Source: Candidatus Lustribacter telmatis
GTDB taxonomy: Bacteria; Vulcanimicrobiota; Vulcanimicrobiia; Vulcanimicrobiales; Vulcanimicrobiaceae
Reading direction: 5' to 3'
Assembly (NCBI GenBank): GCA_003164045.1
Contig: PLRU01000046.1
Span: 1 to 64,000, forward strand
Length of the DNA: 64,000 bases
Shown here piece after piece: positions 1-64,000 of the stretch. The notes under the pieces are model-generated. The model had not been told where the DNA came from. It saw only the letters and a program-made list of their open reading frames with translations, and did no database searches. Each line of letters starts with the position of its first letter. Within the stretch, counting starts at the first letter, position 1. Made by a program: the position numbers and the translations under genes.

Positions 1-53
1 CGGGCCGAGTTAGCCCACCCGCACCGTCTGCCCTTGAGCGGAGGATGGCTGAC

Positions 54-165
54 GGCCCCGCCCCCCATTTTGTCATCCCGATCAATCCTCGTCGCTGAGT
101 AGTGGTCCTTCGACTCCGGTTTGCTTCGCAAACCTGCGCTCTGGATGACAAATGGGGGCGGGGCG
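54..165. repeat. Intergenic inverted repeat (REP/MITE-like)
   Basis: The left arm (54-78) and right arm (143-165) are near-perfect inverted copies of a C-rich stretch ending in TTGTCATCC. Between them is a perfect small hairpin at 118-134 (GGTTTGC, TTC loop, GCAAACC). Translations beginning CHPER are typical of dispersed intergenic elements in many GC-rich genomes. The element supplies the last 20 or so codons and the stop of plsY. It carries no transposase. Mobility is inference. Confidence 0.6.
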
Positions 166-756
166 GCGGAAGAGCGGTAGGACGCTTTCGGCGCCGGCAC
201 GGAGCCGGGCGATGTTGGCTCGGTGGGTGTAGACGATGAGGACTGCTGAGGCGAGGCCGTAGATGCCGCCGGGGGTGCCGATGAGGTACCAGAGGGCGGG
301 GGCCATGGCGAGGCTGGCGAGCATCGAGCCGGCTGAGGAGAAGCCCGTCGCGAGGACGACGGCGAGCCAGATGATCGCGAAGATGCCGCCGGCCGGCCAC
401 GCGAGCGCGATGACGGCGCCGAAGTTGGTGGCCACGCCTTTGCCGCCGCGGAAGTTCAGGAACGGCGAGAAACAGTGGCCGGCGATCGCTGCGAACGCGG
501 CGACGGCCGCGAGTGTCGTGCCGTCGAGGGCTCGGCCGGCGATGACCGGCAGCGCGCCTTTGAGTGCGTCGAGAATCAGGACGGCGATCGCGCCGCCTCT
601 GCCCAGCGTGCGCAGCGCGTTGGCGGCGCCGATGTTTCCGCTGCCCTCGTTGCGCAGGTCGCGGCGGAAGAATAGGCGCGATACGACGACGCCGAACGGG
701 ATCGCGCCGATGAAGAACGATGCGACGACGAGCGCCGCATCGGCCGCAATCGTCAC
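82..756 (-). CDS. plsY: Acyl-phosphate glycerol-3-phosphate acyltransferase PlsY
   Basis: Integral membrane enzyme that moves the acyl group of acyl-phosphate to sn-glycerol-3-phosphate, the first acylation of phospholipid synthesis. All three family signatures are visible: GSGNIGAANALR near residue 40, GHCFSPFLNFRGGKGVAT near residue 92, and THRANIARLRAGAE near residue 177. There are several hydrophobic spans. The start is GTG at 756, overlapping the der stop as GTGA, so the two genes are probably translationally coupled. The conserved fold ends near residue 200 (LFRRPAP). The last residues (ICHPERRF... to the TGA at 82-84) are read from the inverted repeat at 54-165 and are not part of the family. 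224 aa against a usual 190-215, the excess being this tail. Confidence 0.95.
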   Translation of the reverse strand: MTIAADAALVVASFFIGAIPFGVVVSRLFFRRDLRNEGSGNIGAANALRTLGRGGAIAVLILDALKGALPVIAGRALDGTTLAAVAAFAAIAGHCFSPFLNFRGGKGVATNFGAVIALAWPAGGIFAIIWLAVVLATGFSSAGSMLASLAMAPALWYLIGTPGGIYGLASAVLIVYTHRANIARLRAGAESVLPLFRRPAPICHPERRFAKQTGVEGPLLSDED

Positions 757-2156
757 CTGCGCGATTCGTCGCGCGGGCGTTCGCGGAAATCGAGGGTCAG
801 CGGCACGCCTTGGAAATCGAAGTTCGAGCGGATCACGTTTTCGATGAAGCGCTTGTACGACGGCTGAATGAGCTTCGGCTCGTTACAGGAGAAGATGAAC
901 AGCGGCGGGTGCGTCGAGACCTGCGAGCAGTAGTAGATCTTCAGCATCCGGTCTTGCGAGATCGGCGGCGGATGCGCGATCACGGCGTCTTGGATCACGG
1001 CGTTGAGTTTCGCCGTTGGGATGCGGCGGTCGAGGTTTTCCGCGACCTGCCCGACGACCGGCATCAGGCTGCCGAGCCGGCGTTTGGTGAGTGCCGAGAG
1101 AAACGTCACCGGCGCGAACGATGCGAACGGCAATTGCTCGTGGATGCCTTCGATCAATTCGTTCTGGCTGAACTCGCCGAGCTCGCGCACGAGATCGTAC
1201 TTGTTCCCAACGATAATCAGGCCTTTTTTCTCTTCGATTGCAATGCCGGCCAGGCGCCGGTCGGCGTTCTGCGGACCCTTCATCGCATCGACGAGCAGAA
1301 TCACGATGTCGCAGCGCGAGATCGCGCGCAGCGAACGCAGCGAGCTGTAATACTCGATCGCGCCGTGCTTGTCGGCGCGTTTGCGCACGCCGGCCGTATC
1401 GATCAACCGCAGCGTTTTATCGCCCCACGGCAAGAGGCTGTCGATCGAATCGCGCGTCGTGCCCGGGACGTCGGAGACGATCGTGCGCTCTTCGCCGAGG
1501 ATCGCGTTGAGCAGCGACGACTTGCCGACGTTCGGCTGGCCGATCAGCGCGAGCGCAAGTTCGGTGTGCGGTTCTTCCGCGGCGCCTTCGGGCGGCAGCC
1601 GATCGACGATCGCGTCGAGCAAGTCGCCCGTACCCTCGCCGTGAATTGCCGAGACGGGAAACGGTTCGCCGAAGCCGAGCCGCGAGAACTCGCCGTGCAC
1701 CGACGCGAGCGCGTTCGGCGATTCGGTTTTGTTCGCCACGAGCAGCACCGGATGGTGCGTGCGCCGCAAGATACCGGCTACGTCGATGTCCACGGCGTTG
1801 AGGCCGTCGATCGCATCGACCACGAAGACGATCACGTCGGCGTCGCGCGCGGCGTTCTCGGCTTGCTCGCGCGTGCCGAACGCAATCGCGTCGTTTGGAT
1901 CGACGTCGAACTCGATGCCGCCCGTGTCGACGCACGTGAAGGTGCGCCCGCGCCAATCGGCGAGCGCATAGAGCCGGTCGCGGGTCACGCCGGGCGTGTC
2001 CTCGACGATCGCAAGCCGTTGGCCGATCAGGCGGTTGAACAGCGCGCTCTTCCCCACGTTGGGGCGACCGACGATTGCGACGGTGGCGGGACGGACACGC
2101 AGGTTGGGTATGTCGGCATGCGCGATGTCGGCGCCGTCGAAAGGGAGTTCGGTCAT
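753..2156 (-). CDS. der: Ribosome-associated GTPase Der (EngA)
   Basis: Essential double-GTPase needed for 50S ribosome maturation. Two consecutive G domains are visible: VAIVGRPNVGKSALFNR and, about 170 residues later, ALIGQPNVGKSSLLNA, each with DTPG/DTAG and NKxD motifs (VANKTES, VGNKYDL). A C-terminal KH-like domain ends the protein. The start chosen is ATG at 2156, giving 467 aa (family 430-490). A longer open frame upstream is rejected because it runs through the divergent PEGA gene and shows no family similarity. No strong Shine-Dalgarno precedes this start. The CATG at 2154-2157 is shared with the opposite-strand gene's ATG. It is followed by plsY with a 4 nt overlap. Confidence 0.95.
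   Translation of the reverse strand: MTELPFDGADIAHADIPNLRVRPATVAIVGRPNVGKSALFNRLIGQRLAIVEDTPGVTRDRLYALADWRGRTFTCVDTGGIEFDVDPNDAIAFGTREQAENAARDADVIVFVVDAIDGLNAVDIDVAGILRRTHHPVLLVANKTESPNALASVHGEFSRLGFGEPFPVSAIHGEGTGDLLDAIVDRLPPEGAAEEPHTELALALIGQPNVGKSSLLNAILGEERTIVSDVPGTTRDSIDSLLPWGDKTLRLIDTAGVRKRADKHGAIEYYSSLRSLRAISRCDIVILLVDAMKGPQNADRRLAGIAIEEKKGLIIVGNKYDLVRELGEFSQNELIEGIHEQLPFASFAPVTFLSALTKRRLGSLMPVVGQVAENLDRRIPTAKLNAVIQDAVIAHPPPISQDRMLKIYYCSQVSTHPPLFIFSCNEPKLIQPSYKRFIENVIRSNFDFQGVPLTLDFRERPRDESRR
2142..2147 (+). promoter_or_regulatory. Ribosome binding site inside der (AGGGAG)
   Basis: AGGGAG lies 7 nt before the ATG at 2155 and fixes the start of the PEGA gene. It lies within the antisense of der codons 4-5, so the two divergent 5' regions are nested. 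Confidence 0.6.
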
Positions 2157-2913
2157 GGGCAGTTGGTCGTTTCGCGCGCCGTCGGCGAATCTTGCCGTTT
2201 TGGCGTTCGCCGCGGTCGCTCTGCTGGGTGCGGCGCCGACGGGGGCGATCTTCGTCACGAGCTTACCAAGCGGCGCCGACGTCTGGCTCGACGGCACATA
2301 TGTGGGCCATACGCCGGTCGTGGTCGATGCGCTGGTGGTCGGCGCGCACCATCTGACGCTCACCCGGACGGGCTGGACGCCCGAAGATCTCGCCATTGCC
2401 ATCGCGCCGGCGCAGACGCAAACGACCTCGGTCGTCTTGGTCCGCGACGGGAAGACGAGCGAGGGCTTGGGCCAGATCGCGATTCACGCCGCCGACCGTC
2501 TCGGCCCGATCACCATCGACGGCCAGGCGGCCGTCGTGGCCAAAGACGGGACGATCGCGGTGGCCGCGGGGACGCACGACGTCACGATTGCGGCGCCGCA
2601 GGGCAAGCAGACGCGAACCGTAACCGTGTATCCGCAGACGCGAACTGAAGTCGTGCTGGGCGGCGATACCGTGCTCCGTTCGATCGTCATCGCGCCGGCC
2701 GACGATTATCTTCCCGCAACGGCGGTGCATCTCGAGGGCACGCGGCTCGTCGTCCGTTACGGCGGTCACGACGTCATCGCGCACCTCGGGGCGACGACGT
2801 ACACGATCGACGGACATGCCATTTCCTACGATGCGCCGCCGACCGTCGTCCGTACCCGCATCTACCTACCTCTGGAACTACTAACGATGCTCACGATCCG
2901 CGACAAGAAATAA
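2155..2913 (+). CDS. Exported PEGA-domain protein with stalk-like C-terminus
   Basis: 252 aa protein of unknown specific function. The N-terminus is a hydrophobic export signal (about residues 10-28, ending near LLGAAPTGA). Next is a PEGA module with the usual IFVTSLPSGADVWLDG and GHTPVVVDALVVGAH signatures, then a second weaker PEGA-like repeat (GQIAIHAADRLGPITIDG). The end (TIDGHAISYDAPPTVV and YLPLELL) resembles copper-amine-oxidase N-terminal (stalk) domains. Such modules usually sit in cell-envelope proteins and bind surface polymers or partners. The start ATG 2155 is supported by the SD at 2142-2147. The stop overlaps the miaB start by one base (TAATG). Role beyond envelope location is unknown. 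Confidence 0.75.
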   Translation: MGSWSFRAPSANLAVLAFAAVALLGAAPTGAIFVTSLPSGADVWLDGTYVGHTPVVVDALVVGAHHLTLTRTGWTPEDLAIAIAPAQTQTTSVVLVRDGKTSEGLGQIAIHAADRLGPITIDGQAAVVAKDGTIAVAAGTHDVTIAAPQGKQTRTVTVYPQTRTEVVLGGDTVLRSIVIAPADDYLPATAVHLEGTRLVVRYGGHDVIAHLGATTYTIDGHAISYDAPPTVVRTRIYLPLELLTMLTIRDKK

Positions 2914-4310
2914 TGGCAACGATCTACATCGAGACGCACGGCTGCCAAATGAACGAAGCCGACTCGCAGTATATCGTTCGGCGCGCGACGAGCGCCGGCT
3001 ATACGCTCGCGGAACGCGCCGAGAACGCATCGGTGCTGGTGCTCAACACGTGCACGGTGCGCGACAATGCAGAGAAGCGCGCCTACGGCCGGCTGCATCA
3101 CTGGAAGGCGATCAAGTCCGCCGATCCGTCGGTGCGCGTCGTGGTCGCCGGATGTCTCGCCGAACAGGATCGCGACCGAATGGCCTCGCTCTTGCCGCAC
3201 GTCGACGGCGTGTTCGGCACGAAGGATCTGCGCGCGCTCGGCGACGCGCTCGAAAACTGGCGGCCGGAGTTTTCCGACGACGGCGAAACGGTCGACCGCG
3301 AGCTCGACACGGTAATCGGCGGCACGAGCGACGGGGTCACCGGTCCGTACGACGCATTGCGCGCCTTCCTGAACATCCAGCGCGGCTGCTCGTATTTCTG
3401 CACGTTTTGCATCGTGCCGCATGTGCGCGGGCGTTTCGACCATCGGCCGCTGGGCGACATCCTCGATGAGGTGAAGCGCAAAGTCGCGGCCGGCGCACGC
3501 GAAATTATGCTGGTCGGACAGACGGTCAATGCGTATCGGGAGCCGGCCACCGGCGCCGATTTCGCCGATTTGCTCGAGATCGTTGCCGCGATCGACGGCG
3601 TCGAGCGGATCGCCTTCGTATCGTCGCACCCGAAGGATCTGGTCGAGAAGCTCGCCCGCGTCGCGGCGACGTTGCCGAAGATGAACCCGCGCTTCCATCT
3701 GGCCGTGCAATCGGGTTCGAACCCGATGCTGCGGCGTATGAACCGCAAGTACACGATCGAAGAATTCCGTGACCGCGTGGCGATGTTCCTGAGCTATAAC
3801 CCGGCGTGGGCGATCACCACCGACATCATCGTCGGCTTTCCCGGCGAGACCGAAGCCGATTTTCAGCAAACGCTCGATCTGTGTTCCACCGGCATGTTCG
3901 CGCAGGCGTACATGTTCATGTACTCACCGCGCCGCGGCACGCCGGCCTCGCACTGGGAACCGGTCGCGCCGGAGATCCAGCGCGAACGCTTCGCGCGGCT
4001 GGTAGCGGTAACCGACGCGCACGTGCGCGGCTATCACGATCGCAAAATCGGCACGACCGTGCGCGCGTTGATCCACGGCGTGTCGCGCAAAGACCCGACG
4101 CGCCTCGCGGCCAAGACGACCGATAACGTCACGGTACATTTTCCGATGATCGAGACCGCACCGAACCTGGCCGAACCGTGGATCGACGTGAAGATCGACC
4201 GCGCAGCGGTGTGGGGCGTCTCCGGCATTGCCGTCGGACGTGCACGCGCGTGGGACGCGCCGGCGCGCCCGGTCGAAGCGCCGCTCATCGATCTCGTCGG
4301 GATGCGGTAG
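2913..4310 (+). CDS. miaB: tRNA-2-methylthio-N6-dimethylallyladenosine synthase MiaB
   Basis: Radical-SAM methylthiotransferase that adds the 2-methylthio group to i6A37 of tRNAs reading UNN codons; it acts after MiaA, encoded at 10850-11752. The N-terminal UPF0004 domain starts IYIETHGCQMNEADS and has the three cysteines of the auxiliary 4Fe-4S cluster (THGC, NTCTV, AGCLAE). The radical-SAM motif is GCSYFCTFCIVPHVRGR (CxxxCxxC) near residue 155. A TRAM-like end follows residue 385. 465 aa is typical. It starts at ATG 2913 inside the PEGA gene's TAA. Confidence 0.95.
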   Translation: MATIYIETHGCQMNEADSQYIVRRATSAGYTLAERAENASVLVLNTCTVRDNAEKRAYGRLHHWKAIKSADPSVRVVVAGCLAEQDRDRMASLLPHVDGVFGTKDLRALGDALENWRPEFSDDGETVDRELDTVIGGTSDGVTGPYDALRAFLNIQRGCSYFCTFCIVPHVRGRFDHRPLGDILDEVKRKVAAGAREIMLVGQTVNAYREPATGADFADLLEIVAAIDGVERIAFVSSHPKDLVEKLARVAATLPKMNPRFHLAVQSGSNPMLRRMNRKYTIEEFRDRVAMFLSYNPAWAITTDIIVGFPGETEADFQQTLDLCSTGMFAQAYMFMYSPRRGTPASHWEPVAPEIQRERFARLVAVTDAHVRGYHDRKIGTTVRALIHGVSRKDPTRLAAKTTDNVTVHFPMIETAPNLAEPWIDVKIDRAAVWGVSGIAVGRARAWDAPARPVEAPLIDLVGMR

Positions 4311-4315
4311 CCGGT

Positions 4316-6838
4316 TTGACCGAGACCGTCGTGTGGTCCCCGATGCTCGAGCAGTATTTCGGGATGAAGGCCAAGCATCCGGATGCGATCTTGCTCTCGC
4401 GCGTCGGCGACTTCTACGAAGCCTACGGTGAAGACGCGGAGACGATCGCGCGGGCGCTGCAGATCGCACTGACGTCGAAAGATGCGGGCAGCGGGAAGAA
4501 GATCGCGATGGCCGGCGTGCCGCATCACGCGCTCGACGGGTATCTCGCCAAGCTCGTGCTGCAGCGCCGCGTGGTGGCGCTTGCCGAGCAGCTCGAAGCG
4601 CCGATTCCGAACAAGCTCGTGCGGCGCGACGTCGTACGCGTCGTGACGCCGGGTACCGTGATCGAAGAGCAGATGCTCGAAGTCGGCGTGCATACCTATC
4701 TTGCGGCGATTGCGGCGGTGGACGACGTCGTCGGGCTCGCGCATGCCGACGTCTCGACCGGGCACGTGATGGCGACGGCCTTCTCGGGGGAGACGGCGTT
4801 CGACGATGCGCTGGGCGAAATCGCGCGCCTGGATCCGGCCGAACTCGTGGCGGACGTGCCGCCCGATGCGCGCAACGCAATCGAACGGATGCTCGAGAAC
4901 GCTCGCACGCGCGTCGTCGCCCCGCCGCTGTCCGCCGTGCCGAGTGCGGTCGCGCCGATCGACGGCTTCTCGCACGACGAATCGCTCGCGATGCGGCGCA
5001 CGCTCGATGCGCTCGGCGCGTTCGTGCGCCGCGTCGGCGTTCCGCAGAGCGCCGGTGAGGCGTTCCGGCCGCCGCAGTATTACACGCAGGCTGCCTTCCT
5101 CGCGCTCGATGCGAACACGCGCAAGCATCTCGAATTGCACCGCGCGCTCGGCAGCAACGCCAAGGCCACGCTGCTCGCCACGATCGACCGCACGCGCACC
5201 GCGATGGGATCGCGCATGCTCGCGCGCTGGCTCTCCGCGCCGCTGATCGCACGCGGCGCGATTGCCGCGCGGGCCGATTGCGTCGAGACGTTCGTGACCG
5301 ACGGCAGCCGGCGCGCCGCCATCGCCGAGGTGCTGCACGCGTGCTTCGATCTCGAACGCATCGCGCAGAAGATCCGTTTCCGGCGCGCGCTGCCGCGCGA
5401 TCTGGGTTCGCTGCGCCGCACGCTGGCATTGCTCGATCCGCTGATCGATGCATTGCGCGATCCGGCGCTGCCGGCGCTCCTCACGGAACTGCGCGGCTGC
5501 TTGGGCGGGTTCGACGACGTGCGGGCCGACCTCGCGGCGTCGCTCGTCGATGAGCCGCCGGCGACGCTGGCCGACGGCGGCGTCATCCGGCCCGACGCGT
5601 CGTCCGACCTAACCGAATGCGTGGCGCTGCGCGGCGATGCGCGTGCGAGCCTGAACGCGCTCGAAGAGCGCGAGCGCGAACGCAGCGGCATCAAGGGGCT
5701 GAAGATCAAGTACGCGTCGGCGTTCGGCTACGCGATCGAGATCGCGAAAGCGCAAACGGCGAACGTGCCGGCCGACTACGTGCGCCGCCAAACGCTGGCC
5801 AACGCCGAGCGCTACGTGACGCCGGAGCTGCGCGAACTCGACGCCGCAATCGCCGGCGCGCAGGCGCGCCAACTGCGGCTCGAAGGCGATCTCTACGCCG
5901 CGCTGCTGGAACGGCTGGCTACGCGCGTCGACGATCTGCTCGCCGCGGCCGACGCACTCGCGCACGTCGATGCGTTCGTCTCGCTCGCGCAAGTCGCGTC
6001 GGAGCGCGCGTACGTCCGTCCGGCGTTCGTCGACGGCTCGACGATCGACATCGTCGATGGCCGCCATCCCGTCGTCGAGGCACTGCTCGGCTCGTCGTTC
6101 GTCCCCAACGATCTGCACGTACACGAGGATGATAACCGTTTCGTCGTGCTGACCGGACCGAACATGGGCGGCAAGTCGACGTTCTTGCGCCAAGCCGCGC
6201 TGCTCGTGATCCTCGCGCAGATCGGCTCGTTCATCCCGGCGCGCAGCGCGTCGCTCGGCATCGTCGACCGCATCTTCACGCGCATCGGTGCGGGTGACGA
6301 TCTCGCGTCGGGTCAATCGACGTTCTATGTCGAGATGGCGGAGACGGCGGCAATCTTGCGGCGCGCGACCAATCGCAGCCTGCTGCTCGTCGATGAAGTC
6401 GGTCGCGGCACGGGCACGATCGACGGCCTGGCGATCGCACAAGCGATCTGCGAGTTCTTGCTCGAGCGCGAATCGCGCGGTCCGCTCACGCTCTTCGCTA
6501 CCCATTTCCACGAACTGATTGCGCTAGCCGACCGCTGGCGGCTGGTGGCGAACTTCCACATCACGGCGGTGGAAAATACGGCGCGCGGCGGCGCGCCGGT
6601 GTTCTCGCATCGCGTGCTGCCGGGTTCGAGTTCGCGCTCGTTCGGCATCGAGGTGGCGCGAATGGCCGGCTTACCGCCGACCGTGATCGCGCGAGCGCGC
6701 GAGATCAGCGATGCGCTCAATGGCCGGCCGAGTCTCGAAAATCAAGTTCCGCTCCGCGGTAAACTAGCGAAACCGGAAATCATAGAACAGCCGTTGCTGT
6801 TCGATTTGGTGCGAAACCGGGTAGCGGGAGAAGGATGA
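4316..6838 (+). CDS. mutS: DNA mismatch repair ATPase MutS
   Basis: Mismatch-recognition ATPase; its partner mutL lies 2.3 kb downstream. Domain I starts MLEQYFGMKAKHPDAILL with the mismatch-contact motif GDFYEAYGEDA. The C-terminal ATPase has Walker A TGPNMGGKST, the signature region DDLASGQSTFYVEMAE, Walker B LLLVDEVGRGT and an H-loop FATHFHEL. The TTG at 4316, 5 nt after the miaB stop, gives 840 aa. In-frame GTG 4331 and ATG 4343 are alternatives, and the family homology begins at ATG 4343. An upstream extension inside miaB is rejected. The stop overlaps the next gene by ATGA. Confidence 0.94.
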   Translation: MTETVVWSPMLEQYFGMKAKHPDAILLSRVGDFYEAYGEDAETIARALQIALTSKDAGSGKKIAMAGVPHHALDGYLAKLVLQRRVVALAEQLEAPIPNKLVRRDVVRVVTPGTVIEEQMLEVGVHTYLAAIAAVDDVVGLAHADVSTGHVMATAFSGETAFDDALGEIARLDPAELVADVPPDARNAIERMLENARTRVVAPPLSAVPSAVAPIDGFSHDESLAMRRTLDALGAFVRRVGVPQSAGEAFRPPQYYTQAAFLALDANTRKHLELHRALGSNAKATLLATIDRTRTAMGSRMLARWLSAPLIARGAIAARADCVETFVTDGSRRAAIAEVLHACFDLERIAQKIRFRRALPRDLGSLRRTLALLDPLIDALRDPALPALLTELRGCLGGFDDVRADLAASLVDEPPATLADGGVIRPDASSDLTECVALRGDARASLNALEERERERSGIKGLKIKYASAFGYAIEIAKAQTANVPADYVRRQTLANAERYVTPELRELDAAIAGAQARQLRLEGDLYAALLERLATRVDDLLAAADALAHVDAFVSLAQVASERAYVRPAFVDGSTIDIVDGRHPVVEALLGSSFVPNDLHVHEDDNRFVVLTGPNMGGKSTFLRQAALLVILAQIGSFIPARSASLGIVDRIFTRIGAGDDLASGQSTFYVEMAETAAILRRATNRSLLLVDEVGRGTGTIDGLAIAQAICEFLLERESRGPLTLFATHFHELIALADRWRLVANFHITAVENTARGGAPVFSHRVLPGSSSRSFGIEVARMAGLPPTVIARAREISDALNGRPSLENQVPLRGKLAKPEIIEQPLLFDLVRNRVAGEG

Positions 6839-7932
6839 ACGCCCTTAGCAACCTCTACGTTCCGGCCAATCACGACGGCGTCATTGCGGTTGCGATTCTG
6901 TTCGGCACCGTCGTCGTCGCGATCGTTATCCAGCGCTTGCTCTTTTCAGCGCTGGAACGGGCGTTCCGTAAATCGAACGAGGGCGTGGTTGCTGCGCTGC
7001 TCCGGCGCGCGCAAGCGCCGGCGGGGTTCGCGTTCCCGCTTTTGGCCGCATTGATCGCCATTCCGGATCTGACATTTCCGCCCGATGTCGATGCGGTGCT
7101 CGTCAAGCTGACGGCCGTCGCTTCGGTCATCGCCGTCGCGTGGGTGATCATCGCATCGATCGGGCTCTATACCGATCTGATGAAGCGGCGCTACAACCTC
7201 GCCGACGAAGACAACTTGCACGCGCGCCAGGTCGAGACGCGCATCAACATCTTGGCGCGTTCCGCCGTGATCGTGGTGGTGATCCTCGCGTTCGCCTTGG
7301 CGGCAATGGCATTTCCATCCGTGCGCGCGCTCGGCACGACGCTGCTGGCGTCTGCCGGCGTCGCGGGCATCGTGATCGGTATCGCGGCCCGGCCGCTGTT
7401 CGAAAATTTAATTGCCGGCGTCCAGCTCGCGCTCTCGCAGCCGATTCGCATCGACGACGTGGTGATCGTCGAGGGCGAGTACGGTCACGTCGAGGAGATC
7501 GCGTCGACGTTCGTCGTCGTGCGCATCTGGGATCAGCGCCGGATGGTCCTGCCGCTGACCTACTTCATCGAGAAGCCGTTTCAGAACTGGACGCGGACCG
7601 GCTCGGCGCTGCTCGGCACGGTGATGCTTTACGTCGACTACTCGGTGTCGGTCGACGCGCTGCGCGAGCAACTGCCGAAGATTCTCGAAAACGACAAGAA
7701 GTGGGACGGCGCGGTGCAAGGCCTGCAAGTCACCGATGCTAAGGAATCCACCGTCGAACTGCGCATCCTCGTGAGCGCGCGCAACTCGGCCGATCTCTTC
7801 GATCTGCGCTGTAACGTGCGCGAAGCGATGATCCGGTTTCTGAGCGCGAACCATCCGACCGCGCTCCCGACGAACCGTCAGATGGCGATGGTCGCGCCGA
7901 TCAAAGCGGAGCCGCCCAAGACGGCGACTTAG
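6835..7932 (+). CDS. MscS-family mechanosensitive ion channel
   Basis: Membrane channel that releases solutes on hypo-osmotic shock. About four hydrophobic spans fill residues 15-185. The pore-lining helix and beta-domain signature is clear: LLASAGVAGIVIGIAARP, then FENLIAGVQLAL and PIRIDDVV, followed by GHVEEIAST and the PLTYFIEKPFQNWTR strand. The cytoplasmic C-domain runs to residue 365. ATG 6835 overlaps the mutS stop (ATGA), so it is the last gene of the miaB-mutS run. It converges with the next gene, their stop codons sharing TTAG at 7929-7932. Confidence 0.88.
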   Translation: MNALSNLYVPANHDGVIAVAILFGTVVVAIVIQRLLFSALERAFRKSNEGVVAALLRRAQAPAGFAFPLLAALIAIPDLTFPPDVDAVLVKLTAVASVIAVAWVIIASIGLYTDLMKRRYNLADEDNLHARQVETRINILARSAVIVVVILAFALAAMAFPSVRALGTTLLASAGVAGIVIGIAARPLFENLIAGVQLALSQPIRIDDVVIVEGEYGHVEEIASTFVVVRIWDQRRMVLPLTYFIEKPFQNWTRTGSALLGTVMLYVDYSVSVDALREQLPKILENDKKWDGAVQGLQVTDAKESTVELRILVSARNSADLFDLRCNVREAMIRFLSANHPTALPTNRQMAMVAPIKAEPPKTAT

Positions 7933-9113
7933 GCCGGCGGCGTTTCGGCGGCCGGTTCGGGCTTTCCGACCGCGTCGAGGACCGGCGGCACGTTGCCCGC
8001 TTGAAGGGCGCCCATCGCGCCCGGACCGAGCGTGCGTGAGAATTGTGCCAGCAGTTCGAGCAATTGCTGTTCGTTCTGATCGACGAATGTCATCGGCGGC
8101 AGATCGGTGCGGGGCGTGCGCAACGCGGTACGCGCGCGGCGATACTCGGAGCGCGCGACTTCCTCGTCTTTGTAATTTGCCCCGTAATGGTCGGCCACGG
8201 CCATCGGCCGGCCGTCGGCTCCGCGGCTGAGTTTCGCTTCGTACGAATCGGCGAGGCGGTAGACGTCGATGACGTTTTCGATCAGCGGTTCGAGGCGCGG
8301 GTCGTACGCGAGGTGATAGATCTTGCGTTCGAGATCGCGCAGCAGAAAATACGTCAAGTTGCCGTAGCGTGCAACGCGCACGATCGTCAAGCCGGCGAAC
8401 GGCGCTTCGAGCTGCAATATCTTCCGTTCGGCGAACTCGCGGTCGCGTTGTTCTTGCGGCGGAACCTCGCCCTTCTCCAAGCGCTGGGCGTAGCGCGTGC
8501 GCTCGACCTTGATTTCCTCGACGCGCTTGTGCAGCACGCCGACGCCCGGCCGGGCATGAAACGCGGCGAGGCCCTCGGCGCCTTCGAGTTTCTTTTTGAT
8601 CGCGTCTTCTTGGAGGTAGAGCGCGCGTTTGAGCTGTTGCTCGAGTTCTTCCTCGTCGTGTTCTTTGCGGCGGCGCAGCGTCTGGGCTGCGACGGCGTCG
8701 GCGGCGGTCGTGATGGCCCGGTTGAACATGCGCCCGGCCGTACCCATGCTGAACAGCGATTCCCAGAAGGACGGCTTCACCGGCTTGTTACGGTCGACGC
8801 GATGCGGATAGCGGGCGGCGTATTCCTTGAACGCCTTCTCGGCCTTTTGCCGCCGTTCGTCGAGCAGGGAGGCGGCGACGGCGATCTCGGCGCGAATGGC
8901 ATCGCGCTTTTTGGTGAAGCTGTTCCGCGTCCGCGATTCGGCATCACCCGCTTCGCGACGCTCGAAGCGCACCCGGGCTTCGTCGTATGCGGCGATCGAC
9001 TGGGCGTCTTTTTCGAAGTCCGGGATGATCGGACCGGTACTCTCGTTCGACGTCGTCAAGCTCTCGGGTCGTCCTGTGGGAGCGGCGGGTGGTAGTCGAC
9101 CTTGGTTCCGCAC
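7929..9113 (-). CDS. Hypothetical charged, coiled-coil-rich protein
   Basis: I do not recognise the family. 394 aa, very rich in Arg, Glu and Lys, with long predicted helices (residues 60-200, for example RRRKEHDEEELEQQLKRAL) and a compact central part (GLTIVRVARYGNLTYFLLRD near residue 245). No signal peptide or membrane span is clear, although a short apolar stretch FWESLFSMG lies near residue 115. The GTG at 9113 is taken as start; an in-frame TTG at 9059 is possible. The gene is alone on its strand, its 5' end 55 bp from the divergent mutL start. Frame-consistent codon use over the whole length supports a real gene. Confidence 0.6.
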   Translation of the reverse strand: MRNQGRLPPAAPTGRPESLTTSNESTGPIIPDFEKDAQSIAAYDEARVRFERREAGDAESRTRNSFTKKRDAIRAEIAVAASLLDERRQKAEKAFKEYAARYPHRVDRNKPVKPSFWESLFSMGTAGRMFNRAITTAADAVAAQTLRRRKEHDEEELEQQLKRALYLQEDAIKKKLEGAEGLAAFHARPGVGVLHKRVEEIKVERTRYAQRLEKGEVPPQEQRDREFAERKILQLEAPFAGLTIVRVARYGNLTYFLLRDLERKIYHLAYDPRLEPLIENVIDVYRLADSYEAKLSRGADGRPMAVADHYGANYKDEEVARSEYRRARTALRTPRTDLPPMTFVDQNEQQLLELLAQFSRTLGPGAMGALQAGNVPPVLDAVGKPEPAAETPPA

Positions 9114-9167
9114 GCAGCGCTGGCCTTACTGCCATGGAACCGTGCGGGCACGGCGAAACGGCGTGCG

Positions 9168-10850
9168 ATGGCGATTCGGCTCCTCGACCCGGCGACGATC
9201 GGGCAGATCGCGGCGGGCGAAGTGATCGAACGGCCGGCGTCGGTTGTCAAAGAGCTGGTCGAGAACGCGCTCGACGCCGGCGCCCGGCGCATTGCCGTCC
9301 GCGTACGCGGCGGCGGATTGGAATCGATCGAGGTTGCCGATGACGGCGCCGGCATTGTCCCCGCTGAGGTCGCCGCGGCGCTCGTGCGTCATGCCACGAG
9401 CAAGCTTCCCGACGCCGGCGGCCTTGCAGCCGTTGCGACGTTAGGCTTTCGCGGCGAGGGCCTGGCATCGGTTGCGGCCGTGGCCCGCACGACCGTCAGT
9501 TCGCGGGTGGCCGGGAACGAGATTGCGACGGCGGTCGATGCGTTCGGCGAAGAGATCGGCCTCCCGTATCCGGCGCCCGGTCCCATCGGCACGCGGGTTG
9601 TGGTGAACGACCTGTTTGCCAACGTACCGGCCCGGCGCGAGTATCTGCGCACCCCGGGGGCGGAATTCACCCGCATCGCGCAGTGGCTCGCAACGATGGC
9701 CCTGGCCTATCCGGCGGTCGGCTTCACGCTCGAGCATGACGGCCGGCGCGTGTTTGCGTTCGCACCGGACGGCGATCCGGCGCCGCGCCTGCGCCATACG
9801 TTTGGAACGCCGGCCGACGGAATGCTGCGCGTTCACGGAAGCAGCGACCGGATCGCCGTCGATGGCTGGATCAGCGCACCCGGCGACGACCGGCCCGACC
9901 GGCGCGCGCAGGTGTTGTTCGTCAACGGCCGGCTGCTGCGCTCGACGTTACTCTCCGGCGCCTGGACGGGCGCCTACCGCACGTTTGCGATGACCGGCCG
10001 CTATCCGTACGGCGTACTGTTCGTCGACGTCGCACCGGATGAAGTCGATCCCAACGTTCACCCGACGAAGAGCGACGTTCGGCTGCGGTTCGGCGAACGC
10101 GTCAATGCGGTGGTGCGCGAAGCGATGGGCACGGCGCTGCGCGCGGCGGCAACGGCGCGGCTCGAACGCGCGATTTCGTTCGCCCCGCACGTTTCCGGCG
10201 AGCACGCCGATCTGCCCGCAACTGCCGAAGCGCTCGATCCGCAGTGGAGCGGATCGCTGGTGGAAGCGAGTGCGCCGGCGTCGTCGCTGCGCGTGCTCGC
10301 GCAAGTCGACCGGACGTTCGTGCTCGCCACCGACGGAAAAGCGGTGGTCTTGATCGATCAGCATGCCGCGCACGAACGCGTCGTGTACGAAGAACTGATG
10401 ACCAACGTCGAGCGGGCTGCGCCCGGCGAACCGCTGCTGATGCCGTACACGTTTGAAGTGCGGCCGGATCAAGAGCGCGCGCTCGAAGCGAGCCGCGATG
10501 CGCTAGTCGCCACGGGCCTCGTCGTCGAACCGTTCGGCGAACGCGCGTATCGCATCGTTGCCACGCCCGCGCACACAACGCACGCCGGCCGCACGCGCGC
10601 GTTCGACCTCGCCGGTTTTCTCGACGGGCTCGACGACGACGGCCCGGCGCTCGATGCGCGTCATGCCGTGTGGGCGTCGCTGGCCTGCCATTCGGTTGCG
10701 CGCGCGGGCGATCCACTAGTGTACGCGGAGATGGTCACGCTGCTGGAGCGCTTGCAGCAATGCGCGAACCCGATGCATTGTCCGCATGGGCGCCCGACGA
10801 TCGTGCGGCTCGAGCCCGACGCGATCGCGCGATTGTTCAAGCGCATCTGA
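9168..10850 (+). CDS. mutL: DNA mismatch repair protein MutL
   Basis: Matchmaker ATPase linking MutS to downstream repair. The GHKL ATPase begins IRLLDPATIGQIAAGEVIER and holds ELVENALDAGA, the DDGAGI motif and FRGEGLASVA. DEVDPNVHPTKSDVRL follows near residue 310. The C-terminal dimerisation domain carries ALIDQHAAHERVVYEE (DQHAAHERxxYE), the metal-binding endonuclease motif of non-E. coli MutLs, and CPHGRP near the end, so endonuclease activity is likely. ATG 9168 gives 560 aa; upstream in-frame codons have no homology. The last base of its stop is the first of the miaA ATG (TGATG). Confidence 0.94.
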   Translation: MAIRLLDPATIGQIAAGEVIERPASVVKELVENALDAGARRIAVRVRGGGLESIEVADDGAGIVPAEVAAALVRHATSKLPDAGGLAAVATLGFRGEGLASVAAVARTTVSSRVAGNEIATAVDAFGEEIGLPYPAPGPIGTRVVVNDLFANVPARREYLRTPGAEFTRIAQWLATMALAYPAVGFTLEHDGRRVFAFAPDGDPAPRLRHTFGTPADGMLRVHGSSDRIAVDGWISAPGDDRPDRRAQVLFVNGRLLRSTLLSGAWTGAYRTFAMTGRYPYGVLFVDVAPDEVDPNVHPTKSDVRLRFGERVNAVVREAMGTALRAAATARLERAISFAPHVSGEHADLPATAEALDPQWSGSLVEASAPASSLRVLAQVDRTFVLATDGKAVVLIDQHAAHERVVYEELMTNVERAAPGEPLLMPYTFEVRPDQERALEASRDALVATGLVVEPFGERAYRIVATPAHTTHAGRTRAFDLAGFLDGLDDDGPALDARHAVWASLACHSVARAGDPLVYAEMVTLLERLQQCANPMHCPHGRPTIVRLEPDAIARLFKRI

Positions 10851-11752
10851 TGCCCGCGCACGCGGGAGTGCTGATCCTCGCCGGTCCGACCGCGAGCGGC
10901 AAGACCGAGCTTGCGCTTGCGCTAGCGGAGCGTTTCGATGCGGAAATCGTCGGCGCGGATTCGCGCCAAATCTATCGCGGCATGCCGATCGGTACGGCGG
11001 CTCCGACCCCCGGACAACTCGCTCGCGTACCGCATCATCTCGTCGCATTCCTCGACCCGCACGAGCGGTATTCGGCAGCGCGATTCGTGCTCGATGCGCG
11101 GCGCGCGATCGACGACATCACCGCACGCGGACGGCGCGCGATCGTCGCCGGCGGCACGGGATTCTATCTGCGCGCGCTTGCCGGCGATGTTACACTCGAC
11201 GCGGCATACGATCCGGCCGTACGTACGCGGCTCGCGGCCGAAGCCCGTATCCATCCGCCTGAGGTGCTGGCCGAGTGGCTCGCCGCGCTCGCGCCCGAGC
11301 GTGCGGCGGCGATTGCGCCGAACGATCCATATCGCGTCGCGCGCGCGCTCGAAGTCGCACTCGCCCGAAGGGTTCCGGATGCCCCACGCGATCCGTTGCC
11401 GACATTGCGCGCCGGCGGGATCCCGTTCGTCAAACTCGTGCTGGAGAGCGACCCCGACATATTACTCGAGCGAATCGAACGGCGCGTCGATGGTATGCTT
11501 GCCGCCGGTTTGCTCGAGGAAGCCGAACGCGTCGGCGGCGATGCGGTGGCGGCCGATGCGGTCGGTTATCGTGAGGCGCTTGCCTTCTTGGCCGGGTGGT
11601 CGACGGCGGCGGAGCTACGGGCGCAACTGATCCGTTTTACGCGGCGTTACGCTAAGCGCCAGGCAACGTGGTTTCGTTCGGAACCCGGCGCCGTGCGCGT
11701 ACCGGCGGCTGCCGCTGAAGCGGCGGCAAGAGAACGCCTGGGCTGGGAGTAA
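10850..11752 (+). CDS. miaA: tRNA dimethylallyltransferase MiaA
   Basis: Transfers a dimethylallyl group from DMAPP to N6 of A37 in tRNAs, giving the substrate of MiaB. It starts with the P-loop LILAGPTASGKTELAL, then the substrate motifs EIVGADSRQIYRGMPIGTAAP, VPHHLVAFLDP and RRAIVAGGTGFYLRAL. It ends with the tRNA-contact region RFTRRYAKRQATWFRSE. 300 aa is usual. ATG 10850 overlaps the mutL stop, which rules out an upstream start. hfq follows after 9 nt in the classic miaA-hfq arrangement. Confidence 0.95.
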   Translation: MPAHAGVLILAGPTASGKTELALALAERFDAEIVGADSRQIYRGMPIGTAAPTPGQLARVPHHLVAFLDPHERYSAARFVLDARRAIDDITARGRRAIVAGGTGFYLRALAGDVTLDAAYDPAVRTRLAAEARIHPPEVLAEWLAALAPERAAAIAPNDPYRVARALEVALARRVPDAPRDPLPTLRAGGIPFVKLVLESDPDILLERIERRVDGMLAAGLLEEAERVGGDAVAADAVGYREALAFLAGWSTAAELRAQLIRFTRRYAKRQATWFRSEPGAVRVPAAAAEAAARERLGWE

Positions 11753-11761
11753 CAGCCGGAG

Positions 11762-12013
11762 ATGAACATGCGGCAACAGCCGATCCAAGACGTCTACCTC
11801 GCCGAAGTGAAGCGTCAAGCCGTTCCGGTCGTGATTTATCTCATGAACGGCTTTCAGCTGCGCGGCGTCGTGAAGGGCTACGATCCGTTCACGATCGTGC
11901 TGGAGTTCGAGCATAAGTCGCACTTGATCTACAAGCACGCCGTCTCGACGATCTCACCGCAAGGTCCGCTCGTTGCGCCGCTCGTTCCCGAAGAGGCCGT
12001 CGCGCAATCATGA
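11762..12013 (+). CDS. hfq: RNA chaperone Hfq
   Basis: Hexameric Sm-like RNA chaperone that promotes sRNA-mRNA pairing. 83 aa with a full Sm core: QPIQDVYL at the N-terminus, the Sm1 strand VVIYLMNGFQLRGVVKGYDPFTIVLE and the Sm2 signature YKHAVSTISP. The proximal-face Gln and the K-H pair are conserved. The C-terminal tail after the core is short (about 15 aa, GPLVAPLVPEEAVAQS). It lies between miaA and dapF, overlapping the latter as ATGA, so it is probably made from the mutL-miaA transcript. Confidence 0.96.
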   Translation: MNMRQQPIQDVYLAEVKRQAVPVVIYLMNGFQLRGVVKGYDPFTIVLEFEHKSHLIYKHAVSTISPQGPLVAPLVPEEAVAQS

Positions 12014-12783
12014 ACGCCACCGTTCCGTTCGTTAAAATGAACGGAACGCGCAACGAGTTCGTCGTCGTCGATGGGCGGGAAACGCCGCTCGACGATCCGG
12101 TCGCGTTCGCGCAGCACATCTGCGATCCCACCCGCGGCCCCGGTGCCGACGGTCTTTTGCTCGCGCTCGACTCGGCCACGGCCGACGTGCGCATGCGCAT
12201 CATCAACGCCGACGGCAGCGAACCCGAGATGTGCGGCAACGGCATTCGCTGTCTCGCGCGCTATCTCGACGAACACGATGGCCGCAGCGCCGCGGTCGTC
12301 GAGACGATCGCCGGACCGATCGCGACGCGCATCCTTTCGCGCGAGCCGTACCTCGTCTCCGAAGTGATGGGCGTGCCGCAGATCGGCGCGCCGCACGACA
12401 TCGCGGGATTTCGTGCGACGCCGGTCGACGTCGGTAACCCGCACGTCGTGATCTTCGTCGACGACTTGGCCGCGATCGACGTTCGCGTCATGGGTCCGCG
12501 CATCGAGCGCGATCCGCGCTATCCCGAAGGCACGAACGTGCACTTCGCGCAGATTGCCGGCGACCGTTTGCGCGTGCTGCATTGGGAACGCGGCGCCGGC
12601 GCGACGGCGGCCTGCGGCACGGGTGCCGTATCGTGCGCGGCCGTAGCGATCGCGCAGCACGGTTTCGTATCGCCGGTGAACCTCGACGTTCCGGGCGGTA
12701 CGCTCACCGTGGAATGGTCGGCGGGCGAACGCGCGACCCTCATCGGCGACGCGGTCGTCGAGTTCTCGTCTACCTTCGGCTGA
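12010..12783 (+). CDS. dapF: Diaminopimelate epimerase DapF
   Basis: Converts LL- to meso-diaminopimelate for lysine and peptidoglycan, using two cysteines as acid and base. Both are present: Cys75 in EMCGNGIRCLARY and Cys202 in AACGTGAVSCA. The substrate motif MNGTRNEFVVVD is at residues 10-21 and the RGPGADG loop at 42-48. 257 aa is slightly shorter than the usual 270-285. The start overlaps the hfq stop and the stop overlaps the next ATG. Presence supports a DAP-type cell wall. Confidence 0.95.
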   Translation: MNATVPFVKMNGTRNEFVVVDGRETPLDDPVAFAQHICDPTRGPGADGLLLALDSATADVRMRIINADGSEPEMCGNGIRCLARYLDEHDGRSAAVVETIAGPIATRILSREPYLVSEVMGVPQIGAPHDIAGFRATPVDVGNPHVVIFVDDLAAIDVRVMGPRIERDPRYPEGTNVHFAQIAGDRLRVLHWERGAGATAACGTGAVSCAAVAIAQHGFVSPVNLDVPGGTLTVEWSAGERATLIGDAVVEFSSTFG

Positions 12784-13997
12784 TGATGGTCGGGCTAGCG
12801 TACAGCGACGCGCAAGGCCGCGTCTATTTCGATGAGACAAAGTCGCCGCTCGCGGACGGCGGGATCGTGCGCGAAGTGCAACCCGACGAATTGATCCCGC
12901 TGCCGCCCGGTGCGATCGTGTCGATGCTGCCCGGCCGGGCTCCGAAACTCGCCGCCGGCCGCGCGGTGCCGAAGCGCACGGCCCTCGGCGTGCTGCTGCC
13001 GGCGGGGTACACGCGCACACTGCTCCCCGCGTTCACGCGCGCGGAGGGCGCGCCGCAACTGCCGCTCTTCGGATACACGTTTGCATGCGTCGTCGATGAC
13101 GAGCTCGCCGTTGCGGCCATGCGGACGGACGAAGGCGAAGATTGGCAGCCGCGCCGCTTCAAACCGGGCGAACTCGAGGGCATCGTCGCGAAGCGCATCG
13201 CGATCGACCCGCGCAATCGCACCCTCGCGCAACTCAGCGTCTGCGCACGCGAATACGGCTGCTTCACCGCGCAGAACGTCTTTCTCGAACGTGGAGAAGC
13301 GGCGATTCCGGTGGCGCCAAAGTGCAACGCGGCCTGCATCGGCTGTATCTCGGAGCTCGATGCGGACAGCGCGATCCCCTCGCCGCAGACGCGTATCGCC
13401 TACGAACCCGACGTCGCCGATCTCGCGCGCATCGGCGTGCATCACCTCGAACGCGTCGCGGACGGCATCGTCTCGTTCGGGCAGGGCTGCGAGGGCGAGC
13501 CGCTCTTACGTTCGACGCAAATCGCTGCCGCGATCGAGCAGATCCGCGCCCAGCGCGCGAACGGGACGCTCAATCTCAACACGAACGGCTCGCTGCCGAA
13601 GGCGCTGCGGCGCCTGATCGACGCCGGCTTGCAAGCCGTGCGCGTGAGCCTCAACTCGTTCCGCCCGAACGTCTATGCCGCGTACTATCGGCCGACGGGA
13701 TATACGCTCGAAAACGTCCTCGAGAGCGTGGCGCTCGCGGTCGATGCGGGATTGCGCGTGTCGCTGAACGTGCTGACCCATCCGGGCGTGACGGACGAAC
13801 GGGCCGAGATCGAGGCGATGGAGACATTTCTACGCGCCCATCCGGTTGCGCTCGTACAGACACGCACGCTCAACATCGATCCCGACGTGTATTTCGCATG
13901 CGTGGGACGTCCGGCCGAGCCGTTAGGCATGCGTGAAGCGCTCCGGCGCATCGGCGAACTCGGCGTCGCGGTCGGCAACTTCACCCACACGCATTAG
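12783..13997 (+). CDS. Radical SAM protein of unknown function
   Basis: 404 aa. The cluster motif is CNAACIGC (Cys181, 185, 188), preceded by two further cysteines in VCAREYGC (154, 160). The SAM-binding region FGQGCEGEPLL and the strand LNTNGSLPKALRRL follow, as in single-domain radical SAM enzymes. The first 150 residues form a separate domain I cannot name. The ATG at 12783 overlaps the dapF TGA; a second ATG is at 12786. The tight coupling to dapF suggests co-expression, not necessarily a shared pathway. The substrate is unknown. Confidence 0.82.
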   Translation: MMVGLAYSDAQGRVYFDETKSPLADGGIVREVQPDELIPLPPGAIVSMLPGRAPKLAAGRAVPKRTALGVLLPAGYTRTLLPAFTRAEGAPQLPLFGYTFACVVDDELAVAAMRTDEGEDWQPRRFKPGELEGIVAKRIAIDPRNRTLAQLSVCAREYGCFTAQNVFLERGEAAIPVAPKCNAACIGCISELDADSAIPSPQTRIAYEPDVADLARIGVHHLERVADGIVSFGQGCEGEPLLRSTQIAAAIEQIRAQRANGTLNLNTNGSLPKALRRLIDAGLQAVRVSLNSFRPNVYAAYYRPTGYTLENVLESVALAVDAGLRVSLNVLTHPGVTDERAEIEAMETFLRAHPVALVQTRTLNIDPDVYFACVGRPAEPLGMREALRRIGELGVAVGNFTHTH

Positions 13998-14013
13998 CGC
14001 TGCCGCGGTCCGG

Positions 14014-14880
14014 CTACGGTTTCCATCCGGGTGCTCGTACGATGTAATCGAGCCGTTTCGAGCGGATTGCATCGGCGAACATGGCCCAAAATTCTTCGTA
14101 GGCGATGACGATCGGGTTGCTGCTCGTGCGCGGATGCGTTAAACCGAAGGTGGACGCGATCTCCGGCCGCTCGGCTTGATAGGTGCCGAAGAGATGATCC
14201 CAGATCAGCAGCACTGCGCCGAAGTTCCGGTCGAGGTATTCGACGTTGCTCGCGTGGTGTACGCGATGTGCCGACGGCGTGTTCACGATCGACTCCAACC
14301 AGCCGACGCGCGGTACCAGTTCGGTGTGGATGAATATCTGATACGTGAGGCTGGCCGATGCCATGCCGAAGACCCACTCGGGCGCGAAACCCAGCCAGAC
14401 GACGGGGAGATAAAAGAGAAAAACGCCTGAAACGAGCGGCGTCCACGCGAGCCGGAAAGCGGCCGTGAGCACCATGCGCTCTACGGTGTGATGTACGCTG
14501 TGCGAGGCCCACATGAAGCGAATCCGATGCGAACAGCGGTGTTCGAAGTAGAACGCCAAATCTGCGAGCAGAAACAGGACGATCAGGAGCGGCCAGTTTT
14601 GCTTTGAGATGGGGATCGTGAAGAGGCGCCAGTGATAGGCCGCCGCCGCGATCACGCCGATGATCAAGCCGTTCGTGAGTGCTTGCGCGACGAGATGACC
14701 GCCGGCGATCGTCGCGGAGAGGATGCTGCCTTTCCACGGGTAGTGCTCTCGGCGCGCCTGTATTACGACGATTTCCAGCACGATGGCCAGGATAATGAGC
14801 GGCAAAACTGCGACCGCCGCCGCGTTGCCGTACCCCGAGAGCAGGTGACCGAGTTGCGCAAAACTAAGATTAAATTCCAT
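14014..14880 (-). CDS. Sterol desaturase / fatty-acid hydroxylase family protein
   Basis: Membrane di-iron hydroxylase. The diagnostic histidine clusters are HRCSH near residue 114, HSVHH near 126 and HRVHHASN near 208, lying between hydrophobic spans (about residues 20-45, 65-85, 95-110 and 150-170). 288 aa fits the bacterial family, which hydroxylates or desaturates lipids, hopanoids or carotenoids; the substrate here is not readable. The ATG at 14880 is preceded by a hydrophilic leader. The gene stands alone, 16 bp from the convergent radical-SAM gene. Confidence 0.88.
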   Translation of the reverse strand: MEFNLSFAQLGHLLSGYGNAAAVAVLPLIILAIVLEIVVIQARREHYPWKGSILSATIAGGHLVAQALTNGLIIGVIAAAAYHWRLFTIPISKQNWPLLIVLFLLADLAFYFEHRCSHRIRFMWASHSVHHTVERMVLTAAFRLAWTPLVSGVFLFYLPVVWLGFAPEWVFGMASASLTYQIFIHTELVPRVGWLESIVNTPSAHRVHHASNVEYLDRNFGAVLLIWDHLFGTYQAERPEIASTFGLTHPRTSSNPIVIAYEEFWAMFADAIRSKRLDYIVRAPGWKP

Positions 14881-14927
14881 TTGCTTGGCAGCCCTGCTTC
14901 AACAAGGACGGCAAGCTGACATGCCCG

Positions 14928-15845
14928 CTAAATGTTCACGAACGGCTGCCGTACGTTGGCCGGTGTCTGCGCGACCGGCGTCGTGCCGCCGGTGATCAGA
15001 TCGCCGCGCAGCGTGACGTTCTGGCCCTGCGCCGTCACGTCGACTCCGCCGCTGCCGTTCGACGTGAACGTCGTCGTCAGGTTCTCGCCGAAGTTCGATT
15101 CGCTGATGCTCACCGAACCGTTCGCCGCTTCTGACACCTGCTGGCCGCCGGAGAGCGTCAAGGACTGACCCGGAGTAAGTGCGACGGCTTGGCCGTGATC
15201 CGTGACGGAGATCGTCCCATTGTTGGTCATGCTCACGCTCTCGCGGCCGCCGTCCATCGATGCGGTCGCACTTGCATTTTGCGTGATGCCGTTTGCGCCG
15301 GGCTGCGTGACCGAGGTCGAGACGTGGAAACCGTCGCCGAAATCGCGCGTCGAAAACAGATCCTGATGGCCTACCATGCTGTCGAACTTCGAGTTGACGT
15401 TGGCCGTGCTGCCGTCGGCATTCTGTTCGGTGCCGCTGACGCTGAGATGCGGATCGCCGGTCGATCCGAGCGAGACGTTGGCGAATGTCGCCGCACCGCT
15501 CGATGCACTTTGCGGCGCGCCGGTCGTCGTAGGCGTCGAAGCGGTCGGGGTTCCCATCAAGGCGTTGCTGAGTTTGGCGATGGACTGCTGTACTTGACTC
15601 GCCAACTGCGCGAGGATGCCGCTGATACCGGAGTTCGCACCCGGATCGGTCAGCGGCGCGGGATCGTTGTTGCTCGCGAACCATGCCGGCCGGACTGCAT
15701 CCGTGCTCGCGGATCCGTAACCGGCGTATGCCGGGCTTCCCGCAGGAAACGTTCCGGACGAACCGGCATTCGGCAGCGCCCACGGTGCTGCAGTCCCGTT
15801 CAACCCGTCGCTGGGAATAAATCCGTTACCGAAGATCTGGGACAT
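14928..15845 (-). CDS. Hypothetical low-complexity, beta-repeat protein
   Basis: Unrecognised 305 aa protein. The first 110 residues are rich in Gly, Ala, Ser, Pro and Thr. The rest is made of Ser/Thr/Asn/Gly-rich stretches that look like short beta strands (VSMTNNGTISVTDHGQAVAL, LTLSGGQQVSEAANGSVSI, TTTFTSNGSGGVDVTAQGQ). No signal peptide, cysteine or membrane span is visible. The composition resembles extracellular or filament-like proteins; export would need a route not visible here. ATG 15845 has GAGG about 11 nt upstream. It lies 77 bp downstream of the trk pair on the same strand. Confidence 0.6.
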   Translation of the reverse strand: MSQIFGNGFIPSDGLNGTAAPWALPNAGSSGTFPAGSPAYAGYGSASTDAVRPAWFASNNDPAPLTDPGANSGISGILAQLASQVQQSIAKLSNALMGTPTASTPTTTGAPQSASSGAATFANVSLGSTGDPHLSVSGTEQNADGSTANVNSKFDSMVGHQDLFSTRDFGDGFHVSTSVTQPGANGITQNASATASMDGGRESVSMTNNGTISVTDHGQAVALTPGQSLTLSGGQQVSEAANGSVSISESNFGENLTTTFTSNGSGGVDVTAQGQNVTLRGDLITGGTTPVAQTPANVRQPFVNI

Positions 15846-15922
15846 TGTCGTTCGACCTCACTGCGTAAAAAGAGAACTGACGTTCTTCATTCACGCGTTG
15901 GGGCGCAATCGCAAGGGCGGCG

Positions 15923-16600
15923 TTACGGAGCTTTGCCCACCAAGGCTGCGCAAACGTCGGCGCGAGCGGTGTGCTTGATCATCGCAATCACCGCGTCGCC
16001 GGGCGCGAAGACCGTCTCGCCGTTGGGGATCACGACTTCGCCCGCGCCGCGGTCGACGGCCACGATCACGCTGCCGGTCGGCAGGGCGAGGTCGGCGATG
16101 CGGCGGCCGCTGGCCGGCGAGTCGGTGAGGATCGAGAGCTGCACGAGTTCCAGGTCGCCTTTGCCCAAGCGCGCCAGCGTTTCGAGCGTGGTCGCGTTGA
16201 CGCGGTCGTCGATGATATCGAGGATGATCTCAGTCGATGAGATCACGGTCACCGGCTGTTCGCTGTCGAGCGATTCGAAGATCAGTTTGTTCTTGGGGTT
16301 GTTCACGCGCGCGATGCAGCGCGCTTTGGAATGCTTCTTGCTGATCAGCACGACGACGAGGTTGTCTTCGTCGTCGCCGGTGTCGGCCACGACGACGTCG
16401 GCCCGCGCGACGCCGGCTTGGATGAGTACGTTCGGGTCGCAGCCGTCGCCGACGACCGCGATATCCGCTTCCAGCAGGTTGGTCATCATCTGCGCCTTGC
16501 GCGAATCTTTTTCGATGACCACCACTTCGTGCTGCTGTTTGAGCAGGCCGCGTGCCAGATAGGTGCCGACCTTGCCGCCGCCAACGATTAAGATGAACAT
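15923..16600 (-). CDS. TrkA-type K+ uptake regulatory protein (second of pair)
   Basis: Cytoplasmic RCK subunit that gates a Trk/Ktr potassium uptake channel in response to nucleotides. The RCK-N Rossmann fold starts MFILIVGGGKVGTYLARGLL, with VVVIEKD closing the nucleotide site and VVGDGCDPNVLIQAG following. RCK-C (TrkA_C) occupies about residues 140-220 (LSILTDSPASGRRIADLALP). 225 aa is a single N+C unit. It sits 3 nt after a paralogue on the same strand; no TrkH/KtrB membrane subunit is in the window. Two half-length RCK genes together equal one double-length TrkA. Confidence 0.88.
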   Translation of the reverse strand: MFILIVGGGKVGTYLARGLLKQQHEVVVIEKDSRKAQMMTNLLEADIAVVGDGCDPNVLIQAGVARADVVVADTGDDEDNLVVVLISKKHSKARCIARVNNPKNKLIFESLDSEQPVTVISSTEIILDIIDDRVNATTLETLARLGKGDLELVQLSILTDSPASGRRIADLALPTGSVIVAVDRGAGEVVIPNGETVFAPGDAVIAMIKHTARADVCAALVGKAP

Positions 16601-16603
16601 AGT

Positions 16604-17275
16604 CTACGCGGTTAAGCGCGCTGCGGGTCTCGCTTTGCTGAAGGTCGCGGCGAATGCCGCGAGGGCGTCGGGCGCGACGATCGCATTGATCTCGTCGCCT
16701 TCGTGGAGAACGTCGCTCGGGGCGGCGACGCGGACGCTGCCGAGCTGCCGGATCGCGGCGATGCGGATCTTGCCGTCTTCCTCGATGTCGGCCACGCGTT
16801 TGCCGCTCTGGCCGCTCGCCACCGTAGCAACGAGCGAGGTCAGGTTGCCGAAATCGAACGAGGGCATCGAGGTGTACGGCGAGTCGAGCAGAGCGTCGCG
16901 GATGATCTGCGCGCCCAGCGTGGTCGGGGAAAACGTTTCGATCCCCAGATCGCGATAGAGCTGGCCGCGCGGCGGATCGTAGATCCGGGCGACGATTTTC
17001 GGGATGCGGAACATGCGCTGTGCGATCAGCGCCGCCATAACGTTGCGGTTGTCGCCGTCGGTCACGGCAACGAAGCCGTCGGCCTTCTCGGCACCGGCGC
17101 GCTTGAGCACGTCGTAATCGATGCCGGTGCCGACCTCAACCCCACCGCCGAACCGCGCGCCCAGGCGCTTGAATGCCCCGGGATTCTCGTCCACGACCAC
17201 GACGTCGTGCTCGGCAACCAGCAATTTGGCGAGCGTCGAGCCGACGCGCCCGCACCCGACGATTAAGTAGCGCAT
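16604..17275 (-). CDS. TrkA-type K+ uptake regulatory protein (first of pair)
   Basis: 223 aa RCK protein: MRYLIVGCGRVGSTLAKLL (GxGxxG intact), VVVDENPGAF and VEVGTGIDYDVLKRAGAEKADGFVAVT, then a TrkA_C domain (residues 140-215, GKRVADIEEDGKIRIAAI). It is probably co-transcribed with the gene 3 nt downstream and may assemble with it as a hetero-oligomeric gating ring. The 104 bp between its start and the divergent tRNA gene must contain its promoter; I could not pick a convincing one. Confidence 0.88.
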   Translation of the reverse strand: MRYLIVGCGRVGSTLAKLLVAEHDVVVVDENPGAFKRLGARFGGGVEVGTGIDYDVLKRAGAEKADGFVAVTDGDNRNVMAALIAQRMFRIPKIVARIYDPPRGQLYRDLGIETFSPTTLGAQIIRDALLDSPYTSMPSFDFGNLTSLVATVASGQSGKRVADIEEDGKIRIAAIRQLGSVRVAAPSDVLHEGDEINAIVAPDALAAFAATFSKARPAARLTA

Positions 17276-17379
17276 AATGAACCGTCCGGTGGATTAGACG
17301 AACCGGCTGTAGTTCCCGCGGCAGGAGCGAAGGGTCCAAATGGGAATTCGTGGGACTTTGCCCCGACACCGTGGTACGA

Positions 17380-17456
17380 CGGGATGTAGCTCAGCTTGGT
17401 AGAGCGCTGCGTTCGGGACGCAGAGGCCACAGGTTCAAATCCTGCCATCCCGACCA
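17380..17456 (+). tRNA. tRNA-Pro (anticodon CGG)
   Basis: 77 nt cloverleaf with encoded CCA. Acceptor CGGGATG pairs with CATCCCG; D arm GAGC; anticodon stem CTGCG/CGCAG encloses loop TTCGGGA, so the anticodon is CGG (reads CCG). The T arm has the canonical TTCAAAT loop, with one mismatch at its outer pair. The discriminator is A. CCG is a frequent codon in this GC-rich sequence. Confidence 0.95.
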
Positions 17457-17482
17457 CTCTCCTTTTTGCAAGCGTTCGCCGA

Positions 17483-17881
17483 TTGTTTTCCCGTTTTAGC
17501 CCGGCAGCGCGACGCGCCTTACGGGCAGCCGAACAAGAGTGCCGCAACCACGATCATTATTACGTGGGCGTGGAACACATGCTCTTCGCGCTGCTCGAGG
17601 AACACGATCCCGCTATCGAGGAGCAACTTCGTGCCGCCAATTCATCGCTCGCCGGTATTCATGCCGAGGTTAAGCGGGCGCTCGGTACGGGCGAAGGCCG
17701 CATCTGGGAAGGCATCTTGCTGACCCCGCGCGTCCGGAAGATCATCGCCTTAGCCGGTACGCGTGCGGGCGATCGCGATATCGAGCCGATCGATTTGTTC
17801 GAAGCGATCCGCGAAGAAGGCGGCGGTCTCGCCGCAACGATTCTGCTGCGCGCGCGCAACTCCGCGGCAGCGGGCCGGTAA
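17483..17881 (+). CDS. Stand-alone Clp N-domain protein
   Basis: 132 aa consisting of only a Clp repeat (N) domain as found at the front of ClpA/ClpC. The start MFSRFSPAARRALRAAEQEC, with HYYVGVEHMLFALLEE, matches the ClpC beginning and fixes the TTG at 17483 as start. The second repeat half (LTPRVRKIIALAGTRAG and IEPIDLFEAIREE) is complete. There is no AAA+ module or linker, so it cannot be a protease unfoldase. Related stand-alone proteins (ClpS-like adaptors, ClpN decoys) are thought to bind substrates or partners; that role here is inference. It starts 27 nt after the tRNA and is followed by the DedA gene. Confidence 0.8.
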   Translation: MFSRFSPAARRALRAAEQECRNHDHYYVGVEHMLFALLEEHDPAIEEQLRAANSSLAGIHAEVKRALGTGEGRIWEGILLTPRVRKIIALAGTRAGDRDIEPIDLFEAIREEGGGLAATILLRARNSAAAGR

Positions 17882-17893
17882 AACGGGAGCACC

Positions 17894-18565
17894 ATGGAAC
17901 ACCTGAGCAGCTTCTTTCACGCGTTGGTGATCCACTTCGGATACGCCGGGCTGTTCGTGGTGATGTTCCTCGGCAACATCGGCATGCCGACGGGCACGGA
18001 AATCGTGATGCCCAGCGCCGGTGCGCTTGCAGCGACGGGCCATCTGCCGAATGTCGGGCCGCTTCCGGCATGGACGATCGTCGGCGCGGTCGGCACGCTC
18101 GGCGAAGTGTGCGGCGGCTTGCTGCTCTATTACATCGGCTGGTACGGCGGGTTGCCGTTCGTGCAGCGGTACGGCAAGTACGTTCACTTTCGCGAACACG
18201 AACTCGAACGCGTGCACGCGTTCTATGAAAAGCACGGTCGCCCGATGGTGTTCTGGTGCCGGTTCATTCCGTTCGTGCGCGGCGTCGCCGCATTGCCGCC
18301 GGGCATCTCGCGGATGCCGAAGCGCTACTTCCTCACCTACACGGCACTCGGTTCGGCGATCTTTTGCTTCGGACTCGCCGGACTCGGCGACGAAGCCGGG
18401 CACAACGTCGATGCGATCACGGCGTACGTGCACGATTTTGCGCTGGCAATTGTCGGCGGCGTCGTCCTCGTCATCGTCGCGGCGATCGTGGTGTGGCGGA
18501 TCCGCCGCGCTAACCGGGCGCCAGCACCGCCAGCGGCGCAACGGCAAACGCCGAACTCGCCGTAA
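17894..18565 (+). CDS. DedA-family membrane protein
   Basis: 223 aa inner-membrane protein of the DedA/SNARE-associated family, implicated in lipid-carrier (undecaprenyl phosphate) flipping and envelope homeostasis. Family features: re-entrant segment FLGNIGMPTGTEIVMPSAG near residue 26, and the conserved FWCRFIPFVRGVAALPPG near 120 with the essential arginines. About four to five hydrophobic spans. GGGAG before ATG 17894 is a good RBS. The last 56 bp overlap the 3' end of treY on the other strand; the extra tail (PAPPAAQRQTPNSP) is encoded there. Confidence 0.88.
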   Translation: MEHLSSFFHALVIHFGYAGLFVVMFLGNIGMPTGTEIVMPSAGALAATGHLPNVGPLPAWTIVGAVGTLGEVCGGLLLYYIGWYGGLPFVQRYGKYVHFREHELERVHAFYEKHGRPMVFWCRFIPFVRGVAALPPGISRMPKRYFLTYTALGSAIFCFGLAGLGDEAGHNVDAITAYVHDFALAIVGGVVLVIVAAIVVWRIRRANRAPAPPAAQRQTPNSP

Positions 18566-21293
18566 TATCGCCGGCGGCATCCGTCGTGATGCTGCGCCCG
18601 TCGAGCACGTTGTGATAGACGGCATCCGGCCGTCCGAGGCTGATGCGTTCGTCGCCGTATGCTAACCGCAGGCCCCCGCGCACGTGCGCGCGGGCGAGGC
18701 GCGGCGCGGCGACGACGAGTTCGTCGCGCGCGAACGCGACCAGCGATGCCGCTCCGGCGCCGGTGATGTCGAGCGCGCGATAGGTTCCGCCCAAGAACGT
18801 CGCTGCGTGCGCGCGCCGCCACTGCAGCATGCGCCAGGTGACGTAGAGCTTGATGCGCCCATCGGGCCAGGCCTCGAGCAATTCGTCAAGCAGCGCGGCG
18901 CGGTCGTCGTCGCGCGCGGCGAATGCGCCGAGCATATCGCGCCGGCGATCGTAGTCGACGGCGCGGCGGTTATCCGGATCGACCAGCGAGAAATCCCACA
19001 GTTCGCAGCCTTGATAGATGTCGGGCACGCCGGGCACGGCGAGTTTCAATGCGACCTGCGCGAGTCCGTGCAGCGCCGCGACCGGCGCGAGTTGCGCCGT
19101 CAACGCACGGACGTCGCGAAAGAACGGCGTCTCGGGCGCCAAGGTGGTGCGCACGAACGCCTCGAGGGCATCTTCGTACCCGGCGTTACGGTCGGTCCAA
19201 CTCGTCCGAAGCTTCGCCTCGCGCGCCGCTTTGAGCGCGTAGGCGACGAGCCGGTCGACATACGCCGCGTGCTCGTCCGCGTCGATCGCTCCATCGCCAA
19301 GCCAGGTCGGCGGCAGCGTGCCGACGACGGTTTGGTAGAACAAGAATTCATCGACCGGGCTCGGCGCGCCGTCGCTCGCGTGCTGGGCTGCGTTCATGCG
19401 CGACCAGCGCGCCACGCCGCGGCTCCATTCGGGTGCAAACTCGGTCAGCGCGGCAATGCGCAAGCGCGTATCCTCGCCGCGTTTGTGATCGTGCGTTGCT
19501 GTCGCGAGCATCGCGTGCGGATGGGTGCGTGCGCGCTCGGCGTTGGCGGCGTGGAATTCGTCGAGCGACCGGCCGAAGCGCGCCGGCTCGCCGCCGACCT
19601 CGTTGAGCGCAACGAGCCGCACGTAGCGGTAGAACGCGGTGTCTTCGAGCGACTTCGCGCTGACGGGACCGGTGTATTGCTGGAAGCGCATCGCGAAGCG
19701 CAGCACTTCGGTTCGGTCGTACGTCGCGCCGGGCCGCGCGATGAGCTGCGCGCTGAGCGCGTCGCGAATGAAATCGAACACGGCGTCGTCGGGGAACTCG
19801 CTGCGGGCGCGGGCGGCGGCGACGGCGGCATCGATCACGCGCTGGTCGTCGGGCTCGATCGCATCGTCGAGGACGTAGGTCCGGTAGACCGGGAACATCG
19901 CGATGACCTCGATCAGCGTGCGCCGCAGGCCGAGGCTGGTGAAGTCGCGCGAACGGCGATCGGAGTGCGCGATGCGAACGAGCCCGTCGATCAGCACGCT
20001 CAGTTCGCTGGCGAGATCGATCCGCATGACGCGGCGCTTCGCCTCGTAGGCTTCGTCCGCGAACGTCGTCATGCGTCCGGTGACGCGCCGGTAGATGCGA
20101 TCGAAGCCACGTTCCGCATCGCGATCGATGAAGATGCCCGCGACGAGGTTCATGAAGTCATAGCCGGTCGTCCCGGCGACGCGCCAGTCCGGCCGTAGCC
20201 GTTCGGCGCCGAGGAGAATCTTCTCGACCACGAGATAGAGCGGCTGCCCGAGTGCGGCGGAGCGGTCGACGAGCAGGTTCGCGTAGCCGCCGGGATTGTA
20301 GAGCCCGTCGATGTGATCGATGCGCAGGCCCTGGATGCGTTCGTCGGCGATCATCGCGAAGACGAGCTCGTGCGTGCGCGCGAGTACCTCAGCATCCTCC
20401 ACGCGCAGACCGGCCAGATCGTTTATGTCGAAGAAGCGCCGGTAGTTGATCTCGTCCGACGAAACGCGCCAGTACGCCAGCCGGTAATGCTGCGCGCCGG
20501 CGAGCGCATCGAGCCGGTCGGGATCGGTGACGAAGGCGGCGCAGCCGTCGGCGAGGGCGCGGGCGAATGCCGGCGCGGCGGCCACGCGATCGGCGAGTTC
20601 GCGCTGCAAGGCCGAAGCGCGATCGCGCATCGCCGTGCGCTTTACCGCTTCGCGCGGCCGCCCGCGCAGCGCTGAGAACGAGGCGCCGAGTTCGCGCAGC
20701 ACGGCCGCAATTTCGGGCGGCGCGTCCTGCGCGGCATACGTCAGCACCAGGCCGTAGGTCGGCGGCGCGAGCGGAAAGAGATGGTCGAAGTAGTGCAGCG
20801 TCAGCGCGTCGGTCGGGGCGTCGAACGTGACGGTGAGCTCGCCGCGTTCGACGACGCTGCCGTAGTGGTCGCCCAGCACCGGCAGCACGACTTTGCCGCG
20901 GCCGATCGAATTCTTGCGCCATTCGATGTCGAAGAAGTGGCTGTACGGCGAGAGCGCGCCCCAGGTGAGGATGTCGTACCACCACGGATTATCGGTGCCG
21001 ATGCCCATGTGGTTGGGCACGAAGTCGACCAGATGCCCCATGCCGCGCGCATGCAGCGCGTCGATCATCGCGCGATGCTCGGCCTCGTCGCCGATCTCGG
21101 GGTTGAAGCGCGTGTGATCGACCACGTCGTAACCGTGCTCGCTGCCGGGCCGCGCGCGAAAATACGGCGAGGCGTAGAGATGCCCGATCCCGAGCGCGTC
21201 GAGATACGGCACGATCCGTTCGCCGTCGGTGAAACGGAAACGCGGACCGAACTGGACGCGGTAGGTCGAGAGCGGAACCGCCTCGATCCTCAC
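18510..21293 (-). CDS. treY: Malto-oligosyltrehalose synthase TreY
   Basis: GH13 enzyme that isomerises the reducing-end alpha-1,4 bond of malto-oligosaccharides to an alpha,alpha-1,1 bond, giving maltooligosyl-trehalose for TreZ. It opens with PLSTYRVQFGPRFRF and has the catalytic regions LVDFVPNHMG, IQGLRIDHIDGLYNPGGY (nucleophile Asp), YLVVEKIL (acid Glu) and TATHDHKRGEDTRLR, and ends with VPDIYQGCELW. GTG 21293 overlaps the treZ stop as GTGA and gives 927 aa; an open frame extends 12 codons further up into treZ but has no homology. It is the last gene of the leftward carotenoid/trehalose run. Confidence 0.94.
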   Translation of the reverse strand: MRIEAVPLSTYRVQFGPRFRFTDGERIVPYLDALGIGHLYASPYFRARPGSEHGYDVVDHTRFNPEIGDEAEHRAMIDALHARGMGHLVDFVPNHMGIGTDNPWWYDILTWGALSPYSHFFDIEWRKNSIGRGKVVLPVLGDHYGSVVERGELTVTFDAPTDALTLHYFDHLFPLAPPTYGLVLTYAAQDAPPEIAAVLRELGASFSALRGRPREAVKRTAMRDRASALQRELADRVAAAPAFARALADGCAAFVTDPDRLDALAGAQHYRLAYWRVSSDEINYRRFFDINDLAGLRVEDAEVLARTHELVFAMIADERIQGLRIDHIDGLYNPGGYANLLVDRSAALGQPLYLVVEKILLGAERLRPDWRVAGTTGYDFMNLVAGIFIDRDAERGFDRIYRRVTGRMTTFADEAYEAKRRVMRIDLASELSVLIDGLVRIAHSDRRSRDFTSLGLRRTLIEVIAMFPVYRTYVLDDAIEPDDQRVIDAAVAAARARSEFPDDAVFDFIRDALSAQLIARPGATYDRTEVLRFAMRFQQYTGPVSAKSLEDTAFYRYVRLVALNEVGGEPARFGRSLDEFHAANAERARTHPHAMLATATHDHKRGEDTRLRIAALTEFAPEWSRGVARWSRMNAAQHASDGAPSPVDEFLFYQTVVGTLPPTWLGDGAIDADEHAAYVDRLVAYALKAAREAKLRTSWTDRNAGYEDALEAFVRTTLAPETPFFRDVRALTAQLAPVAALHGLAQVALKLAVPGVPDIYQGCELWDFSLVDPDNRRAVDYDRRRDMLGAFAARDDDRAALLDELLEAWPDGRIKLYVTWRMLQWRRAHAATFLGGTYRALDITGAGAASLVAFARDELVVAAPRLARAHVRGGLRLAYGDERISLGRPDAVYHNVLDGRSITTDAAGDITASSAFAVAPLAVLAPG

Positions 21294-23062
21294 GTTCGGG
21301 CCCAGCGGACCGCCCAAGCCGGCGCGCATCCGGCGTGATACGTTTCACCGTGCGTTGCGTAGAACGTCTCGCCCGCAAGGCGGTCGGGGAATCCATTCAC
21401 CGCGTCGGGCGAGAGGTTGGCATCGGCGTGCAGCGCGCCGTCGGTAAGTTGCCAGCGCAGCGTTAAGCCGTACGCGCCGATGCGTTCGCAAACGGCGTCG
21501 CTGCCGCGCACGTTCGCGACGAACGGGATGACGTTTTGGGCGCGCGCGCGCAAAAGTGCCGTCGTGAAGGCGAGGGCGGCGGCATGTTGCGGGGCGTCGC
21601 GTTCTTCCCAGCGCAAGCGCGACGCTTGGAACGTCGTCACGGCGGCCGGATCCGGAATCGTCGCACGCACCGCGGCATCGGCGAATTGTGGAAACGCTTC
21701 GAACTCGCGCCGGCGGCCCGCGGTGACGAGCTTCGCGAGGTTCGGTTCGAAATCGCAGAAGAAGAGGAACGGCGTCGATGCCGCCCACTCTTCACCCATG
21801 AAGAGCATCGGCGGTGAGGGGACGAGGAAGATGAGCGCCGCTAGTGCGCGCAGGACTTCGGGTACGGTGAGCTGCCCGAGGCGTTCGCCGAACGCGCGGT
21901 TCCCGATCTGGTCGTGGTTCTGCAGGAACGAAACGAAGGCGGAGAGTGGAAAGCGCGCGCTCGGCAAACCGCGCGGTTTACCACCCCGGTGTTCGGAGGC
22001 CTCGCCTTGATAGGCGAAACCCGTTGCCAGTGCCCGGCCGAGCCGGCCCACGGGATCCTCCGCGTAATCGCGATAGTAGCCCGCGATCTCGCCGGTCGCG
22101 ATCACGTGCGCGCAGTGATGTACGTCGTCGTTCCACTGCGCGTCATAACCAGCGTCGAGCAGCGTTACGTCGTTGAAGTCGTTCTCGACGACGAGCGCAA
22201 CGTGCCGTTCGCGCTCGCACGCCGCCAGCGCCGTGGCGCGCACTTCGCTGAGAAATGACGGCGTCTTCGGGTCGACGATCGCGTGCGTTGCGTCCAAGCG
22301 CAGGCCGTCGAACCGGTAAACGCTTAGCCAGTAGGCCGCGTTCTCGGCAAAGTATGCGCGAACGTCGGGAACCGTCACGTCGATCGCAGCGCCCCACGGC
22401 GTATGCCCTGCCTCGTTGAAGAACGCCGGCGCGATGCCGTGCAGATAGTTGCCTTCAGGCCCGAAGTGGTTGTAGACGACGTCGAGCAGAACCGCCATGC
22501 CGTGCGCGTGCGCGGCGGCGATGAAGCGCTTGAGATCGTCGGGCCGGCCGTAGCCCGCGTACGGTGCGTACGGAAGCACGCCGTCGTAGCCCCAATTGCG
22601 CGCGCCGGGAAACGCGGCGATCGGCATCAGTTCGATCGCGGTTACGCCGAGGCCGGCGAGATCGCGCAGTTTGTGCACCGCCGCGTCGTAGGTGCCGTCG
22701 AATGTAAACGTGCCGACGTGCAGTTCGTAGATCACGTGTTCGTGCCACGGCCGGCCGTGCCAATCGTCGTTCGGCCAGGCGAAGTGCGGAACGATGATTT
22801 CGCTAGCTTCGTGCACGCCGTCGGGCTGAAAACGCGATCCGGGATCGGGAATCGGCCGGCCGCCGTCGGCGGAAAACGCATAGCGCGAGCCGGCATGGGC
22901 CTTCGGATCGTCCACGGCAAACCAGTCACCGCTGCGCTCCATCGCAAGGGTCCGGCCGTCGATGAGCGCGTCCACGGCTTTGGCCGCCGGTGCATAGAGG
23001 CGCAAACGAAAACCGTGCTCGAGCGCGAGCGGCCCGAACCGGCCGGTGTAGGCGAGCGTCAT
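21290..23062 (-). CDS. treZ: Malto-oligosyltrehalose trehalohydrolase TreZ
   Basis: GH13 enzyme releasing trehalose from the product of TreY. The N-terminal beta domain (FGPLALEHGFRLRLYAP) is followed by the barrel: ELHVGTFT, IELMPIAAFPGARNWGYDG, LLDVVYNHFGPEGNY, FDGLRLDATHAI (nucleophile Asp), LVVENDF (acid Glu) and FLQNHDQIGNRAFG. The C-terminal part contains PPMLFMGEEWAAST. 590 aa is normal. ATG 23062 overlaps the upstream stop by ATGA; the stop overlaps the treY GTG. Confidence 0.95.
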   Translation of the reverse strand: MTLAYTGRFGPLALEHGFRLRLYAPAAKAVDALIDGRTLAMERSGDWFAVDDPKAHAGSRYAFSADGGRPIPDPGSRFQPDGVHEASEIIVPHFAWPNDDWHGRPWHEHVIYELHVGTFTFDGTYDAAVHKLRDLAGLGVTAIELMPIAAFPGARNWGYDGVLPYAPYAGYGRPDDLKRFIAAAHAHGMAVLLDVVYNHFGPEGNYLHGIAPAFFNEAGHTPWGAAIDVTVPDVRAYFAENAAYWLSVYRFDGLRLDATHAIVDPKTPSFLSEVRATALAACERERHVALVVENDFNDVTLLDAGYDAQWNDDVHHCAHVIATGEIAGYYRDYAEDPVGRLGRALATGFAYQGEASEHRGGKPRGLPSARFPLSAFVSFLQNHDQIGNRAFGERLGQLTVPEVLRALAALIFLVPSPPMLFMGEEWAASTPFLFFCDFEPNLAKLVTAGRRREFEAFPQFADAAVRATIPDPAAVTTFQASRLRWEERDAPQHAAALAFTTALLRARAQNVIPFVANVRGSDAVCERIGAYGLTLRWQLTDGALHADANLSPDAVNGFPDRLAGETFYATHGETYHAGCAPAWAVRWART

Positions 23063-26000
23063 GACGATGCGGCAACCTCGGAGCGTTCGAAGATGCGGGT
23101 GAATTCCGCATACAGATCGCGCATCCGCTCCGGCCGCGCGTGGGCTTGGTAGACGATCGCTTCGAGCGTGGCGCGCACGAGAAAAATATCGACAAGTCCG
23201 CGCACGTTCTCGCGCTCGTAGGGCGTGCCGAGCTCGCGAGCATGCTCGAGATAGCTGCGGGCAAACGTCGTGGCCGCTGCCCGCACGAGCGGCTGCAGCG
23301 CGGGCGCGACTCCGGCGGCATCGACCGTCGGATCGGTCGCCACGTCGAACGCAGCGGCGGCCGCCACTTCATCGAGCGAGCGGATCATCGTCGCAACGTC
23401 GGCAAACGGCGACGTGCGCCGGCGCCGCTGCGTTGCCGGCCGGGCCGCTTCGCCGACGCCCGGATCGATGATGAGCACGTCGCTTTCGGTGGCGAGGACG
23501 CGCCCGAGATGGAAGTCACCGTGAACGCGCATCGCGAGTGCGCCCACGAGCGGAGCATCGGCGATAAATCGCTCGATCTGCGCGCGCAGTGCGAGCGCGG
23601 CCAGTGCCTCGGGGCTGCGATCGCGCGAGATTTGAGCGAAGCCGCGCTCGGCCAGATCGCGCAACTCGCTCTGCAGCGTCGCGGCGTCCTCCGCCGTAAA
23701 TGCACGTGGCGCAAAGTCGGGATGATCGGAGCGCGCGAGCAGCGCGTGCATGTCGGCCAATCGCCGGCCCGCAAGTCCGAGGATACGATCGATCGGCGTG
23801 GCATCATCGGCCGCGACTTGGAGCGAGCGCATGAACATCTTATGCAAAACGTCCCAGCCGCTGCCTTGCGCCAGAATGTAGCGGCGCGCAAGTCCGACGC
23901 CGACCTCGCCGCCGCCGGTCGCGCGGTAGGTGAACGTTCCGAGCAGCGGAGCCGTGTGCGTGAAGTTCGCATCGTGCAGAAAGCGTGCCAGCTCGATTGC
24001 CGGATTCGTTCCGCGCACCGTGCGGCGATAGAGCGTGAGCAGCACCGTTTCGCCGATGACCGCGGAGAGCCGCCGGTCGCCGGATTGCGGGCGGCGCAGG
24101 TTGTTCTCATCGGCGATTGCGAGCGACTGCAAACTCCACGTTGGTTCGCAGTACAGCGCACCGCCGGCGCCCGCGAACAACGTGTTGTTGCGGACGGCAT
24201 CGAAGAGTCCGCGCCAGAGGCGATCGTCGATGCCGGCGTCGAGCAGGAGCCCTTCGCGCGGCCCGGTCCGCGTTTTTGCGAACGCGGCGCGCAGCATCGG
24301 CAGCGGCCACTCGCCGTCGGCGTGCGCGAGTTCGAGCGGTAAGATCAGGGCCTCGTCGTTGGTTGAGACGCCGAGGATCGCCAACGCCGGCGATTCGTCG
24401 CCCGTACCGAGCGGGACGATATCGTTCAGCGCAATCGGCGTGGGCTGGAGTCCCGGCGCGAGCAGTTGACGCACGGAGAGGACGGACGGCAGCACATCGC
24501 GCTCGAGGGTCGAACGTGCCGGCTCGCTCAAGAGGCTCGCGCGTCCGCGCGGCAATACGACCGTGATGAATTCCGGCGGTTGCGGCGTCGCCGCTTCGGG
24601 TGCTACCGGCGCGTCGGTTGCCGCCGCAAGCACGAACCAGAAAAACGCGTGGCCGTGCAGCGTGATGACGTAGCGGTCGTCGACGATCGGCGGAAACGCA
24701 CTCCAGCCGATCATTTCGACGGGCGTCCTTCCGCTGAAGCGCGAGAGGTCGAGCGAGACGGCTTGCGAGGTGCGCGCCATATTCGCCACGCAGAGCACGA
24801 CCTCGCCTTCGAAATCGCGCACGTAGGCCGCGATGTGGCGATTGTCGGGATGTAAGAACGTGATGCTGCCGCGACCGAATACGCGGTGCGCCTGGCGCAC
24901 GCCGATGACGCGGCGCATCCACTGCAGCAACGACGACGTACTGCGTTCTTGGGCCTCGGCGTTGGTCGAGGCGTAGCCGTACACCGGATCCATGATCGGC
25001 GGCAAAAACAGCCGCTGCGTATCGGCGCGCGAGAAACCGCCGTTGCGATCGGCCGACCATTGCATCGGCGTGCGCACGCCGTCGCGGTCGCCGAGATAGA
25101 TGTTGTCGCCCATCCCGATCTCGTCGCCGTAATAGATGATCGGCGTTCCCGGCATCGAGAGCAGCAGGCTCGTCATCAGTTCGATCTTGCGCCGGTCGTT
25201 CTCCATCAGCGGTGCGAGCCGGCGCCGGATGCCGACGTTCACGCGCGCTCGCGTTTCTCGCGCGTAAACGCTGTACATGAACGCGCGTTCGCGGTCGGTA
25301 ACCATTTCCAGCGTCAGCTCGTCGTGGTTGCGCAAGAAGATCGCCCACTGACAGTTGGCCGGAATCTGCGGCGTTTGGCGCATGATGTCGTAGAGCGGGT
25401 AGCGGTCTTCCTCGGCGATCGACATGAACATGCGCGGCATCAGCGGGAAGTGGAACGCCATCTGACACTCATCGCCGTCGCCGAAATACGCGTTGACGTC
25501 TTCGGGCCACTGGTTCGCTTCGGCGAGCAGCAGACGATCGGGGAATTCCGCATCGAGAATCGCGCGCAAGCGCTTGAGGATGTCGTGCGTTTCGGGCAGG
25601 TTCTCGCTCGTCGTGCCTTCACGTTCGCAGAGATACGGCACGGCGTCGAGGCGCATGCCGTCGATGCCCATCGCGAACCAGAAGCGCATCACGTCGGCGA
25701 TCGCGTCGAACACCGGCGGATGATCGAAGTTCAGGTCCGGCTGGTGGCTGAAGAAGCGGTGCCAGCAATATTGTCCGGCGACCGGATCCCAGGCCCAATT
25801 CGAGGTTTCCGTGTCGGTGAAGATGATCCGCGTGCCGGCATACGTTTCGGGTGAATCGCTCCACACGTAAAACTTGCGGTAGAACGAATCGCGCGGTGCG
25901 TGGCGCGCCCGTTGAAACCACGGATGCTGGTCGGAGGTGTGGTTGACCACGAGTTCGGTGATGATCCGCAAACCGAGTTTGTGCGCGGCCCGGATGAACG

Positions 26001-26259
26001 TGCGCACGTCGCGCAGCGTGCCGTATGAGGGATGCACGCCCTTGTACTCGGCGATGTCGTAGCCGTCATCGCGTAGCGGCGAGGGATAGAACGGCAAGAG
26101 CCAGATCGCGGTCGCGCCCAGCTCTTTGATGTAGGGCAGCTTCTCGATCAGGCCGGCGAAATCACCGATGCCGTCGCCATTGCCGTCGGCGTATGCCTTG
26201 ACGTGCAATTGATAGATGACGGCGTCCTTATACCAGAGAGACGGCTGCGTGAGCTCCAC
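23059..26259 (-). CDS. treS: Trehalose synthase-maltokinase fusion (TreS-Mak)
   Basis: 1066 aa bifunctional protein. Residues 1-550 are TreS, which interconverts maltose and trehalose: WYKDAVIYQLHVKAYADGNG, then the catalytic Asp in GIDGMRLDAVPYL, Glu in LLLAEANQWPEDV and LRNHDELT. Residues 570-1066 are a maltokinase (Pep2/Mak) that makes maltose-1-phosphate; the kinase loop is VHGDFHLGRVL (912-922). The following Mg-binding motif reads IIDPGVGEAARP (Asp932) where Mak proteins usually have IDFEGEP, so kinase activity should be tested. TreS-Mak usually feeds GlgE; no glgE is in this window. ATG 26259 is close to the WYKDAV homology. Confidence 0.93.
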   Translation of the reverse strand: MELTQPSLWYKDAVIYQLHVKAYADGNGDGIGDFAGLIEKLPYIKELGATAIWLLPFYPSPLRDDGYDIAEYKGVHPSYGTLRDVRTFIRAAHKLGLRIITELVVNHTSDQHPWFQRARHAPRDSFYRKFYVWSDSPETYAGTRIIFTDTETSNWAWDPVAGQYCWHRFFSHQPDLNFDHPPVFDAIADVMRFWFAMGIDGMRLDAVPYLCEREGTTSENLPETHDILKRLRAILDAEFPDRLLLAEANQWPEDVNAYFGDGDECQMAFHFPLMPRMFMSIAEEDRYPLYDIMRQTPQIPANCQWAIFLRNHDELTLEMVTDRERAFMYSVYARETRARVNVGIRRRLAPLMENDRRKIELMTSLLLSMPGTPIIYYGDEIGMGDNIYLGDRDGVRTPMQWSADRNGGFSRADTQRLFLPPIMDPVYGYASTNAEAQERSTSSLLQWMRRVIGVRQAHRVFGRGSITFLHPDNRHIAAYVRDFEGEVVLCVANMARTSQAVSLDLSRFSGRTPVEMIGWSAFPPIVDDRYVITLHGHAFFWFVLAAATDAPVAPEAATPQPPEFITVVLPRGRASLLSEPARSTLERDVLPSVLSVRQLLAPGLQPTPIALNDIVPLGTGDESPALAILGVSTNDEALILPLELAHADGEWPLPMLRAAFAKTRTGPREGLLLDAGIDDRLWRGLFDAVRNNTLFAGAGGALYCEPTWSLQSLAIADENNLRRPQSGDRRLSAVIGETVLLTLYRRTVRGTNPAIELARFLHDANFTHTAPLLGTFTYRATGGGEVGVGLARRYILAQGSGWDVLHKMFMRSLQVAADDATPIDRILGLAGRRLADMHALLARSDHPDFAPRAFTAEDAATLQSELRDLAERGFAQISRDRSPEALAALALRAQIERFIADAPLVGALAMRVHGDFHLGRVLATESDVLIIDPGVGEAARPATQRRRRTSPFADVATMIRSLDEVAAAAAFDVATDPTVDAAGVAPALQPLVRAAATTFARSYLEHARELGTPYERENVRGLVDIFLVRATLEAIVYQAHARPERMRDLYAEFTRIFERSEVAASS

Positions 26260-26291
26260 CAGGGGCTATCGTACCCCGGCGAGCCGCATTT

Positions 26292-26954
26292 CTACCCGGG
26301 TGCGACCGTCCGGGCTGCAGCGGCGCGGCGAGCGCGGGTGTAGAGGACCGTCCACGCCAGGATGCTGCCGATGGCGACGACGGAGATGACGGGCGAAGCG
26401 GCTGTAGCCATGGCGATCGGCAGTATCATCGCGATGACGACGCGCGCCCCCGCCTCGATCAAGAGCCCGGCACCCCAAACCAGCGTGATCAGGCGAAACG
26501 CTCTCCGCGCGGCGGGTCGTTCCCACAGCGCTTCGCTCGCCGCGCGCGCCGCCGGGTCGGCGCCGGCGAGGTCGAGGTTGAGGCGGTAGATCAAGGGCCG
26601 CGGCGTTGCCAGCGAACCGAGGAACAGCAAGCCGAACACGCACGTGAACAGCGAGTCTTTGAGCAGCGCGAAAATGGCGTTGCCGGTGGCGAACGAGAGC
26701 CCGAAGCCGGTGACGATACCGATCAGCGACACGATCGCGATGATGCCGACACGTTTGGTCTTCACCGCTTCGTACACCATCTCACCGAGCGGAAACACCG
26801 TTGCAACGGCGAGGGCGATCAGCGGCGAGACGCCGTGGCGCAGCAATACCTGAATCGCGATCAGCGGGAGGACGAGACTGACGCCGAGCGTGCGGTACAA
26901 ACCGCTGAAACGCGTCGGGCCCGGCGGTTTAGCTGCGGGTGGCATCAGCGGCAA
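26292..26954 (-). CDS. Multi-pass membrane protein (VC0807-like)
   Basis: 220 aa with about five hydrophobic spans (for example LGVSLVLPLIAIQVLL, PLIALAVATVFPLG, VGIIAIVSLIGIVTGFGLSF and LITLVWGAGLLIEAGARV). The layout and the LFTCVFGLLFLGSL/RPLIY region resemble VC0807-family proteins (septation-protein-A-like), whose function is unknown. The start at 26954 overlaps the carotenoid oxygenase 3' end by 26 nt; a second ATG at 26945 is also possible. It sits 32 nt before treS, linking the oxygenase to the trehalose genes in one run. Confidence 0.65.
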   Translation of the reverse strand: MPLMPPAAKPPGPTRFSGLYRTLGVSLVLPLIAIQVLLRHGVSPLIALAVATVFPLGEMVYEAVKTKRVGIIAIVSLIGIVTGFGLSFATGNAIFALLKDSLFTCVFGLLFLGSLATPRPLIYRLNLDLAGADPAARAASEALWERPAARRAFRLITLVWGAGLLIEAGARVVIAMILPIAMATAASPVISVVAIGSILAWTVLYTRARRAAAARTVAPG

Positions 26955-28248
26955 TCCAGTTGCCGTGAAAGCCCAGCGGAACGCGTGCCGGCAGCGGGAC
27001 GACGGCGACGGGGGGTTTGGTGATATCGCTCGCGTCGAGCACGACGAAGCTGCTGCGGTCGAGCGCTGCGTCGTAGACGTAGCACATCAGCCAGCCCGCA
27101 TCTTCGCCCGTCCCCGCAGGGACGAACACCGCTTCGCCGGGCACGCAGCCGGCGCCGAACGAATGTTCCGTCGATGTGCCGTCGGCGAGATCGTGTTTGC
27201 GCAGCTCGCGCGCGCCTTCGCCGGTAGCGCTAACCGCGACGGTATAGCCGTAGCGATGGCGGCTGCCGGTCAGCCGCTCGTCGATGCGCGGAAACTCGCT
27301 CGAACGCTCGTCGAGCGTCGCTTCGCTCACGCGACCGGCCGCGAGGTCGATCGTGAAACGGTGCAGCGTCGTCGGCGAGAACGAGTCGTTCCCATTGCGC
27401 CAGAGTTCCTTGTAGCGGACGACGTCCATCACGATCTGCTCGCCGTCTTCGAACGCGTTGAACACGTGGAAGACATAGCAGGGCTCGATGTCGAGCCAGC
27501 GCACGGCCGCCGCCGGGTTCGCGCGATCGACGATGCCGAGCCGTGCGCCGTAGCGATCGCTCCACTTGTACGGGAACTTGCCGCGCAGACCGAGCATCGT
27601 ATCGAACACCACCGGCAAGTCCATAAAGATCGCGTACCGTTCGGTAAGCGCGAAGTCGTGCATCATCGTCACGCCGCGGACGGGAATGTTCCGGCTTTCG
27701 AGCAGCGTTCCGCCGGCGTCGATCCGATGATAGGAAAGCGCACCCGGCCGTAGTTGCATGCCGAACCCGTGAAGTTCGCCGGTGCGCGGGTCGGTCTTGG
27801 GATGAGCCGAGAACGGCGCCTTCAAGCGGCCGTCAAAATCGTAGACGCCGGTCGTGGCGAGATCGCGCGTGACTTCGGTCGGGAACGACGATTCGACGAG
27901 CGCCAGCAGACGATTGCCGTGCGCGATGATGTTCGTGTTGGCCGATCCGACGCTAAGGTCGAGCGTGCCGTTCATCCGGATGTAGGGCGCATGGTCGACG
28001 AACTGCCGCGTGCGCACCCAGCGATTACGGTAGGCCGTCGCGCGGCCGTTCGCGAGGCGCACGCCGTGCAGCATGCCGTCGCCCATGAACAGGTGACCGG
28101 GCTTGGAGCCCGGCTGAGGATTGGGCCCGTTCCGGATATAGTCGCCGCAAAGTTCGGGCGGCAACGCGCCTTCGACCGGAAGATCGAACGCCTCGATCTC
28201 AGCGCTGACGGGGGTCGCGTAGGCGGCGGCTGCAACGGCTGATCCCAT
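26929..28248 (-). CDS. Carotenoid oxygenase (RPE65/CCD family)
   Basis: Iron(II) dioxygenase family cleaving carotenoid or stilbene double bonds. The propeller-centre histidines can be seen in AHPKTDP, MMHDFALTERYAIF, YVFHVFNAFEDG and LGFHGNWI. It begins PPELCGDYIRNGPNPQPG with LFMGDGMLHGVRL, as in the family. 439 aa is a little short (usual 450-500) but all four iron ligands are present. ATG 28248 is preceded by AAAGG at 6 nt spacing; the longer open frame upstream crosses the PadR operators and is rejected. Transcribed away from padR, so probably repressed by it. Confidence 0.92.
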   Translation of the reverse strand: MGSAVAAAAYATPVSAEIEAFDLPVEGALPPELCGDYIRNGPNPQPGSKPGHLFMGDGMLHGVRLANGRATAYRNRWVRTRQFVDHAPYIRMNGTLDLSVGSANTNIIAHGNRLLALVESSFPTEVTRDLATTGVYDFDGRLKAPFSAHPKTDPRTGELHGFGMQLRPGALSYHRIDAGGTLLESRNIPVRGVTMMHDFALTERYAIFMDLPVVFDTMLGLRGKFPYKWSDRYGARLGIVDRANPAAAVRWLDIEPCYVFHVFNAFEDGEQIVMDVVRYKELWRNGNDSFSPTTLHRFTIDLAAGRVSEATLDERSSEFPRIDERLTGSRHRYGYTVAVSATGEGARELRKHDLADGTSTEHSFGAGCVPGEAVFVPAGTGEDAGWLMCYVYDAALDRSSFVVLDASDITKPPVAVVPLPARVPLGFHGNWIAADATRS

Positions 28249-28294
28249 GGCTAACCTTTCGTACGGTGGCGCGATGTGATATGTTTTGCGGAAT

Positions 28295-28324
28295 GTGTAA
28301 GATATTACATGTAAGAAATTACAT
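28295..28324. promoter_or_regulatory. Two overlapping PadR-type operators
   Basis: Palindrome 1 (28295-28310) is GTGT-N8-ACAT with core TGTAA-GATA-TTACA. Palindrome 2 (28309-28324) is ATGT-N8-ACAT, a perfect ATGTAA-GAAA-TTACAT. ATGT-N8-ACAT is the established consensus bound by PadR regulators. The pair sits 12-42 nt before the padR ATG and 46-76 nt before the carotenoid oxygenase ATG, so it can control both directions. Confidence 0.8.
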
Positions 28325-28336
28325 GTCAAGCCTTTC

Positions 28337-28873
28337 ATGACGAAAGTCAGCGTACTCGGGAACATCCTTTTGGGGCTGCTCGGGAGCGGCGGGCGCACGG
28401 GCTACGAGCTGACCCGCGACTTCGATGTAAGCCTGGCCAACGTCTGGGCGGCGAGCCACAGCCAGATTTATCCGGAGCTGGCGAAGCTGGAGGGCGCGGG
28501 CTTGATCCGCAAGACCGAAGCCGGCCCGCGCGGGAGCCAGCGGTACGCCATCACCCCTGCCGGCAACGACGCGCTGCGGCATTGGCTTGCCGAGACGCAG
28601 CCGGTTGACAACCCCCGGGCGGAATGGATGGTCCGCGTGTTTTTCCTCGGCACCCTCGCTCCGAACCAAGCTGCAACCTACCTCGAAGGCCAGCAAAAGT
28701 ACCATGCTGACAAGGTGGCGCGCTACCGGGCATTCGCCGAGCACTGCGCGGTCGACGACCCGGACTCGCGCTGGGACCGGATCGCGCTCGAGGCCGGGAT
28801 GCGCTTTGAAGCGGCGATGGCTGATTGGGCCGCCTGGGCGATCGGCGAACTGCAACGAACCCCTAAGGCTTGA
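28337..28873 (+). CDS. PadR-family transcriptional regulator
   Basis: 178 aa. N-terminal winged helix (VLGNILLGLLGSGGRTGYELTR, then HSQIYPELAKLEGAGLIRK and YAITPAGNDALRHWL), with a C-terminal helical dimerisation domain from residue 90 (Vir_act_alpha_C type). PadR proteins usually repress their own gene and a divergent neighbour and are released by phenolics or other small ligands. The tandem palindromes just upstream fit autoregulation. Its TGA overlaps the uvrC ATG. The effector is unknown; control of carotenoid cleavage suggests an apocarotenoid or aromatic signal (inference). Confidence 0.92.
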   Translation: MTKVSVLGNILLGLLGSGGRTGYELTRDFDVSLANVWAASHSQIYPELAKLEGAGLIRKTEAGPRGSQRYAITPAGNDALRHWLAETQPVDNPRAEWMVRVFFLGTLAPNQAATYLEGQQKYHADKVARYRAFAEHCAVDDPDSRWDRIALEAGMRFEAAMADWAAWAIGELQRTPKA

Positions 28874-30888
28874 TGGAGTCGACCCTCGAGCGGACGCTGG
28901 CCCAGCTTCCCGACGCGCCCGGCGTCTATATGATGATCGGGGACGACGGGCAGATTTTGTACATCGGCAAGGCCGTCTCGCTGCGCAGCCGCGTGCGCTC
29001 CTACTTTCAGGATAGCGCCGCGCACGCATACCGCACCGTGAAGATGGTGGAGCGCGTCGTCGACGTGCGTACGATCGTCGTCTCGAACGAGATCGAATCG
29101 CTGATCCTCGAAGCGAACCTCATCAAGCGCCACCAGCCCGCGTTCAACGTGCGGCTGCGCGACGACAAGCGTTTTCCGTACTTGAAGGTGACCAACGAGC
29201 CGTTCCCGCGCGTCGTGTTCACCCGCGTCGTGCGCGACGACGGCGCGCGGTACTTTGGGCCGTACACCAACGCGCACGGATTGCGCGAACTGATCGACCT
29301 CGTGCGCATCGTGTTTCCGTTACGCACGTGCCGCGAACCGATCGACGGTAAGCGCAAGCGGCCGTGCCTGCAGTATCATATCAAACGCTGTCTCGCGCCG
29401 TGCGTGGGGTATCAGTCGGAGCCGGACTACGACGTGCTCGTCGATGAGGTCGTGCTGTTTCTCGAAGGCCATCACGACGCGCTGATCGCGCGCTTGCAAA
29501 ACGACATGACCGATGCGGCCGAACACTACAACTTCGAGGCGGCGGCGCGGCTGCGCGACCGGATCATCGCGGTCCGGCGCACGATCGAAGCGCAGAAGGT
29601 CGTGTGGCGTTCGCGCGTCGACATGGATTTGATCGCGGTGGCGCGCGAGCGCGGCCAGGCGTGCATGCAAGTCTTTATGGTGCGCAACGGCAAGCTGCTC
29701 GGTCAGGAACACTTCATCCTCGACGGCACGGTCGATGCGACCGAGGCCGAGCTGTTCTCCGAATTCCTCAAGCAGTTTTACACCGCGCGCAGCGGGCAAC
29801 TCGGGCTCGACGCGTCGATGGCGAGCGACATCGCGGGCAGTCCGCTCGCGTTGCGCGCGGCGCGCGACCAGCAGTCGCCGGTCGCCGAGAAAGAACGCTC
29901 GCGCCGGCGCAATAGCGGCGCCGAGGCGATCCCGAAAGAGATCCTCGTGCAGGCGCATCCCGACGACGGCTCGGTAATCGAAATGTGGCTGACCGAGGCG
30001 AAGGGTCAGCGCGTGCGCATCCTGCGCCCGGAGCGCGGCGAGCGCGCCGATTACCTGCGCCTGGTGCAGAAGAACGCCGAGCAAAACCTCAAGAATTTTC
30101 TCGCGCATCAGGAAGCGCAGGAAACCGCCTCGGCGACCGCACTGACCGAACTCGCGGCGGCCCTCGATTTGCCCGAGCCGCCGCATCGCATCGAGTGCTA
30201 CGACATCTCGAACATTCAAGGCACGAACGCGGTGAGTTCGATGGTCGTGTTCGTCGAAGGCCGGGCCAAGAAGAGCGACTATCGCCACTTCAAGATTCAG
30301 TACGATAAGGGGCCCAACGATTTTGCGATGATGCAGGAGACGTTACGGCGGCGGCTGCGCTATTTGCGCGCCGATGCCGATCGCCCGCCGGTGGCCGACG
30401 GCGACGCGGCCGGGGCAGCGATCGAAGCGCAGGCGCGCAAGCGCGATCGTTTCCACGAGAAACCGGATCTCTTGCTCATCGACGGCGGCAAAGGGCAACT
30501 CAGCGCCGTCGTCGAGGTGATCCGGGAAATGGATATGATCGGCATTCCGGTTGCGGGCTTGGCGAAGGAGAACGAGTGGCTCTTCGTTCCGGGAAATCCT
30601 GAACCGATCGCGCTGCCGCCGAATTCCGCCGGACTGCACCTCGTGATGCGCGTGCGCGATGAAGCGCACCGATTCGCCATCACCTATCATCGCAACCGGC
30701 GCGACAAAGCGATGACGAAGTCGGTGCTCGATACGCTGACCGGCGTCGGCCCGGTACGGCGCAAACGGTTGCTGACGGTGTTCGGTTCGGTCAACGCGAT
30801 CAAGCGCGCGAGCGTCGATGAGATCGCGGCGGTGAAGGGCATGAGCCCGGCGCTCGCATCGCACGTGAAGGCGGCGCTCAGTGGCTGA
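28873..30888 (+). CDS. uvrC: Excinuclease ABC subunit C
   Basis: Dual-incision nuclease of nucleotide excision repair, acting with UvrA/UvrB (not in window). Domain order is complete: GIY-YIG nuclease (PGVYMMIGDDGQILYIGKA), Cys-rich hinge (KRPCLQYHIKRCLAPCVGY), UVR/UvrB-binding motif (YNFEAAARLRDRIIAVRR), RNase H-like nuclease (HRIECYDISNIQGTNAVSSM) and C-terminal helix-hairpin-helix pair (LTGVGPVRRKRLL, VKGMSPALASHV). ATG 28873 shares its A with the padR stop; 671 aa. Position behind padR suggests co-transcription from the padR promoter. Confidence 0.95.
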   Translation: MESTLERTLAQLPDAPGVYMMIGDDGQILYIGKAVSLRSRVRSYFQDSAAHAYRTVKMVERVVDVRTIVVSNEIESLILEANLIKRHQPAFNVRLRDDKRFPYLKVTNEPFPRVVFTRVVRDDGARYFGPYTNAHGLRELIDLVRIVFPLRTCREPIDGKRKRPCLQYHIKRCLAPCVGYQSEPDYDVLVDEVVLFLEGHHDALIARLQNDMTDAAEHYNFEAAARLRDRIIAVRRTIEAQKVVWRSRVDMDLIAVARERGQACMQVFMVRNGKLLGQEHFILDGTVDATEAELFSEFLKQFYTARSGQLGLDASMASDIAGSPLALRAARDQQSPVAEKERSRRRNSGAEAIPKEILVQAHPDDGSVIEMWLTEAKGQRVRILRPERGERADYLRLVQKNAEQNLKNFLAHQEAQETASATALTELAAALDLPEPPHRIECYDISNIQGTNAVSSMVVFVEGRAKKSDYRHFKIQYDKGPNDFAMMQETLRRRLRYLRADADRPPVADGDAAGAAIEAQARKRDRFHEKPDLLLIDGGKGQLSAVVEVIREMDMIGIPVAGLAKENEWLFVPGNPEPIALPPNSAGLHLVMRVRDEAHRFAITYHRNRRDKAMTKSVLDTLTGVGPVRRKRLLTVFGSVNAIKRASVDEIAAVKGMSPALASHVKAALSG

Positions 30889-31945
30889 CCCGTTCGTTTT
30901 CGCGAAGCCGTTCTTGCACATGCTCGATCCCGAGCGCGCGCACGAACTCACGCTGCGCGCGCTCGAAGCAAACCTCGTGCCGGCGCAACCGCAGGTCGAC
31001 GAACCGAGCATCGCGATCGACCTGTTCGGCCGCCGGCTCCACGGTCCGGTGGGCTTGGCCGCCGGCTTCGATAAGAATGCCCGCGTGTTCCGGCGGATGT
31101 ACGCGCAGGGTTTCAGCTTTGTGGAAATCGGCGGCGTGACGCCGCGTCCGCAGCGCGGCAATCCGCGCCCGCGCGTCTTTCGCCTGCCGGAAGACGGCGC
31201 GATCATCAACAACATGGGCTTTCCCAACGACGGCGCCGAGGCGGTCGTGCGGCGGCTCGGCGGCGAACGGCCGGCCGGAATGCTCGGCATCAACCTCGCG
31301 AGCAACGGCGACAGTGCCGACCCGGCCGAAGATTTTGCCGGGCTCGTGCAGCGCTTCTCCAATTATGCCGACTACCTAACGCTCGACATTTCGTGCCCGA
31401 ACAGCGCCAACGGTAAAGTGTTTCTCGAACCGGCGCGGCTGCGCGATCTGATGGCGCGGCTCGGTGCGCTCGATCGCGGACCCGTGCCGCCCAAGCTCGT
31501 CGCGAAGCTCTCGCCCGACATCGACGATGCGCTGCTCGGCCAACTCATCGAGGTGCTGCTCGAGGCGAAGATCGACGGCATCATCGTCGCCAATACGACG
31601 ATCGAGCGGCCGGAAACGCTGCGCGGGAACGCCTCGATGCGCGGCGGCCTGAGCGGCCGGCCGTTATTCGCGCGCTCCACCGCGATGCTCGCGCAGGTGG
31701 CGCACCTCACGGGCGGCGCCGTGCCGCTGATCGGCGTTGGGGGAATCGCAAGCGGACCCCAAGCGTATGAGAAGATTCGCGCCGGCGCGACCGCCGTGCA
31801 GCTCTACACCGGTCTGATCTATGGCGGCACGGCCCTGGTGACGCGCATCAAGCGGGAGCTGGCGGTCTTGCTCATGCGCGACGGATATGGCACCCTAAGC
31901 GAGGCCGTCGGCACGGCGCGCTCTGCGCGGAAAGTGAGCCCATAA
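30881..31945 (+). CDS. pyrD: Dihydroorotate dehydrogenase (quinone), class 2
   Basis: Membrane-associated FMN enzyme oxidising dihydroorotate to orotate with quinone as acceptor. The N-terminal helix FVFAKPFLHMLDPERAHELTLRAL is the class-2 membrane-tunnel element. FMN and substrate motifs: VGLAAGFDKNA, FVEIGGVTPRPQ, INNMGFPN, LDISCPNSANGK (with the class-2 Ser region), VANTTI, LSGRPLF and LIGVGGIASG. 354 aa. GTG 30881 lies inside the uvrC end (8 nt overlap), and its stop overlaps the next ATG (TAATG). Confidence 0.95.
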   Translation: MADPFVFAKPFLHMLDPERAHELTLRALEANLVPAQPQVDEPSIAIDLFGRRLHGPVGLAAGFDKNARVFRRMYAQGFSFVEIGGVTPRPQRGNPRPRVFRLPEDGAIINNMGFPNDGAEAVVRRLGGERPAGMLGINLASNGDSADPAEDFAGLVQRFSNYADYLTLDISCPNSANGKVFLEPARLRDLMARLGALDRGPVPPKLVAKLSPDIDDALLGQLIEVLLEAKIDGIIVANTTIERPETLRGNASMRGGLSGRPLFARSTAMLAQVAHLTGGAVPLIGVGGIASGPQAYEKIRAGATAVQLYTGLIYGGTALVTRIKRELAVLLMRDGYGTLSEAVGTARSARKVSP

Positions 31946-32301
31946 TGCATTTCCTCATTCGAGTGATCGTCAACGCCATCGCCCTGATGATCGTGGCGTA
32001 CTTCCTGCCGGGTGTGAGCGTGACGGGATTCGTCGGCGCGCTCATCGCCGCGTTCGTGCTCGGCATCGTCAACGCGATCTTGCGTCCGATCCTCATTCTG
32101 CTCACGTTGCCGATCCAAATCGTCACGCTCGGGCTGTTCACATTCGTAATCAATGGTGTTCTCTTTTGGTGGGTCGGTCAGTGGAATCTCGGGCTCGTCG
32201 TCAATGGATTCTGGCCGGCGTTCTGGGGCGCGATCGTGCTCGGCATCGTGTCGTTCGTGCTGTCATCGCTGCTGCGAGGCGCCGATCCGGAAACTGCCTA
32301 G
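31945..32301 (+). CDS. Small four-TM membrane protein (phage-holin family 4 / PF04020-like)
   Basis: 118 aa, four hydrophobic spans with the typical pattern FLIRVIVNAIALMIVAYFLPG, VLGIVNAILRPILILLTLP, VTLGLFTFVINGVLFW and FWGAIVLGIVSFVLSSLL. This is the common bacterial family annotated as mycobacterial 4-TMS phage holin. It is found in many chromosomes without prophage, and its function is unknown. The name should not be read as evidence for a phage here. Coupled to pyrD by a 1 nt overlap and 3 nt before surE. Confidence 0.8.
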   Translation: MHFLIRVIVNAIALMIVAYFLPGVSVTGFVGALIAAFVLGIVNAILRPILILLTLPIQIVTLGLFTFVINGVLFWWVGQWNLGLVVNGFWPAFWGAIVLGIVSFVLSSLLRGADPETA

Positions 32302-32304
32302 CTC

Positions 32305-33072
32305 ATGGTCCGCATCCTCGTCGTAAACGATGACGGCATCGCTTCCGAGGGGATCGCGGTGCTGGCGCGAGCGCTGCAACCGCTAGGCGAGGTGACGGTC
32401 GTTGCGCCCGATGGCGATCGCAGCGGGACGAGCCATTCCATCTCCGTGCACTCGGCCGTGCGCGCGCAGGCGATGCCGGAGGCCGGCTTGCGTCGCTTCG
32501 CGTGTTCGGGCACGCCCGCCGATTGCGTGCTGCTCGGCGTGAACGAACTCTGCGGCGGGCGGCCCGACATCGTGCTCAGCGGGATCAACCGCGGCGCGAA
32601 TCTCGCCGACGACGTGAACTATTCGGGCACGGTTGCCGCAGCGGTCGAAGCGACGATCGTGGGCGTTCCGGCGATCGCGGTTTCGCTCGCGTCGTCGTGG
32701 CCGAAGCAAGATCCGGTGCACTATTGGGATGTCGCCGCAAGCGTCGCGCGGCGGCTGGCGACCGAGGTGTTGCGCGAGCCGTTGCCGCCCGGCACGTATT
32801 GGAACGTGAACGTGCCCAACGTCGCCGAACTGCGCGGCATCCGCTTCACGCGGCTGGGACGCAAGCAGTACGCGGACCGGTTGGCACGTGAGGACGACGG
32901 CGGCGCGGGCGCGGCGTACTACTGGGTTTGGGATATGTCGCATCTCGGCGGCGGCGACGACACCGATACGGTAGCGGTCGATGGAGGCTACGCAAGCGTG
33001 ACGCCGCTGCAGATCGATCGGACCGACGAGGCGACGCTGCGGCGCTATGCCGCGCGCACGCTGCCGGCCTGA
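32305..33072 (+). CDS. surE: 5'/3'-nucleotidase SurE
   Basis: Metal-dependent nucleoside-monophosphate phosphatase linked to stationary-phase survival. The metal ligands are present: DD in ILVVNDDGIASEGI, Ser in DRSGTSHSIS, and Asn in SGINRGANLADDVNYSGTVAAA. The second half contains VNVPN and the R-D rich tail. 255 aa is normal. ATG 32305 follows the holin-like gene after 3 nt. This is the end of the tightly packed padR-led chain; 37 nt separate it from the next gene. Confidence 0.94.
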   Translation: MVRILVVNDDGIASEGIAVLARALQPLGEVTVVAPDGDRSGTSHSISVHSAVRAQAMPEAGLRRFACSGTPADCVLLGVNELCGGRPDIVLSGINRGANLADDVNYSGTVAAAVEATIVGVPAIAVSLASSWPKQDPVHYWDVAASVARRLATEVLREPLPPGTYWNVNVPNVAELRGIRFTRLGRKQYADRLAREDDGGAGAAYYWVWDMSHLGGGDDTDTVAVDGGYASVTPLQIDRTDEATLRRYAARTLPA

Positions 33073-33109
33073 CGCAACCCGGACCTCTTCGTTTACGTTC
33101 ATTCCGAAC

Positions 33110-34090
33110 ATGCGCGCAGCAACGTTCACCCACACCGGACCGGCCCGCGACGTACTTCACGTCGGTGAGATGCCGACACCCGAACCCGGACTGGGCGAGG
33201 TGCGGGTGAAGCTCGCGACGTCGGGCGTGAACCCCTCCGACGTCAAGCGCCGCGGCGCGGCGCCGCCGGGCAAGCCGGCGGAATTTCCCGTGGTGATCCC
33301 GCACAGCGACGGCGCCGGGACGATCGACGCGGTCGGTTCGGGCGTGCCGGCCAAGCGCATCGGCGAGCGCGTGTGGACCGTGAACGCGCAATTCAAGCGC
33401 GCGTTCGGTACGGCGGCGGAATACTGCGTACTGCCGAGTGCGTTTGCCGTTCATCTGCCCGACAACATCGACTTTTCCGTCGGCGCGTGTCTCGGCATCC
33501 CGGCATTGACGGCGTATCACGCGATCATGCTCGACGGATCGGTGCGCGGCAAGACGTTGCTCGTGCAGGGCGGCGCGGGAGCGGTCGGCGCGTACGCGAT
33601 CCAGTTCGCGAAGCTCGACGGCGCGACGGTGATTACCACGGTCAGTTCGGATGAGAAGGCGGAACGCGCGCGTGCGGTGGGCGCAGATCACGTGATCAAC
33701 TACCGCACGGAGGAAGTAAAGGCGCGGGTCGCAGAGATCACCGGTGGCAAGAAAGTGGACCGCGTGATCGAGGTCGATCTGAAAGCCAATGCGATGACGT
33801 ACCCCGATGTGCTGGCCGAACACGGTAAGGCCGTGATCTACGGTTCGGGTGCGCCGCCGATTCCGATTCCGTCGTTCATTCCCTGGAGCACGACGCTGCA
33901 GTTCATTCTCGTATACACGCTCAGCGACTATCAGCGCGAAAGCCACGTCGGCGCACTCGACCGGCTGCTGACCGCCGGAAAACTGCAGCACGCGCTGGGC
34001 GAACATTTTCCGCTCGACCGTATTGTCGAAGCGCACGAACGGGTGGAAGCCGGTAGTCTCGGCAACGTGATCGTCGACGTTTCGAAGTAG
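33110..34090 (+). CDS. NADPH:quinone oxidoreductase-type alcohol dehydrogenase
   Basis: 326 aa medium-chain dehydrogenase/reductase of the zeta-crystallin type. The GroES-like half runs from MRAATFTHTG to about residue 120; the Rossmann half has LLVQGGAGAVGAYAIQFAK for NADPH. The Zn-binding cysteines of true alcohol dehydrogenases are absent, so it should reduce quinones or enones. In-frame codons upstream of ATG 33110 overlap surE and are rejected. It precedes the transporter genes by 1 nt, but a metabolic link is not evident. Confidence 0.87.
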   Translation: MRAATFTHTGPARDVLHVGEMPTPEPGLGEVRVKLATSGVNPSDVKRRGAAPPGKPAEFPVVIPHSDGAGTIDAVGSGVPAKRIGERVWTVNAQFKRAFGTAAEYCVLPSAFAVHLPDNIDFSVGACLGIPALTAYHAIMLDGSVRGKTLLVQGGAGAVGAYAIQFAKLDGATVITTVSSDEKAERARAVGADHVINYRTEEVKARVAEITGGKKVDRVIEVDLKANAMTYPDVLAEHGKAVIYGSGAPPIPIPSFIPWSTTLQFILVYTLSDYQRESHVGALDRLLTAGKLQHALGEHFPLDRIVEAHERVEAGSLGNVIVDVSK

Positions 34091-34091
34091 C

Positions 34092-35696
34092 ATGCGCGCA
34101 GCCGGTTCGCTGGAGCGTCTTTTTACGTGTGCGCTGATTGCGCTCGCGTTAGACGGGTGCGCGGCCGGTGCCGGCGCGCAACGTGATCCCGGCACGATCG
34201 TTTCGCTCACGCGCGTCGATGGCGCAACGATGAATCCGATGTTCGGGCAGACCGTCCAAGACGGCATCGTTTACCCGCAGATCATCTTCGAGTCTCTGAG
34301 CTACATCGGCGCCGATTATCTTCCGCATCCGCGTTTGGCGACGTCGTGGACACATTCGGCCGACGGGTTACAGTGGACGGTCGACCTACGGCACGGCGTG
34401 CGCTGGTCCGACGGCGCGCCGTTCACGTCGAAGGACGTCGTCTTCACCTACGACGCGTTAATCGATCCGCAGACCGCTTCGATTAACGCCGGCGATATGG
34501 TGTACATCAAGCGGGTAACTGGCGATGGCCCCTTCCGCGTCCACTTCACGCTCGCGTATCCGAGCGCCGTGTTCACGCTCGTCGGGATGGGTTTCGAAGC
34601 GAGCATATTGCCCGAGCATATCCTCGGCCGCGTTCCTCATGACCGGTTGCGCTTTAGCGCCTTTGGCGAACATCCCGTCGGCACTGGGCCCTACCGTCTG
34701 CTCCGGTGGCAGCACGATAGCGAAACGATCTTCGTCCCGAACCCCTACGCATGGCGGAAACCCCACATCGCGCGCTTCGATGTGCGCACGATCTTCAACG
34801 ATCAGGCGCAAACCGACGCCATGGCCAACGGTTCGGCCGACCTCGTCGACGATACCGGTTCGACCGTCTATCAACAACTCGAGCGCATCGCGCCGAAGGT
34901 CAAGCTGTTGACCTTCCCGTCGGTCTACATCGATGTGACCCTGCCGAACACGCGCCGCCCCGGTCTCGATGATGTCATCGTGCGACGCGCAATGATGTAC
35001 GGAAATAATCGCCAGGCGCTCATTTCAGGGTTTTTCCAGGATAAGGTGCCGTTGCCCGATGGGTTGGTTCCGGTTGGGCTCACGCACTGGCACAACGGCC
35101 ACGTGGCACAGTATCCGTACGATCCGGTTAAAGCGCGGGCGATGCTCGATGCCGACGGTTGGCGCGTGGGGCCTGACGGCGTTCGCCGGCGCGGCAACGC
35201 GCGACTCGCATTCGAACTCTTGATCAATCAGGGCTCGGCCATCTTGACCGATGCAGACCTTGAGTTTACCGCCGACATGAAGGCGATCGGCATCGAAGTC
35301 GCACTGCGCGAGATGGATTTCCCATCGATGGTTGCGCGCGAGTTCAAGGGCGACTTCGATCTCATCTCCGAAGGCTTTGGCGGTTCGGTCGACCCGGACA
35401 TGACGGCGAACCTTGCGACGTCGTCGATCCCGCCCGCCGGCCAGAATACCGGCGCTTTCCACGATCCGGTGCTCGATCGTCTGATGAAAGCTGGTCTCAC
35501 GGAACTCGACGACGGGAAACGGCGCGCCATCTATAACGAGATGCAGCGAGAGATCGCTGATAAGGTGCCGATGCTCTACCAATGGACCCGGTTCGCCGGC
35601 ACCGCGTATTCCGCGCACCTCGTGCTCGATCCGAAAACGACGCTCCAGCAACCGCTGCTGTACTACAACATCGAAGACTGGAAGACGGCGCAATGA
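34092..35696 (+). CDS. Peptide/nickel-type ABC substrate-binding lipoprotein
   Basis: SBP_bac_5 family solute receptor. The leader LERLFTCALIALALDGC ends in a lipobox Cys (LDGC, residue 23), so it should be membrane-anchored outside the inner membrane. Characteristic segments: IIFESLSYIGADYLPHPRLATSW, WTVDLRHGVRWSDGAPFTSKDVVFTYD, PVGTGPYRLLRW, and LLINQGSAILTDADLEFTADMKAIGIEV. 534 aa. The ligand (oligopeptide or other) cannot be told. The stop overlaps the permease start by ATGA. Confidence 0.9.
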   Translation: MRAAGSLERLFTCALIALALDGCAAGAGAQRDPGTIVSLTRVDGATMNPMFGQTVQDGIVYPQIIFESLSYIGADYLPHPRLATSWTHSADGLQWTVDLRHGVRWSDGAPFTSKDVVFTYDALIDPQTASINAGDMVYIKRVTGDGPFRVHFTLAYPSAVFTLVGMGFEASILPEHILGRVPHDRLRFSAFGEHPVGTGPYRLLRWQHDSETIFVPNPYAWRKPHIARFDVRTIFNDQAQTDAMANGSADLVDDTGSTVYQQLERIAPKVKLLTFPSVYIDVTLPNTRRPGLDDVIVRRAMMYGNNRQALISGFFQDKVPLPDGLVPVGLTHWHNGHVAQYPYDPVKARAMLDADGWRVGPDGVRRRGNARLAFELLINQGSAILTDADLEFTADMKAIGIEVALREMDFPSMVAREFKGDFDLISEGFGGSVDPDMTANLATSSIPPAGQNTGAFHDPVLDRLMKAGLTELDDGKRRAIYNEMQREIADKVPMLYQWTRFAGTAYSAHLVLDPKTTLQQPLLYYNIEDWKTAQ

Positions 35697-36649
35697 TCGC
35701 GTATATCATCCGCCGTTTGGCCGGAGCGGTGCCGTTGCTGCTCTTCATTAGCGTCGTTACCTATGCCATGATGGCGCTAGCGCCGGGTGGGCCGGCCGCC
35801 ATCCTCGGTCCGCGCGGTGCGCTCTCCCCTGCCGTAATGGCACGCATCAACGCGCTCTACGGGCTCGACAAGCCGTGGTTCGTGCAATATTTCTACTGGC
35901 TCAAACAGCTGGTCTTGCACGGATCGCTCGGCGCCTCGTATGTTGATCAACGGCCCGTTGTCGAGAAAGTGCTCGAACGGCTGCCGGTGACGATTGAGAT
36001 GGTCGGTCTCGCGCTGCTGCTCACACTCCTCATCGCCATCCCGATCGGCATCTACGCCGGCGCGCACCGCGGCTCACTCTTCGACAACGCCACGTCGGCC
36101 GTCGGCTTCGCGTTTTACGGGATGCCGGTCTTTTGGCTCTCGATCGTGTTGATCGATTTGTTCGCCGTGCAACTGCGCTGGTTTCCGTCATCGGGGCTTT
36201 CGTCGCTCGGACGCGAGGACGACCCGTTCGACCGGTTGTGGCATTTGGTGTTGCCGGTGGTGGCGATCGCGCTGGTGAGCTTCGTGAGCTGGATGCGTTA
36301 TCAGCGAAGTTCGATCATCGAGGCGATGAGTTCGGCATATATCCGAACGGCGCGAAGTAAGGGACTCACCGAGCGCGACGTGCTCGTCCGGCACGCGCTG
36401 CGCAACGCGCTGCTTCCGATCATCACGTTGCTGGGCTTGAGCCTGCCGACGCTGGTCGGCGGCGCGTATTTCGTGGAATACGTGTTCTCGATTCCCGGCG
36501 TGGGCTACTTGACGTTCACGTCGATCTTCGCGCGTGACTATCCGACGCTCATGGCGATCACGATGCTGACCGCCGTGCTGATCGTGCTCGGAAATCTGCT
36601 TGCCGACGTGGCGTATGCAATCGCCGATCCGCGGATACGGTACGGCTGA
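35693..36649 (+). CDS. ABC transporter permease, DppB type
   Basis: 318 aa inner-membrane permease. It opens MIAYIIRRLAGAVPLLLFIS, the typical DppB first span; further spans lie at residues 100-125, 135-160, 195-220 and 285-310. The EAA coupling motif is EAMSSAYIRTARSKGLTERDVLVRHA, and FSIPGVGYLTFTSIFARDYP follows. ATG 35693 overlaps the receptor stop; the stop overlaps the next permease (TGATG). Upstream in-frame codons are inside the receptor gene and have no homology. Confidence 0.92.
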   Translation: MIAYIIRRLAGAVPLLLFISVVTYAMMALAPGGPAAILGPRGALSPAVMARINALYGLDKPWFVQYFYWLKQLVLHGSLGASYVDQRPVVEKVLERLPVTIEMVGLALLLTLLIAIPIGIYAGAHRGSLFDNATSAVGFAFYGMPVFWLSIVLIDLFAVQLRWFPSSGLSSLGREDDPFDRLWHLVLPVVAIALVSFVSWMRYQRSSIIEAMSSAYIRTARSKGLTERDVLVRHALRNALLPIITLLGLSLPTLVGGAYFVEYVFSIPGVGYLTFTSIFARDYPTLMAITMLTAVLIVLGNLLADVAYAIADPRIRYG

Positions 36650-37557
36650 TGCGTCAATTCAGGCGGTTTCTGCGCGAACGATCCGCCCTCGCCGGCGGCC
36701 TTTTCATCGCGCTCATCCTGCTCGCCGCGCTGCTGGGACCGCTGATCGATCCGACGCAGCCCGACGTGATCTCACACCCCCTGCTCGGCCTGCCGCAACC
36801 GCCGTCGTTTGCGCACTGGTTCGGAACCGATCTCCTCGGACGCGATGAATTCGTCCGCACCTTGTACGGCGCGCGCGTTTCGCTGCTCGTCGGCGCGGCC
36901 GCAATGGCGCTGTCGTTTACGATCGGCGTTCTCTACGGCGCGATTGCCGGTTTCGCCGGCGGCTTCGTCGACAGCCTGATGATGCGCTTCGTCGACGCGA
37001 TGCTTTCATTCCCGACGTTCTTCTTGCTGCTCATCATTTCGGCGCTGACGAACCATTTTTCACTCTCGATCATCATCGTCATCATCGGTCTGACGGCGTG
37101 GCCCGGCCTCGCGCGATTGGTGCGCGCCGAGGTGCTGTCGTTACGCGATCGCGATTTCGTCGAAGCGGCGCGTGCGCTGGGCGCCAGTCCGGCACGGCTG
37201 GTGACGCGTCATCTCATTCCGAACGCGCTGGCGCCGGTCGTCGTCGCGGCGGCGTTCGCGATCGGCGACAACATCCTCGCCGAATCGTCGCTTTCATTCT
37301 TCGGTCTCGGCGTGCAGCCGCCGCAGGCGTCGTGGGGCAACATGCTGCAAGACGCGCTCACGCCGCAAGCTGAAGCCGCGCCGTGGATGGTACTCGTGCC
37401 GGGCCTCGCGATCGTCGCGACGGTACTCGCGTTCAGCCTCATCGCCGACGGCATCCGCGTCGCACTCGACACCTCGATCGGCCAACAAGGCGCAGCTGAG
37501 ACTCTCGAAGTCGAACCGCCCCCTTCTGTCATGCCGAGCGCAGCGCGTAGCGCGTAG
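36649..37557 (+). CDS. ABC transporter permease, DppC type
   Basis: 302 aa permease partner. N-terminal span RSALAGGLFIALILLAALLGPLIDP, then HWFGTDLLGRDEFVRTLYGARVSLLVG, the family signature. EAA loop: LVRAEVLSLRDRDFVEAARALGASPARLVTRHLIPNA. The fold ends about residue 280 (LIADGIRVALDT). The tail VMPSAARSA is read from the dispersed repeat at 37525-37573. No DppD/DppF ATPase follows; the next gene is on the other strand, so the importer must borrow ATPases from elsewhere. Confidence 0.92.
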   Translation: MRQFRRFLRERSALAGGLFIALILLAALLGPLIDPTQPDVISHPLLGLPQPPSFAHWFGTDLLGRDEFVRTLYGARVSLLVGAAAMALSFTIGVLYGAIAGFAGGFVDSLMMRFVDAMLSFPTFFLLLIISALTNHFSLSIIIVIIGLTAWPGLARLVRAEVLSLRDRDFVEAARALGASPARLVTRHLIPNALAPVVVAAAFAIGDNILAESSLSFFGLGVQPPQASWGNMLQDALTPQAEAAPWMVLVPGLAIVATVLAFSLIADGIRVALDTSIGQQGAAETLEVEPPPSVMPSAARSA

Positions 37558-37573
37558 TCGAGGGACAGCCACC
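37525..37573. repeat. Dispersed intergenic repeat, copy 2
   Basis: TCTGTCATGCCGAGCGCAGC begins the element, which contains the internal direct repeat GCGTAGCGCGTAG. Its last 17 bp (37557-37573, GTCGAGGGACAGCCACC) occur again at 58415-58431. It spans the end and stop of the DppC-type gene. Confidence 0.55.
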
Positions 37574-37581
37574 AACCCCGA

Positions 37582-37971
37582 TTATGGCAAGCGCATCCGC
37601 AGCCGCTGAACGTAGACGGTGGCGGCGACGATCACGAGTCCCATCGCAAAGCTAACCGGCAGACGGCAGTAATCGGGCAGCGCCTGCCAACTGACCGCGC
37701 CGACGATGAGCAGGCCGATCGTTGCCATCTGCACCCACCCCAGCCACGTCGCGGAGACCCGTCCGGATATGTACGCCAGCCGTTCGCCAACGAACGTACC
37801 GGCCAGCGCACCGAGCAGCACGCCTAGGGCGTCCGTCCAACGGCTGGCGAGGGCGCCGTCCCGGATCGTCATGGCGATGGCAGCGACCGCCGCGACCGCA
37901 ATCAAGGCGACGATTGCCCGGCGCGGGGAAGTCAGCGATTTCGGCACGTCCGGTTCGCGCATCTCGACCAC
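37582..37971 (-). CDS. Small hypothetical membrane protein
   Basis: 129 aa with three to four hydrophobic spans (AIVALIAVAAVAAIAMTI, ALGVLLGALAGTFVGERL, MATIGLLIVGAVSW, LPVSFAMGLVIVAATVYV) and basic ends. No family recognised. The start chosen is the codon at 37971; the ATG three codons later is equally possible. It is transcribed away from the tmRNA gene, with 89 bp between them. Confidence 0.5.
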   Translation of the reverse strand: MVEMREPDVPKSLTSPRRAIVALIAVAAVAAIAMTIRDGALASRWTDALGVLLGALAGTFVGERLAYISGRVSATWLGWVQMATIGLLIVGAVSWQALPDYCRLPVSFAMGLVIVAATVYVQRLRMRLP

Positions 37972-37982
37972 CTTTCGCGCCC

Positions 37983-38012
37983 TCGACGAGCGATACCCGG
38001 ATGTGGTAAAAT
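37983..38012 (+). promoter_or_regulatory. Possible promoter for the tmRNA gene
   Basis: TCGACG (37983-37988, 4 of 6 to TTGACA), an 18 bp spacer and TAAAAT (38007-38012, 5 of 6 to TATAAT) preceded by TGG. It would give a roughly 40 nt leader removed by RNase processing. Weak evidence; no consensus for this organism is known to me. Confidence 0.3.
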
Positions 38013-38060
38013 AGCATGCTTACCGGTGACAGCGGTGGGTACAACAACGGAAACACTCAT

Positions 38061-38417
38061 GGGGCTGAGTAGGCTCGACGGGAAGATCTGAGGTTGTCGT
38101 AAGCAGGCGGAGTTGCGAGCCCTCCTAAAACGATCGCAAGCGTTTTACACGCGAACAACGAATACGCACTGGCTGCTTAGTTTAACTAAGTAACCACCGT
38201 TGGAGAGAGGTTGCCGTTGCCATCTCACCTGCGGTCATAAAGTACGGCTAGGACGCTGAGGCTGATGCGAGAGGCGCCCGAAAACAACTGCATCTGCTGC
38301 GCACGAAATTCCGGTTTCGAGAAGTTCGCGCGATTAAGATAAATTCGAAGCTGAGCCTGGAGAAAGCGGCAGTCCAGCTTTTCGGACCCGGGGGGCGGCT
38401 CCCCGGCAGCTCCACCA
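38061..38417 (+). ncRNA. ssrA: tmRNA (one-piece ssrA)
   Basis: 357 nt. The 5' GGGGCTG pairs with 3' CAGCTCC before ACCA; GGCTCGACGGGA near the 5' end is the conserved tmRNA D-region. The tag frame is GCG AAC AAC GAA TAC GCA CTG GCT GCT TAG (38151-38180), encoding ANNEYALAA, a standard proteolysis tag ending ALAA. The stop lies in the perfect hairpin CTTAGTTTAACTAAG (38176-38190), as expected for the helix after the tag. The 3' side TTTCGGAC, T stem CCGGG/CCCGG and CAGCTCCACCA align with E. coli. The T loop (38393-38401, GGGCGGCTC) is odd: 9 nt and lacking TTCRA. It rescues stalled ribosomes with SmpB (not in window). Confidence 0.9.
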
Positions 38418-38496
38418 AATTTCCAAATTTCTGCTCCATCCCAACGGCCAGTGAGATCGCCCAGCGACTCACCGGCAGAGGGGGTTGAGCTTTTCG

Positions 38497-38634
38497 TTAT
38501 TGGGCGTCTTCGTCCCAATCGCCGTCGCCGTTGGGACGATTCTGTTCGGCCTCGTCGACGATGTCCGTGGCGAGCGCGAGATCGGCGAGATCGCCGTGCT
38601 TGATGTAGTGCCACTCCGGCGGCAGCGGCTTCAA
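38497..38634 (-). CDS. Possible 45-aa acidic small protein
   Basis: Reads, from TTG 38634, MKPLPPEWHYIKHG, then DLADLALATDIVDEAEQ, ending GDGDWDEDAQ. Strongly acidic C-terminus and ordinary amino-acid use, unlike the Arg-rich shadows nearby. It lies 9 nt after the stop of the methyltransferase-like gene and in the same frame, so it could be a downstream operon member or the old C-terminal extension of that gene cut off by the TAG at 38644. No clear ribosome binding site. Family unknown. Confidence 0.35.
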   Translation of the reverse strand: MKPLPPEWHYIKHGDLADLALATDIVDEAEQNRPNGDGDWDEDAQ

Positions 38635-38643
38635 CGATTCGTT

Positions 38644-39321
38644 CTACCAGACTCCCGGCAACAGCCGGTAACGAACGCTCCGGCAATAGTCCGCATAGCC
38701 GGGTAAATGCGCGGTGAGCATCCGCTCTTCGTCGAGTAGGCGCGCGACGATGACGGTGGTCATTGGGACGAGGAGCACGAGCGCCCACCATGAGCCGAGG
38801 GCGAGGGGCGCGCCGGCCAGCATGAGCAGCGCGCCCGCGTACATCGGATGGCGCACGGCCGCGTACGGGCCGGTGGAAACGACGGTTTGGCCGGGCGCGA
38901 CCGCAATGCTCGTGGCCGTGTACGAGTTCTCCCGTAAGACGCGAAAGATGGTGTAGAAGCCGAGTGCAACTGCGACGTCGCCCGCGATGGCAAGGGCGGG
39001 CGGTACGTGTGACAACTCGAAGCGGCGATCGAGCGACGCTACGAGGAACGTGCTCATGAAGACCAGCGCGGCTGCGGCTTGGATTGTTTTCTGAAGCGGC
39101 TCTGTCTCAACGCTTGGGCCGCCGCGTATGCGGCGTTCGAGCAGTGCCGGATCGTGCTTCGCCAAGTATGCCGTGATCAGACCGGCTGACGCGAAGAACA
39201 CTGCGAGAAAGAGCCACGCGAAGGGGTAGTTGAACGTCCATGCGGGCCCGAAAAGCGCCACTGCCAGCGTGACGAACAGTTGTGCCAGCCCCAGGATTGC
39301 CTTTCGTGTCAGTGGGTCCAA
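38644..39321 (-). CDS. Isoprenylcysteine carboxyl methyltransferase-like membrane protein
   Basis: 225 aa, about five hydrophobic spans. The C-terminal half carries the PEMT/ICMT SAM-binding signature: GPYAAVRHPMYAGALLMLAG, then LLDEERMLTAHLPGYADYCRSVRYRLLPGVW. Bacterial members (DUF1295/NnrU-like) methylate lipids or small molecules; the substrate is unknown. The TTG at 39321 is the start given; the first membrane span begins a few residues later (ILGLAQLFVTLAVALFG). It stands between the tmRNA and an unassigned 430 bp gap. Confidence 0.82.
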   Translation of the reverse strand: MDPLTRKAILGLAQLFVTLAVALFGPAWTFNYPFAWLFLAVFFASAGLITAYLAKHDPALLERRIRGGPSVETEPLQKTIQAAAALVFMSTFLVASLDRRFELSHVPPALAIAGDVAVALGFYTIFRVLRENSYTATSIAVAPGQTVVSTGPYAAVRHPMYAGALLMLAGAPLALGSWWALVLLVPMTTVIVARLLDEERMLTAHLPGYADYCRSVRYRLLPGVW

Positions 39322-39750
39322 GAGGCCGCCATTCGCCGTAGTCGCTATCCGAGCAAAACCGGGATCCGCCAGATGCCCATGCTTTTCACTTGCATATTAT
39401 AGCAGAATGGCTGCGAATCAGTAGTTTTACAAAGGCACCCGAGCCGACCGCGAATGACTGCACCCGGCCGTTGTGCGATTTCATCCCAAAAACACGGGCC
39501 GTTGGGTGATCGCCGCTAGTTCTGGGGGTGGAGTTTTTGTTATTGAGCGGTCTCATCCCAACGGTCACTTTGCGAGGATTTCGTTCTCGGACGCAACGTT
39601 CGCCCCGGCATGATGACGCGGGGCCGGAGAAGACCCCATTTGACGTAGCCGCTGCTCGGGTCGGCTTTTTGGGCAATAGTCAGCGAACGCCGAAAGCGGA
39701 AGAGATATCATCTAGGGTGATTTTCCCTGAGGACGGCAGAAGAAATCGTC
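39322..39750. other. Non-coding gap
   Basis: Short open frames exist on both strands but none has convincing composition or a ribosome site. It contains an A/T-rich spot (CATATTATAGCAG, about 39393-39407) that could be a promoter for the gene on the left, and CATCCCAA-type words at about 39487 and 39556 that also occur near 38430 and 38512. Nothing else recognised. Confidence 0.5.
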
Positions 39751-42198
39751 GTGCCAAAAGGCCGGGAAGGCTCGTTCGGGGATTTGCTGCGGGACGGTCG
39801 TTTGCAGGCCGGGCTTTCACAAGAGCAGCTTGCCGAAATGGCCGGCATCAGCGCGGCGGCGATCAGCGCCCTAGAACGGGGTTCGCGACGCGCGCCGTAT
39901 AGCCACACGGTCGCCCTCTTGGTTAAAGCCCTCCGCCTCAATGGGGAAGAGCGGTCGGAATTCGAGGCGGTAGCGCAAGCCGCGCGGGTGCGCCGACGCG
40001 TACACGAGCCGGAAACGGCAACACGCCTTCAAAGACATATTCCGCTATCGTCGACATCGCTCTTGGGACGTAGAGACGACATTGCGCAGACGATTGCTGC
40101 TCTCGCGGAATTCCGGGTCGTCACGGTAACGGGATCGGGCGGTATCGGTAAGACGCGTCTCGCATTGGAAATCGCACGCTGCGAGCCGAACGGGCAGTGG
40201 GATGAAGTCTGTTTTGCGGATCTCACATCGCTAAGCGACGGAGCGTTTATCGCCGGTCGGATCGCATCGACGATCGAGCCACCCCTCGCCGGCCCCGTCG
40301 AGAGCGTGAGTAGTTTAGTAGCACAGCTCGCAGAGCGCCGTCTGCTGCTCATCCTCGACAACTGCGAGCATCTCACCGCTGATGCCGCCACCGTAGCTCA
40401 CGCTGTCATCACCGGTTGCCCGCACGTCACGCTACTTGCGACCAGTCGCGAACGGCTACAGATCGAGGGCGAGTCCATCTATCGCTTGTCGCCGCTCACA
40501 TTACCAGATGAGACGCCGTCCACACTCAAAGACGCCTCGAGATATTCAGCGCTCGACCTCTTTCTCCAGCGCGGCCGGCAACGCGATTCCTCGGTCATAT
40601 TCACAAACGACAGCGTGAACTTCGTGTACAACATCTGCCGTCGTCTCGAGGGCATTCCGCTGGCTATCGAGCTGGCTGTAGCGCGACTCCCATTCCTCGG
40701 GCTCAAGGCGCTTGATGCGAGATTGGACGAACACTTCTCGCTTCCGGGTGCTCCCCGGAACTTGCCACTTCGCCAACAGTCAATGCAGGCAACAATCGCC
40801 TGGAGTTTCGAACTGCTCGGCGATCTCGAGCGCAATCTCCTTTCGCGGATCGCGATCTTTTCCGGCGGTTTTACACTCGATGCGGCGCGCTCGGTTTGCG
40901 CGTTCGATAACATCGACCAGTCCTCGGTTTTGCATCTCCTCGCGTCGCTTGCGGACAAGTCCCTTATCCAAGTCGTTCAAACAGAAAACAGCGCGCGGTA
41001 TGTATTGCTCGATTCGGTCCGCACATTTGCCCTGCAGCAACTCGATCGATCGCAGCTGTACACCACAACTGCACGGCGTCACGCGGAGTGGCTCGCGCAG
41101 ATCGGAGACGATCTTCCACGGACCATGTCTCTCGAGGTCTTTACGGAACTGCGTCCCGAACTCGAAAATGCGCGAGCTGCTCTCGCCTGGTCACTCAATT
41201 CATCTTCCGAGGACGATCACGCCGTGGGCGCACGAATCGTCGCCGGCCTGCGCGACCTGTGGTTCATAAGCGGCCATCCAGCGGAGTTAGGTGCCTTGTG
41301 TGTGGCGTCGCTCGCGCTGATCGACGAAGAAAAACATCCAAAGCTTGCGGCGAAATTATTGCACAGAATCATTGTAGAGACATTTAACGAGCCGGGGGTG
41401 CTCGCGACGATCGAGCGTGCGATTCCGCTCTTCGACCGCATCGGAGATGCGCGCGAAATTATTGCGCTACACTCGTCCTTAACGTACGTTCTTGCGACAC
41501 GCGGCCTCGTCGCCGATGCCCGACGATCTGCCCAGCGAGTGGAGGAACTCTCTGCAGCGGAAGAGATGCAGACGTCGCTCCCCTATGCCAGATTTCTGTT
41601 CTCGCGCGCAATGCTGCACGAGAGCGAGGGGCTGTTCGACGAAGCGCGCGCCGACCTCGCAACCGCCGAGGCAATCGCAACGTTGCACGGCGAAGAATTT
41701 TACAACACGCGATGGCTCAAGATTCGGGGCATTTTCGTTGAAGCCGCCGCCGGAAATTTGCGCCGCGCGATCGACATCGCCAACGAGATTCTGGCGAGCG
41801 AGCATGGAATGACTCCCGCAGTCGTCCTTCAGGCAAACGAGTGTCTCGCCTGTCTGCATCTTTTGCTCGGCGAAGCCGACGCAGCCGAGGCGGCCACGAG
41901 AGTCGTGTTCAACGCTACGGGACGCGACGAAGCGTTGGCCGTTCAATACGTGGCGGGAGTCGCAAGTTTACGCGGCCACCCACACGTAGCTGCGCGGCTG
42001 ATGGGCTTTATCGACGCTTCTCTCGAGCGCTTTCCCCTCGAGCGCGATTCGCTTCAACGGCGAACGTGGAACCTTCTTTTCGCGTCCGTCGCGAAAGCGC
42101 TCCATCCGGACGTTCTCGCCCTCCTTCGAGCGGAAGGCACGAGGCTCGGCGCGCAAGCCGCCCTTGCCGAGGCGGCCGCTGCACTCGCACTTCGCTGA
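39751..42198 (+). CDS. XRE-family regulator with STAND ATPase and TPR-like C-terminus
   Basis: 815 aa. N-terminal HTH (FGDLLRDGRLQAGLSQEQLAEMAGISAAAISALERG, about residues 9-44). NB-ARC-like STAND ATPase: Walker A VTGSGGIGKT (126-135), Walker B LLLILDNCEH (198-207), the sensor region VTLLATSRERLQIEGE, and GLPLAIELA-like EGIPLAIELAVARL. From about residue 440 come helical repeats like TPR/MalT arms. Such proteins switch on neighbouring genes when the repeats sense a ligand; the target here may be the hydrolase 134 bp downstream. GTG 39751 start. The base composition looks slightly lower in GC than the housekeeping genes. Confidence 0.88.
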   Translation: MPKGREGSFGDLLRDGRLQAGLSQEQLAEMAGISAAAISALERGSRRAPYSHTVALLVKALRLNGEERSEFEAVAQAARVRRRVHEPETATRLQRHIPLSSTSLLGRRDDIAQTIAALAEFRVVTVTGSGGIGKTRLALEIARCEPNGQWDEVCFADLTSLSDGAFIAGRIASTIEPPLAGPVESVSSLVAQLAERRLLLILDNCEHLTADAATVAHAVITGCPHVTLLATSRERLQIEGESIYRLSPLTLPDETPSTLKDASRYSALDLFLQRGRQRDSSVIFTNDSVNFVYNICRRLEGIPLAIELAVARLPFLGLKALDARLDEHFSLPGAPRNLPLRQQSMQATIAWSFELLGDLERNLLSRIAIFSGGFTLDAARSVCAFDNIDQSSVLHLLASLADKSLIQVVQTENSARYVLLDSVRTFALQQLDRSQLYTTTARRHAEWLAQIGDDLPRTMSLEVFTELRPELENARAALAWSLNSSSEDDHAVGARIVAGLRDLWFISGHPAELGALCVASLALIDEEKHPKLAAKLLHRIIVETFNEPGVLATIERAIPLFDRIGDAREIIALHSSLTYVLATRGLVADARRSAQRVEELSAAEEMQTSLPYARFLFSRAMLHESEGLFDEARADLATAEAIATLHGEEFYNTRWLKIRGIFVEAAAGNLRRAIDIANEILASEHGMTPAVVLQANECLACLHLLLGEADAAEAATRVVFNATGRDEALAVQYVAGVASLRGHPHVAARLMGFIDASLERFPLERDSLQRRTWNLLFASVAKALHPDVLALLRAEGTRLGAQAALAEAAAALALR

Positions 42199-42209
42199 GG
42201 TCCATTTGT

Positions 42210-42234
42210 AACTGTCCGGCCCGCTGTCACAGTT
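42210..42234. promoter_or_regulatory. Inverted repeat between regulator and hydrolase
   Basis: AACTGT (42210-42215) and ACAGTT (42229-42234) are perfect inverted arms 13 bp apart, about 100 bp before the hydrolase start and just after the XRE-STAND stop. The spacing is plausible for a dimeric HTH protein. It could be chance. Confidence 0.3.
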
Positions 42235-42332
42235 GTGCGTGGAGCCTACAGAGGAGAACACGGTAGCCTTTGTTCATCGCCACCGCGGCCGAGAGCCGCC
42301 TGTGCGATGCAAACACTACTGAAAGGCCTCTC

Positions 42333-43133
42333 ATGATTGGTCATCTTCCCGACGGCAGCGGTGCCGAGCAAGTCTTGGCGCAGTCTACCAAACCAACGGT
42401 GGTCCTCATTCACGGCGCCTGGGCGGACGCATCGAGTTGGAACGGTGTCATCAAGGCACTAACTGCCGATGGATACCCCGTGGTCGCTCCTCCGAACCCA
42501 CTGCGTGGTGTCGCTTTGGATGCTGCCTCGATCGCGGCATTCCTCAAGACGATCCCGGGACCGGTTATCCTCGTTGGTCATTCATACGGTGGTACCGTCA
42601 TCAGCGCCGCATCGGCCGGCAACCCCAAAATCAAGGCACTCGTCTTCGTCGATGCGTTCGTTCCCGAAGGCGGCGAGAGTTGTTTGAGTCTTCTGGCCAC
42701 AGCTCCGCCTCCGCCGAAGGACTTGTTTGTTGCGGTGCCTTTCGCAACGGCTAGCGGCGGTGACGCGGATCTTTACCTCGCGCCTAAATATTACGGCGCG
42801 GTCTTTGCATCTGATGTACCGGCACCAATCGCATCGCTCATGGCCATCACCCAACGTCCGATTGCCAACAGTGCACTCAACGAAAAATCGCCGGAAGCCG
42901 AAGGTTGGAAGACGATCCCGTCCTGGTATGTCGTCGGCGACCTCGACAATGTGCTCCCGCCAAAAATCCAGTTGTTCATGGCACATAGGGCAAAAGCGCA
43001 CATTTCACATGTCTACGGCGCGCACCCGAGTATGATCGAGCATCCTGGCGCTACCGTGGACGCCATCGTTGCCGCGGCGACCGCGACAAACGACCCATCG
43101 AGCTTGCTGACTCTCGATCAGCGGGTCGGATAG
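42333..43133 (+). CDS. Alpha/beta hydrolase
   Basis: 266 aa serine hydrolase. Oxyanion region VVLIHGAWADASSWNGVI, nucleophile elbow LVGHSYGGTVIS, Asp in VVGDLDNVLPP and His in GAHPSMIEHPG complete the triad. The family includes esterases and carbon-ring-cleaving enzymes; the substrate is not known. ATG 42333 is chosen because GAAAGG lies 7 nt upstream; the frame stays open to a TTG at 42270 but has no SD. Probably under control of the upstream XRE-STAND regulator. Confidence 0.88.
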   Translation: MIGHLPDGSGAEQVLAQSTKPTVVLIHGAWADASSWNGVIKALTADGYPVVAPPNPLRGVALDAASIAAFLKTIPGPVILVGHSYGGTVISAASAGNPKIKALVFVDAFVPEGGESCLSLLATAPPPPKDLFVAVPFATASGGDADLYLAPKYYGAVFASDVPAPIASLMAITQRPIANSALNEKSPEAEGWKTIPSWYVVGDLDNVLPPKIQLFMAHRAKAHISHVYGAHPSMIEHPGATVDAIVAAATATNDPSSLLTLDQRVG

Positions 43134-43189
43134 AGTCGGACCCGAAAGCCAATACTCCGTATCGCTTGCACCCTGCCCGGAGTTTCGCT

Positions 43190-44050
43190 TTGAAAGTTTC
43201 CGCATCGCGCTTCGTAAGAGTCGTCGCTTCGCTTTTTGTGCTTATGGTCATCGTGTCTGTTCCGGCGGTTGCGGACGTACAAGAAGCGTACTTGGGCAAG
43301 CAGATCTACGATTGGCTATACAGCACGGGGATAATCGTCTCGAAGTCTCCGCTCTACAACGACATCCTCAACCCGATCACCGAGCCGTTGAAGGCCGTGG
43401 CAGGTCCGCGCTACGACGCGCCGTTCATCTTCACGATCGGGCGCGATCCCTACCCGAACGTAGCCTCGGTTCCCGGCGGGCGCGTCTACGTCAGTGACAA
43501 GACCTTTGAAGTCATCCGCTACCGCGAAGAGCTCGCGGGTGCGCTCTGCCACGCGGTCGCGCACACCGTTCGTCACGACTTCGCGAGCGTGGCCCGCAAG
43601 GCGTTCAACACGCAGCTCGCTGCAGGGGCCTTGATGTTGGGCGCTAGCGCCAGTTATTACGGTGGCATCCTCAACAACCCGTTGAGACTTCTCGACCCGA
43701 ATACGATCAACGGATTGGTGAACGCCACCAAGCCCGGCAATGTAGCGGCTGCGAACGCGGTGGCCGGCGCCATCCGGGCCGGAAGCGTTTCCCCGATGAC
43801 GGCGGCCGAGAGCGTCGAAAGCGAGGCCGACGTAACGGGCGCGGACCTCTGCGCCAAGGCCGGCCTCAACCCCTGGGGCCTCGTATGGCTCCTCGAAAAT
43901 TACCAAAAGTCCAAGATGGCCGGACGCATGGAGATGCTCTCTGATGCACCAGGCGACCGCATCCGCATTCTCAAGGCATATTTTGCAAGCGCGCCTGAGC
44001 GATTCGCCAAATTTGACCGCGATCGCGCGCACGGCACGCCGATGCAATAG
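43190..44050 (+). CDS. Exported M48-like protein with altered zinc motif
   Basis: 286 aa. Signal peptide MKVSASRFVRVVASLFVLMV...AVADV fixes TTG 43190, preceded by CGGAG at 7 nt. The M48 metallopeptidase layout is recognisable: GGRVYVSDKTFEVI, then LAGALCHAVAHTVRHD and, about 90 residues on, ESVESEADVTGADLCAKAG (third ligand Glu). The catalytic HExxH reads HAVAH (His121, Ala122, His125): zinc ligands are kept but the catalytic Glu is Ala. Unless a neighbouring residue substitutes, it is a pseudo-protease. Convergent with the next gene, 2 nt apart. Confidence 0.78.
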   Translation: MKVSASRFVRVVASLFVLMVIVSVPAVADVQEAYLGKQIYDWLYSTGIIVSKSPLYNDILNPITEPLKAVAGPRYDAPFIFTIGRDPYPNVASVPGGRVYVSDKTFEVIRYREELAGALCHAVAHTVRHDFASVARKAFNTQLAAGALMLGASASYYGGILNNPLRLLDPNTINGLVNATKPGNVAAANAVAGAIRAGSVSPMTAAESVESEADVTGADLCAKAGLNPWGLVWLLENYQKSKMAGRMEMLSDAPGDRIRILKAYFASAPERFAKFDRDRAHGTPMQ

Positions 44051-44052
44051 GG

Positions 44053-45303
44053 CTAACCGCATGTGCTTGGTGGCCAGTTGCCGCTCGTCACGACGCGCTG
44101 CTTGTGCCACGTCGGCGTCGCGAACTGCTGCCACCAGTAGTCGAGGTCTCCGCACGCGTCTGTCGACGCCATGACGATCGATTTCCCGGTCCAGGTAATT
44201 CCGCCGGGATCCATCCATCCGCTGTACTGCGCGCTTCCGGGCGGATGCTGTAGTGCCCACGTTCCGCTGCTTGTCTGGTCCTTCCACCAAAAATCGAACA
44301 CTTGTAATTTGATGTTTTCGTCGATCGCCGCCACGACGACGGAGTTGCCCGCGGCCCCGACGGCCGGGCCGCCGTATTGGCTCACGGCGCCGACTTGCTC
44401 TTTGCGCCATGCCGTTGTTCCCGCCGCTTGCGTCCAGGTTGCGATCGCGTTGTCTGAGCCCGTTACACCCACATTGGCGGCGATAACGACGGCACTCCCG
44501 GTCCACGCGATCGACGGAAACAGCGAATAGCCGGTATCGACAACCTGGCGGCCCCACGTCGCCGAACCTGCGGGTTGCACGTAGTAGCACATTCCGTCGC
44601 TCTCGTTGCCGTTGCAACTGCTCGCGATGACGACGGACGAGCCCGTCCACGCGATGGCCGGCTGCAATGGGGCCACAACCGAAAACGGCGCAACGAGTTC
44701 TTCGTACCACGTCGTTTTGTTTTTCTGCTGAAACCAGTAGTGCAAGCCGTGTTTGTCACTCGCGGCGATCACCACCGCCGAGCCGGTCCAGGCGATACTC
44801 GGCATGGAGTAGCCCACCACCAACGGCGTGACCTTGCCGTTCAGCACGGAGTAGAACGAGCAGCATTCGGGCGGCCCTGCGGCGACGAGCTGCTGGTGCC
44901 AAACGGTACTGCCTTTTGCTTGCCACCAGTAATAGAGGCCACCGTTGCGCACGTCCACCGCAGCGATGACGACCGAGTCGCCGGTCCACGCGATCGCGTT
45001 GGAACGGTAACCCGTCGGTGACTGCGGGACGACGGTGTTTTCCCAACTGGCCGGACATCCACCGGTGGACGCGACGAGTTCACGATGCCAGGCCGTCGTA
45101 CCGGTCTGCTGCCAAAAGTACGAGAGATCGCCGCCGCTATTCCCCATCGGTGTTGCAACGAGTACGACCGACGATCCCGTCCAGGCGATGCCGCTGCTAA
45201 AAAACGCATCCTCGCAGCCGGCACGAGCGGGCGCGGACGTGAAAATGGCGATCCCGAGCATCAGCACGACGGCTGGTGCGGCCATCAAGTAAAGGCGTTT
45301 CAA
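44053..45303 (-). CDS. Secreted seven-repeat protein, probable beta-propeller
   Basis: 416 aa with signal peptide MKRLYLMAAPAVVLMLGIAI ending ARA (TTG 45303; ATG 45285 is an alternative). The mature part contains seven units, each starting IAWTGSxVVIAA and followed by YWWQ..GTTAWHxELV: starts near residues 39, 104, 170, 217, 265, 314 (degenerate, VGAAGNSVVVAA) and 369. Seven repeats of about 45-65 residues suggest a seven-bladed beta-propeller. Several Cys pairs (GGCP, PECCSFY, SSCNGNESDGMC) may form disulfides. No catalytic motif recognised; a binding or surface role is inference. Confidence 0.75.
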   Translation of the reverse strand: MKRLYLMAAPAVVLMLGIAIFTSAPARAGCEDAFFSSGIAWTGSSVVLVATPMGNSGGDLSYFWQQTGTTAWHRELVASTGGCPASWENTVVPQSPTGYRSNAIAWTGDSVVIAAVDVRNGGLYYWWQAKGSTVWHQQLVAAGPPECCSFYSVLNGKVTPLVVGYSMPSIAWTGSAVVIAASDKHGLHYWFQQKNKTTWYEELVAPFSVVAPLQPAIAWTGSSVVIASSCNGNESDGMCYYVQPAGSATWGRQVVDTGYSLFPSIAWTGSAVVIAANVGVTGSDNAIATWTQAAGTTAWRKEQVGAVSQYGGPAVGAAGNSVVVAAIDENIKLQVFDFWWKDQTSSGTWALQHPPGSAQYSGWMDPGGITWTGKSIVMASTDACGDLDYWWQQFATPTWHKQRVVTSGNWPPSTCG

Positions 45304-45491
45304 TGAGTGAATCGCCGGCACGATGTGACGCTTGTTCCCCCGCCGTGCCGACCCCTGGCCGTCAGGCATGAAGACGACGTGCATCACAGCGCGCCCAACT
45401 GCGCCCAGCACCTGAAATGTGAAGAATTTGCGAAGAACGGACCTGGTCGTTCACACTTCGGGAACACTTGGGTGTCACGCTTATTCCTGTG

Positions 45492-45842
45492 ATGACGACT
45501 ATGACCGATCAGCCCATTCCGGGCACGATCCTCTTCAACGGAGCGAACGCGATGAAGGGTTACGCTCTCAATAAGATGTGTTTCTCGTTCAATAGCAGAT
45601 CGAACCGCGAGGCGTTTCTTCGCGACGAAGAGGAATATATGGCGCGTTTCGGCCTCAACGAGCAGCAGCGAGCCGCGATCAAATCACGAAACGTGCTGGC
45701 CCTCCTTGAGGCCGGCGGAAACATCTACTACCTCGCCAAGTTCGCCGGAATATTTCACTTAGGCGTACAGGACATCGGCGCACAGCAAACCGGTGTGACC
45801 GTTGAAGAGTTCAAGGCCAAGCTCCTTGCGGCGGGGTGCTAA
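45492..45842 (+). CDS. Extradiol ring-cleavage dioxygenase, LigA (alpha) subunit
   Basis: 116 aa small subunit of a class III (LigAB-type) extradiol dioxygenase, which closes the active site over the catechol-type substrate. LigA-superfamily segments: ALNKMCFSFNSRSNREAFL, DEEEYMARFGLNEQQRAAIKSRN, LLEAGGNIYYLAKFAGI. The family's known members cleave protocatechuate at 4,5 or gallate. The start is ATG 45492, with ATG 45501 possible. The beta subunit follows after 4 nt. Usual LigA length is 110-140. Confidence 0.88.
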   Translation: MTTMTDQPIPGTILFNGANAMKGYALNKMCFSFNSRSNREAFLRDEEEYMARFGLNEQQRAAIKSRNVLALLEAGGNIYYLAKFAGIFHLGVQDIGAQQTGVTVEEFKAKLLAAGC

Positions 45843-45846
45843 CCGG

Positions 45847-46707
45847 ATGGCACGCATTGTCGGCGGCATCGCGACCACCCATGTCCCCTCGATCGGAAAT
45901 GCCCTGGAGAAAGGGCTTGAAGCCGATCCCTATTGGAAGCCATTCTTCGATGCGTTCCCGCCACTTCGCCGGTGGCTCGACGAAGTGCAACCCGACGTTG
46001 CCGTCGTCCTCTACAACGATCACGGGCTCAATTTTTTTCTGGACGCCATGCCGACGTTTGCGGTCGGTGCGGCTGCCGAGTATCGCAATGAAGACGAAGG
46101 CTGGGGCATCCCGACATCCCCGCCGTTTAGCGGTGACCCGCGCCTTTCGTGGCATTTGATCGAAAGCCTTATGCACGACGACTTCGACATTTGCTCGTGT
46201 CAAGAGATGCTCGTCGATCACGCCTTCACGATCCCGATGCAATTGCTCTGGCCCGCGCGCTCGACGATGCCGCGGACGATTCCGATCAGCATCAACACCG
46301 TGCAACACCCGATTCCGACGCCTTCGCGCTGCTATCGATTCGGCCAAGCCCTTGGGCGCTCGATTGCATCGTATCCCGAAGATCTCCGCGTCGTGGTCAT
46401 CGGAACGGGCGGCCTCTCTCACCAGCTCGACGGTGAGCGCGCCGGTTTCATCAACCCGGCATTCGACCGGATGTGCCTGCAGAAGATCGTCGATGCGCCC
46501 GATGAGCTCGCGAGCTATGCGACGCTCGACCTCATCCGCGAAGCGGGGGCTCAAGGCGCAGAGCTGATCATGTGGCTGGCGATGCGCGGCGCCTTGACCG
46601 GTAGCGTCCGCGAACTTCAGAGCACCTATCACGTGCCGATCTCGAATACGGCAGCCGGCGTCCTCTTACTCGAGAACACCACCCGGCCGGAGCTGGCCAT
46701 CCGTTAA
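45847..46707 (+). CDS. Extradiol ring-cleavage dioxygenase, LigB (beta) subunit
   Basis: 286 aa catalytic subunit. The non-haem Fe(II) ligands of LigB are at the expected places: His12 (TTHVPSIG), His59 (NDHGLNFF) and Glu239 (AELIMWLAMRGAL); the acid/base is His192 (GGLSHQLDG). It inserts O2 next to a hydroxyl of a catechol-type acid such as protocatechuate or gallate; LigB itself is 302 aa. ATG 45847 follows the LigA stop by 4 nt. It faces the FAD dehydrogenase end 7 nt away. The substrate is not determinable from sequence alone. Confidence 0.9.
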   Translation: MARIVGGIATTHVPSIGNALEKGLEADPYWKPFFDAFPPLRRWLDEVQPDVAVVLYNDHGLNFFLDAMPTFAVGAAAEYRNEDEGWGIPTSPPFSGDPRLSWHLIESLMHDDFDICSCQEMLVDHAFTIPMQLLWPARSTMPRTIPISINTVQHPIPTPSRCYRFGQALGRSIASYPEDLRVVVIGTGGLSHQLDGERAGFINPAFDRMCLQKIVDAPDELASYATLDLIREAGAQGAELIMWLAMRGALTGSVRELQSTYHVPISNTAAGVLLLENTTRPELAIR

Positions 46708-46714
46708 CGCCGAA

Positions 46715-48382
46715 CTACGCTGGGGTGCCTGTTGCGCTTCGGGCCGCAATGAGGCCCTGGCAGATCGCGCGCGCTAGACCGTGCTGGCCGAAGCCTCCGG
46801 CCGACTCGCCGCCGCAGTAAAGCCCTGGAATGACCGCGCCGCGCATGTCGATCACCCGGCATTCGGCGTCGATGCGTAAGCCGGCGAGCGAGTCGTGCAG
46901 AACCGGCGTCGCCCAAGCGGCATAGAACGGCGGCGTTTCGATCTTGTAGCGCGGCTCGGACTTGTCGAAATCTTCATCGATGCCGTTCTCGACGAACGTG
47001 TTATAGCGTGCGACGGTCGCCTGCAAGTCGGCACCGCGCATCGGCACGCGCTGATGGGGCATCACGATCGACTCGGCCAGTTCTTCGAGCGTGTTCGCGC
47101 TGAAGAAGAAGCCCGCTTCGGTATCGACGTTCGGCGGCCGCGGGTCCCACGCTTCGCGCGCGACCGCCGCAGCGTCGAAGATCGCCCAGATCGCACCACC
47201 GCCGTTGCGCGTCTCGCCAATGCCCGCCATCGCTGCGTTCAGCCAGTTGTTGGGCGCGTATGTGATGTTCGACGCGTTGCGGTGGCTGAGCGGTTCGTAT
47301 GCCGTGATCGAGCCGTGGTTGTTCGCGGAAAAGTGCAAGCCCGTCTCGTCATAAAAGCGCCGTCCGAGCATGTTGACGTGTATGACGTCGTGCCAATCTT
47401 GCACGCGTAAGCCGGACGCGCGCGCTTTTGGGAATACCGGGCTGCCCGGCATCCACTGCAGGTTGACGTAGTTAAATTGACAGCCGATGAGTCCGGGTTT
47501 GGTGATCTGCCAGCCGAACTCGGCGACTTGGTTAGCGAGTCCCCACAGCGCTGCGCCGATCGCCATCGCGGCAAGCTCCCCGCTCGCGTCCTGGTCCGAC
47601 CACGGCATGCCCGCGAGGCCGCAATATTCTTCGGTCAGCCGCGGATCGAACATGCGGCGGAACTCGATGTTGCCTTGCGATCCACCGGTACCGATAATGA
47701 CGGCCTTGCGCGCCCGAATATTGCGGACGGTGCCGGCGTGGGTAACGGCGATTCCGAGTACGCGGCCCGAGGTGGGCTCTTCGCGATGGATTGCAGTCAT
47801 GCGATGTTCGAGCAAAATCCGCACGCCGGCCCGGCGCGCAGCAACTTCGAGCGGTCGCATCAGCCCGTTGCCGGTCGACATCGTTGCGGCGACTTCGGGA
47901 TCGGCGGGTGCGCCGGTCTGTATCAGCGGCCACTCCATGGCGGCCGCGTGCATTTCGCGCGGCGCGGAGTTGCCGACCGCGTTCCCACCGCGTTCGTCGG
48001 GCGCCTTATCGACGAACACGACGCCGTGCGCGACGAGCCACTCGTATGCCGGCACGTTGTTGTCGGCGAACGCGCGCACGATCTCGCGATCGTTGTAGCG
48101 GTAATCGGGATGCCCGTTCGGTTCGACGACCGTCCAGTCGGTCAAGTCCCCGAACAGCAAGTCGGGCGAGTCGACGATGCCGTATTTCTTCTGCGCGCTC
48201 GTGCCGCCGCCGAGAGGAACGTTTCCGCCGCTGGTGATCGCATGGCCGCCGATGTCGTTCTCGGCCTCGACGACGATAACGGAAGCGCCGGCCTCGCGCG
48301 CCGCGATCGCCGCCGGGAGTCCAACCGCGCCGGAGCCGATCACGACGACGTCGGCTTCATCATGCCAGGTTATTGGTTCCAT
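46715..48382 (-). CDS. FAD-dependent dehydrogenase (fumarate reductase/KSTD-like)
   Basis: 555 aa flavoprotein. FAD Rossmann motif ADVVVIGSGAVGLPAAIAAREAG with VVEAENDIGGHA; a second FAD contact near RARKAVIIGTGGSQG; C-terminal GLYCGGESAGGFGQHGL closes the site. The capping-domain parts FYDETG and HASNI fit the succinate dehydrogenase/3-ketosteroid dehydrogenase superfamily. It would introduce or reduce a C=C bond next to a carbonyl. Last gene of a leftward run hydrolase-receptor-dehydrogenase, 13 nt after the receptor. A related enzyme is at 56450-57937. Confidence 0.87.
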   Translation of the reverse strand: MEPITWHDEADVVVIGSGAVGLPAAIAAREAGASVIVVEAENDIGGHAITSGGNVPLGGGTSAQKKYGIVDSPDLLFGDLTDWTVVEPNGHPDYRYNDREIVRAFADNNVPAYEWLVAHGVVFVDKAPDERGGNAVGNSAPREMHAAAMEWPLIQTGAPADPEVAATMSTGNGLMRPLEVAARRAGVRILLEHRMTAIHREEPTSGRVLGIAVTHAGTVRNIRARKAVIIGTGGSQGNIEFRRMFDPRLTEEYCGLAGMPWSDQDASGELAAMAIGAALWGLANQVAEFGWQITKPGLIGCQFNYVNLQWMPGSPVFPKARASGLRVQDWHDVIHVNMLGRRFYDETGLHFSANNHGSITAYEPLSHRNASNITYAPNNWLNAAMAGIGETRNGGGAIWAIFDAAAVAREAWDPRPPNVDTEAGFFFSANTLEELAESIVMPHQRVPMRGADLQATVARYNTFVENGIDEDFDKSEPRYKIETPPFYAAWATPVLHDSLAGLRIDAECRVIDMRGAVIPGLYCGGESAGGFGQHGLARAICQGLIAARSATGTPA

Positions 48383-48395
48383 GAAGATTGCAGTT

Positions 48396-49319
48396 TCAGC
48401 CCTTCCAGATAAGGTCGGCGGCGACGAGCGGTCGGGCTAATAGTTTGTATTTGAACGCGGCATCCAGCAATGGCTGCAGCATGGCCGGGTCGAGTGTGGT
48501 CGCCATCGGCTGTCGCAACTTGTCGACTTTCATTTTCGTCCAGTCCGACAGCAGCTCGACCGCGCGGCCCTGATTGGCGAGCGACCATTGCGTGCCTTCG
48601 ACGACGCTCTTCGCAAAGGCGTGCGCCACAGTTTTGTTTGCGTTGGCCCATGCCGGCGTCGCGACCCAGAGCGTCCCGAGAAAGCGCGGCGCGATTGCGA
48701 CATACGGATCGGCGAGCACGCGCAAGCCGGCAGCGCGGCCGAGGCTGAGATACGGCTCGAACATGAGGCTTGCGGCGATGCGGCCTTGCGCGAGCGCCTG
48801 CGGTACGGCGGCCGGCGGAATCTCAAGGAACTGCACGCTTTTCGCGTCACCGCCGTTTTCATCGAGCCACGCCAATGCCGCCAGCTGATCGGTCGAGCCG
48901 ATCGAATTGACGGAGATGACTTTTCCGGCGAGGTCCTTCGCGCTGCGAATCGGCGAGTCGCCGGCGACCACAACACCCGAGAATGGATGGTCGGCTTCGC
49001 TGATCGCCCCCGGCGCGATCGCGGTGAACGGCAAACCTTTGATCACCGATGATGCGAACGACATGCAGTTCGACGCGCCCACCTGCAGCGATCCCCCGAC
49101 GATTGCCGCCGCGACGACGTTGCCTCCCGCCATTTTTTGCAGATTGACGTTGAGGCCGTTCTTCTTGAAGATTCCAGCTTCTTGCGCGTAGTATGCCTGC
49201 GCGGTGATCTCGTTCGAATTCAAACCGACGTTCAATTCGGTCGCATCGGCGCGCGCGAACGATGGCGCGGCGATGAACGCGCCGCCGAGCATGAGCGATG
49301 CCTTACGAGAGAGTTGCAT
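48396..49319 (-). CDS. NMT1/SsuA-like ABC substrate-binding protein (1)
   Basis: 307 aa periplasmic receptor. Leader MQLSRKASLMLGGAFIAAPSFARA, then LNVGLNSNEITAQAYYAQEAGIFKKNGLNV (the aliphatic sulfonate/pyrimidine receptor start), GVVVAGDSPIRSAKDLAGKVISVNS and SLMFEPYLSLG. A GGAGG site precedes ATG 49319. No permease or ATPase is nearby. Clear paralogue of the protein at 55477-56451 (shared DSPIRSAxDLxGK and EPxLS). The ligand is unknown; neighbours suggest an aromatic or heterocyclic acid. Confidence 0.88.
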   Translation of the reverse strand: MQLSRKASLMLGGAFIAAPSFARADATELNVGLNSNEITAQAYYAQEAGIFKKNGLNVNLQKMAGGNVVAAAIVGGSLQVGASNCMSFASSVIKGLPFTAIAPGAISEADHPFSGVVVAGDSPIRSAKDLAGKVISVNSIGSTDQLAALAWLDENGGDAKSVQFLEIPPAAVPQALAQGRIAASLMFEPYLSLGRAAGLRVLADPYVAIAPRFLGTLWVATPAWANANKTVAHAFAKSVVEGTQWSLANQGRAVELLSDWTKMKVDKLRQPMATTLDPAMLQPLLDAAFKYKLLARPLVAADLIWKG

Positions 49320-49340
49320 GGTGCCTCCGTTTGGTTTTAG

Positions 49341-50222
49341 TCAAATCAGCCCGGCGATGAAATCCGCCACCGCGCTGCTATTGGATTCGAGCATCATCAT
49401 GTGCCCGTTGCCGGTGATTCCGTGCTCGCCGAGCGCATAGCGCGTCGCATGTGCTCCGGCCGCATTGAGCCAGTCGGCCACGCTCTGTTCGAACGCCGGC
49501 GGGTGGTCGGGATCATCGGTACCGTGCACGAGGGCGATGCGCTTACCGCGAATTGCGGCCTCGTCGATGATCCGTGGCGCCGATCCTTGGAAGTTCATGC
49601 GCCCTAAGATGAGCGGGAACGGCACCGGGATCAGCGAGTTGATGTACCGGTCGGCATACGCGCGCGGAAACTGCGTGCCCGGTCCGATCAGTTTGAAGTC
49701 GGCGGCTTCGCGGCTCATCGACATCGCTTGCCCGCGGCGGATTTTCTGCACCGTCGATCCGGCGAAACGCTGCAGGTGCAGTTCCTCCGGATCGTCGCGC
49801 AAGACGATCGGCAACGGCTGCATGTTTCCAGGCGGCGCGCATGCGATGCCGATCAAGAGCGCGATTCGTTCGGGCATCGTCTCGAGCAGCTTCCAGCCGA
49901 AGTGGCCGGACATCGAATGTGTCATCAGGATGACGGGCTTGGATTCCGTGCGGATCACGTTCGCGAGGCCATTGCACACCACATCGGCAGACAGCTCGTC
50001 GTTCTCGAGAAACCCACTCCGACCGACGCTCGGCCAGTCGGGGACAACGACGCGATGTCCGTGCCGAACGAAGTCGTATGCCCAGCCGGGGCGGTTGTCG
50101 ATCGTCGCGAGAAAACACGCGCCGGTGTGGCCGCCGCCGTGCACCAGTACCATCGTCGGCTTGGTCGCGCCACCGATCGGCTCGAGCACATCGTAGTACG
50201 TCGCCGGATCGTCGGTAAACAC
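49341..50222 (-). CDS. Alpha/beta hydrolase
   Basis: 293 aa. MVLVHGGGHTGACFLATID (oxyanion loop), LMTHSMSGHFGWKLLE (Ser nucleophile), LVHGTDDPDHPP (Asp) and GNGHMMMLE (His). The large insert around residues 155-215 forms a lid. It is read in the same direction and just before the receptor and FAD genes. Members of the superfamily hydrolyse ring-cleavage products or esters, so a role in processing of the LigAB product is possible but unproven. Start GTG 50222. Confidence 0.85.
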   Translation of the reverse strand: MFTDDPATYYDVLEPIGGATKPTMVLVHGGGHTGACFLATIDNRPGWAYDFVRHGHRVVVPDWPSVGRSGFLENDELSADVVCNGLANVIRTESKPVILMTHSMSGHFGWKLLETMPERIALLIGIACAPPGNMQPLPIVLRDDPEELHLQRFAGSTVQKIRRGQAMSMSREAADFKLIGPGTQFPRAYADRYINSLIPVPFPLILGRMNFQGSAPRIIDEAAIRGKRIALVHGTDDPDHPPAFEQSVADWLNAAGAHATRYALGEHGITGNGHMMMLESNSSAVADFIAGLI

Positions 50223-50286
50223 TCGGTGACACGTTTAGCACTGGGCTCGTGCAACCTTCGGTGCTTGCGCGCCCGTCCCAAACACG

Positions 50287-51792
50287 GTGGGGACGGATGG
50301 CGCGCGGCAACTGACACACGGCGAGATCATGGGCGCGCTGACCGGAATTTTGATCGCGGTCCTGCTCTCGGCGCTCGACCAAACGATCGTCAACCCTGCC
50401 CTCACCGCGATCGCGACCGATCTGCACGCGGTCAACGACCTTTCGTGGATCATCATCGGCTATTTTGTCACGTCGACCGCGTTGATGCCGGTCTACGGGA
50501 AGCTCAGCGACATCTACGGGCGCGGCCGGCTGATGATGATTTCGATTGCGATCTTTGTCGCCGCGTCGTTGCTCTGCGCGTGCGCGCAATCGCTCGTGCA
50601 GCTCGCGCTCTTTCGCGCGTTGGAGGGGGTCGGCGGAGGCGGGCTCACGGTGATCTCGCAAGCGATGATCGCCGATTTCATCTCTCCGCGCGATCGTGGG
50701 AAGTACCAGGGCTTCATCGCCGGGACGTGGGCGTTTGCCGGTGTCCTGGGGCCGCCGCTCGGCGGTCTGCTCACCGATCATCTTAGCTGGCGCTTCATCT
50801 TTTGGATGAATCTGCCGTTGGGTTTGCTCGCGTTTATGTTGTGCCGTCGCGTGTCCAGGCGGATGACGAATCCGCCGGCGCGCAGCACGCGGCTCGACTA
50901 CGCGGGGGCGCTACTGCTCATCGCGGGCGTCTCGCTCGTTCTGCTTGCGGTTTCCGGTTCGACGAGCGGCTGGAATGCGTGGGTCGTCTCGGAAATGGGG
51001 GCGGGACTGGTTCTGCTCGCGCTGTTCGTTGCGCAAGAATTCCGGGCCGACGATCCGATCGTGCCGCCGCGGTTGTATCGCAACGGAATTGTTGTCGGGA
51101 TGAACATCGTCGGGTTATTGCTTTCGATGGTGCAGTTCGGGGCGCTGGTGTTGCTGCCGGTGTACTTTCAGCTTGTGATGGGCGTGCCGGCCACCATCTC
51201 GGGCGTCATGATCGTGCCGATGCTGCTCCTCATTCCGGTAGCATCGGTGCTGGCCGGGCAGTTCATGGTGCGAACCGGCCGCTACAAGCCGATCTTTCCG
51301 GTGGCGTTCGTTCTGATGACGGTCGCGCTGATTGCGTTTTCGCGGATGTCGGCGTTGAGTTCGACGCTGTCTTTGGAGTTGGCGGTTGGGCTGCTGGGTC
51401 TCGGGATCGGGTGTTGTGGACCCGTGCTCATGGCCGGCACGCAGAACGCCGCGCATGGCGCCGATCTTGGGGCGGCGACGTCGTCTATCACCTTCGCGCG
51501 TTCGCTCGGGGCGTCGCTTGGGACTGCGATGTTTTGGGCGATTTTGCTTGTGCCGTTAGCGTCTGCGTCGCTCGGTAGTACGGACGCGCTCTTTCATGCC
51601 GGCCATGCCGGGATTGTCGGGCTCCCGGCTGGGGAGCGCGAGCGTGTGATGGGGCTGCTTGCGACCGGGTTTCACAACGTGTTTGTGATCTCGGCCGCGA
51701 TCGCGTTTGCTACGGCTTTGTTCTCGCTGTTCTTGAGGGAAGAGCCGCTCAAGACTGCGCCGCGTTCGCGGCTGGTGAAGTTGGCGCAGTGA
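50287..51792 (+). CDS. MFS drug/solute efflux transporter (DHA2, EmrB/QacA type)
   Basis: 501 aa with about fourteen hydrophobic spans. Motif D1 ALDQTIVNPALTAIATDL in the first span, motif A GKLSDIYGRGRLMMI, and antiporter motif C GTWAFAGVLGPPLGGLLTD. Proton-driven export of hydrophobic compounds is usual for the family; here it may export pathway intermediates. GTG 50287 start (an internal ATG at 50329 would shorten the leader). It diverges from the hydrolase-receptor-FAD run with 64 bp between. Confidence 0.9.
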   Translation: MGTDGARQLTHGEIMGALTGILIAVLLSALDQTIVNPALTAIATDLHAVNDLSWIIIGYFVTSTALMPVYGKLSDIYGRGRLMMISIAIFVAASLLCACAQSLVQLALFRALEGVGGGGLTVISQAMIADFISPRDRGKYQGFIAGTWAFAGVLGPPLGGLLTDHLSWRFIFWMNLPLGLLAFMLCRRVSRRMTNPPARSTRLDYAGALLLIAGVSLVLLAVSGSTSGWNAWVVSEMGAGLVLLALFVAQEFRADDPIVPPRLYRNGIVVGMNIVGLLLSMVQFGALVLLPVYFQLVMGVPATISGVMIVPMLLLIPVASVLAGQFMVRTGRYKPIFPVAFVLMTVALIAFSRMSALSSTLSLELAVGLLGLGIGCCGPVLMAGTQNAAHGADLGAATSSITFARSLGASLGTAMFWAILLVPLASASLGSTDALFHAGHAGIVGLPAGERERVMGLLATGFHNVFVISAAIAFATALFSLFLREEPLKTAPRSRLVKLAQ

Positions 51793-51858
51793 TCGTCACG
51801 TTTGCGGCGGGCGATGCAGGCGCCGCGTGCGAACGGGTATTTGGGGAATACTCGATGC

Positions 51859-52830
51859 ATGGAAACGACGATGGAACAACGGAAGCTCGGTAATTCCGAC
51901 CTTGCGATCACGCCGATGGGCTTCGGCGCGTGGGCGATCGGGGGCGGTGATTGGCGGTTTGGCTGGGGCGATCAAGACGATGCTGAATCTATTGCCGCCA
52001 TACGCCGGGCAGTCGAGCTTGGTATCAACTGGATCGACACGGCGGCCGTGTACGGCTTCGGTCATTCTGAGGAGATGGTGCGCAAGGCACTTGACGGGAT
52101 GACTGACCGGCCGTACCTGTTCACCAAGTGTGGCCTCGTACCGTCGGCCACCGATTCGCGGGTGCCAACCGAGAACATCAGCGCCGCTTCGATCAGACGC
52201 GAGTGCGAAGCGTCGCTCAAACGGCTCGCCGTCGAAGCGATCGATTTGTATCAGATCCACTGGCCCACCGACAACATCGAAGACATCGACGAAGCATGGG
52301 CTGCGATGGCGGAACTTCAGCGCGCCGGGAAAGTCCGATACATCGGGGTCTCGAACTTCAACGTCGCCGAACTCGAACGGGCGCTAGCGATCGCGCCGGT
52401 TACGTCGCTCCAACCTCAGTACTCGCTGGTGAAGCCCGAAGTCGAAGGCGAGATTCTGCCGTTCTGCAAGCAGCGCGGAATCGGTACGATCGTCTACTCT
52501 CCGATGGGCGCCGGTTTGCTGACCGGAGCCATGACGCGCGAACGCGCAAAGGCTTTGCCCGCCAACGACTGGCGCGCGAGTAACCCGGAGTTCCAGGAAC
52601 CGAAACTTACGCAGAACCTCGAACTCGTCGCGCTGCTTGAGAAAATCGGTGCCCGTCATGGCCGCTCGGCTGGTGAGATCGCGATCGCCTGGACCTTGCA
52701 CAACCCGGCGGTGACCGCAGCGATCGTGGGCGCCCGATCGCCGCGGCAGGTTGAAGGGAACATCGGTGCGCTCACATTCCGCCTGAGCGAAGAAGAATAC
52801 GCGGAGATCGCTAGGCGTAGGCGTCGCTGA
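51859..52830 (+). CDS. Aldo/keto reductase
   Basis: 323 aa NADPH-dependent reductase. Tetrad visible: Asp and Tyr in WIDTAAVYGFGHSEE, Lys in YLFTKCGL and His in YQIHWPTD. The nucleotide-binding end is GLLTGAM, then AAIVGARSPRQVEGN. Similar to the YajO/general-stress-protein group. Two ATGs (51859, 51871) are possible starts. The last 20 bp overlap the end of the molybdenum hydroxylase gene on the other strand. Confidence 0.9.
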   Translation: METTMEQRKLGNSDLAITPMGFGAWAIGGGDWRFGWGDQDDAESIAAIRRAVELGINWIDTAAVYGFGHSEEMVRKALDGMTDRPYLFTKCGLVPSATDSRVPTENISAASIRRECEASLKRLAVEAIDLYQIHWPTDNIEDIDEAWAAMAELQRAGKVRYIGVSNFNVAELERALAIAPVTSLQPQYSLVKPEVEGEILPFCKQRGIGTIVYSPMGAGLLTGAMTRERAKALPANDWRASNPEFQEPKLTQNLELVALLEKIGARHGRSAGEIAIAWTLHNPAVTAAIVGARSPRQVEGNIGALTFRLSEEEYAEIARRRRR

Positions 52831-54937
52831 AGGGGAGGCTTCGTGCGCGTTTGCCGGTGGCTGCAAAGACCGCTGAGGCGACCGCCGGTGCGATCCCGGG
52901 CAAGCCGAGTTCGCCGATGCCCGTGGGCGGCTCGTGGCTCGGGAGCGCATATACCTCGATCGACGGTGCGTCGGGCATGTGGAGTACCGTGTATGTATCG
53001 AAGTTCGCCTGTTGCACGCGCCCGTGTTCGAGCGTGATTTTGCCCGTCAGGGCCGCCGAAAGCCCAAAGGTGATGGCACTCTGTGTCTGCGCTGCGACGA
53101 TGGCGGGATTGACGACGGTTCCGCAGTGCACGACCGCGGTCACGTGATGCACTTTGGGTTGGCCGCCGCTCACCGACACGTCGGCGACGAGGGCGCCGAC
53201 GCTGCCGTTCCAATACATTGCCGCAATGCCTTGATGCGTGCCGCGTTCACGCGGACGACCCCAGCCCGCGCGCGCCGCCGCCTCGCGCAGACATTGTACC
53301 GTTGGAGACGCGGCCGGCAGCATCGCGAGACGGAACGCCAGCGGATCTTTGCCGGCGGCGTGCGCGAGTTCATCGATGAACGATTCGGTGACGAACTCGT
53401 TCCAATTCGCATCGGGCGCGCGCCACGAACCGACCGGGATGCCGTGTTCGTAGTCTGCGACGGCGGCCGTATAGTTGGGGATCGCGTACGGGATGTCGGT
53501 AACGCCGTTTCGCGCCGATGGGTCGACGGCTTTGAATGACGGATCGTGGGCGCGTCGCGTCGACTCGGCGACGACGACGTGACGCAGCGCGAGCAGACGG
53601 CCGCGTGCGTCGATGACGCCGCGTACCGCGTTGACGCTCATCGGGCGGTACCAATCGTGTTGCGTGTCGTCTTCACGCGTCCACACCACTTTCACCGGCG
53701 CCTTGATCGCGTTGGAGACCGCGACCGCTTCCTCGATGTAGTCAGACTGAAGGCGCCGCCCGAAGCCGCCGCCGAGCATCGTCGTGTGGATGATGCATTT
53801 CTCGAGCGGTAGTCCGGTAATCGCCGCAGCTTTGGCCTGGCCGAGTGTCTGCGCCTGGGTGGGCGCCCACACTTCACAAATGCCGTCGTGCACGTACGCC
53901 GTTGCGTTCTCGGGTTCCATCGCGGCGTGCGCGAGGAACGGTCCGCGGTAGATCGCCTCGAGCGTCTTCGCGCCGTGAACATCGTCGACGCTGTGACCGC
54001 GTTGAAGCGCAATCTGCCATTGAGCCGGATCGCTCGCCATGCGCTCCGAAACCGCGAACATCGCAGCGCTGTTGAGCTGCGCGTTCGGACCTTCGTCCCA
54101 CTCGACGACCAGCGCGTTCCGGCCCTGGAATGCAGCCCATGTATTGCCGGCGATGACGGCGACGCCGGTCGGCACTTCGACCGCGTCCAGCACGCCGTGA
54201 ATCGCCTTGGCCTTGCGGGCGTCGAAGCTGCGGACTTTGCCGCCAAAAACCGGCGAACGCGCGATCGCGGCATAATGCATTCCCGGAACTTTGACGTCCA
54301 TTCCGAACCGCGCGGTTCCGTTGACTTTCGCGGGAATGTCGAGCCGGCGAGTCGATGCAGCGCCGATGAGCTTGAACTGTGAGGGGTCCTTGAGCGACAC
54401 GTTGGCCGGCACGGGGAGCGTCGCGGCGAGGGCGGCCAACGACCCGTACGTTGCGCGGCGCTTCGTCGCGCGATCGATCACAACGCCGTTCTCGGTGGCG
54501 AGATGCGCGGGATCGACGCTCCATTGTTTCGCCGCAGCGGCGACGAGCATTGCGCGAGCGGTCGCGCCCGCACGGCGAAGGGGAAGCCAGGAGTCGCGCA
54601 TGCTGGTGCTGCCGCCCGTCGTCATTCCCGTCGCGCCATTATAGACATAGCGCGGCGCGGCTTCGGCGATCGTGACCCGGAGCCGTTCGAGCGGGAGGTC
54701 GAGTTCTTCGGCGATCAGCGTCGGGAGACCGGTCATGACGCCCTGGCCCATTTCGGACTTGTTGAGGGTGACGGTGACCACGTCGTTCGGGTCGATGTGC
54801 AACCAGACATCGGGAGCAAAGCCGCTCGCAGCGGTTGCGGCCGAAGCTTGCGCCTCGAGACTGATACCCAACGCGAGGCTACCGGCGAATACGCCGGCCA
54901 GCTTGACGAATTCGGAGCGAGAGACCGTTGCCGTCAT
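52811..54937 (-). CDS. Molybdenum hydroxylase large subunit (isoquinoline 1-oxidoreductase beta type)
   Basis: 708 aa xanthine-oxidase-family subunit binding molybdopterin. [20 protein letters not shown] is a Tat-like leader with only one Arg. Cofactor and active-site motifs: [58 protein letters not shown] and [25 protein letters not shown], the catalytic Glu being in GELG. No FAD medium subunit or cytochrome domain is encoded, as in IorAB. It hydroxylates an N-heteroaromatic or aldehyde carbon; the exact substrate is unknown. ATG 54937 overlaps the 2Fe-2S gene's TGA. Confidence 0.9.
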
Positions 54938-55395
54938 GCCGATTTCTCCAGTTGGCCTGCGGCACGGTGGATCGCCGAGCGTATTTGCTGATAGGTTCCG
55001 CAGCGGCAGATATTCGTCATCGCCGTCTCGATGTCGGCATCCGTCGGATGCGCATTTTGTTGCAGTAGACTCGCCGCAGCCATGAGTTGCCCCGATTGGC
55101 AGTAGCCGCACTGCGGGACTTGCTCTTCGATCCACGCCTCTTGCACCACGTGCATGCGGTCGGTTGCCAGCGACTCGATCGTCGTGATGCGCTTGCCGGC
55201 CGCAGCCGATACGGGAAAGACGCATGAACGGGTCGCTAGCCCGTCGATGTGGACGGTGCAGCAGCCGCAGAGCGCAACACCGCATCCGAACTTCGTGCCC
55301 GTCAATCCGACGACGTCGCGTATTACCCAGAGGAGCGGCATCTCATCGGGAACGTCCACGTCGTGAGGCTGTCCGTTTACGTTCAAGGATTGCAT
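54934..55395 (-). CDS. Molybdenum hydroxylase small 2Fe-2S subunit
   Basis: 153 aa electron-transfer subunit with two 2Fe-2S clusters: plant-type [16 protein letters not shown] near residue 40 and the helical [10 protein letters not shown] and CRCGTY near 100 and 135. It begins [22 protein letters not shown] as in IorA-like proteins. ATG 55395 is used; a longer frame (to 55416) adds seven residues without homology. It lacks its own signal, so it would travel with the large subunit if that is exported. Co-translated with the large subunit. Confidence 0.93.
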
Positions 55396-55476
55396 GTATG
55401 GCCTTCCGACTCGCAAGCGCTATGCCAGCGATGGTATCGGAACCGCCGCAAAAAGCGGTAAGACGATTTTTCGGGG

Positions 55477-56451
55477 CTACACGTGCACGATCAGGTCGTT
55501 CGCCGTTAGGGGCTTGGCGATTGCGCCGAAACGGTACGCGCCGGCGAGGACCGGGTTGATCAGGGCCGAGTCGAGCGAGGTCGCGTACTGGGAGCGGGTT
55601 CCCTTTTTCACGTCCTCGACCGTGAACTTCGTGTACTTCGCGATGATCGCGGCCGTCTCGTCCGGATGCGCGTTGGCCCAGCGGGCCGCCTCGTAGATCG
55701 CGGCGACGAACCGCCGCGCGAGCACGGCATTTTGATTGAGCCAACTCCGTGTCGACACCCACGGGCCGAGATAGAACGGCGCGATGTCGTTGAAGACGCT
55801 CTCGAGGATGCGCAGCGGCACGTCCGGGCTGCTCAAGAACGGCTCGATGGTGACGGCGGCGGCGATGTTGTTGCGCGCGAGCGCGGCCGGCATTCCCGTG
55901 AAGGGCAACTCGATGAACGCGACCTTGCTCGTGTCGGCGCCGCTCTTGCGCAGCCAGACCTGCGTTGCGATTTGGCCCAGCGTGTTGAGCGCAACGACGC
56001 CGATGCTCTTCCCTTCGAGGTCGCGGGCGCTGCGAATCGGCGAGTCCCGGACGACGGCCAGCGCGAGCGAGGGGACCTTGGTCACGACTTGGGTCCCGCT
56101 GCCGGCGAAGACGCCGAAATCGATCCCGTGGATGATCCCGCTCGCGGTTCCAACGATGTCGCCCTGCGCGCAGTCCGCCGCATTGGCTGCGACCGCGTTG
56201 AGTGCGGCCGAGACGGTCGGCTGGACGATCAGCTCGATGTTGAGCCCAGCCTTCTGGAAGAAGCCCTCGTCGCGCGCGTAGTAGGGGTTCATGTACGGCT
56301 CGGTCAGCGAGACGGCGATCCGGATCGTGCCGGGATTGCTCTGCGCCTGCGCCGCCCGCGGTAGCGTCGTGGACAGCGCGCCGCCGAGCAGCGCGAGCAC
56401 GGCACCGCGGGTAAGGTGTTGCTTCTCAGACGAGGAAGCGCACTCACCCAT
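55477..56451 (-). CDS. NMT1/SsuA-like ABC substrate-binding protein (2)
   Basis: 324 aa, paralogue of the receptor at 48396-49319. Leader LTRGAVLALLGGALSTTLPRAAQA; then IRIAVSLTEPYMNPYYARDEGFFQKAGLNIELI, ALAVVRDSPIRSARDLEGKSIGVVAL and AAVTIEPFLSS. It is 81 bp upstream of the hydroxylase genes on the same strand, so probably one operon. No permease or ATPase. Its ATG (56451) and the ATG of the divergent FAD gene (56450) share one CATG, so each 5' untranslated region lies within the other gene. Confidence 0.88.
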   Translation of the reverse strand: MGECASSSEKQHLTRGAVLALLGGALSTTLPRAAQAQSNPGTIRIAVSLTEPYMNPYYARDEGFFQKAGLNIELIVQPTVSAALNAVAANAADCAQGDIVGTASGIIHGIDFGVFAGSGTQVVTKVPSLALAVVRDSPIRSARDLEGKSIGVVALNTLGQIATQVWLRKSGADTSKVAFIELPFTGMPAALARNNIAAAVTIEPFLSSPDVPLRILESVFNDIAPFYLGPWVSTRSWLNQNAVLARRFVAAIYEAARWANAHPDETAAIIAKYTKFTVEDVKKGTRSQYATSLDSALINPVLAGAYRFGAIAKPLTANDLIVHV

Positions 56452-57937
56452 GGAACCAACTCGCGAACGTTGTGACATCGTCGTCGTCGGCGGGGGCAGT
56501 GCGGCCTTCGCCACGGCGGTCGCCGCGCGTGAAGCGGGTGCGCAGCGCGTCATCATCGTCGAAAAGGCGCCGTTAGCGGAATCCGGTGGCAATGCGATGT
56601 TCTCCCATACCGGCTTTCGATTCGCCAATCGCGGCGCCGCCGAGATTCGCGAGTTTCTCCCTCACATTGCCGACGAGCCGTTCGCGAAGATGCACATTCC
56701 GCCTTACACGCAGGATGATTTCATGAACGACCTGGTCGCCGTGACGCAGGGCAGGATTGACCGCGCGCTTGCGACCGTCCTCGTCGAAGACTCAAACAGC
56801 GCAGTGCACTGGATGCTCCAGCTCGGCATCCCGTGGGACGTCGGCAGTCACATCGTCGTCGACGGCGAGCTGTTTTTCGGACCGGGGATCAACATTCACC
56901 CCACCGGCGGCGGGCGCGGACAGATCGCCGCCTGGCGCGAGATCGCGGCAGCGCACGGGATCGAGGTTCGGTACGACACGCCGGTTTCGGGCTTGCTCGG
57001 CAACACGCGCCGGGTCACCGGCGTGCGCGTCGACGGACCCGACGGTGAGGTCGAGATCGAAGCGCGCGCGGTGATTCTTTGCGCCGGCGGCTTTCAAGCC
57101 AGCCGCGAGATGCGCGCCCGCTATCTGCGCGGGAAGCCCGACTTCATGAAGGTCCGCGGGACGCGCCACGACACCGGCGAGGTGTTGCGGATGGCGCTCG
57201 AGCTCGGTGCGCGCGGTGCCGGCGAATGGCAGGGCGCGCACGCGACGCCGATCGACGCCGGATCGCCCGACTTCGAAGTTCCGGTGCGCAGCGACGGGAT
57301 GGGCAGCTGGACGAACCGCTACAGCTACCAGTATGGAATCACCGTCAACAGACTCGGCCGGCGCTTCTTCGACGAAGGCGAAGCTCACCAAGGATACACG
57401 TACGCAAAAACGGGTGCGGCGGTACTCGATCAGCCGGGCGGGACGGCATTCCAGATCTTCGACCAAACCGGGATCGCGCTGATACGGCCGCATGCCGAGA
57501 TGCACCTCGAAACGAAGGTCGAGGCCGGCACGCTCGAAGCGCTGGCCGACGCCCTGCAGATTCCGCGCGAACCGTTGCTGGCGACGATCGCGGCCTTCAA
57601 CGCCGCGATCGACGGAAGCAAGCCGTTCGATCCGACACAGTCCGACGGTCGCACGACGGCCGGCGTCAATCCGCCGAAGACGAATTGGGCGACCGCGATC
57701 GTCGCACCGCCGTTTCGCGGCTATCCGATTACGGGCGGTGCGACGTTCACCTTCGGTGGGCTCGAGATCACGACCGACGCACAGGTCGTCGGCATGACCG
57801 GCCGGCCGATCGAAGCGTTATATGCCGTCGGCGACATCAGCGGCATGTTCTTTCACAACTATCCGGCGTTCACCGGACAAACGCGCAACGTCGTCTTCGC
57901 GCGTCGCGCCGCACGCCACGCGCTGCGCTCTTGCTAA
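56450..57937 (+). CDS. FAD-dependent dehydrogenase (TcuA/tricarballylate dehydrogenase-like)
   Basis: 495 aa. FAD motif CDIVVVGGGSAAFATAVAAREAGAQRVIIVEK, followed by ESGGNAMFSHTGFRF as in TcuA-type dehydrogenases; RAVILCAGGFQAS and YAVGDISGMFFHNYP complete the FAD site. GRRFFDEGEA is in the catalytic cap. It is related to the FAD enzyme at 46715-48382 but shorter. The start ATG 56450 has GAGGAAG 12 nt upstream; in-frame sequence before it runs through the divergent receptor gene. Likely a dehydrogenase for a di- or tricarboxylate or ring-cleavage product (inference). Confidence 0.87.
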   Translation: MEPTRERCDIVVVGGGSAAFATAVAAREAGAQRVIIVEKAPLAESGGNAMFSHTGFRFANRGAAEIREFLPHIADEPFAKMHIPPYTQDDFMNDLVAVTQGRIDRALATVLVEDSNSAVHWMLQLGIPWDVGSHIVVDGELFFGPGINIHPTGGGRGQIAAWREIAAAHGIEVRYDTPVSGLLGNTRRVTGVRVDGPDGEVEIEARAVILCAGGFQASREMRARYLRGKPDFMKVRGTRHDTGEVLRMALELGARGAGEWQGAHATPIDAGSPDFEVPVRSDGMGSWTNRYSYQYGITVNRLGRRFFDEGEAHQGYTYAKTGAAVLDQPGGTAFQIFDQTGIALIRPHAEMHLETKVEAGTLEALADALQIPREPLLATIAAFNAAIDGSKPFDPTQSDGRTTAGVNPPKTNWATAIVAPPFRGYPITGGATFTFGGLEITTDAQVVGMTGRPIEALYAVGDISGMFFHNYPAFTGQTRNVVFARRAARHALRSC

Positions 57938-58341
57938 CGGTAAGGCTGGACGAGAACGTCGATCGATGTACCGTGATCCGCAACGCGGCAACTCGGGCCG
58001 CTGCCGCCGTGAGCGGCGATGCTGTTGACCTTCGTGAAGATCTGCACGTTGCAGACGATGTGCATACGAGCCGGATCCATGATGGTCAGGAGTGGCGCCC
58101 AAGCGTTTGAGTGGTGGTGTGTGTCACGTTCAAATGTCCGCACACGATCGTTCGCGAGGCTGTCGCCGGTCCTACCGGTACCGGGGCTGCACAATTGCGA
58201 GGAAAATGTGAAGGTGCTATTGACGTTGATGTCACTTCCCATCGCGTTCCTCACATGAAGGGCGAACGTGGATGGGTGGTCTGCAAGCGCAATAGTCGTG
58301 AGCGACGAAAAGGCCAATAAGAACGAGAGAAGAGTCCGCAC
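57934..58341 (-). CDS. Small secreted hypothetical protein
   Basis: 135 aa with a clear signal peptide (MRTLLSFLLAFSSLTTIALA, then DHPST). GGAGG sits 4 nt before GTG 58341. The mature part has three Cys (SQLCSPG, HIVCNVQ, PSCRVAD) and the hydrophilic run FERDTHHHSNAW. No family recognised. Converges with the FAD gene, their stops overlapping by 4 nt. Confidence 0.6.
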   Translation of the reverse strand: MRTLLSFLLAFSSLTTIALADHPSTFALHVRNAMGSDINVNSTFTFSSQLCSPGTGRTGDSLANDRVRTFERDTHHHSNAWAPLLTIMDPARMHIVCNVQIFTKVNSIAAHGGSGPSCRVADHGTSIDVLVQPYR

Positions 58342-58414
58342 GGGGCCTCCGTTTCGTGGTGTATGAACGCTTGCTTGCCTACATACGGCGGCCGGCTTTT
58401 TTTATCCCGAGTTC

Positions 58415-58431
58415 GTCGAGGGACAGCCACC
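58415..58431. repeat. Dispersed repeat fragment, copy 3
   Basis: GTCGAGGGACAGCCACC, identical for 17 bp to 37557-37573. Here it lies in the 127 bp gap between the secreted protein and the next gene; the rest of the gap holds a T-rich run (58396-58403) but no gene. Confidence 0.5.
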
Positions 58432-58468
58432 CAGCTCGCAGACGACTGCTCCGTGTTACTCTCTACGC

Positions 58469-59029
58469 ATGAGCGACAAAGGGAAGCCGCCGCCGGATTT
58501 CGCGATGGTACGTGCCGTCGAAATTCTAGCGCAGATCGCCGAGAAGCAGCTGAAGTCAGCGCACGTGCTGCCGCCGCCGATCGATGTGCCGATCATTCTG
58601 TTCAACGAACACATCATGTTCGTCATCGGGAAGACGCAGCGCGCGGCGGTTATCGCCGAACTCGGACCCGGCTATGCCTTTCCGACGAAAGGCTGGGAGT
58701 CGTATGCGATGCACGAGGGGACCACGCGGTGTCTCCTGAGTGCGCTGTATCGCGACGACGTGCTGGTCGGCATCGATTATTATGTCGCACCGGCAAATCG
58801 CGTGCCCGAATTGCGCGCGGGTAACTTCGGCGAATTCCGTTTCGTGCCGGGCCAGATCATGATCGGCAGCGACATGCTGCGGTTGGATGAACGCTTTGTA
58901 GCGGTTGCCGAGGGTCCCGACAATCGGACGTTTGCGCATGCCTTCGAAGTGCGCTTCCCGGGAGGCATTGCGTACGTGCAAGGCACCGGCGGCCACGTGC
59001 AGCGGCTCGTGCTCTACGCAATCGGCTAG
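58469..59029 (+). CDS. Hypothetical protein
   Basis: 186 aa of unrecognised family. Hydrophilic N-terminus (MSDKGKPPPDFAMVRAVEIL), mixed alpha/beta content, a hydrophobic strand DVPIILFNEHIMFVIGKT near residue 40 and YALYRDD-like LSALYRDDVLVGIDYYVAP near 95. No signal peptide, cofactor motif or membrane span. ATG 58469. The stop overlaps the convergent DUF427 gene by 4 nt. Normal codon use supports expression. Confidence 0.55.
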   Translation: MSDKGKPPPDFAMVRAVEILAQIAEKQLKSAHVLPPPIDVPIILFNEHIMFVIGKTQRAAVIAELGPGYAFPTKGWESYAMHEGTTRCLLSALYRDDVLVGIDYYVAPANRVPELRAGNFGEFRFVPGQIMIGSDMLRLDERFVAVAEGPDNRTFAHAFEVRFPGGIAYVQGTGGHVQRLVLYAIG

Positions 59030-59400
59030 CCGGGCCCGTGTTCGATTTCGTCGACGCGATTCGGGTAGAAGGCCAGATGGTCTTTGATTGCGGCAACGGC
59101 TTCGTAGGGTGCTTCGTACGTCCACACGGCGTTGACCGCGCGCTCGCCGCCCGCCGCGATGCTATAGTAGGCCGCGTCGCCTTTGTATGGGCAATACGTC
59201 GCGTTATCGGTGCGCGCGAGCAACGTCATGTCGACGTCGGCGCGCGGGATGTACTGCACGGGTGCATAATCGCTCTCGCGTAGCGTCAGCGCGTTGCGCG
59301 AATCGGCGATGAGCTTGCCGCCTGCCAGCACGCGCACGCGTCCGGCACTCGGCTCGATTGTGATCGGATGATCGGCGCTCGGGATCTTAATGGTTTTCAT
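59026..59400 (-). CDS. DUF427 protein
   Basis: 124 aa, single DUF427 domain: RVRVLAGGKLIADSRNALTLRE, YIPRADVDMTLLARTDNATYCPYKGDAAYYSI, then NAVWTYEAPYEAV and HLAFYPNRVD. The conserved YCPYKG motif is present. The family's function is unsettled; such genes often sit beside redox or amide-processing enzymes. It follows the asparaginase-like gene by 24 nt on the same strand, so it is probably the last gene of the Rieske/ligase operon. Confidence 0.88.
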   Translation of the reverse strand: MKTIKIPSADHPITIEPSAGRVRVLAGGKLIADSRNALTLRESDYAPVQYIPRADVDMTLLARTDNATYCPYKGDAAYYSIAAGGERAVNAVWTYEAPYEAVAAIKDHLAFYPNRVDEIEHGPG

Positions 59401-59424
59401 GCAGCAGTTCTGTCTCCATAGGAA

Positions 59425-60495
59425 TTAGTCGAAGGGTTGACCCGGGAAGATGTTGTCGACCGCGATCGTTCGCGTCCCGTCCTCGTCGCGCACGACGAAC
59501 TTTCCGCCCGAGTAGAACGAGGCGCCCGTCACCGCGCCCGATTTGCTCAGGATGTAAAACGTGAGGCCGAAGCGCGGCGTACCGCGCGAGTTGATGAGCC
59601 GCTTGTCGGTCGTCACCGCCCGGACCCTGCGCAACGCCTCGACCGCGGCGTCCTTGGGCGAACGCCCCGCGCGCATCCGTTCGATGATGTACATCGACGA
59701 GAGCGTGTAGAGGTTCGATTCGCCGCGACCGGTCGAGCCGACGGCGCCGACCTCGTTGTCGACATAGAGTCCGGCGCCCAAGATCGCCGCGTCGCCGGTG
59801 CGGCCGGGGATCTTCCAGGCGAGACCACTCGATGAGTTCACTGCGCAGACGTCCCCGGCGGCGTTGATCCCCGCGCAGACGATCGTTCCCCAATAGTGCT
59901 GGATGTCGACTAAACCGTCGCGGATCATCGACTCGGCAGCGGAACTGATCCGCTCGCGCTTGGCCGGATCGAGGTAATGATCGGGGTCGATGCGGCGCTT
60001 CCATTCGTGCCACAGCGCGCGCGAGTGCTCGGTGTTCAAGTCGGCTTCGATCGGGAAGCCCATCGCGCGGGCAAACTGCTGCGCGCCCGCACCGGCGAGC
60101 AGCTGGTTGTCGGTCTGCTCCATGACGGCCTTCGAGACGAGCGACGGCGTCTTCACCCCTTCGATCGCCCCGACACCGCCCGCCCAGCGCTTGGGGCCGT
60201 GCATGCAGCACGAGTCGAGCTGTACGACCCCGTCGGCGTTCGGCAGTCCGCCGTACCCGACGCTGTCGTCGAGCGGGTCGAGTTCGTTGATGCTTACGCC
60301 GGCAACGAGCGCATCGAGCACGTCCTCCCCGCGCACGATCCCATCAAAGGCTCGCTCGACGCACGTCTGCGTCCCCCCGTTTCTAAACTGGTTGCCGTTC
60401 ACCGTAGCGAGGACGATCGGCTTGACCGGCCGGCTCAAGAGGATCGCCGGCGCCGCGCTGCCGACGCCGAGAAATTCCGTTCGGTTGAGCTTCAT
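59425..60495 (-). CDS. Glycosylasparaginase/isoaspartyl peptidase-family Ntn-hydrolase
   Basis: 356 aa. Leader MKLNRTEFLGVGSAAPAILLS is Tat-like with one Arg. N-terminal half: NELDPLDDSVGYGGLPNADG, GAIEGVKTPSLVSKAVME. Self-cleavage site and nucleophile are WG-T204-IVCAGINAAG; then SSGLAWKIPGRTGDAAILGAGLYVDNEVG, the usual substrate-binding core. The GT-dyad is kept, so autoproteolysis into two chains is expected. Family members hydrolyse N4-glycosyl-asparagine or beta-aspartyl bonds. ATG 60495 overlaps the ligase stop by ATGA. The substrate may be a peptide or amide made by the adjacent ligase (inference). Confidence 0.87.
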   Translation of the reverse strand: MKLNRTEFLGVGSAAPAILLSRPVKPIVLATVNGNQFRNGGTQTCVERAFDGIVRGEDVLDALVAGVSINELDPLDDSVGYGGLPNADGVVQLDSCCMHGPKRWAGGVGAIEGVKTPSLVSKAVMEQTDNQLLAGAGAQQFARAMGFPIEADLNTEHSRALWHEWKRRIDPDHYLDPAKRERISSAAESMIRDGLVDIQHYWGTIVCAGINAAGDVCAVNSSSGLAWKIPGRTGDAAILGAGLYVDNEVGAVGSTGRGESNLYTLSSMYIIERMRAGRSPKDAAVEALRRVRAVTTDKRLINSRGTPRFGLTFYILSKSGAVTGASFYSGGKFVVRDEDGTRTIAVDNIFPGQPFD

Positions 60496-63050
60496 GATTG
60501 CGGCTCACTCTTCGCCGTGAGGCCGTCCGCGGCTTCAAAAATACGGCGCATTGCCGCGCCGAGTCCGCCGACGTGCTCCGTGAGCACGGTCGCGTGATCG
60601 CCGCTAACGGAGTGGCGCCGGACGCGCGCGACATGACGCCATCCCATGGACGGGTCACCCGACATTCTTGGTTTATCGTCGTCGGCCCAAATCAAGTCGA
60701 TTGAACGCGCCGTGCGTTTCGGAAAATAACGCAGCAGACGATCGCTGTAGATCCGGTCGGCGGGTGTCGTCGGGGCGGGCGGGTGCCATAGTTCGTCAAT
60801 TGCGATTAAAATCTCGGCGGGGGACGATCGCGTGCGCACCGCGTTGGCAATGCTGCGCACGGTTCGGTAGACGAGCGTGGTGCCGCGTTGCGAGAGGAGC
60901 CTGCAAGCACGCGACGTCAATGCCCAGAGCGGTTCCAGTAACGCGTTCGGAGCGGCACTCGCAACAAGCGCGACAACATCGACGGTCGAGCCGGCATTTT
61001 CCAGCCTGCGCGCTACTTCAAATGCAACCACGCCTCCTGCGCAGAAACCGGCCAGACGATACGTCTGTGAAGGTACCGCAGTTGCGATCATCACGGCGTC
61101 GGCCGCGGCCATCGCGTCGATGCTTTCGGGAATCGAATCGCCCAGCGCGCCGTTCGGGCGAACGAGGTAGACCGGCTGTTCCGAGTCCAACGCGGTCGCC
61201 AGGAAGCGAGCATATAAGCCGCCGCCATTGACGTCGCTATCGTAAAAGAACAGTGGTGGACGCGAACCGGTAGCGCGCAGCGCGACGATCCGATTGCGGT
61301 GCGCGTCGTTCGTTTGGGCGAGTACCGCTTGCGCAAGCTCCCGAATGGTCGGCGCGAATAATAGCGTATCCGTGGACAGCGTGACGCCGAGGTCTGCTTC
61401 GATTCTGGTTATCACGCGGATCGCTCGCAACGAATCGCCGCCGGCCGCGAAGAAGTTTTCGTCAAGTGCCACCGGCGCGTACTCGAGAACATCTTCCCAA
61501 ATGCGCAATAGCGCTTGCAGTAACGAATGGTCTTCGCCGGGTTTCGGATCGAGCTGCGCGACGCGTGAGTCTCGAGCGAATGTGTCCGTTAACTCACGCC
61601 GGCGAATCTTTCCGCTGCCGTCTCGTGCGATCGCCGATACCAGGTGCACGATGTTCGGGACAGCCGGGCGCGGTAGGATCAGCGCCGCGTGCTCGATCAG
61701 CTGTCTCTCGGTCACCATCGCGTCCGCGCGTGGGACAACGGCTACGGCAACGTGCTGGCCCAGGGTCGGATGCGGCAGCGGAAAGGCAACGGCATCTGCG
61801 ACTGCGGGGTGCGCGCGCAGCGCCTCCTCGACGTTGCCCGGTGCGACTTTCTCACCACCGACGTTGATGAGTTCGTTCAGCCGTCCCGTGATATAGAGGT
61901 AGCCGTCGGCATCGATGTGCCCCGCATCGCCCGTGCGGTACCAGCCCGTCACCGGATCGACGATCGGCCCGCGCTCGCCGCCCGCATACGACGGCGCAAC
62001 ATTTGCTCCGCGAATGGCGACTTCACCATCAAAAATGGCAATCTCGCAGCCCACCGGGCGACCGACCGAGCCGAGTTTACGCGCGAGCGGCGGGGGCGGA
62101 TTGAGGGCGGACGTCGGCGCTTCGCTCGTGCCGTAGCTTTCCAGCACGGGTACGCCGAGTGCCGCTTCGAGATCGACCGCTACCTGCCGATCGAGCGGCG
62201 CCGACGTCGATCGAATGAACCGCAGGCAGTGATCGAACGGCGCCGCCTCGCGCCGTATATAGGCCAACACGTCTCGATGCGCGGTCGGCGACGCCGTATA
62301 CCAGGTGGGCTTGTGGATTCGCAATCCGTCCACGAGCGCCGCCGCGCCGATCTCCAAAGGGCAAACGACGGATGCTCCGGCTACCAGTGACGCTCCGATC
62401 ACGTGAGTGATAGCGTGCACGTGATGCAACGGCGTCGCATTGAGGCACCGGTCCGCCGGCTGCAGGTTCAGCGCATCGACGATCGAGTTGAGGATGTGCA
62501 TGAGCCGGGGCATGGTGTGCGGTACGATTTTGGAGAACGCGGTCGTGCCTGAGGTGCGCAGGAGCAATGCTACATCCTGGGCATACTCGGGGACGCGCTC
62601 CCGGCGCTGATACGGCTCGTCCGCGTGTACGTCGAAGACGCCGGCGGCCGCCTCAGGTGCAGCGATCATCCGCAAGATACCGACGCCGTGCCGGTTGAAT
62701 GCGTCTCGATGCCGCAGGATCGCGGCCGCATCCGCGAGCACGAACGCCGGCATGATATCGGCCAGAAACGCGTCGATTTCGGCCGGTGGACGGCTCGGAT
62801 CGAACGGAGCGCAGATCCCGCCGGACATCGCAGCAACGATGGCGGTGAACAGCTCCGGCCCGTTCGCTGCAGCGACGGCAATGACGGGATTCTCGGCCGG
62901 CACCCAATCCGCAAGAGCCGCGCCAAGGGCATCGAGGTGCGCAGCAAGCTGCTGATACGTGCACGTCGTGCGCGCCGTTGCAAGCAGCGCCGGAGCGTCC
63001 GCGTGCAACGCCGCGTGGGCGCTCACCGACGCCTCAAGCGAGCTGCGCAA
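60492..63050 (-). CDS. Adenylation-carrier-thioesterase protein (NRPS-like, no condensation domain)
   Basis: 852 aa from TTG 63050, 4 nt after the Rieske stop; an open frame continues 20 codons further into that gene. Order: adenylation domain 1-500 (P-loop LLLRTSGTTAFSK, VLESYGTSEAP, GWYRTGDAGHID, RLNELINVGGEKVAPG, catalytic Lys in GSGKIRRRE), carrier domain 520-590 (FFAAGGDSLRAIRV, phosphopantetheine Ser540) and thioesterase 600-850 (AGFCAGGVVAFEV with Cys670 in place of Ser; WADDD Asp; GDHATV His819). It activates one carboxylic acid and hydrolyses or transfers it. No condensation or reductase domain. Confidence 0.9.
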   Translation of the reverse strand: MRSSLEASVSAHAALHADAPALLATARTTCTYQQLAAHLDALGAALADWVPAENPVIAVAAANGPELFTAIVAAMSGGICAPFDPSRPPAEIDAFLADIMPAFVLADAAAILRHRDAFNRHGVGILRMIAAPEAAAGVFDVHADEPYQRRERVPEYAQDVALLLRTSGTTAFSKIVPHTMPRLMHILNSIVDALNLQPADRCLNATPLHHVHAITHVIGASLVAGASVVCPLEIGAAALVDGLRIHKPTWYTASPTAHRDVLAYIRREAAPFDHCLRFIRSTSAPLDRQVAVDLEAALGVPVLESYGTSEAPTSALNPPPPLARKLGSVGRPVGCEIAIFDGEVAIRGANVAPSYAGGERGPIVDPVTGWYRTGDAGHIDADGYLYITGRLNELINVGGEKVAPGNVEEALRAHPAVADAVAFPLPHPTLGQHVAVAVVPRADAMVTERQLIEHAALILPRPAVPNIVHLVSAIARDGSGKIRRRELTDTFARDSRVAQLDPKPGEDHSLLQALLRIWEDVLEYAPVALDENFFAAGGDSLRAIRVITRIEADLGVTLSTDTLLFAPTIRELAQAVLAQTNDAHRNRIVALRATGSRPPLFFYDSDVNGGGLYARFLATALDSEQPVYLVRPNGALGDSIPESIDAMAAADAVMIATAVPSQTYRLAGFCAGGVVAFEVARRLENAGSTVDVVALVASAAPNALLEPLWALTSRACRLLSQRGTTLVYRTVRSIANAVRTRSSPAEILIAIDELWHPPAPTTPADRIYSDRLLRYFPKRTARSIDLIWADDDKPRMSGDPSMGWRHVARVRRHSVSGDHATVLTEHVGGLGAAMRRIFEAADGLTAKSEPQS

Positions 63051-63054
63051 ACGG

Positions 63055-64000
63055 TTAGCGCACGTGCGCCGGCGTGCGTTCCGGTGCCGCCCCCGTTTGC
63101 TCTTCGGCAACCAGCTTCGCGAGGACGCGCTGCACGCGGACCGCGCCGGCGTCGACCTCCAGGAGTGCGAGACGGCGATTGCCGACTTCGTTCATGCGCG
63201 CTTGCTGCGCTTCGATCACCGGCGCGTCTTGCGCTTCGAACGCATACTTCCGGCCGACGGAGATCGTCTCGCGAATCTTGAGATCTTCTTCGAGCGGGCG
63301 CGGCGGGACGGTGAAACGTACGGCCCCAAAGTGATAATGCGTTGACTGTTCGCTCTCCGGCGTTAGCAAATGTAAACCGAAGTAGCCGGTGCCCGATTCT
63401 TTCGGGGTGCCGGGTTCGCGCACGCCGGTATCGAGAATCATGTAGCTCGGCGGACGCCAGTGCATCAATAGCCAGCTATCGACGTTCTTTCCGTCATTTC
63501 GGAACATCATGTTGGTCAGCGACGGTACGGGGACGTCGTACGACCAGCGCGCGATCGTAACGGTATCGCCGTCCTGCGTCACGTTGACGTCGTCGTTGAC
63601 GGTGCCTGTCAGAACGCCGGCGTGGAGAAACGGCACGTGGCTGAGATCGAGCAAGTTGTCGACGATGAGCCGGTAGTCGGCTTTGATCGTCATGTAGTTG
63701 CGCGTGCTGATGTGTTCGGGCCGTGCGTCGTCGAGACACGAGTAATCGGGAATTTCTCCGGGATCGCCGGTTCCCGCGCCCATCCAGACCCATACGAGCG
63801 AGTATTTCTCGGTGACTTGGTACGAACGAACTTTCGCGGCCGGCGGGATTTTGTGATCGGTGTGCGGATTGAAAACGCACGTGCCCGTGCGATCGAATTC
63901 GAGGCCGTGATACGCGCACGCGATGCGGTCGCCGTCTTTCGCTTTGCCGAGCGAGAGCGGTGCCAAGCGATGCGGGCACGTGTCCTCGAGGGCGACGATC
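63055..64000 (-). CDS. Rieske aromatic-ring oxygenase (partial, 5' end off window)
   Basis: At least 315 codons; the frame is open to the right edge (first residues IVALEDTCPHRLAPLS), so the start lies beyond 64000. Rieske cluster CPHR...CAYHGLEFD is complete at the edge. Non-haem iron region VDNLLDLSHVPFLHAG and SYDVPVPSLTNMMF resemble vanillate O-demethylase (VanA) oxygenases, as do the PAAKVRSYQ and PPRPLEEDL segments. It hydroxylates or O-demethylates an aromatic acid with a separate reductase, not in window. The downstream ligase follows after 4 nt: one operon. Confidence 0.9.
   Translation of the reverse strand, partial: IVALEDTCPHRLAPLSLGKAKDGDRIACAYHGLEFDRTGTCVFNPHTDHKIPPAAKVRSYQVTEKYSLVWVWMGAGTGDPGEIPDYSCLDDARPEHISTRNYMTIKADYRLIVDNLLDLSHVPFLHAGVLTGTVNDDVNVTQDGDTVTIARWSYDVPVPSLTNMMFRNDGKNVDSWLLMHWRPPSYMILDTGVREPGTPKESGTGYFGLHLLTPESEQSTHYHFGAVRFTVPPRPLEEDLKIRETISVGRKYAFEAQDAPVIEAQQARMNEVGNRRLALLEVDAGAVRVQRVLAKLVAEEQTGAAPERTPAHVR

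Follow-up and report, generated by a model that had tools for sequence, protein, structure and literature searches.

Putative tandem PadR operators between padR and a carotenoid oxygenase gene in Candidatus Lustribacter telmatis

The 64,000-nucleotide stretch of DNA analysed here, referred to below as the window, contains two divergent gene runs separated, between the ATG of padR (28337) and that of a carotenoid oxygenase gene (28248), by 88 bp (Table 1). The leftward run, oxygenase-VC0807-treS-treZ-treY, is co-directional with neighbours that overlap or lie within about 32 bp of each other, and in the rightward run padR and uvrC are followed by pyrD (DHO_dh), a gene for a 4-TM phage-holin-IV-like membrane protein and surE (SurE). 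Profile matches uphold the gene calls of a preliminary description of this DNA (carotenoid oxygenase, trehalose genes, PadR, UvrC, pyrD, membrane protein and SurE), and the overlap of padR with uvrC that it reported is indeed there, as a single shared base. Missing from its gene list was the gene at 26292-26954, which overlaps the end of the oxygenase gene and sits between it and treS. Its product, being above the curated cut-off of NF041646, belongs with the VC0807 family. The name 'VC0807' had no match in the open literature searched, and no link in print between that family and a carotenoid oxygenase was found there.

Table 1. Genes and predicted regulatory features on either side of, and within, the padR/oxygenase gap (window coordinates)
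Feature	Position	Strand	Remarks
treY	18510-21329	-	TIGR02401, 928 bits; overlaps treZ
treZ	21290-23062	-	TIGR02402, 642 bits; 4-bp overlap with treS
treS, with maltokinase-like C-terminal part	23059-26259	-	TIGR02456, 901 bits
VC0807-family membrane protein	26292-26954	-	NF041646, 149.5 bits, cut-off 65
RPE65-family carotenoid oxygenase	26929-28248	-	404.6 bits; first in leftward run
Operator site 1 (putative)	28295-28310		GTGTAAGATATTACAT = GTGTAA-GATA-TTACAT; arms 5/6
-10 element TAATAT, predicted oxygenase promoter	28302-28307	-	within site 1
Operator site 2 (putative)	28309-28324		ATGTAAGAAATTACAT = ATGTAA-GAAA-TTACAT; perfect arms, 6/6
Degenerate third unit	28323-28338		ATGTCAAGCCTTTCAT; 2 mismatches, same 14-bp phase as sites 1 and 2
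-35 element TTGACA, predicted oxygenase promoter	28324-28329	-	overlapped by sites 2 and 3
padR	28337-28873	+	subfamily-1 type: winged helix and Vir_act_alpha_C; presumed repressor
uvrC	28873-30888	+	ATG 28873-28875 overlaps padR stop 28871-28873 by one base (TGATG)

The gap, visibly richer in AT than the window (64% GC), holds two putative operator sites that have the AT at 28309-28310 in common. They had been described as two ATGT-N8-ACAT-type palindromes that share 2 bp within 88 bp between divergent genes; the place, the overlap and the gap stand, but the strict pattern, with N8 exactly, fits site 2 alone, as site 1 begins GTGT and so departs from it by one change. The bare ATGT-N8-ACAT motif is by itself poor evidence, since of its 2 matches in the window (0.31 expected) one is here, and 4 of 100 shuffles also reach 2. 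For RTGTAANNNNTTACAY the 2 matches in the 64-kb window compare with 0 in 100 shuffles, and when the genome-wide palindrome search called for in the preliminary description was run, sites 1 and 2 were the only matches in 4.99 Mb (0 for the reversed control pattern), i.e., the pattern is unique to this gap. Allowing up to 2 mismatches gives 21 places in the whole genome (reversed control, 10), among which there is no second close pair; the exact pattern has no further site near uvrC or anywhere else in the 4.99 Mb. A 14-bp tandem repeat spanning 28296-28326 coincides with sites 1 and 2, and the degenerate third unit extends into the padR start codon. No Rfam RNA elements were found within 25000-36000. 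There is also another palindrome family, of GTGTAAGYRCTTGCAT type, with members at L027 1501-1516 (G000:C14:90730), G001:C151:26737 and G029:C198:25121 and 25165. The L027 member, which has GCAAGTNNNTACTTGCA nearby, precedes an ORF and then an apparent TetR regulator gene, and sites of this type are likely to be another local operator, not PadR's.

What would occupancy of the gap do? Scanning of 28150-29050 identified a sole sigma-70-like promoter, TTGACA-16-TAATAT (10/12 matches with a 16-bp spacer; 0.2 expected in shuffles), and it is oriented to the oxygenase gene, not to padR-uvrC. Because its predicted -35 and -10 elements are both under the palindromes, a bound PadR dimer would block the oxygenase promoter, of which treS is a possible downstream read-through target. 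In the padR direction no clear promoter was found in the same scan, so it is geometry alone that suggests autoregulation of padR.

The 178-aa PadR protein has an N-terminal PadR winged helix (PF03551; 48 bits, cut-off 27) and a Vir_act_alpha_C domain (57.5 bits, cut-off 22.4). The solved structures closest to it are AphA 1yg2 and the 5x11 group (1.6e-17, the best PDB match), the latter of which we take to be Bacillus subtilis PadR. Subfamily PadR-s1 is defined by a large multi-helix C-terminal domain, and an ATGT/ACAT inverted motif has been described for the operators of both PadR-s1 and PadR-s2 (PMC3506622). The window protein has such a C-terminal domain, in keeping with the total of about 180 aa for PadR-s1, and the putative sites have the inverted ATGT/ACAT arrangement close to the regulator's own gene, their N8 spacer agreeing with the 8-10 or so of PadR-s1 operators.

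Comparison within the genus involves one genome (G001, contig C5), and it is the only close relative that carries both the PadR protein and the sites. Its oxygenase/padR gap is likewise divergent, at 89 bp, with GTGTCAGATATTACAT as site 1, ATGTAAAAGATTACAT as site 2, ATGTCAAGCCTTaCAg as the third unit and identical TTGACA-16-TAATAT letters, and the order oxygenase-VC0807-first part of treS is as in the window. The operator block is identical at 38/42 positions versus 28/39 in the remaining gap, while the coding DNA of padR and of the oxygenase gene is 76% and 74% identical, respectively. The module proteins of window and congener are 65-69% identical, and the flanks are closer (90-95% for the first 300 residues of TreS, 95% for the N-terminal part of UvrC). 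The congener's VC0807 gene is apparently split over two overlapping matches (L039 10925-11407), a possible frameshift. In its treS (L039 12752-14982) identity of >90% drops to about 22% after roughly residue 400; contig C40 carries the matching remainder, and the terminal part of contig C5 may therefore be a chimera.

How far does this arrangement extend beyond the genus? Scanning of the genome collection with both PadR proteins, those of window and congener, gave 24 loci in Actinomycetota at 39-48% identity, with Kribbella, Streptosporangium, Nonomuraea, Streptomyces, Actinoallomurus and others represented. Divergent to padR in 22 of the 24 is a gene for a membrane protein of about 185-200 aa, and in five (L113, L118, L125, L129 and L135) an oxygenase gene comes after it; the other 19 loci are without an oxygenase. 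Against the VC0807 NCBIfam model the actinobacterial membrane protein is at E 9e-9 with 35 bits, below the cut-off (65), and its profile comparison with the window's membrane protein gives 94% probability (E 1.2e-7, 95 columns). The window oxygenase is 50-54% identical to the actinobacterial ones versus 40-43% to the nearest elsewhere in its own family (G015). In a protein tree it forms a well-supported pair with the congener's, within the region that contains the actinobacterial oxygenases; support for the join to that region is only moderate (84/83), and G015 falls there too. Upstream of padR in 22 of 23 actinobacterial regions is the core GACATGTC; at L113-L135 there are two or three such ACATGT-like cores before padR, usually two, 29 bp apart, and the paired cores mirror the TACATGTA centre at the overlap of window sites 1 and 2. 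Window and actinobacterial sites have in common the ACATGT core and the layout of overlapping half-sites, but their outer arms differ. A matrix of the actinobacterial sites puts the window site in second place among the positions of the window owing to the ACATGT core alone, and when that core was masked the window site was not found with it. The actinobacterial upstream cores are a good set from which to define a PadR operator model. In the phylum sample padR adjoins an oxygenase gene in 5 of the 12 oxygenase-bearing genomes. A remote padR, divergent to another oxygenase type, is present in three further genera (G017, G029 and G076), where the PadR proteins are 60-63% identical mutually and 25-32% to the window's, and at the remote PadR loci of three other genera (L086 8282-8887, L087 8827-9372 and L092 7765-8499) repeated GTGGAATGTC/CTGTCAAG-like units surround the padR start. 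The open literature searched yielded no paper that connects PadR with carotenoid oxygenases and no description of the cross-phylum partnership of padR, oxygenase and VC0807-type protein, which is no proof of novelty.

Judged from sequence, the palindromes are very probably operators of the adjacent PadR. The sites, their uniqueness, the promoter-like overlap, their retention by the congener and the repeated pairing of padR with an oxygenase gene are present in the DNA itself; PadR binding, repression, autoregulation and a ligand are what we infer. The reading that we prefer, and consider probable, is of a local, autoregulated PadR-s1 repressor acting through tandem operators on a carotenoid-oxygenase/VC0807 module, with uvrC as no selected target. 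Two PadR dimers, perhaps three, would occupy the 14-bp-phased sites, masking both elements of the leftward promoter (-35 and -10) and extending as far as the padR start. PadR would so repress the oxygenase/VC0807 transcript, with treS-treZ-treY behind it in the window genus, where the trehalose genes may share a transcript with the oxygenase module, and would also repress its own gene. PadR would be released by a small ligand, plausibly one akin to a compound that the oxygenase consumes or yields. Could the palindromes instead bind a different regulator, with padR a mere neighbour? TTACATGTAA-like palindromes may also suit other winged-helix regulators. However, such a regulator is unlikely, as the palindromes have the arm pair published for PadR-type operators (PMC3506622), ACATGT-centred sites accompany padR orthologues before differing downstream genes, and the absence of further genomic copies agrees with a local regulator whose gene adjoins its sites.

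The preliminary description went further, proposing a stress switch in which PadR co-ordinates the trehalose/oxygenase genes and uvrC, and so joins solute protection to excision repair. For the first half, the tight co-directional run that the oxygenase and VC0807 genes form with the tre genes makes trehalose co-regulation anatomically possible. For the second, the TGATG overlap makes read-through and translational coupling from padR into uvrC likely here. However, the overlapped promoter faces the oxygenase gene and there is no operator near uvrC. In the congener padR overlaps not uvrC but argG (TAATG), and uvrC, whose protein is 95% identical to the window's, has its start some 8 kb from padR, past opposite-strand genes: between argG and uvrC are an opposite-strand periplasmic-binding-protein gene and genes for a cupin protein, a Rieske oxygenase and a Gfo/Idh-type oxidoreductase. 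With those opposite-strand genes and that distance, padR and uvrC cannot share a transcript there. The congener segment L039 1032-8948 (Gfo/Idh, Rieske, cupin, periplasmic binding protein, argG) is a variable spot upstream of uvrC. Among 16 further genomes, of other genera, none has padR before uvrC in the neighbourhoods compared, and the usual gene upstream of uvrC there encodes a small membrane protein, which from its sequence we read as DedA-like. The fetched DNA of the 24 actinobacterial loci has no uvrC or treS match, and uvrC is present in 40 of 41 genomes, with close padR and oxygenase relatives in two genomes only. As neither the congener nor the other genera have padR at uvrC, the adjacency is specific to the window's lineage, and uvrC appears to be an incidental neighbour in an unconserved juxtaposition, with no role as a selected target. 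Any effect on it would be read-through from padR, in the window species only. Excision repair thus drops out of the proposed joint control, the switch as a whole is distinctly unlikely, and the claimed tie to DNA repair should be dropped.

To what might the local repressor respond? The oxygenase alignment has the four iron-ligand His of the RPE65 family (149, 197, 261 and 428) invariant. The nearest NCBIfam model is that for 8'-apo-carotenoid 13,14-cleaving dioxygenase (NF052295), to which the window oxygenase aligns almost end to end, yet with 418 bits and a cut-off of 675 it is no equivalog by that model. Phytoene-synthase-like and phytoene-desaturase-like genes, each below its NCBIfam cut-off, are side by side in the genome, so the organism may make carotenoids. 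An apocarotenoid-like ligand for PadR is a guess. Phenolic acids are the signal for known PadR-s1 members in Bacillus and lactic acid bacteria, and the congener's Rieske oxygenase gene between padR and uvrC has a weak LigXa-like C-terminal match. Might PadR then respond to phenolics, the oxygenase being a lignostilbene-type dioxygenase (LSD) that yields phenolic aldehydes? In LSDs the 4-hydroxyl is held by Tyr-101 and Lys-134 (PMC8191317). However, the window oxygenase and those PadR-linked relatives that are of its type have Val in place of this Lys, an alignment gap lies at the Tyr so that no Tyr of the window oxygenase aligns there, and the LSD model gives 223 bits where the apocarotenoid model gives 418. 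The genome's second RPE65 gene (contig C76, L089 1437-3392) is in contrast of LSD type, at 617 bits, and keeps the key Lys (ALKED) with a Tyr in the region. That gene adjoins an apparent MarR regulator gene, and a few kb from it lies a gene for a Rieske-type oxygenase. A lignostilbene-type substrate for the window oxygenase is, on these residues and scores, disfavoured, and a phenolic response of PadR very improbable. That the palindromes are chance products of a gap more AT-rich than the window is hardly credible, given two matches here, no others in shuffles or in the rest of the 5-Mb genome, and conservation in the congener that exceeds that of the flanking coding DNA.

A wider version of the preferred reading can be put forward tentatively. 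PadR, carotenoid oxygenase and VC0807-type protein might be a conserved regulatory module of Eremiobacterota and Actinomycetota. Its PadR would sense an apocarotenoid, either the compound cleaved by the oxygenase or one that results, and so derepress the enzyme and its membrane partner, the trehalose operon having been recruited in one genus. If true, it would amount to a bacterial sensor dedicated to apocarotenoids.

A local autoregulated PadR repressor is a well-known kind of switch. What is added here is the PadR-carotenoid oxygenase-membrane protein partnership recurring across two phyla, which offers a concrete ligand class and a possible handle on the function of the VC0807 family. LmrR, with ATGT/ACAT half-sites in its own promoter region and in that of its target (PMC3506622), resembles the window protein in belonging to the PadR family and in its half-sites, but it is a small member of PadR-s2 with one C-terminal helix, whereas the window protein is larger and has the Vir_act_alpha_C domain. 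The PadR-family regulator of the 5x11 group has in common with the window protein the two-domain architecture, ATGT/ACAT operators and a gene adjoining its target. The differences from it are that the predicted target here is an RPE65-family oxygenase, not phenolic acid decarboxylase, and that there are 2-3 overlapping sites in 14-bp phase.
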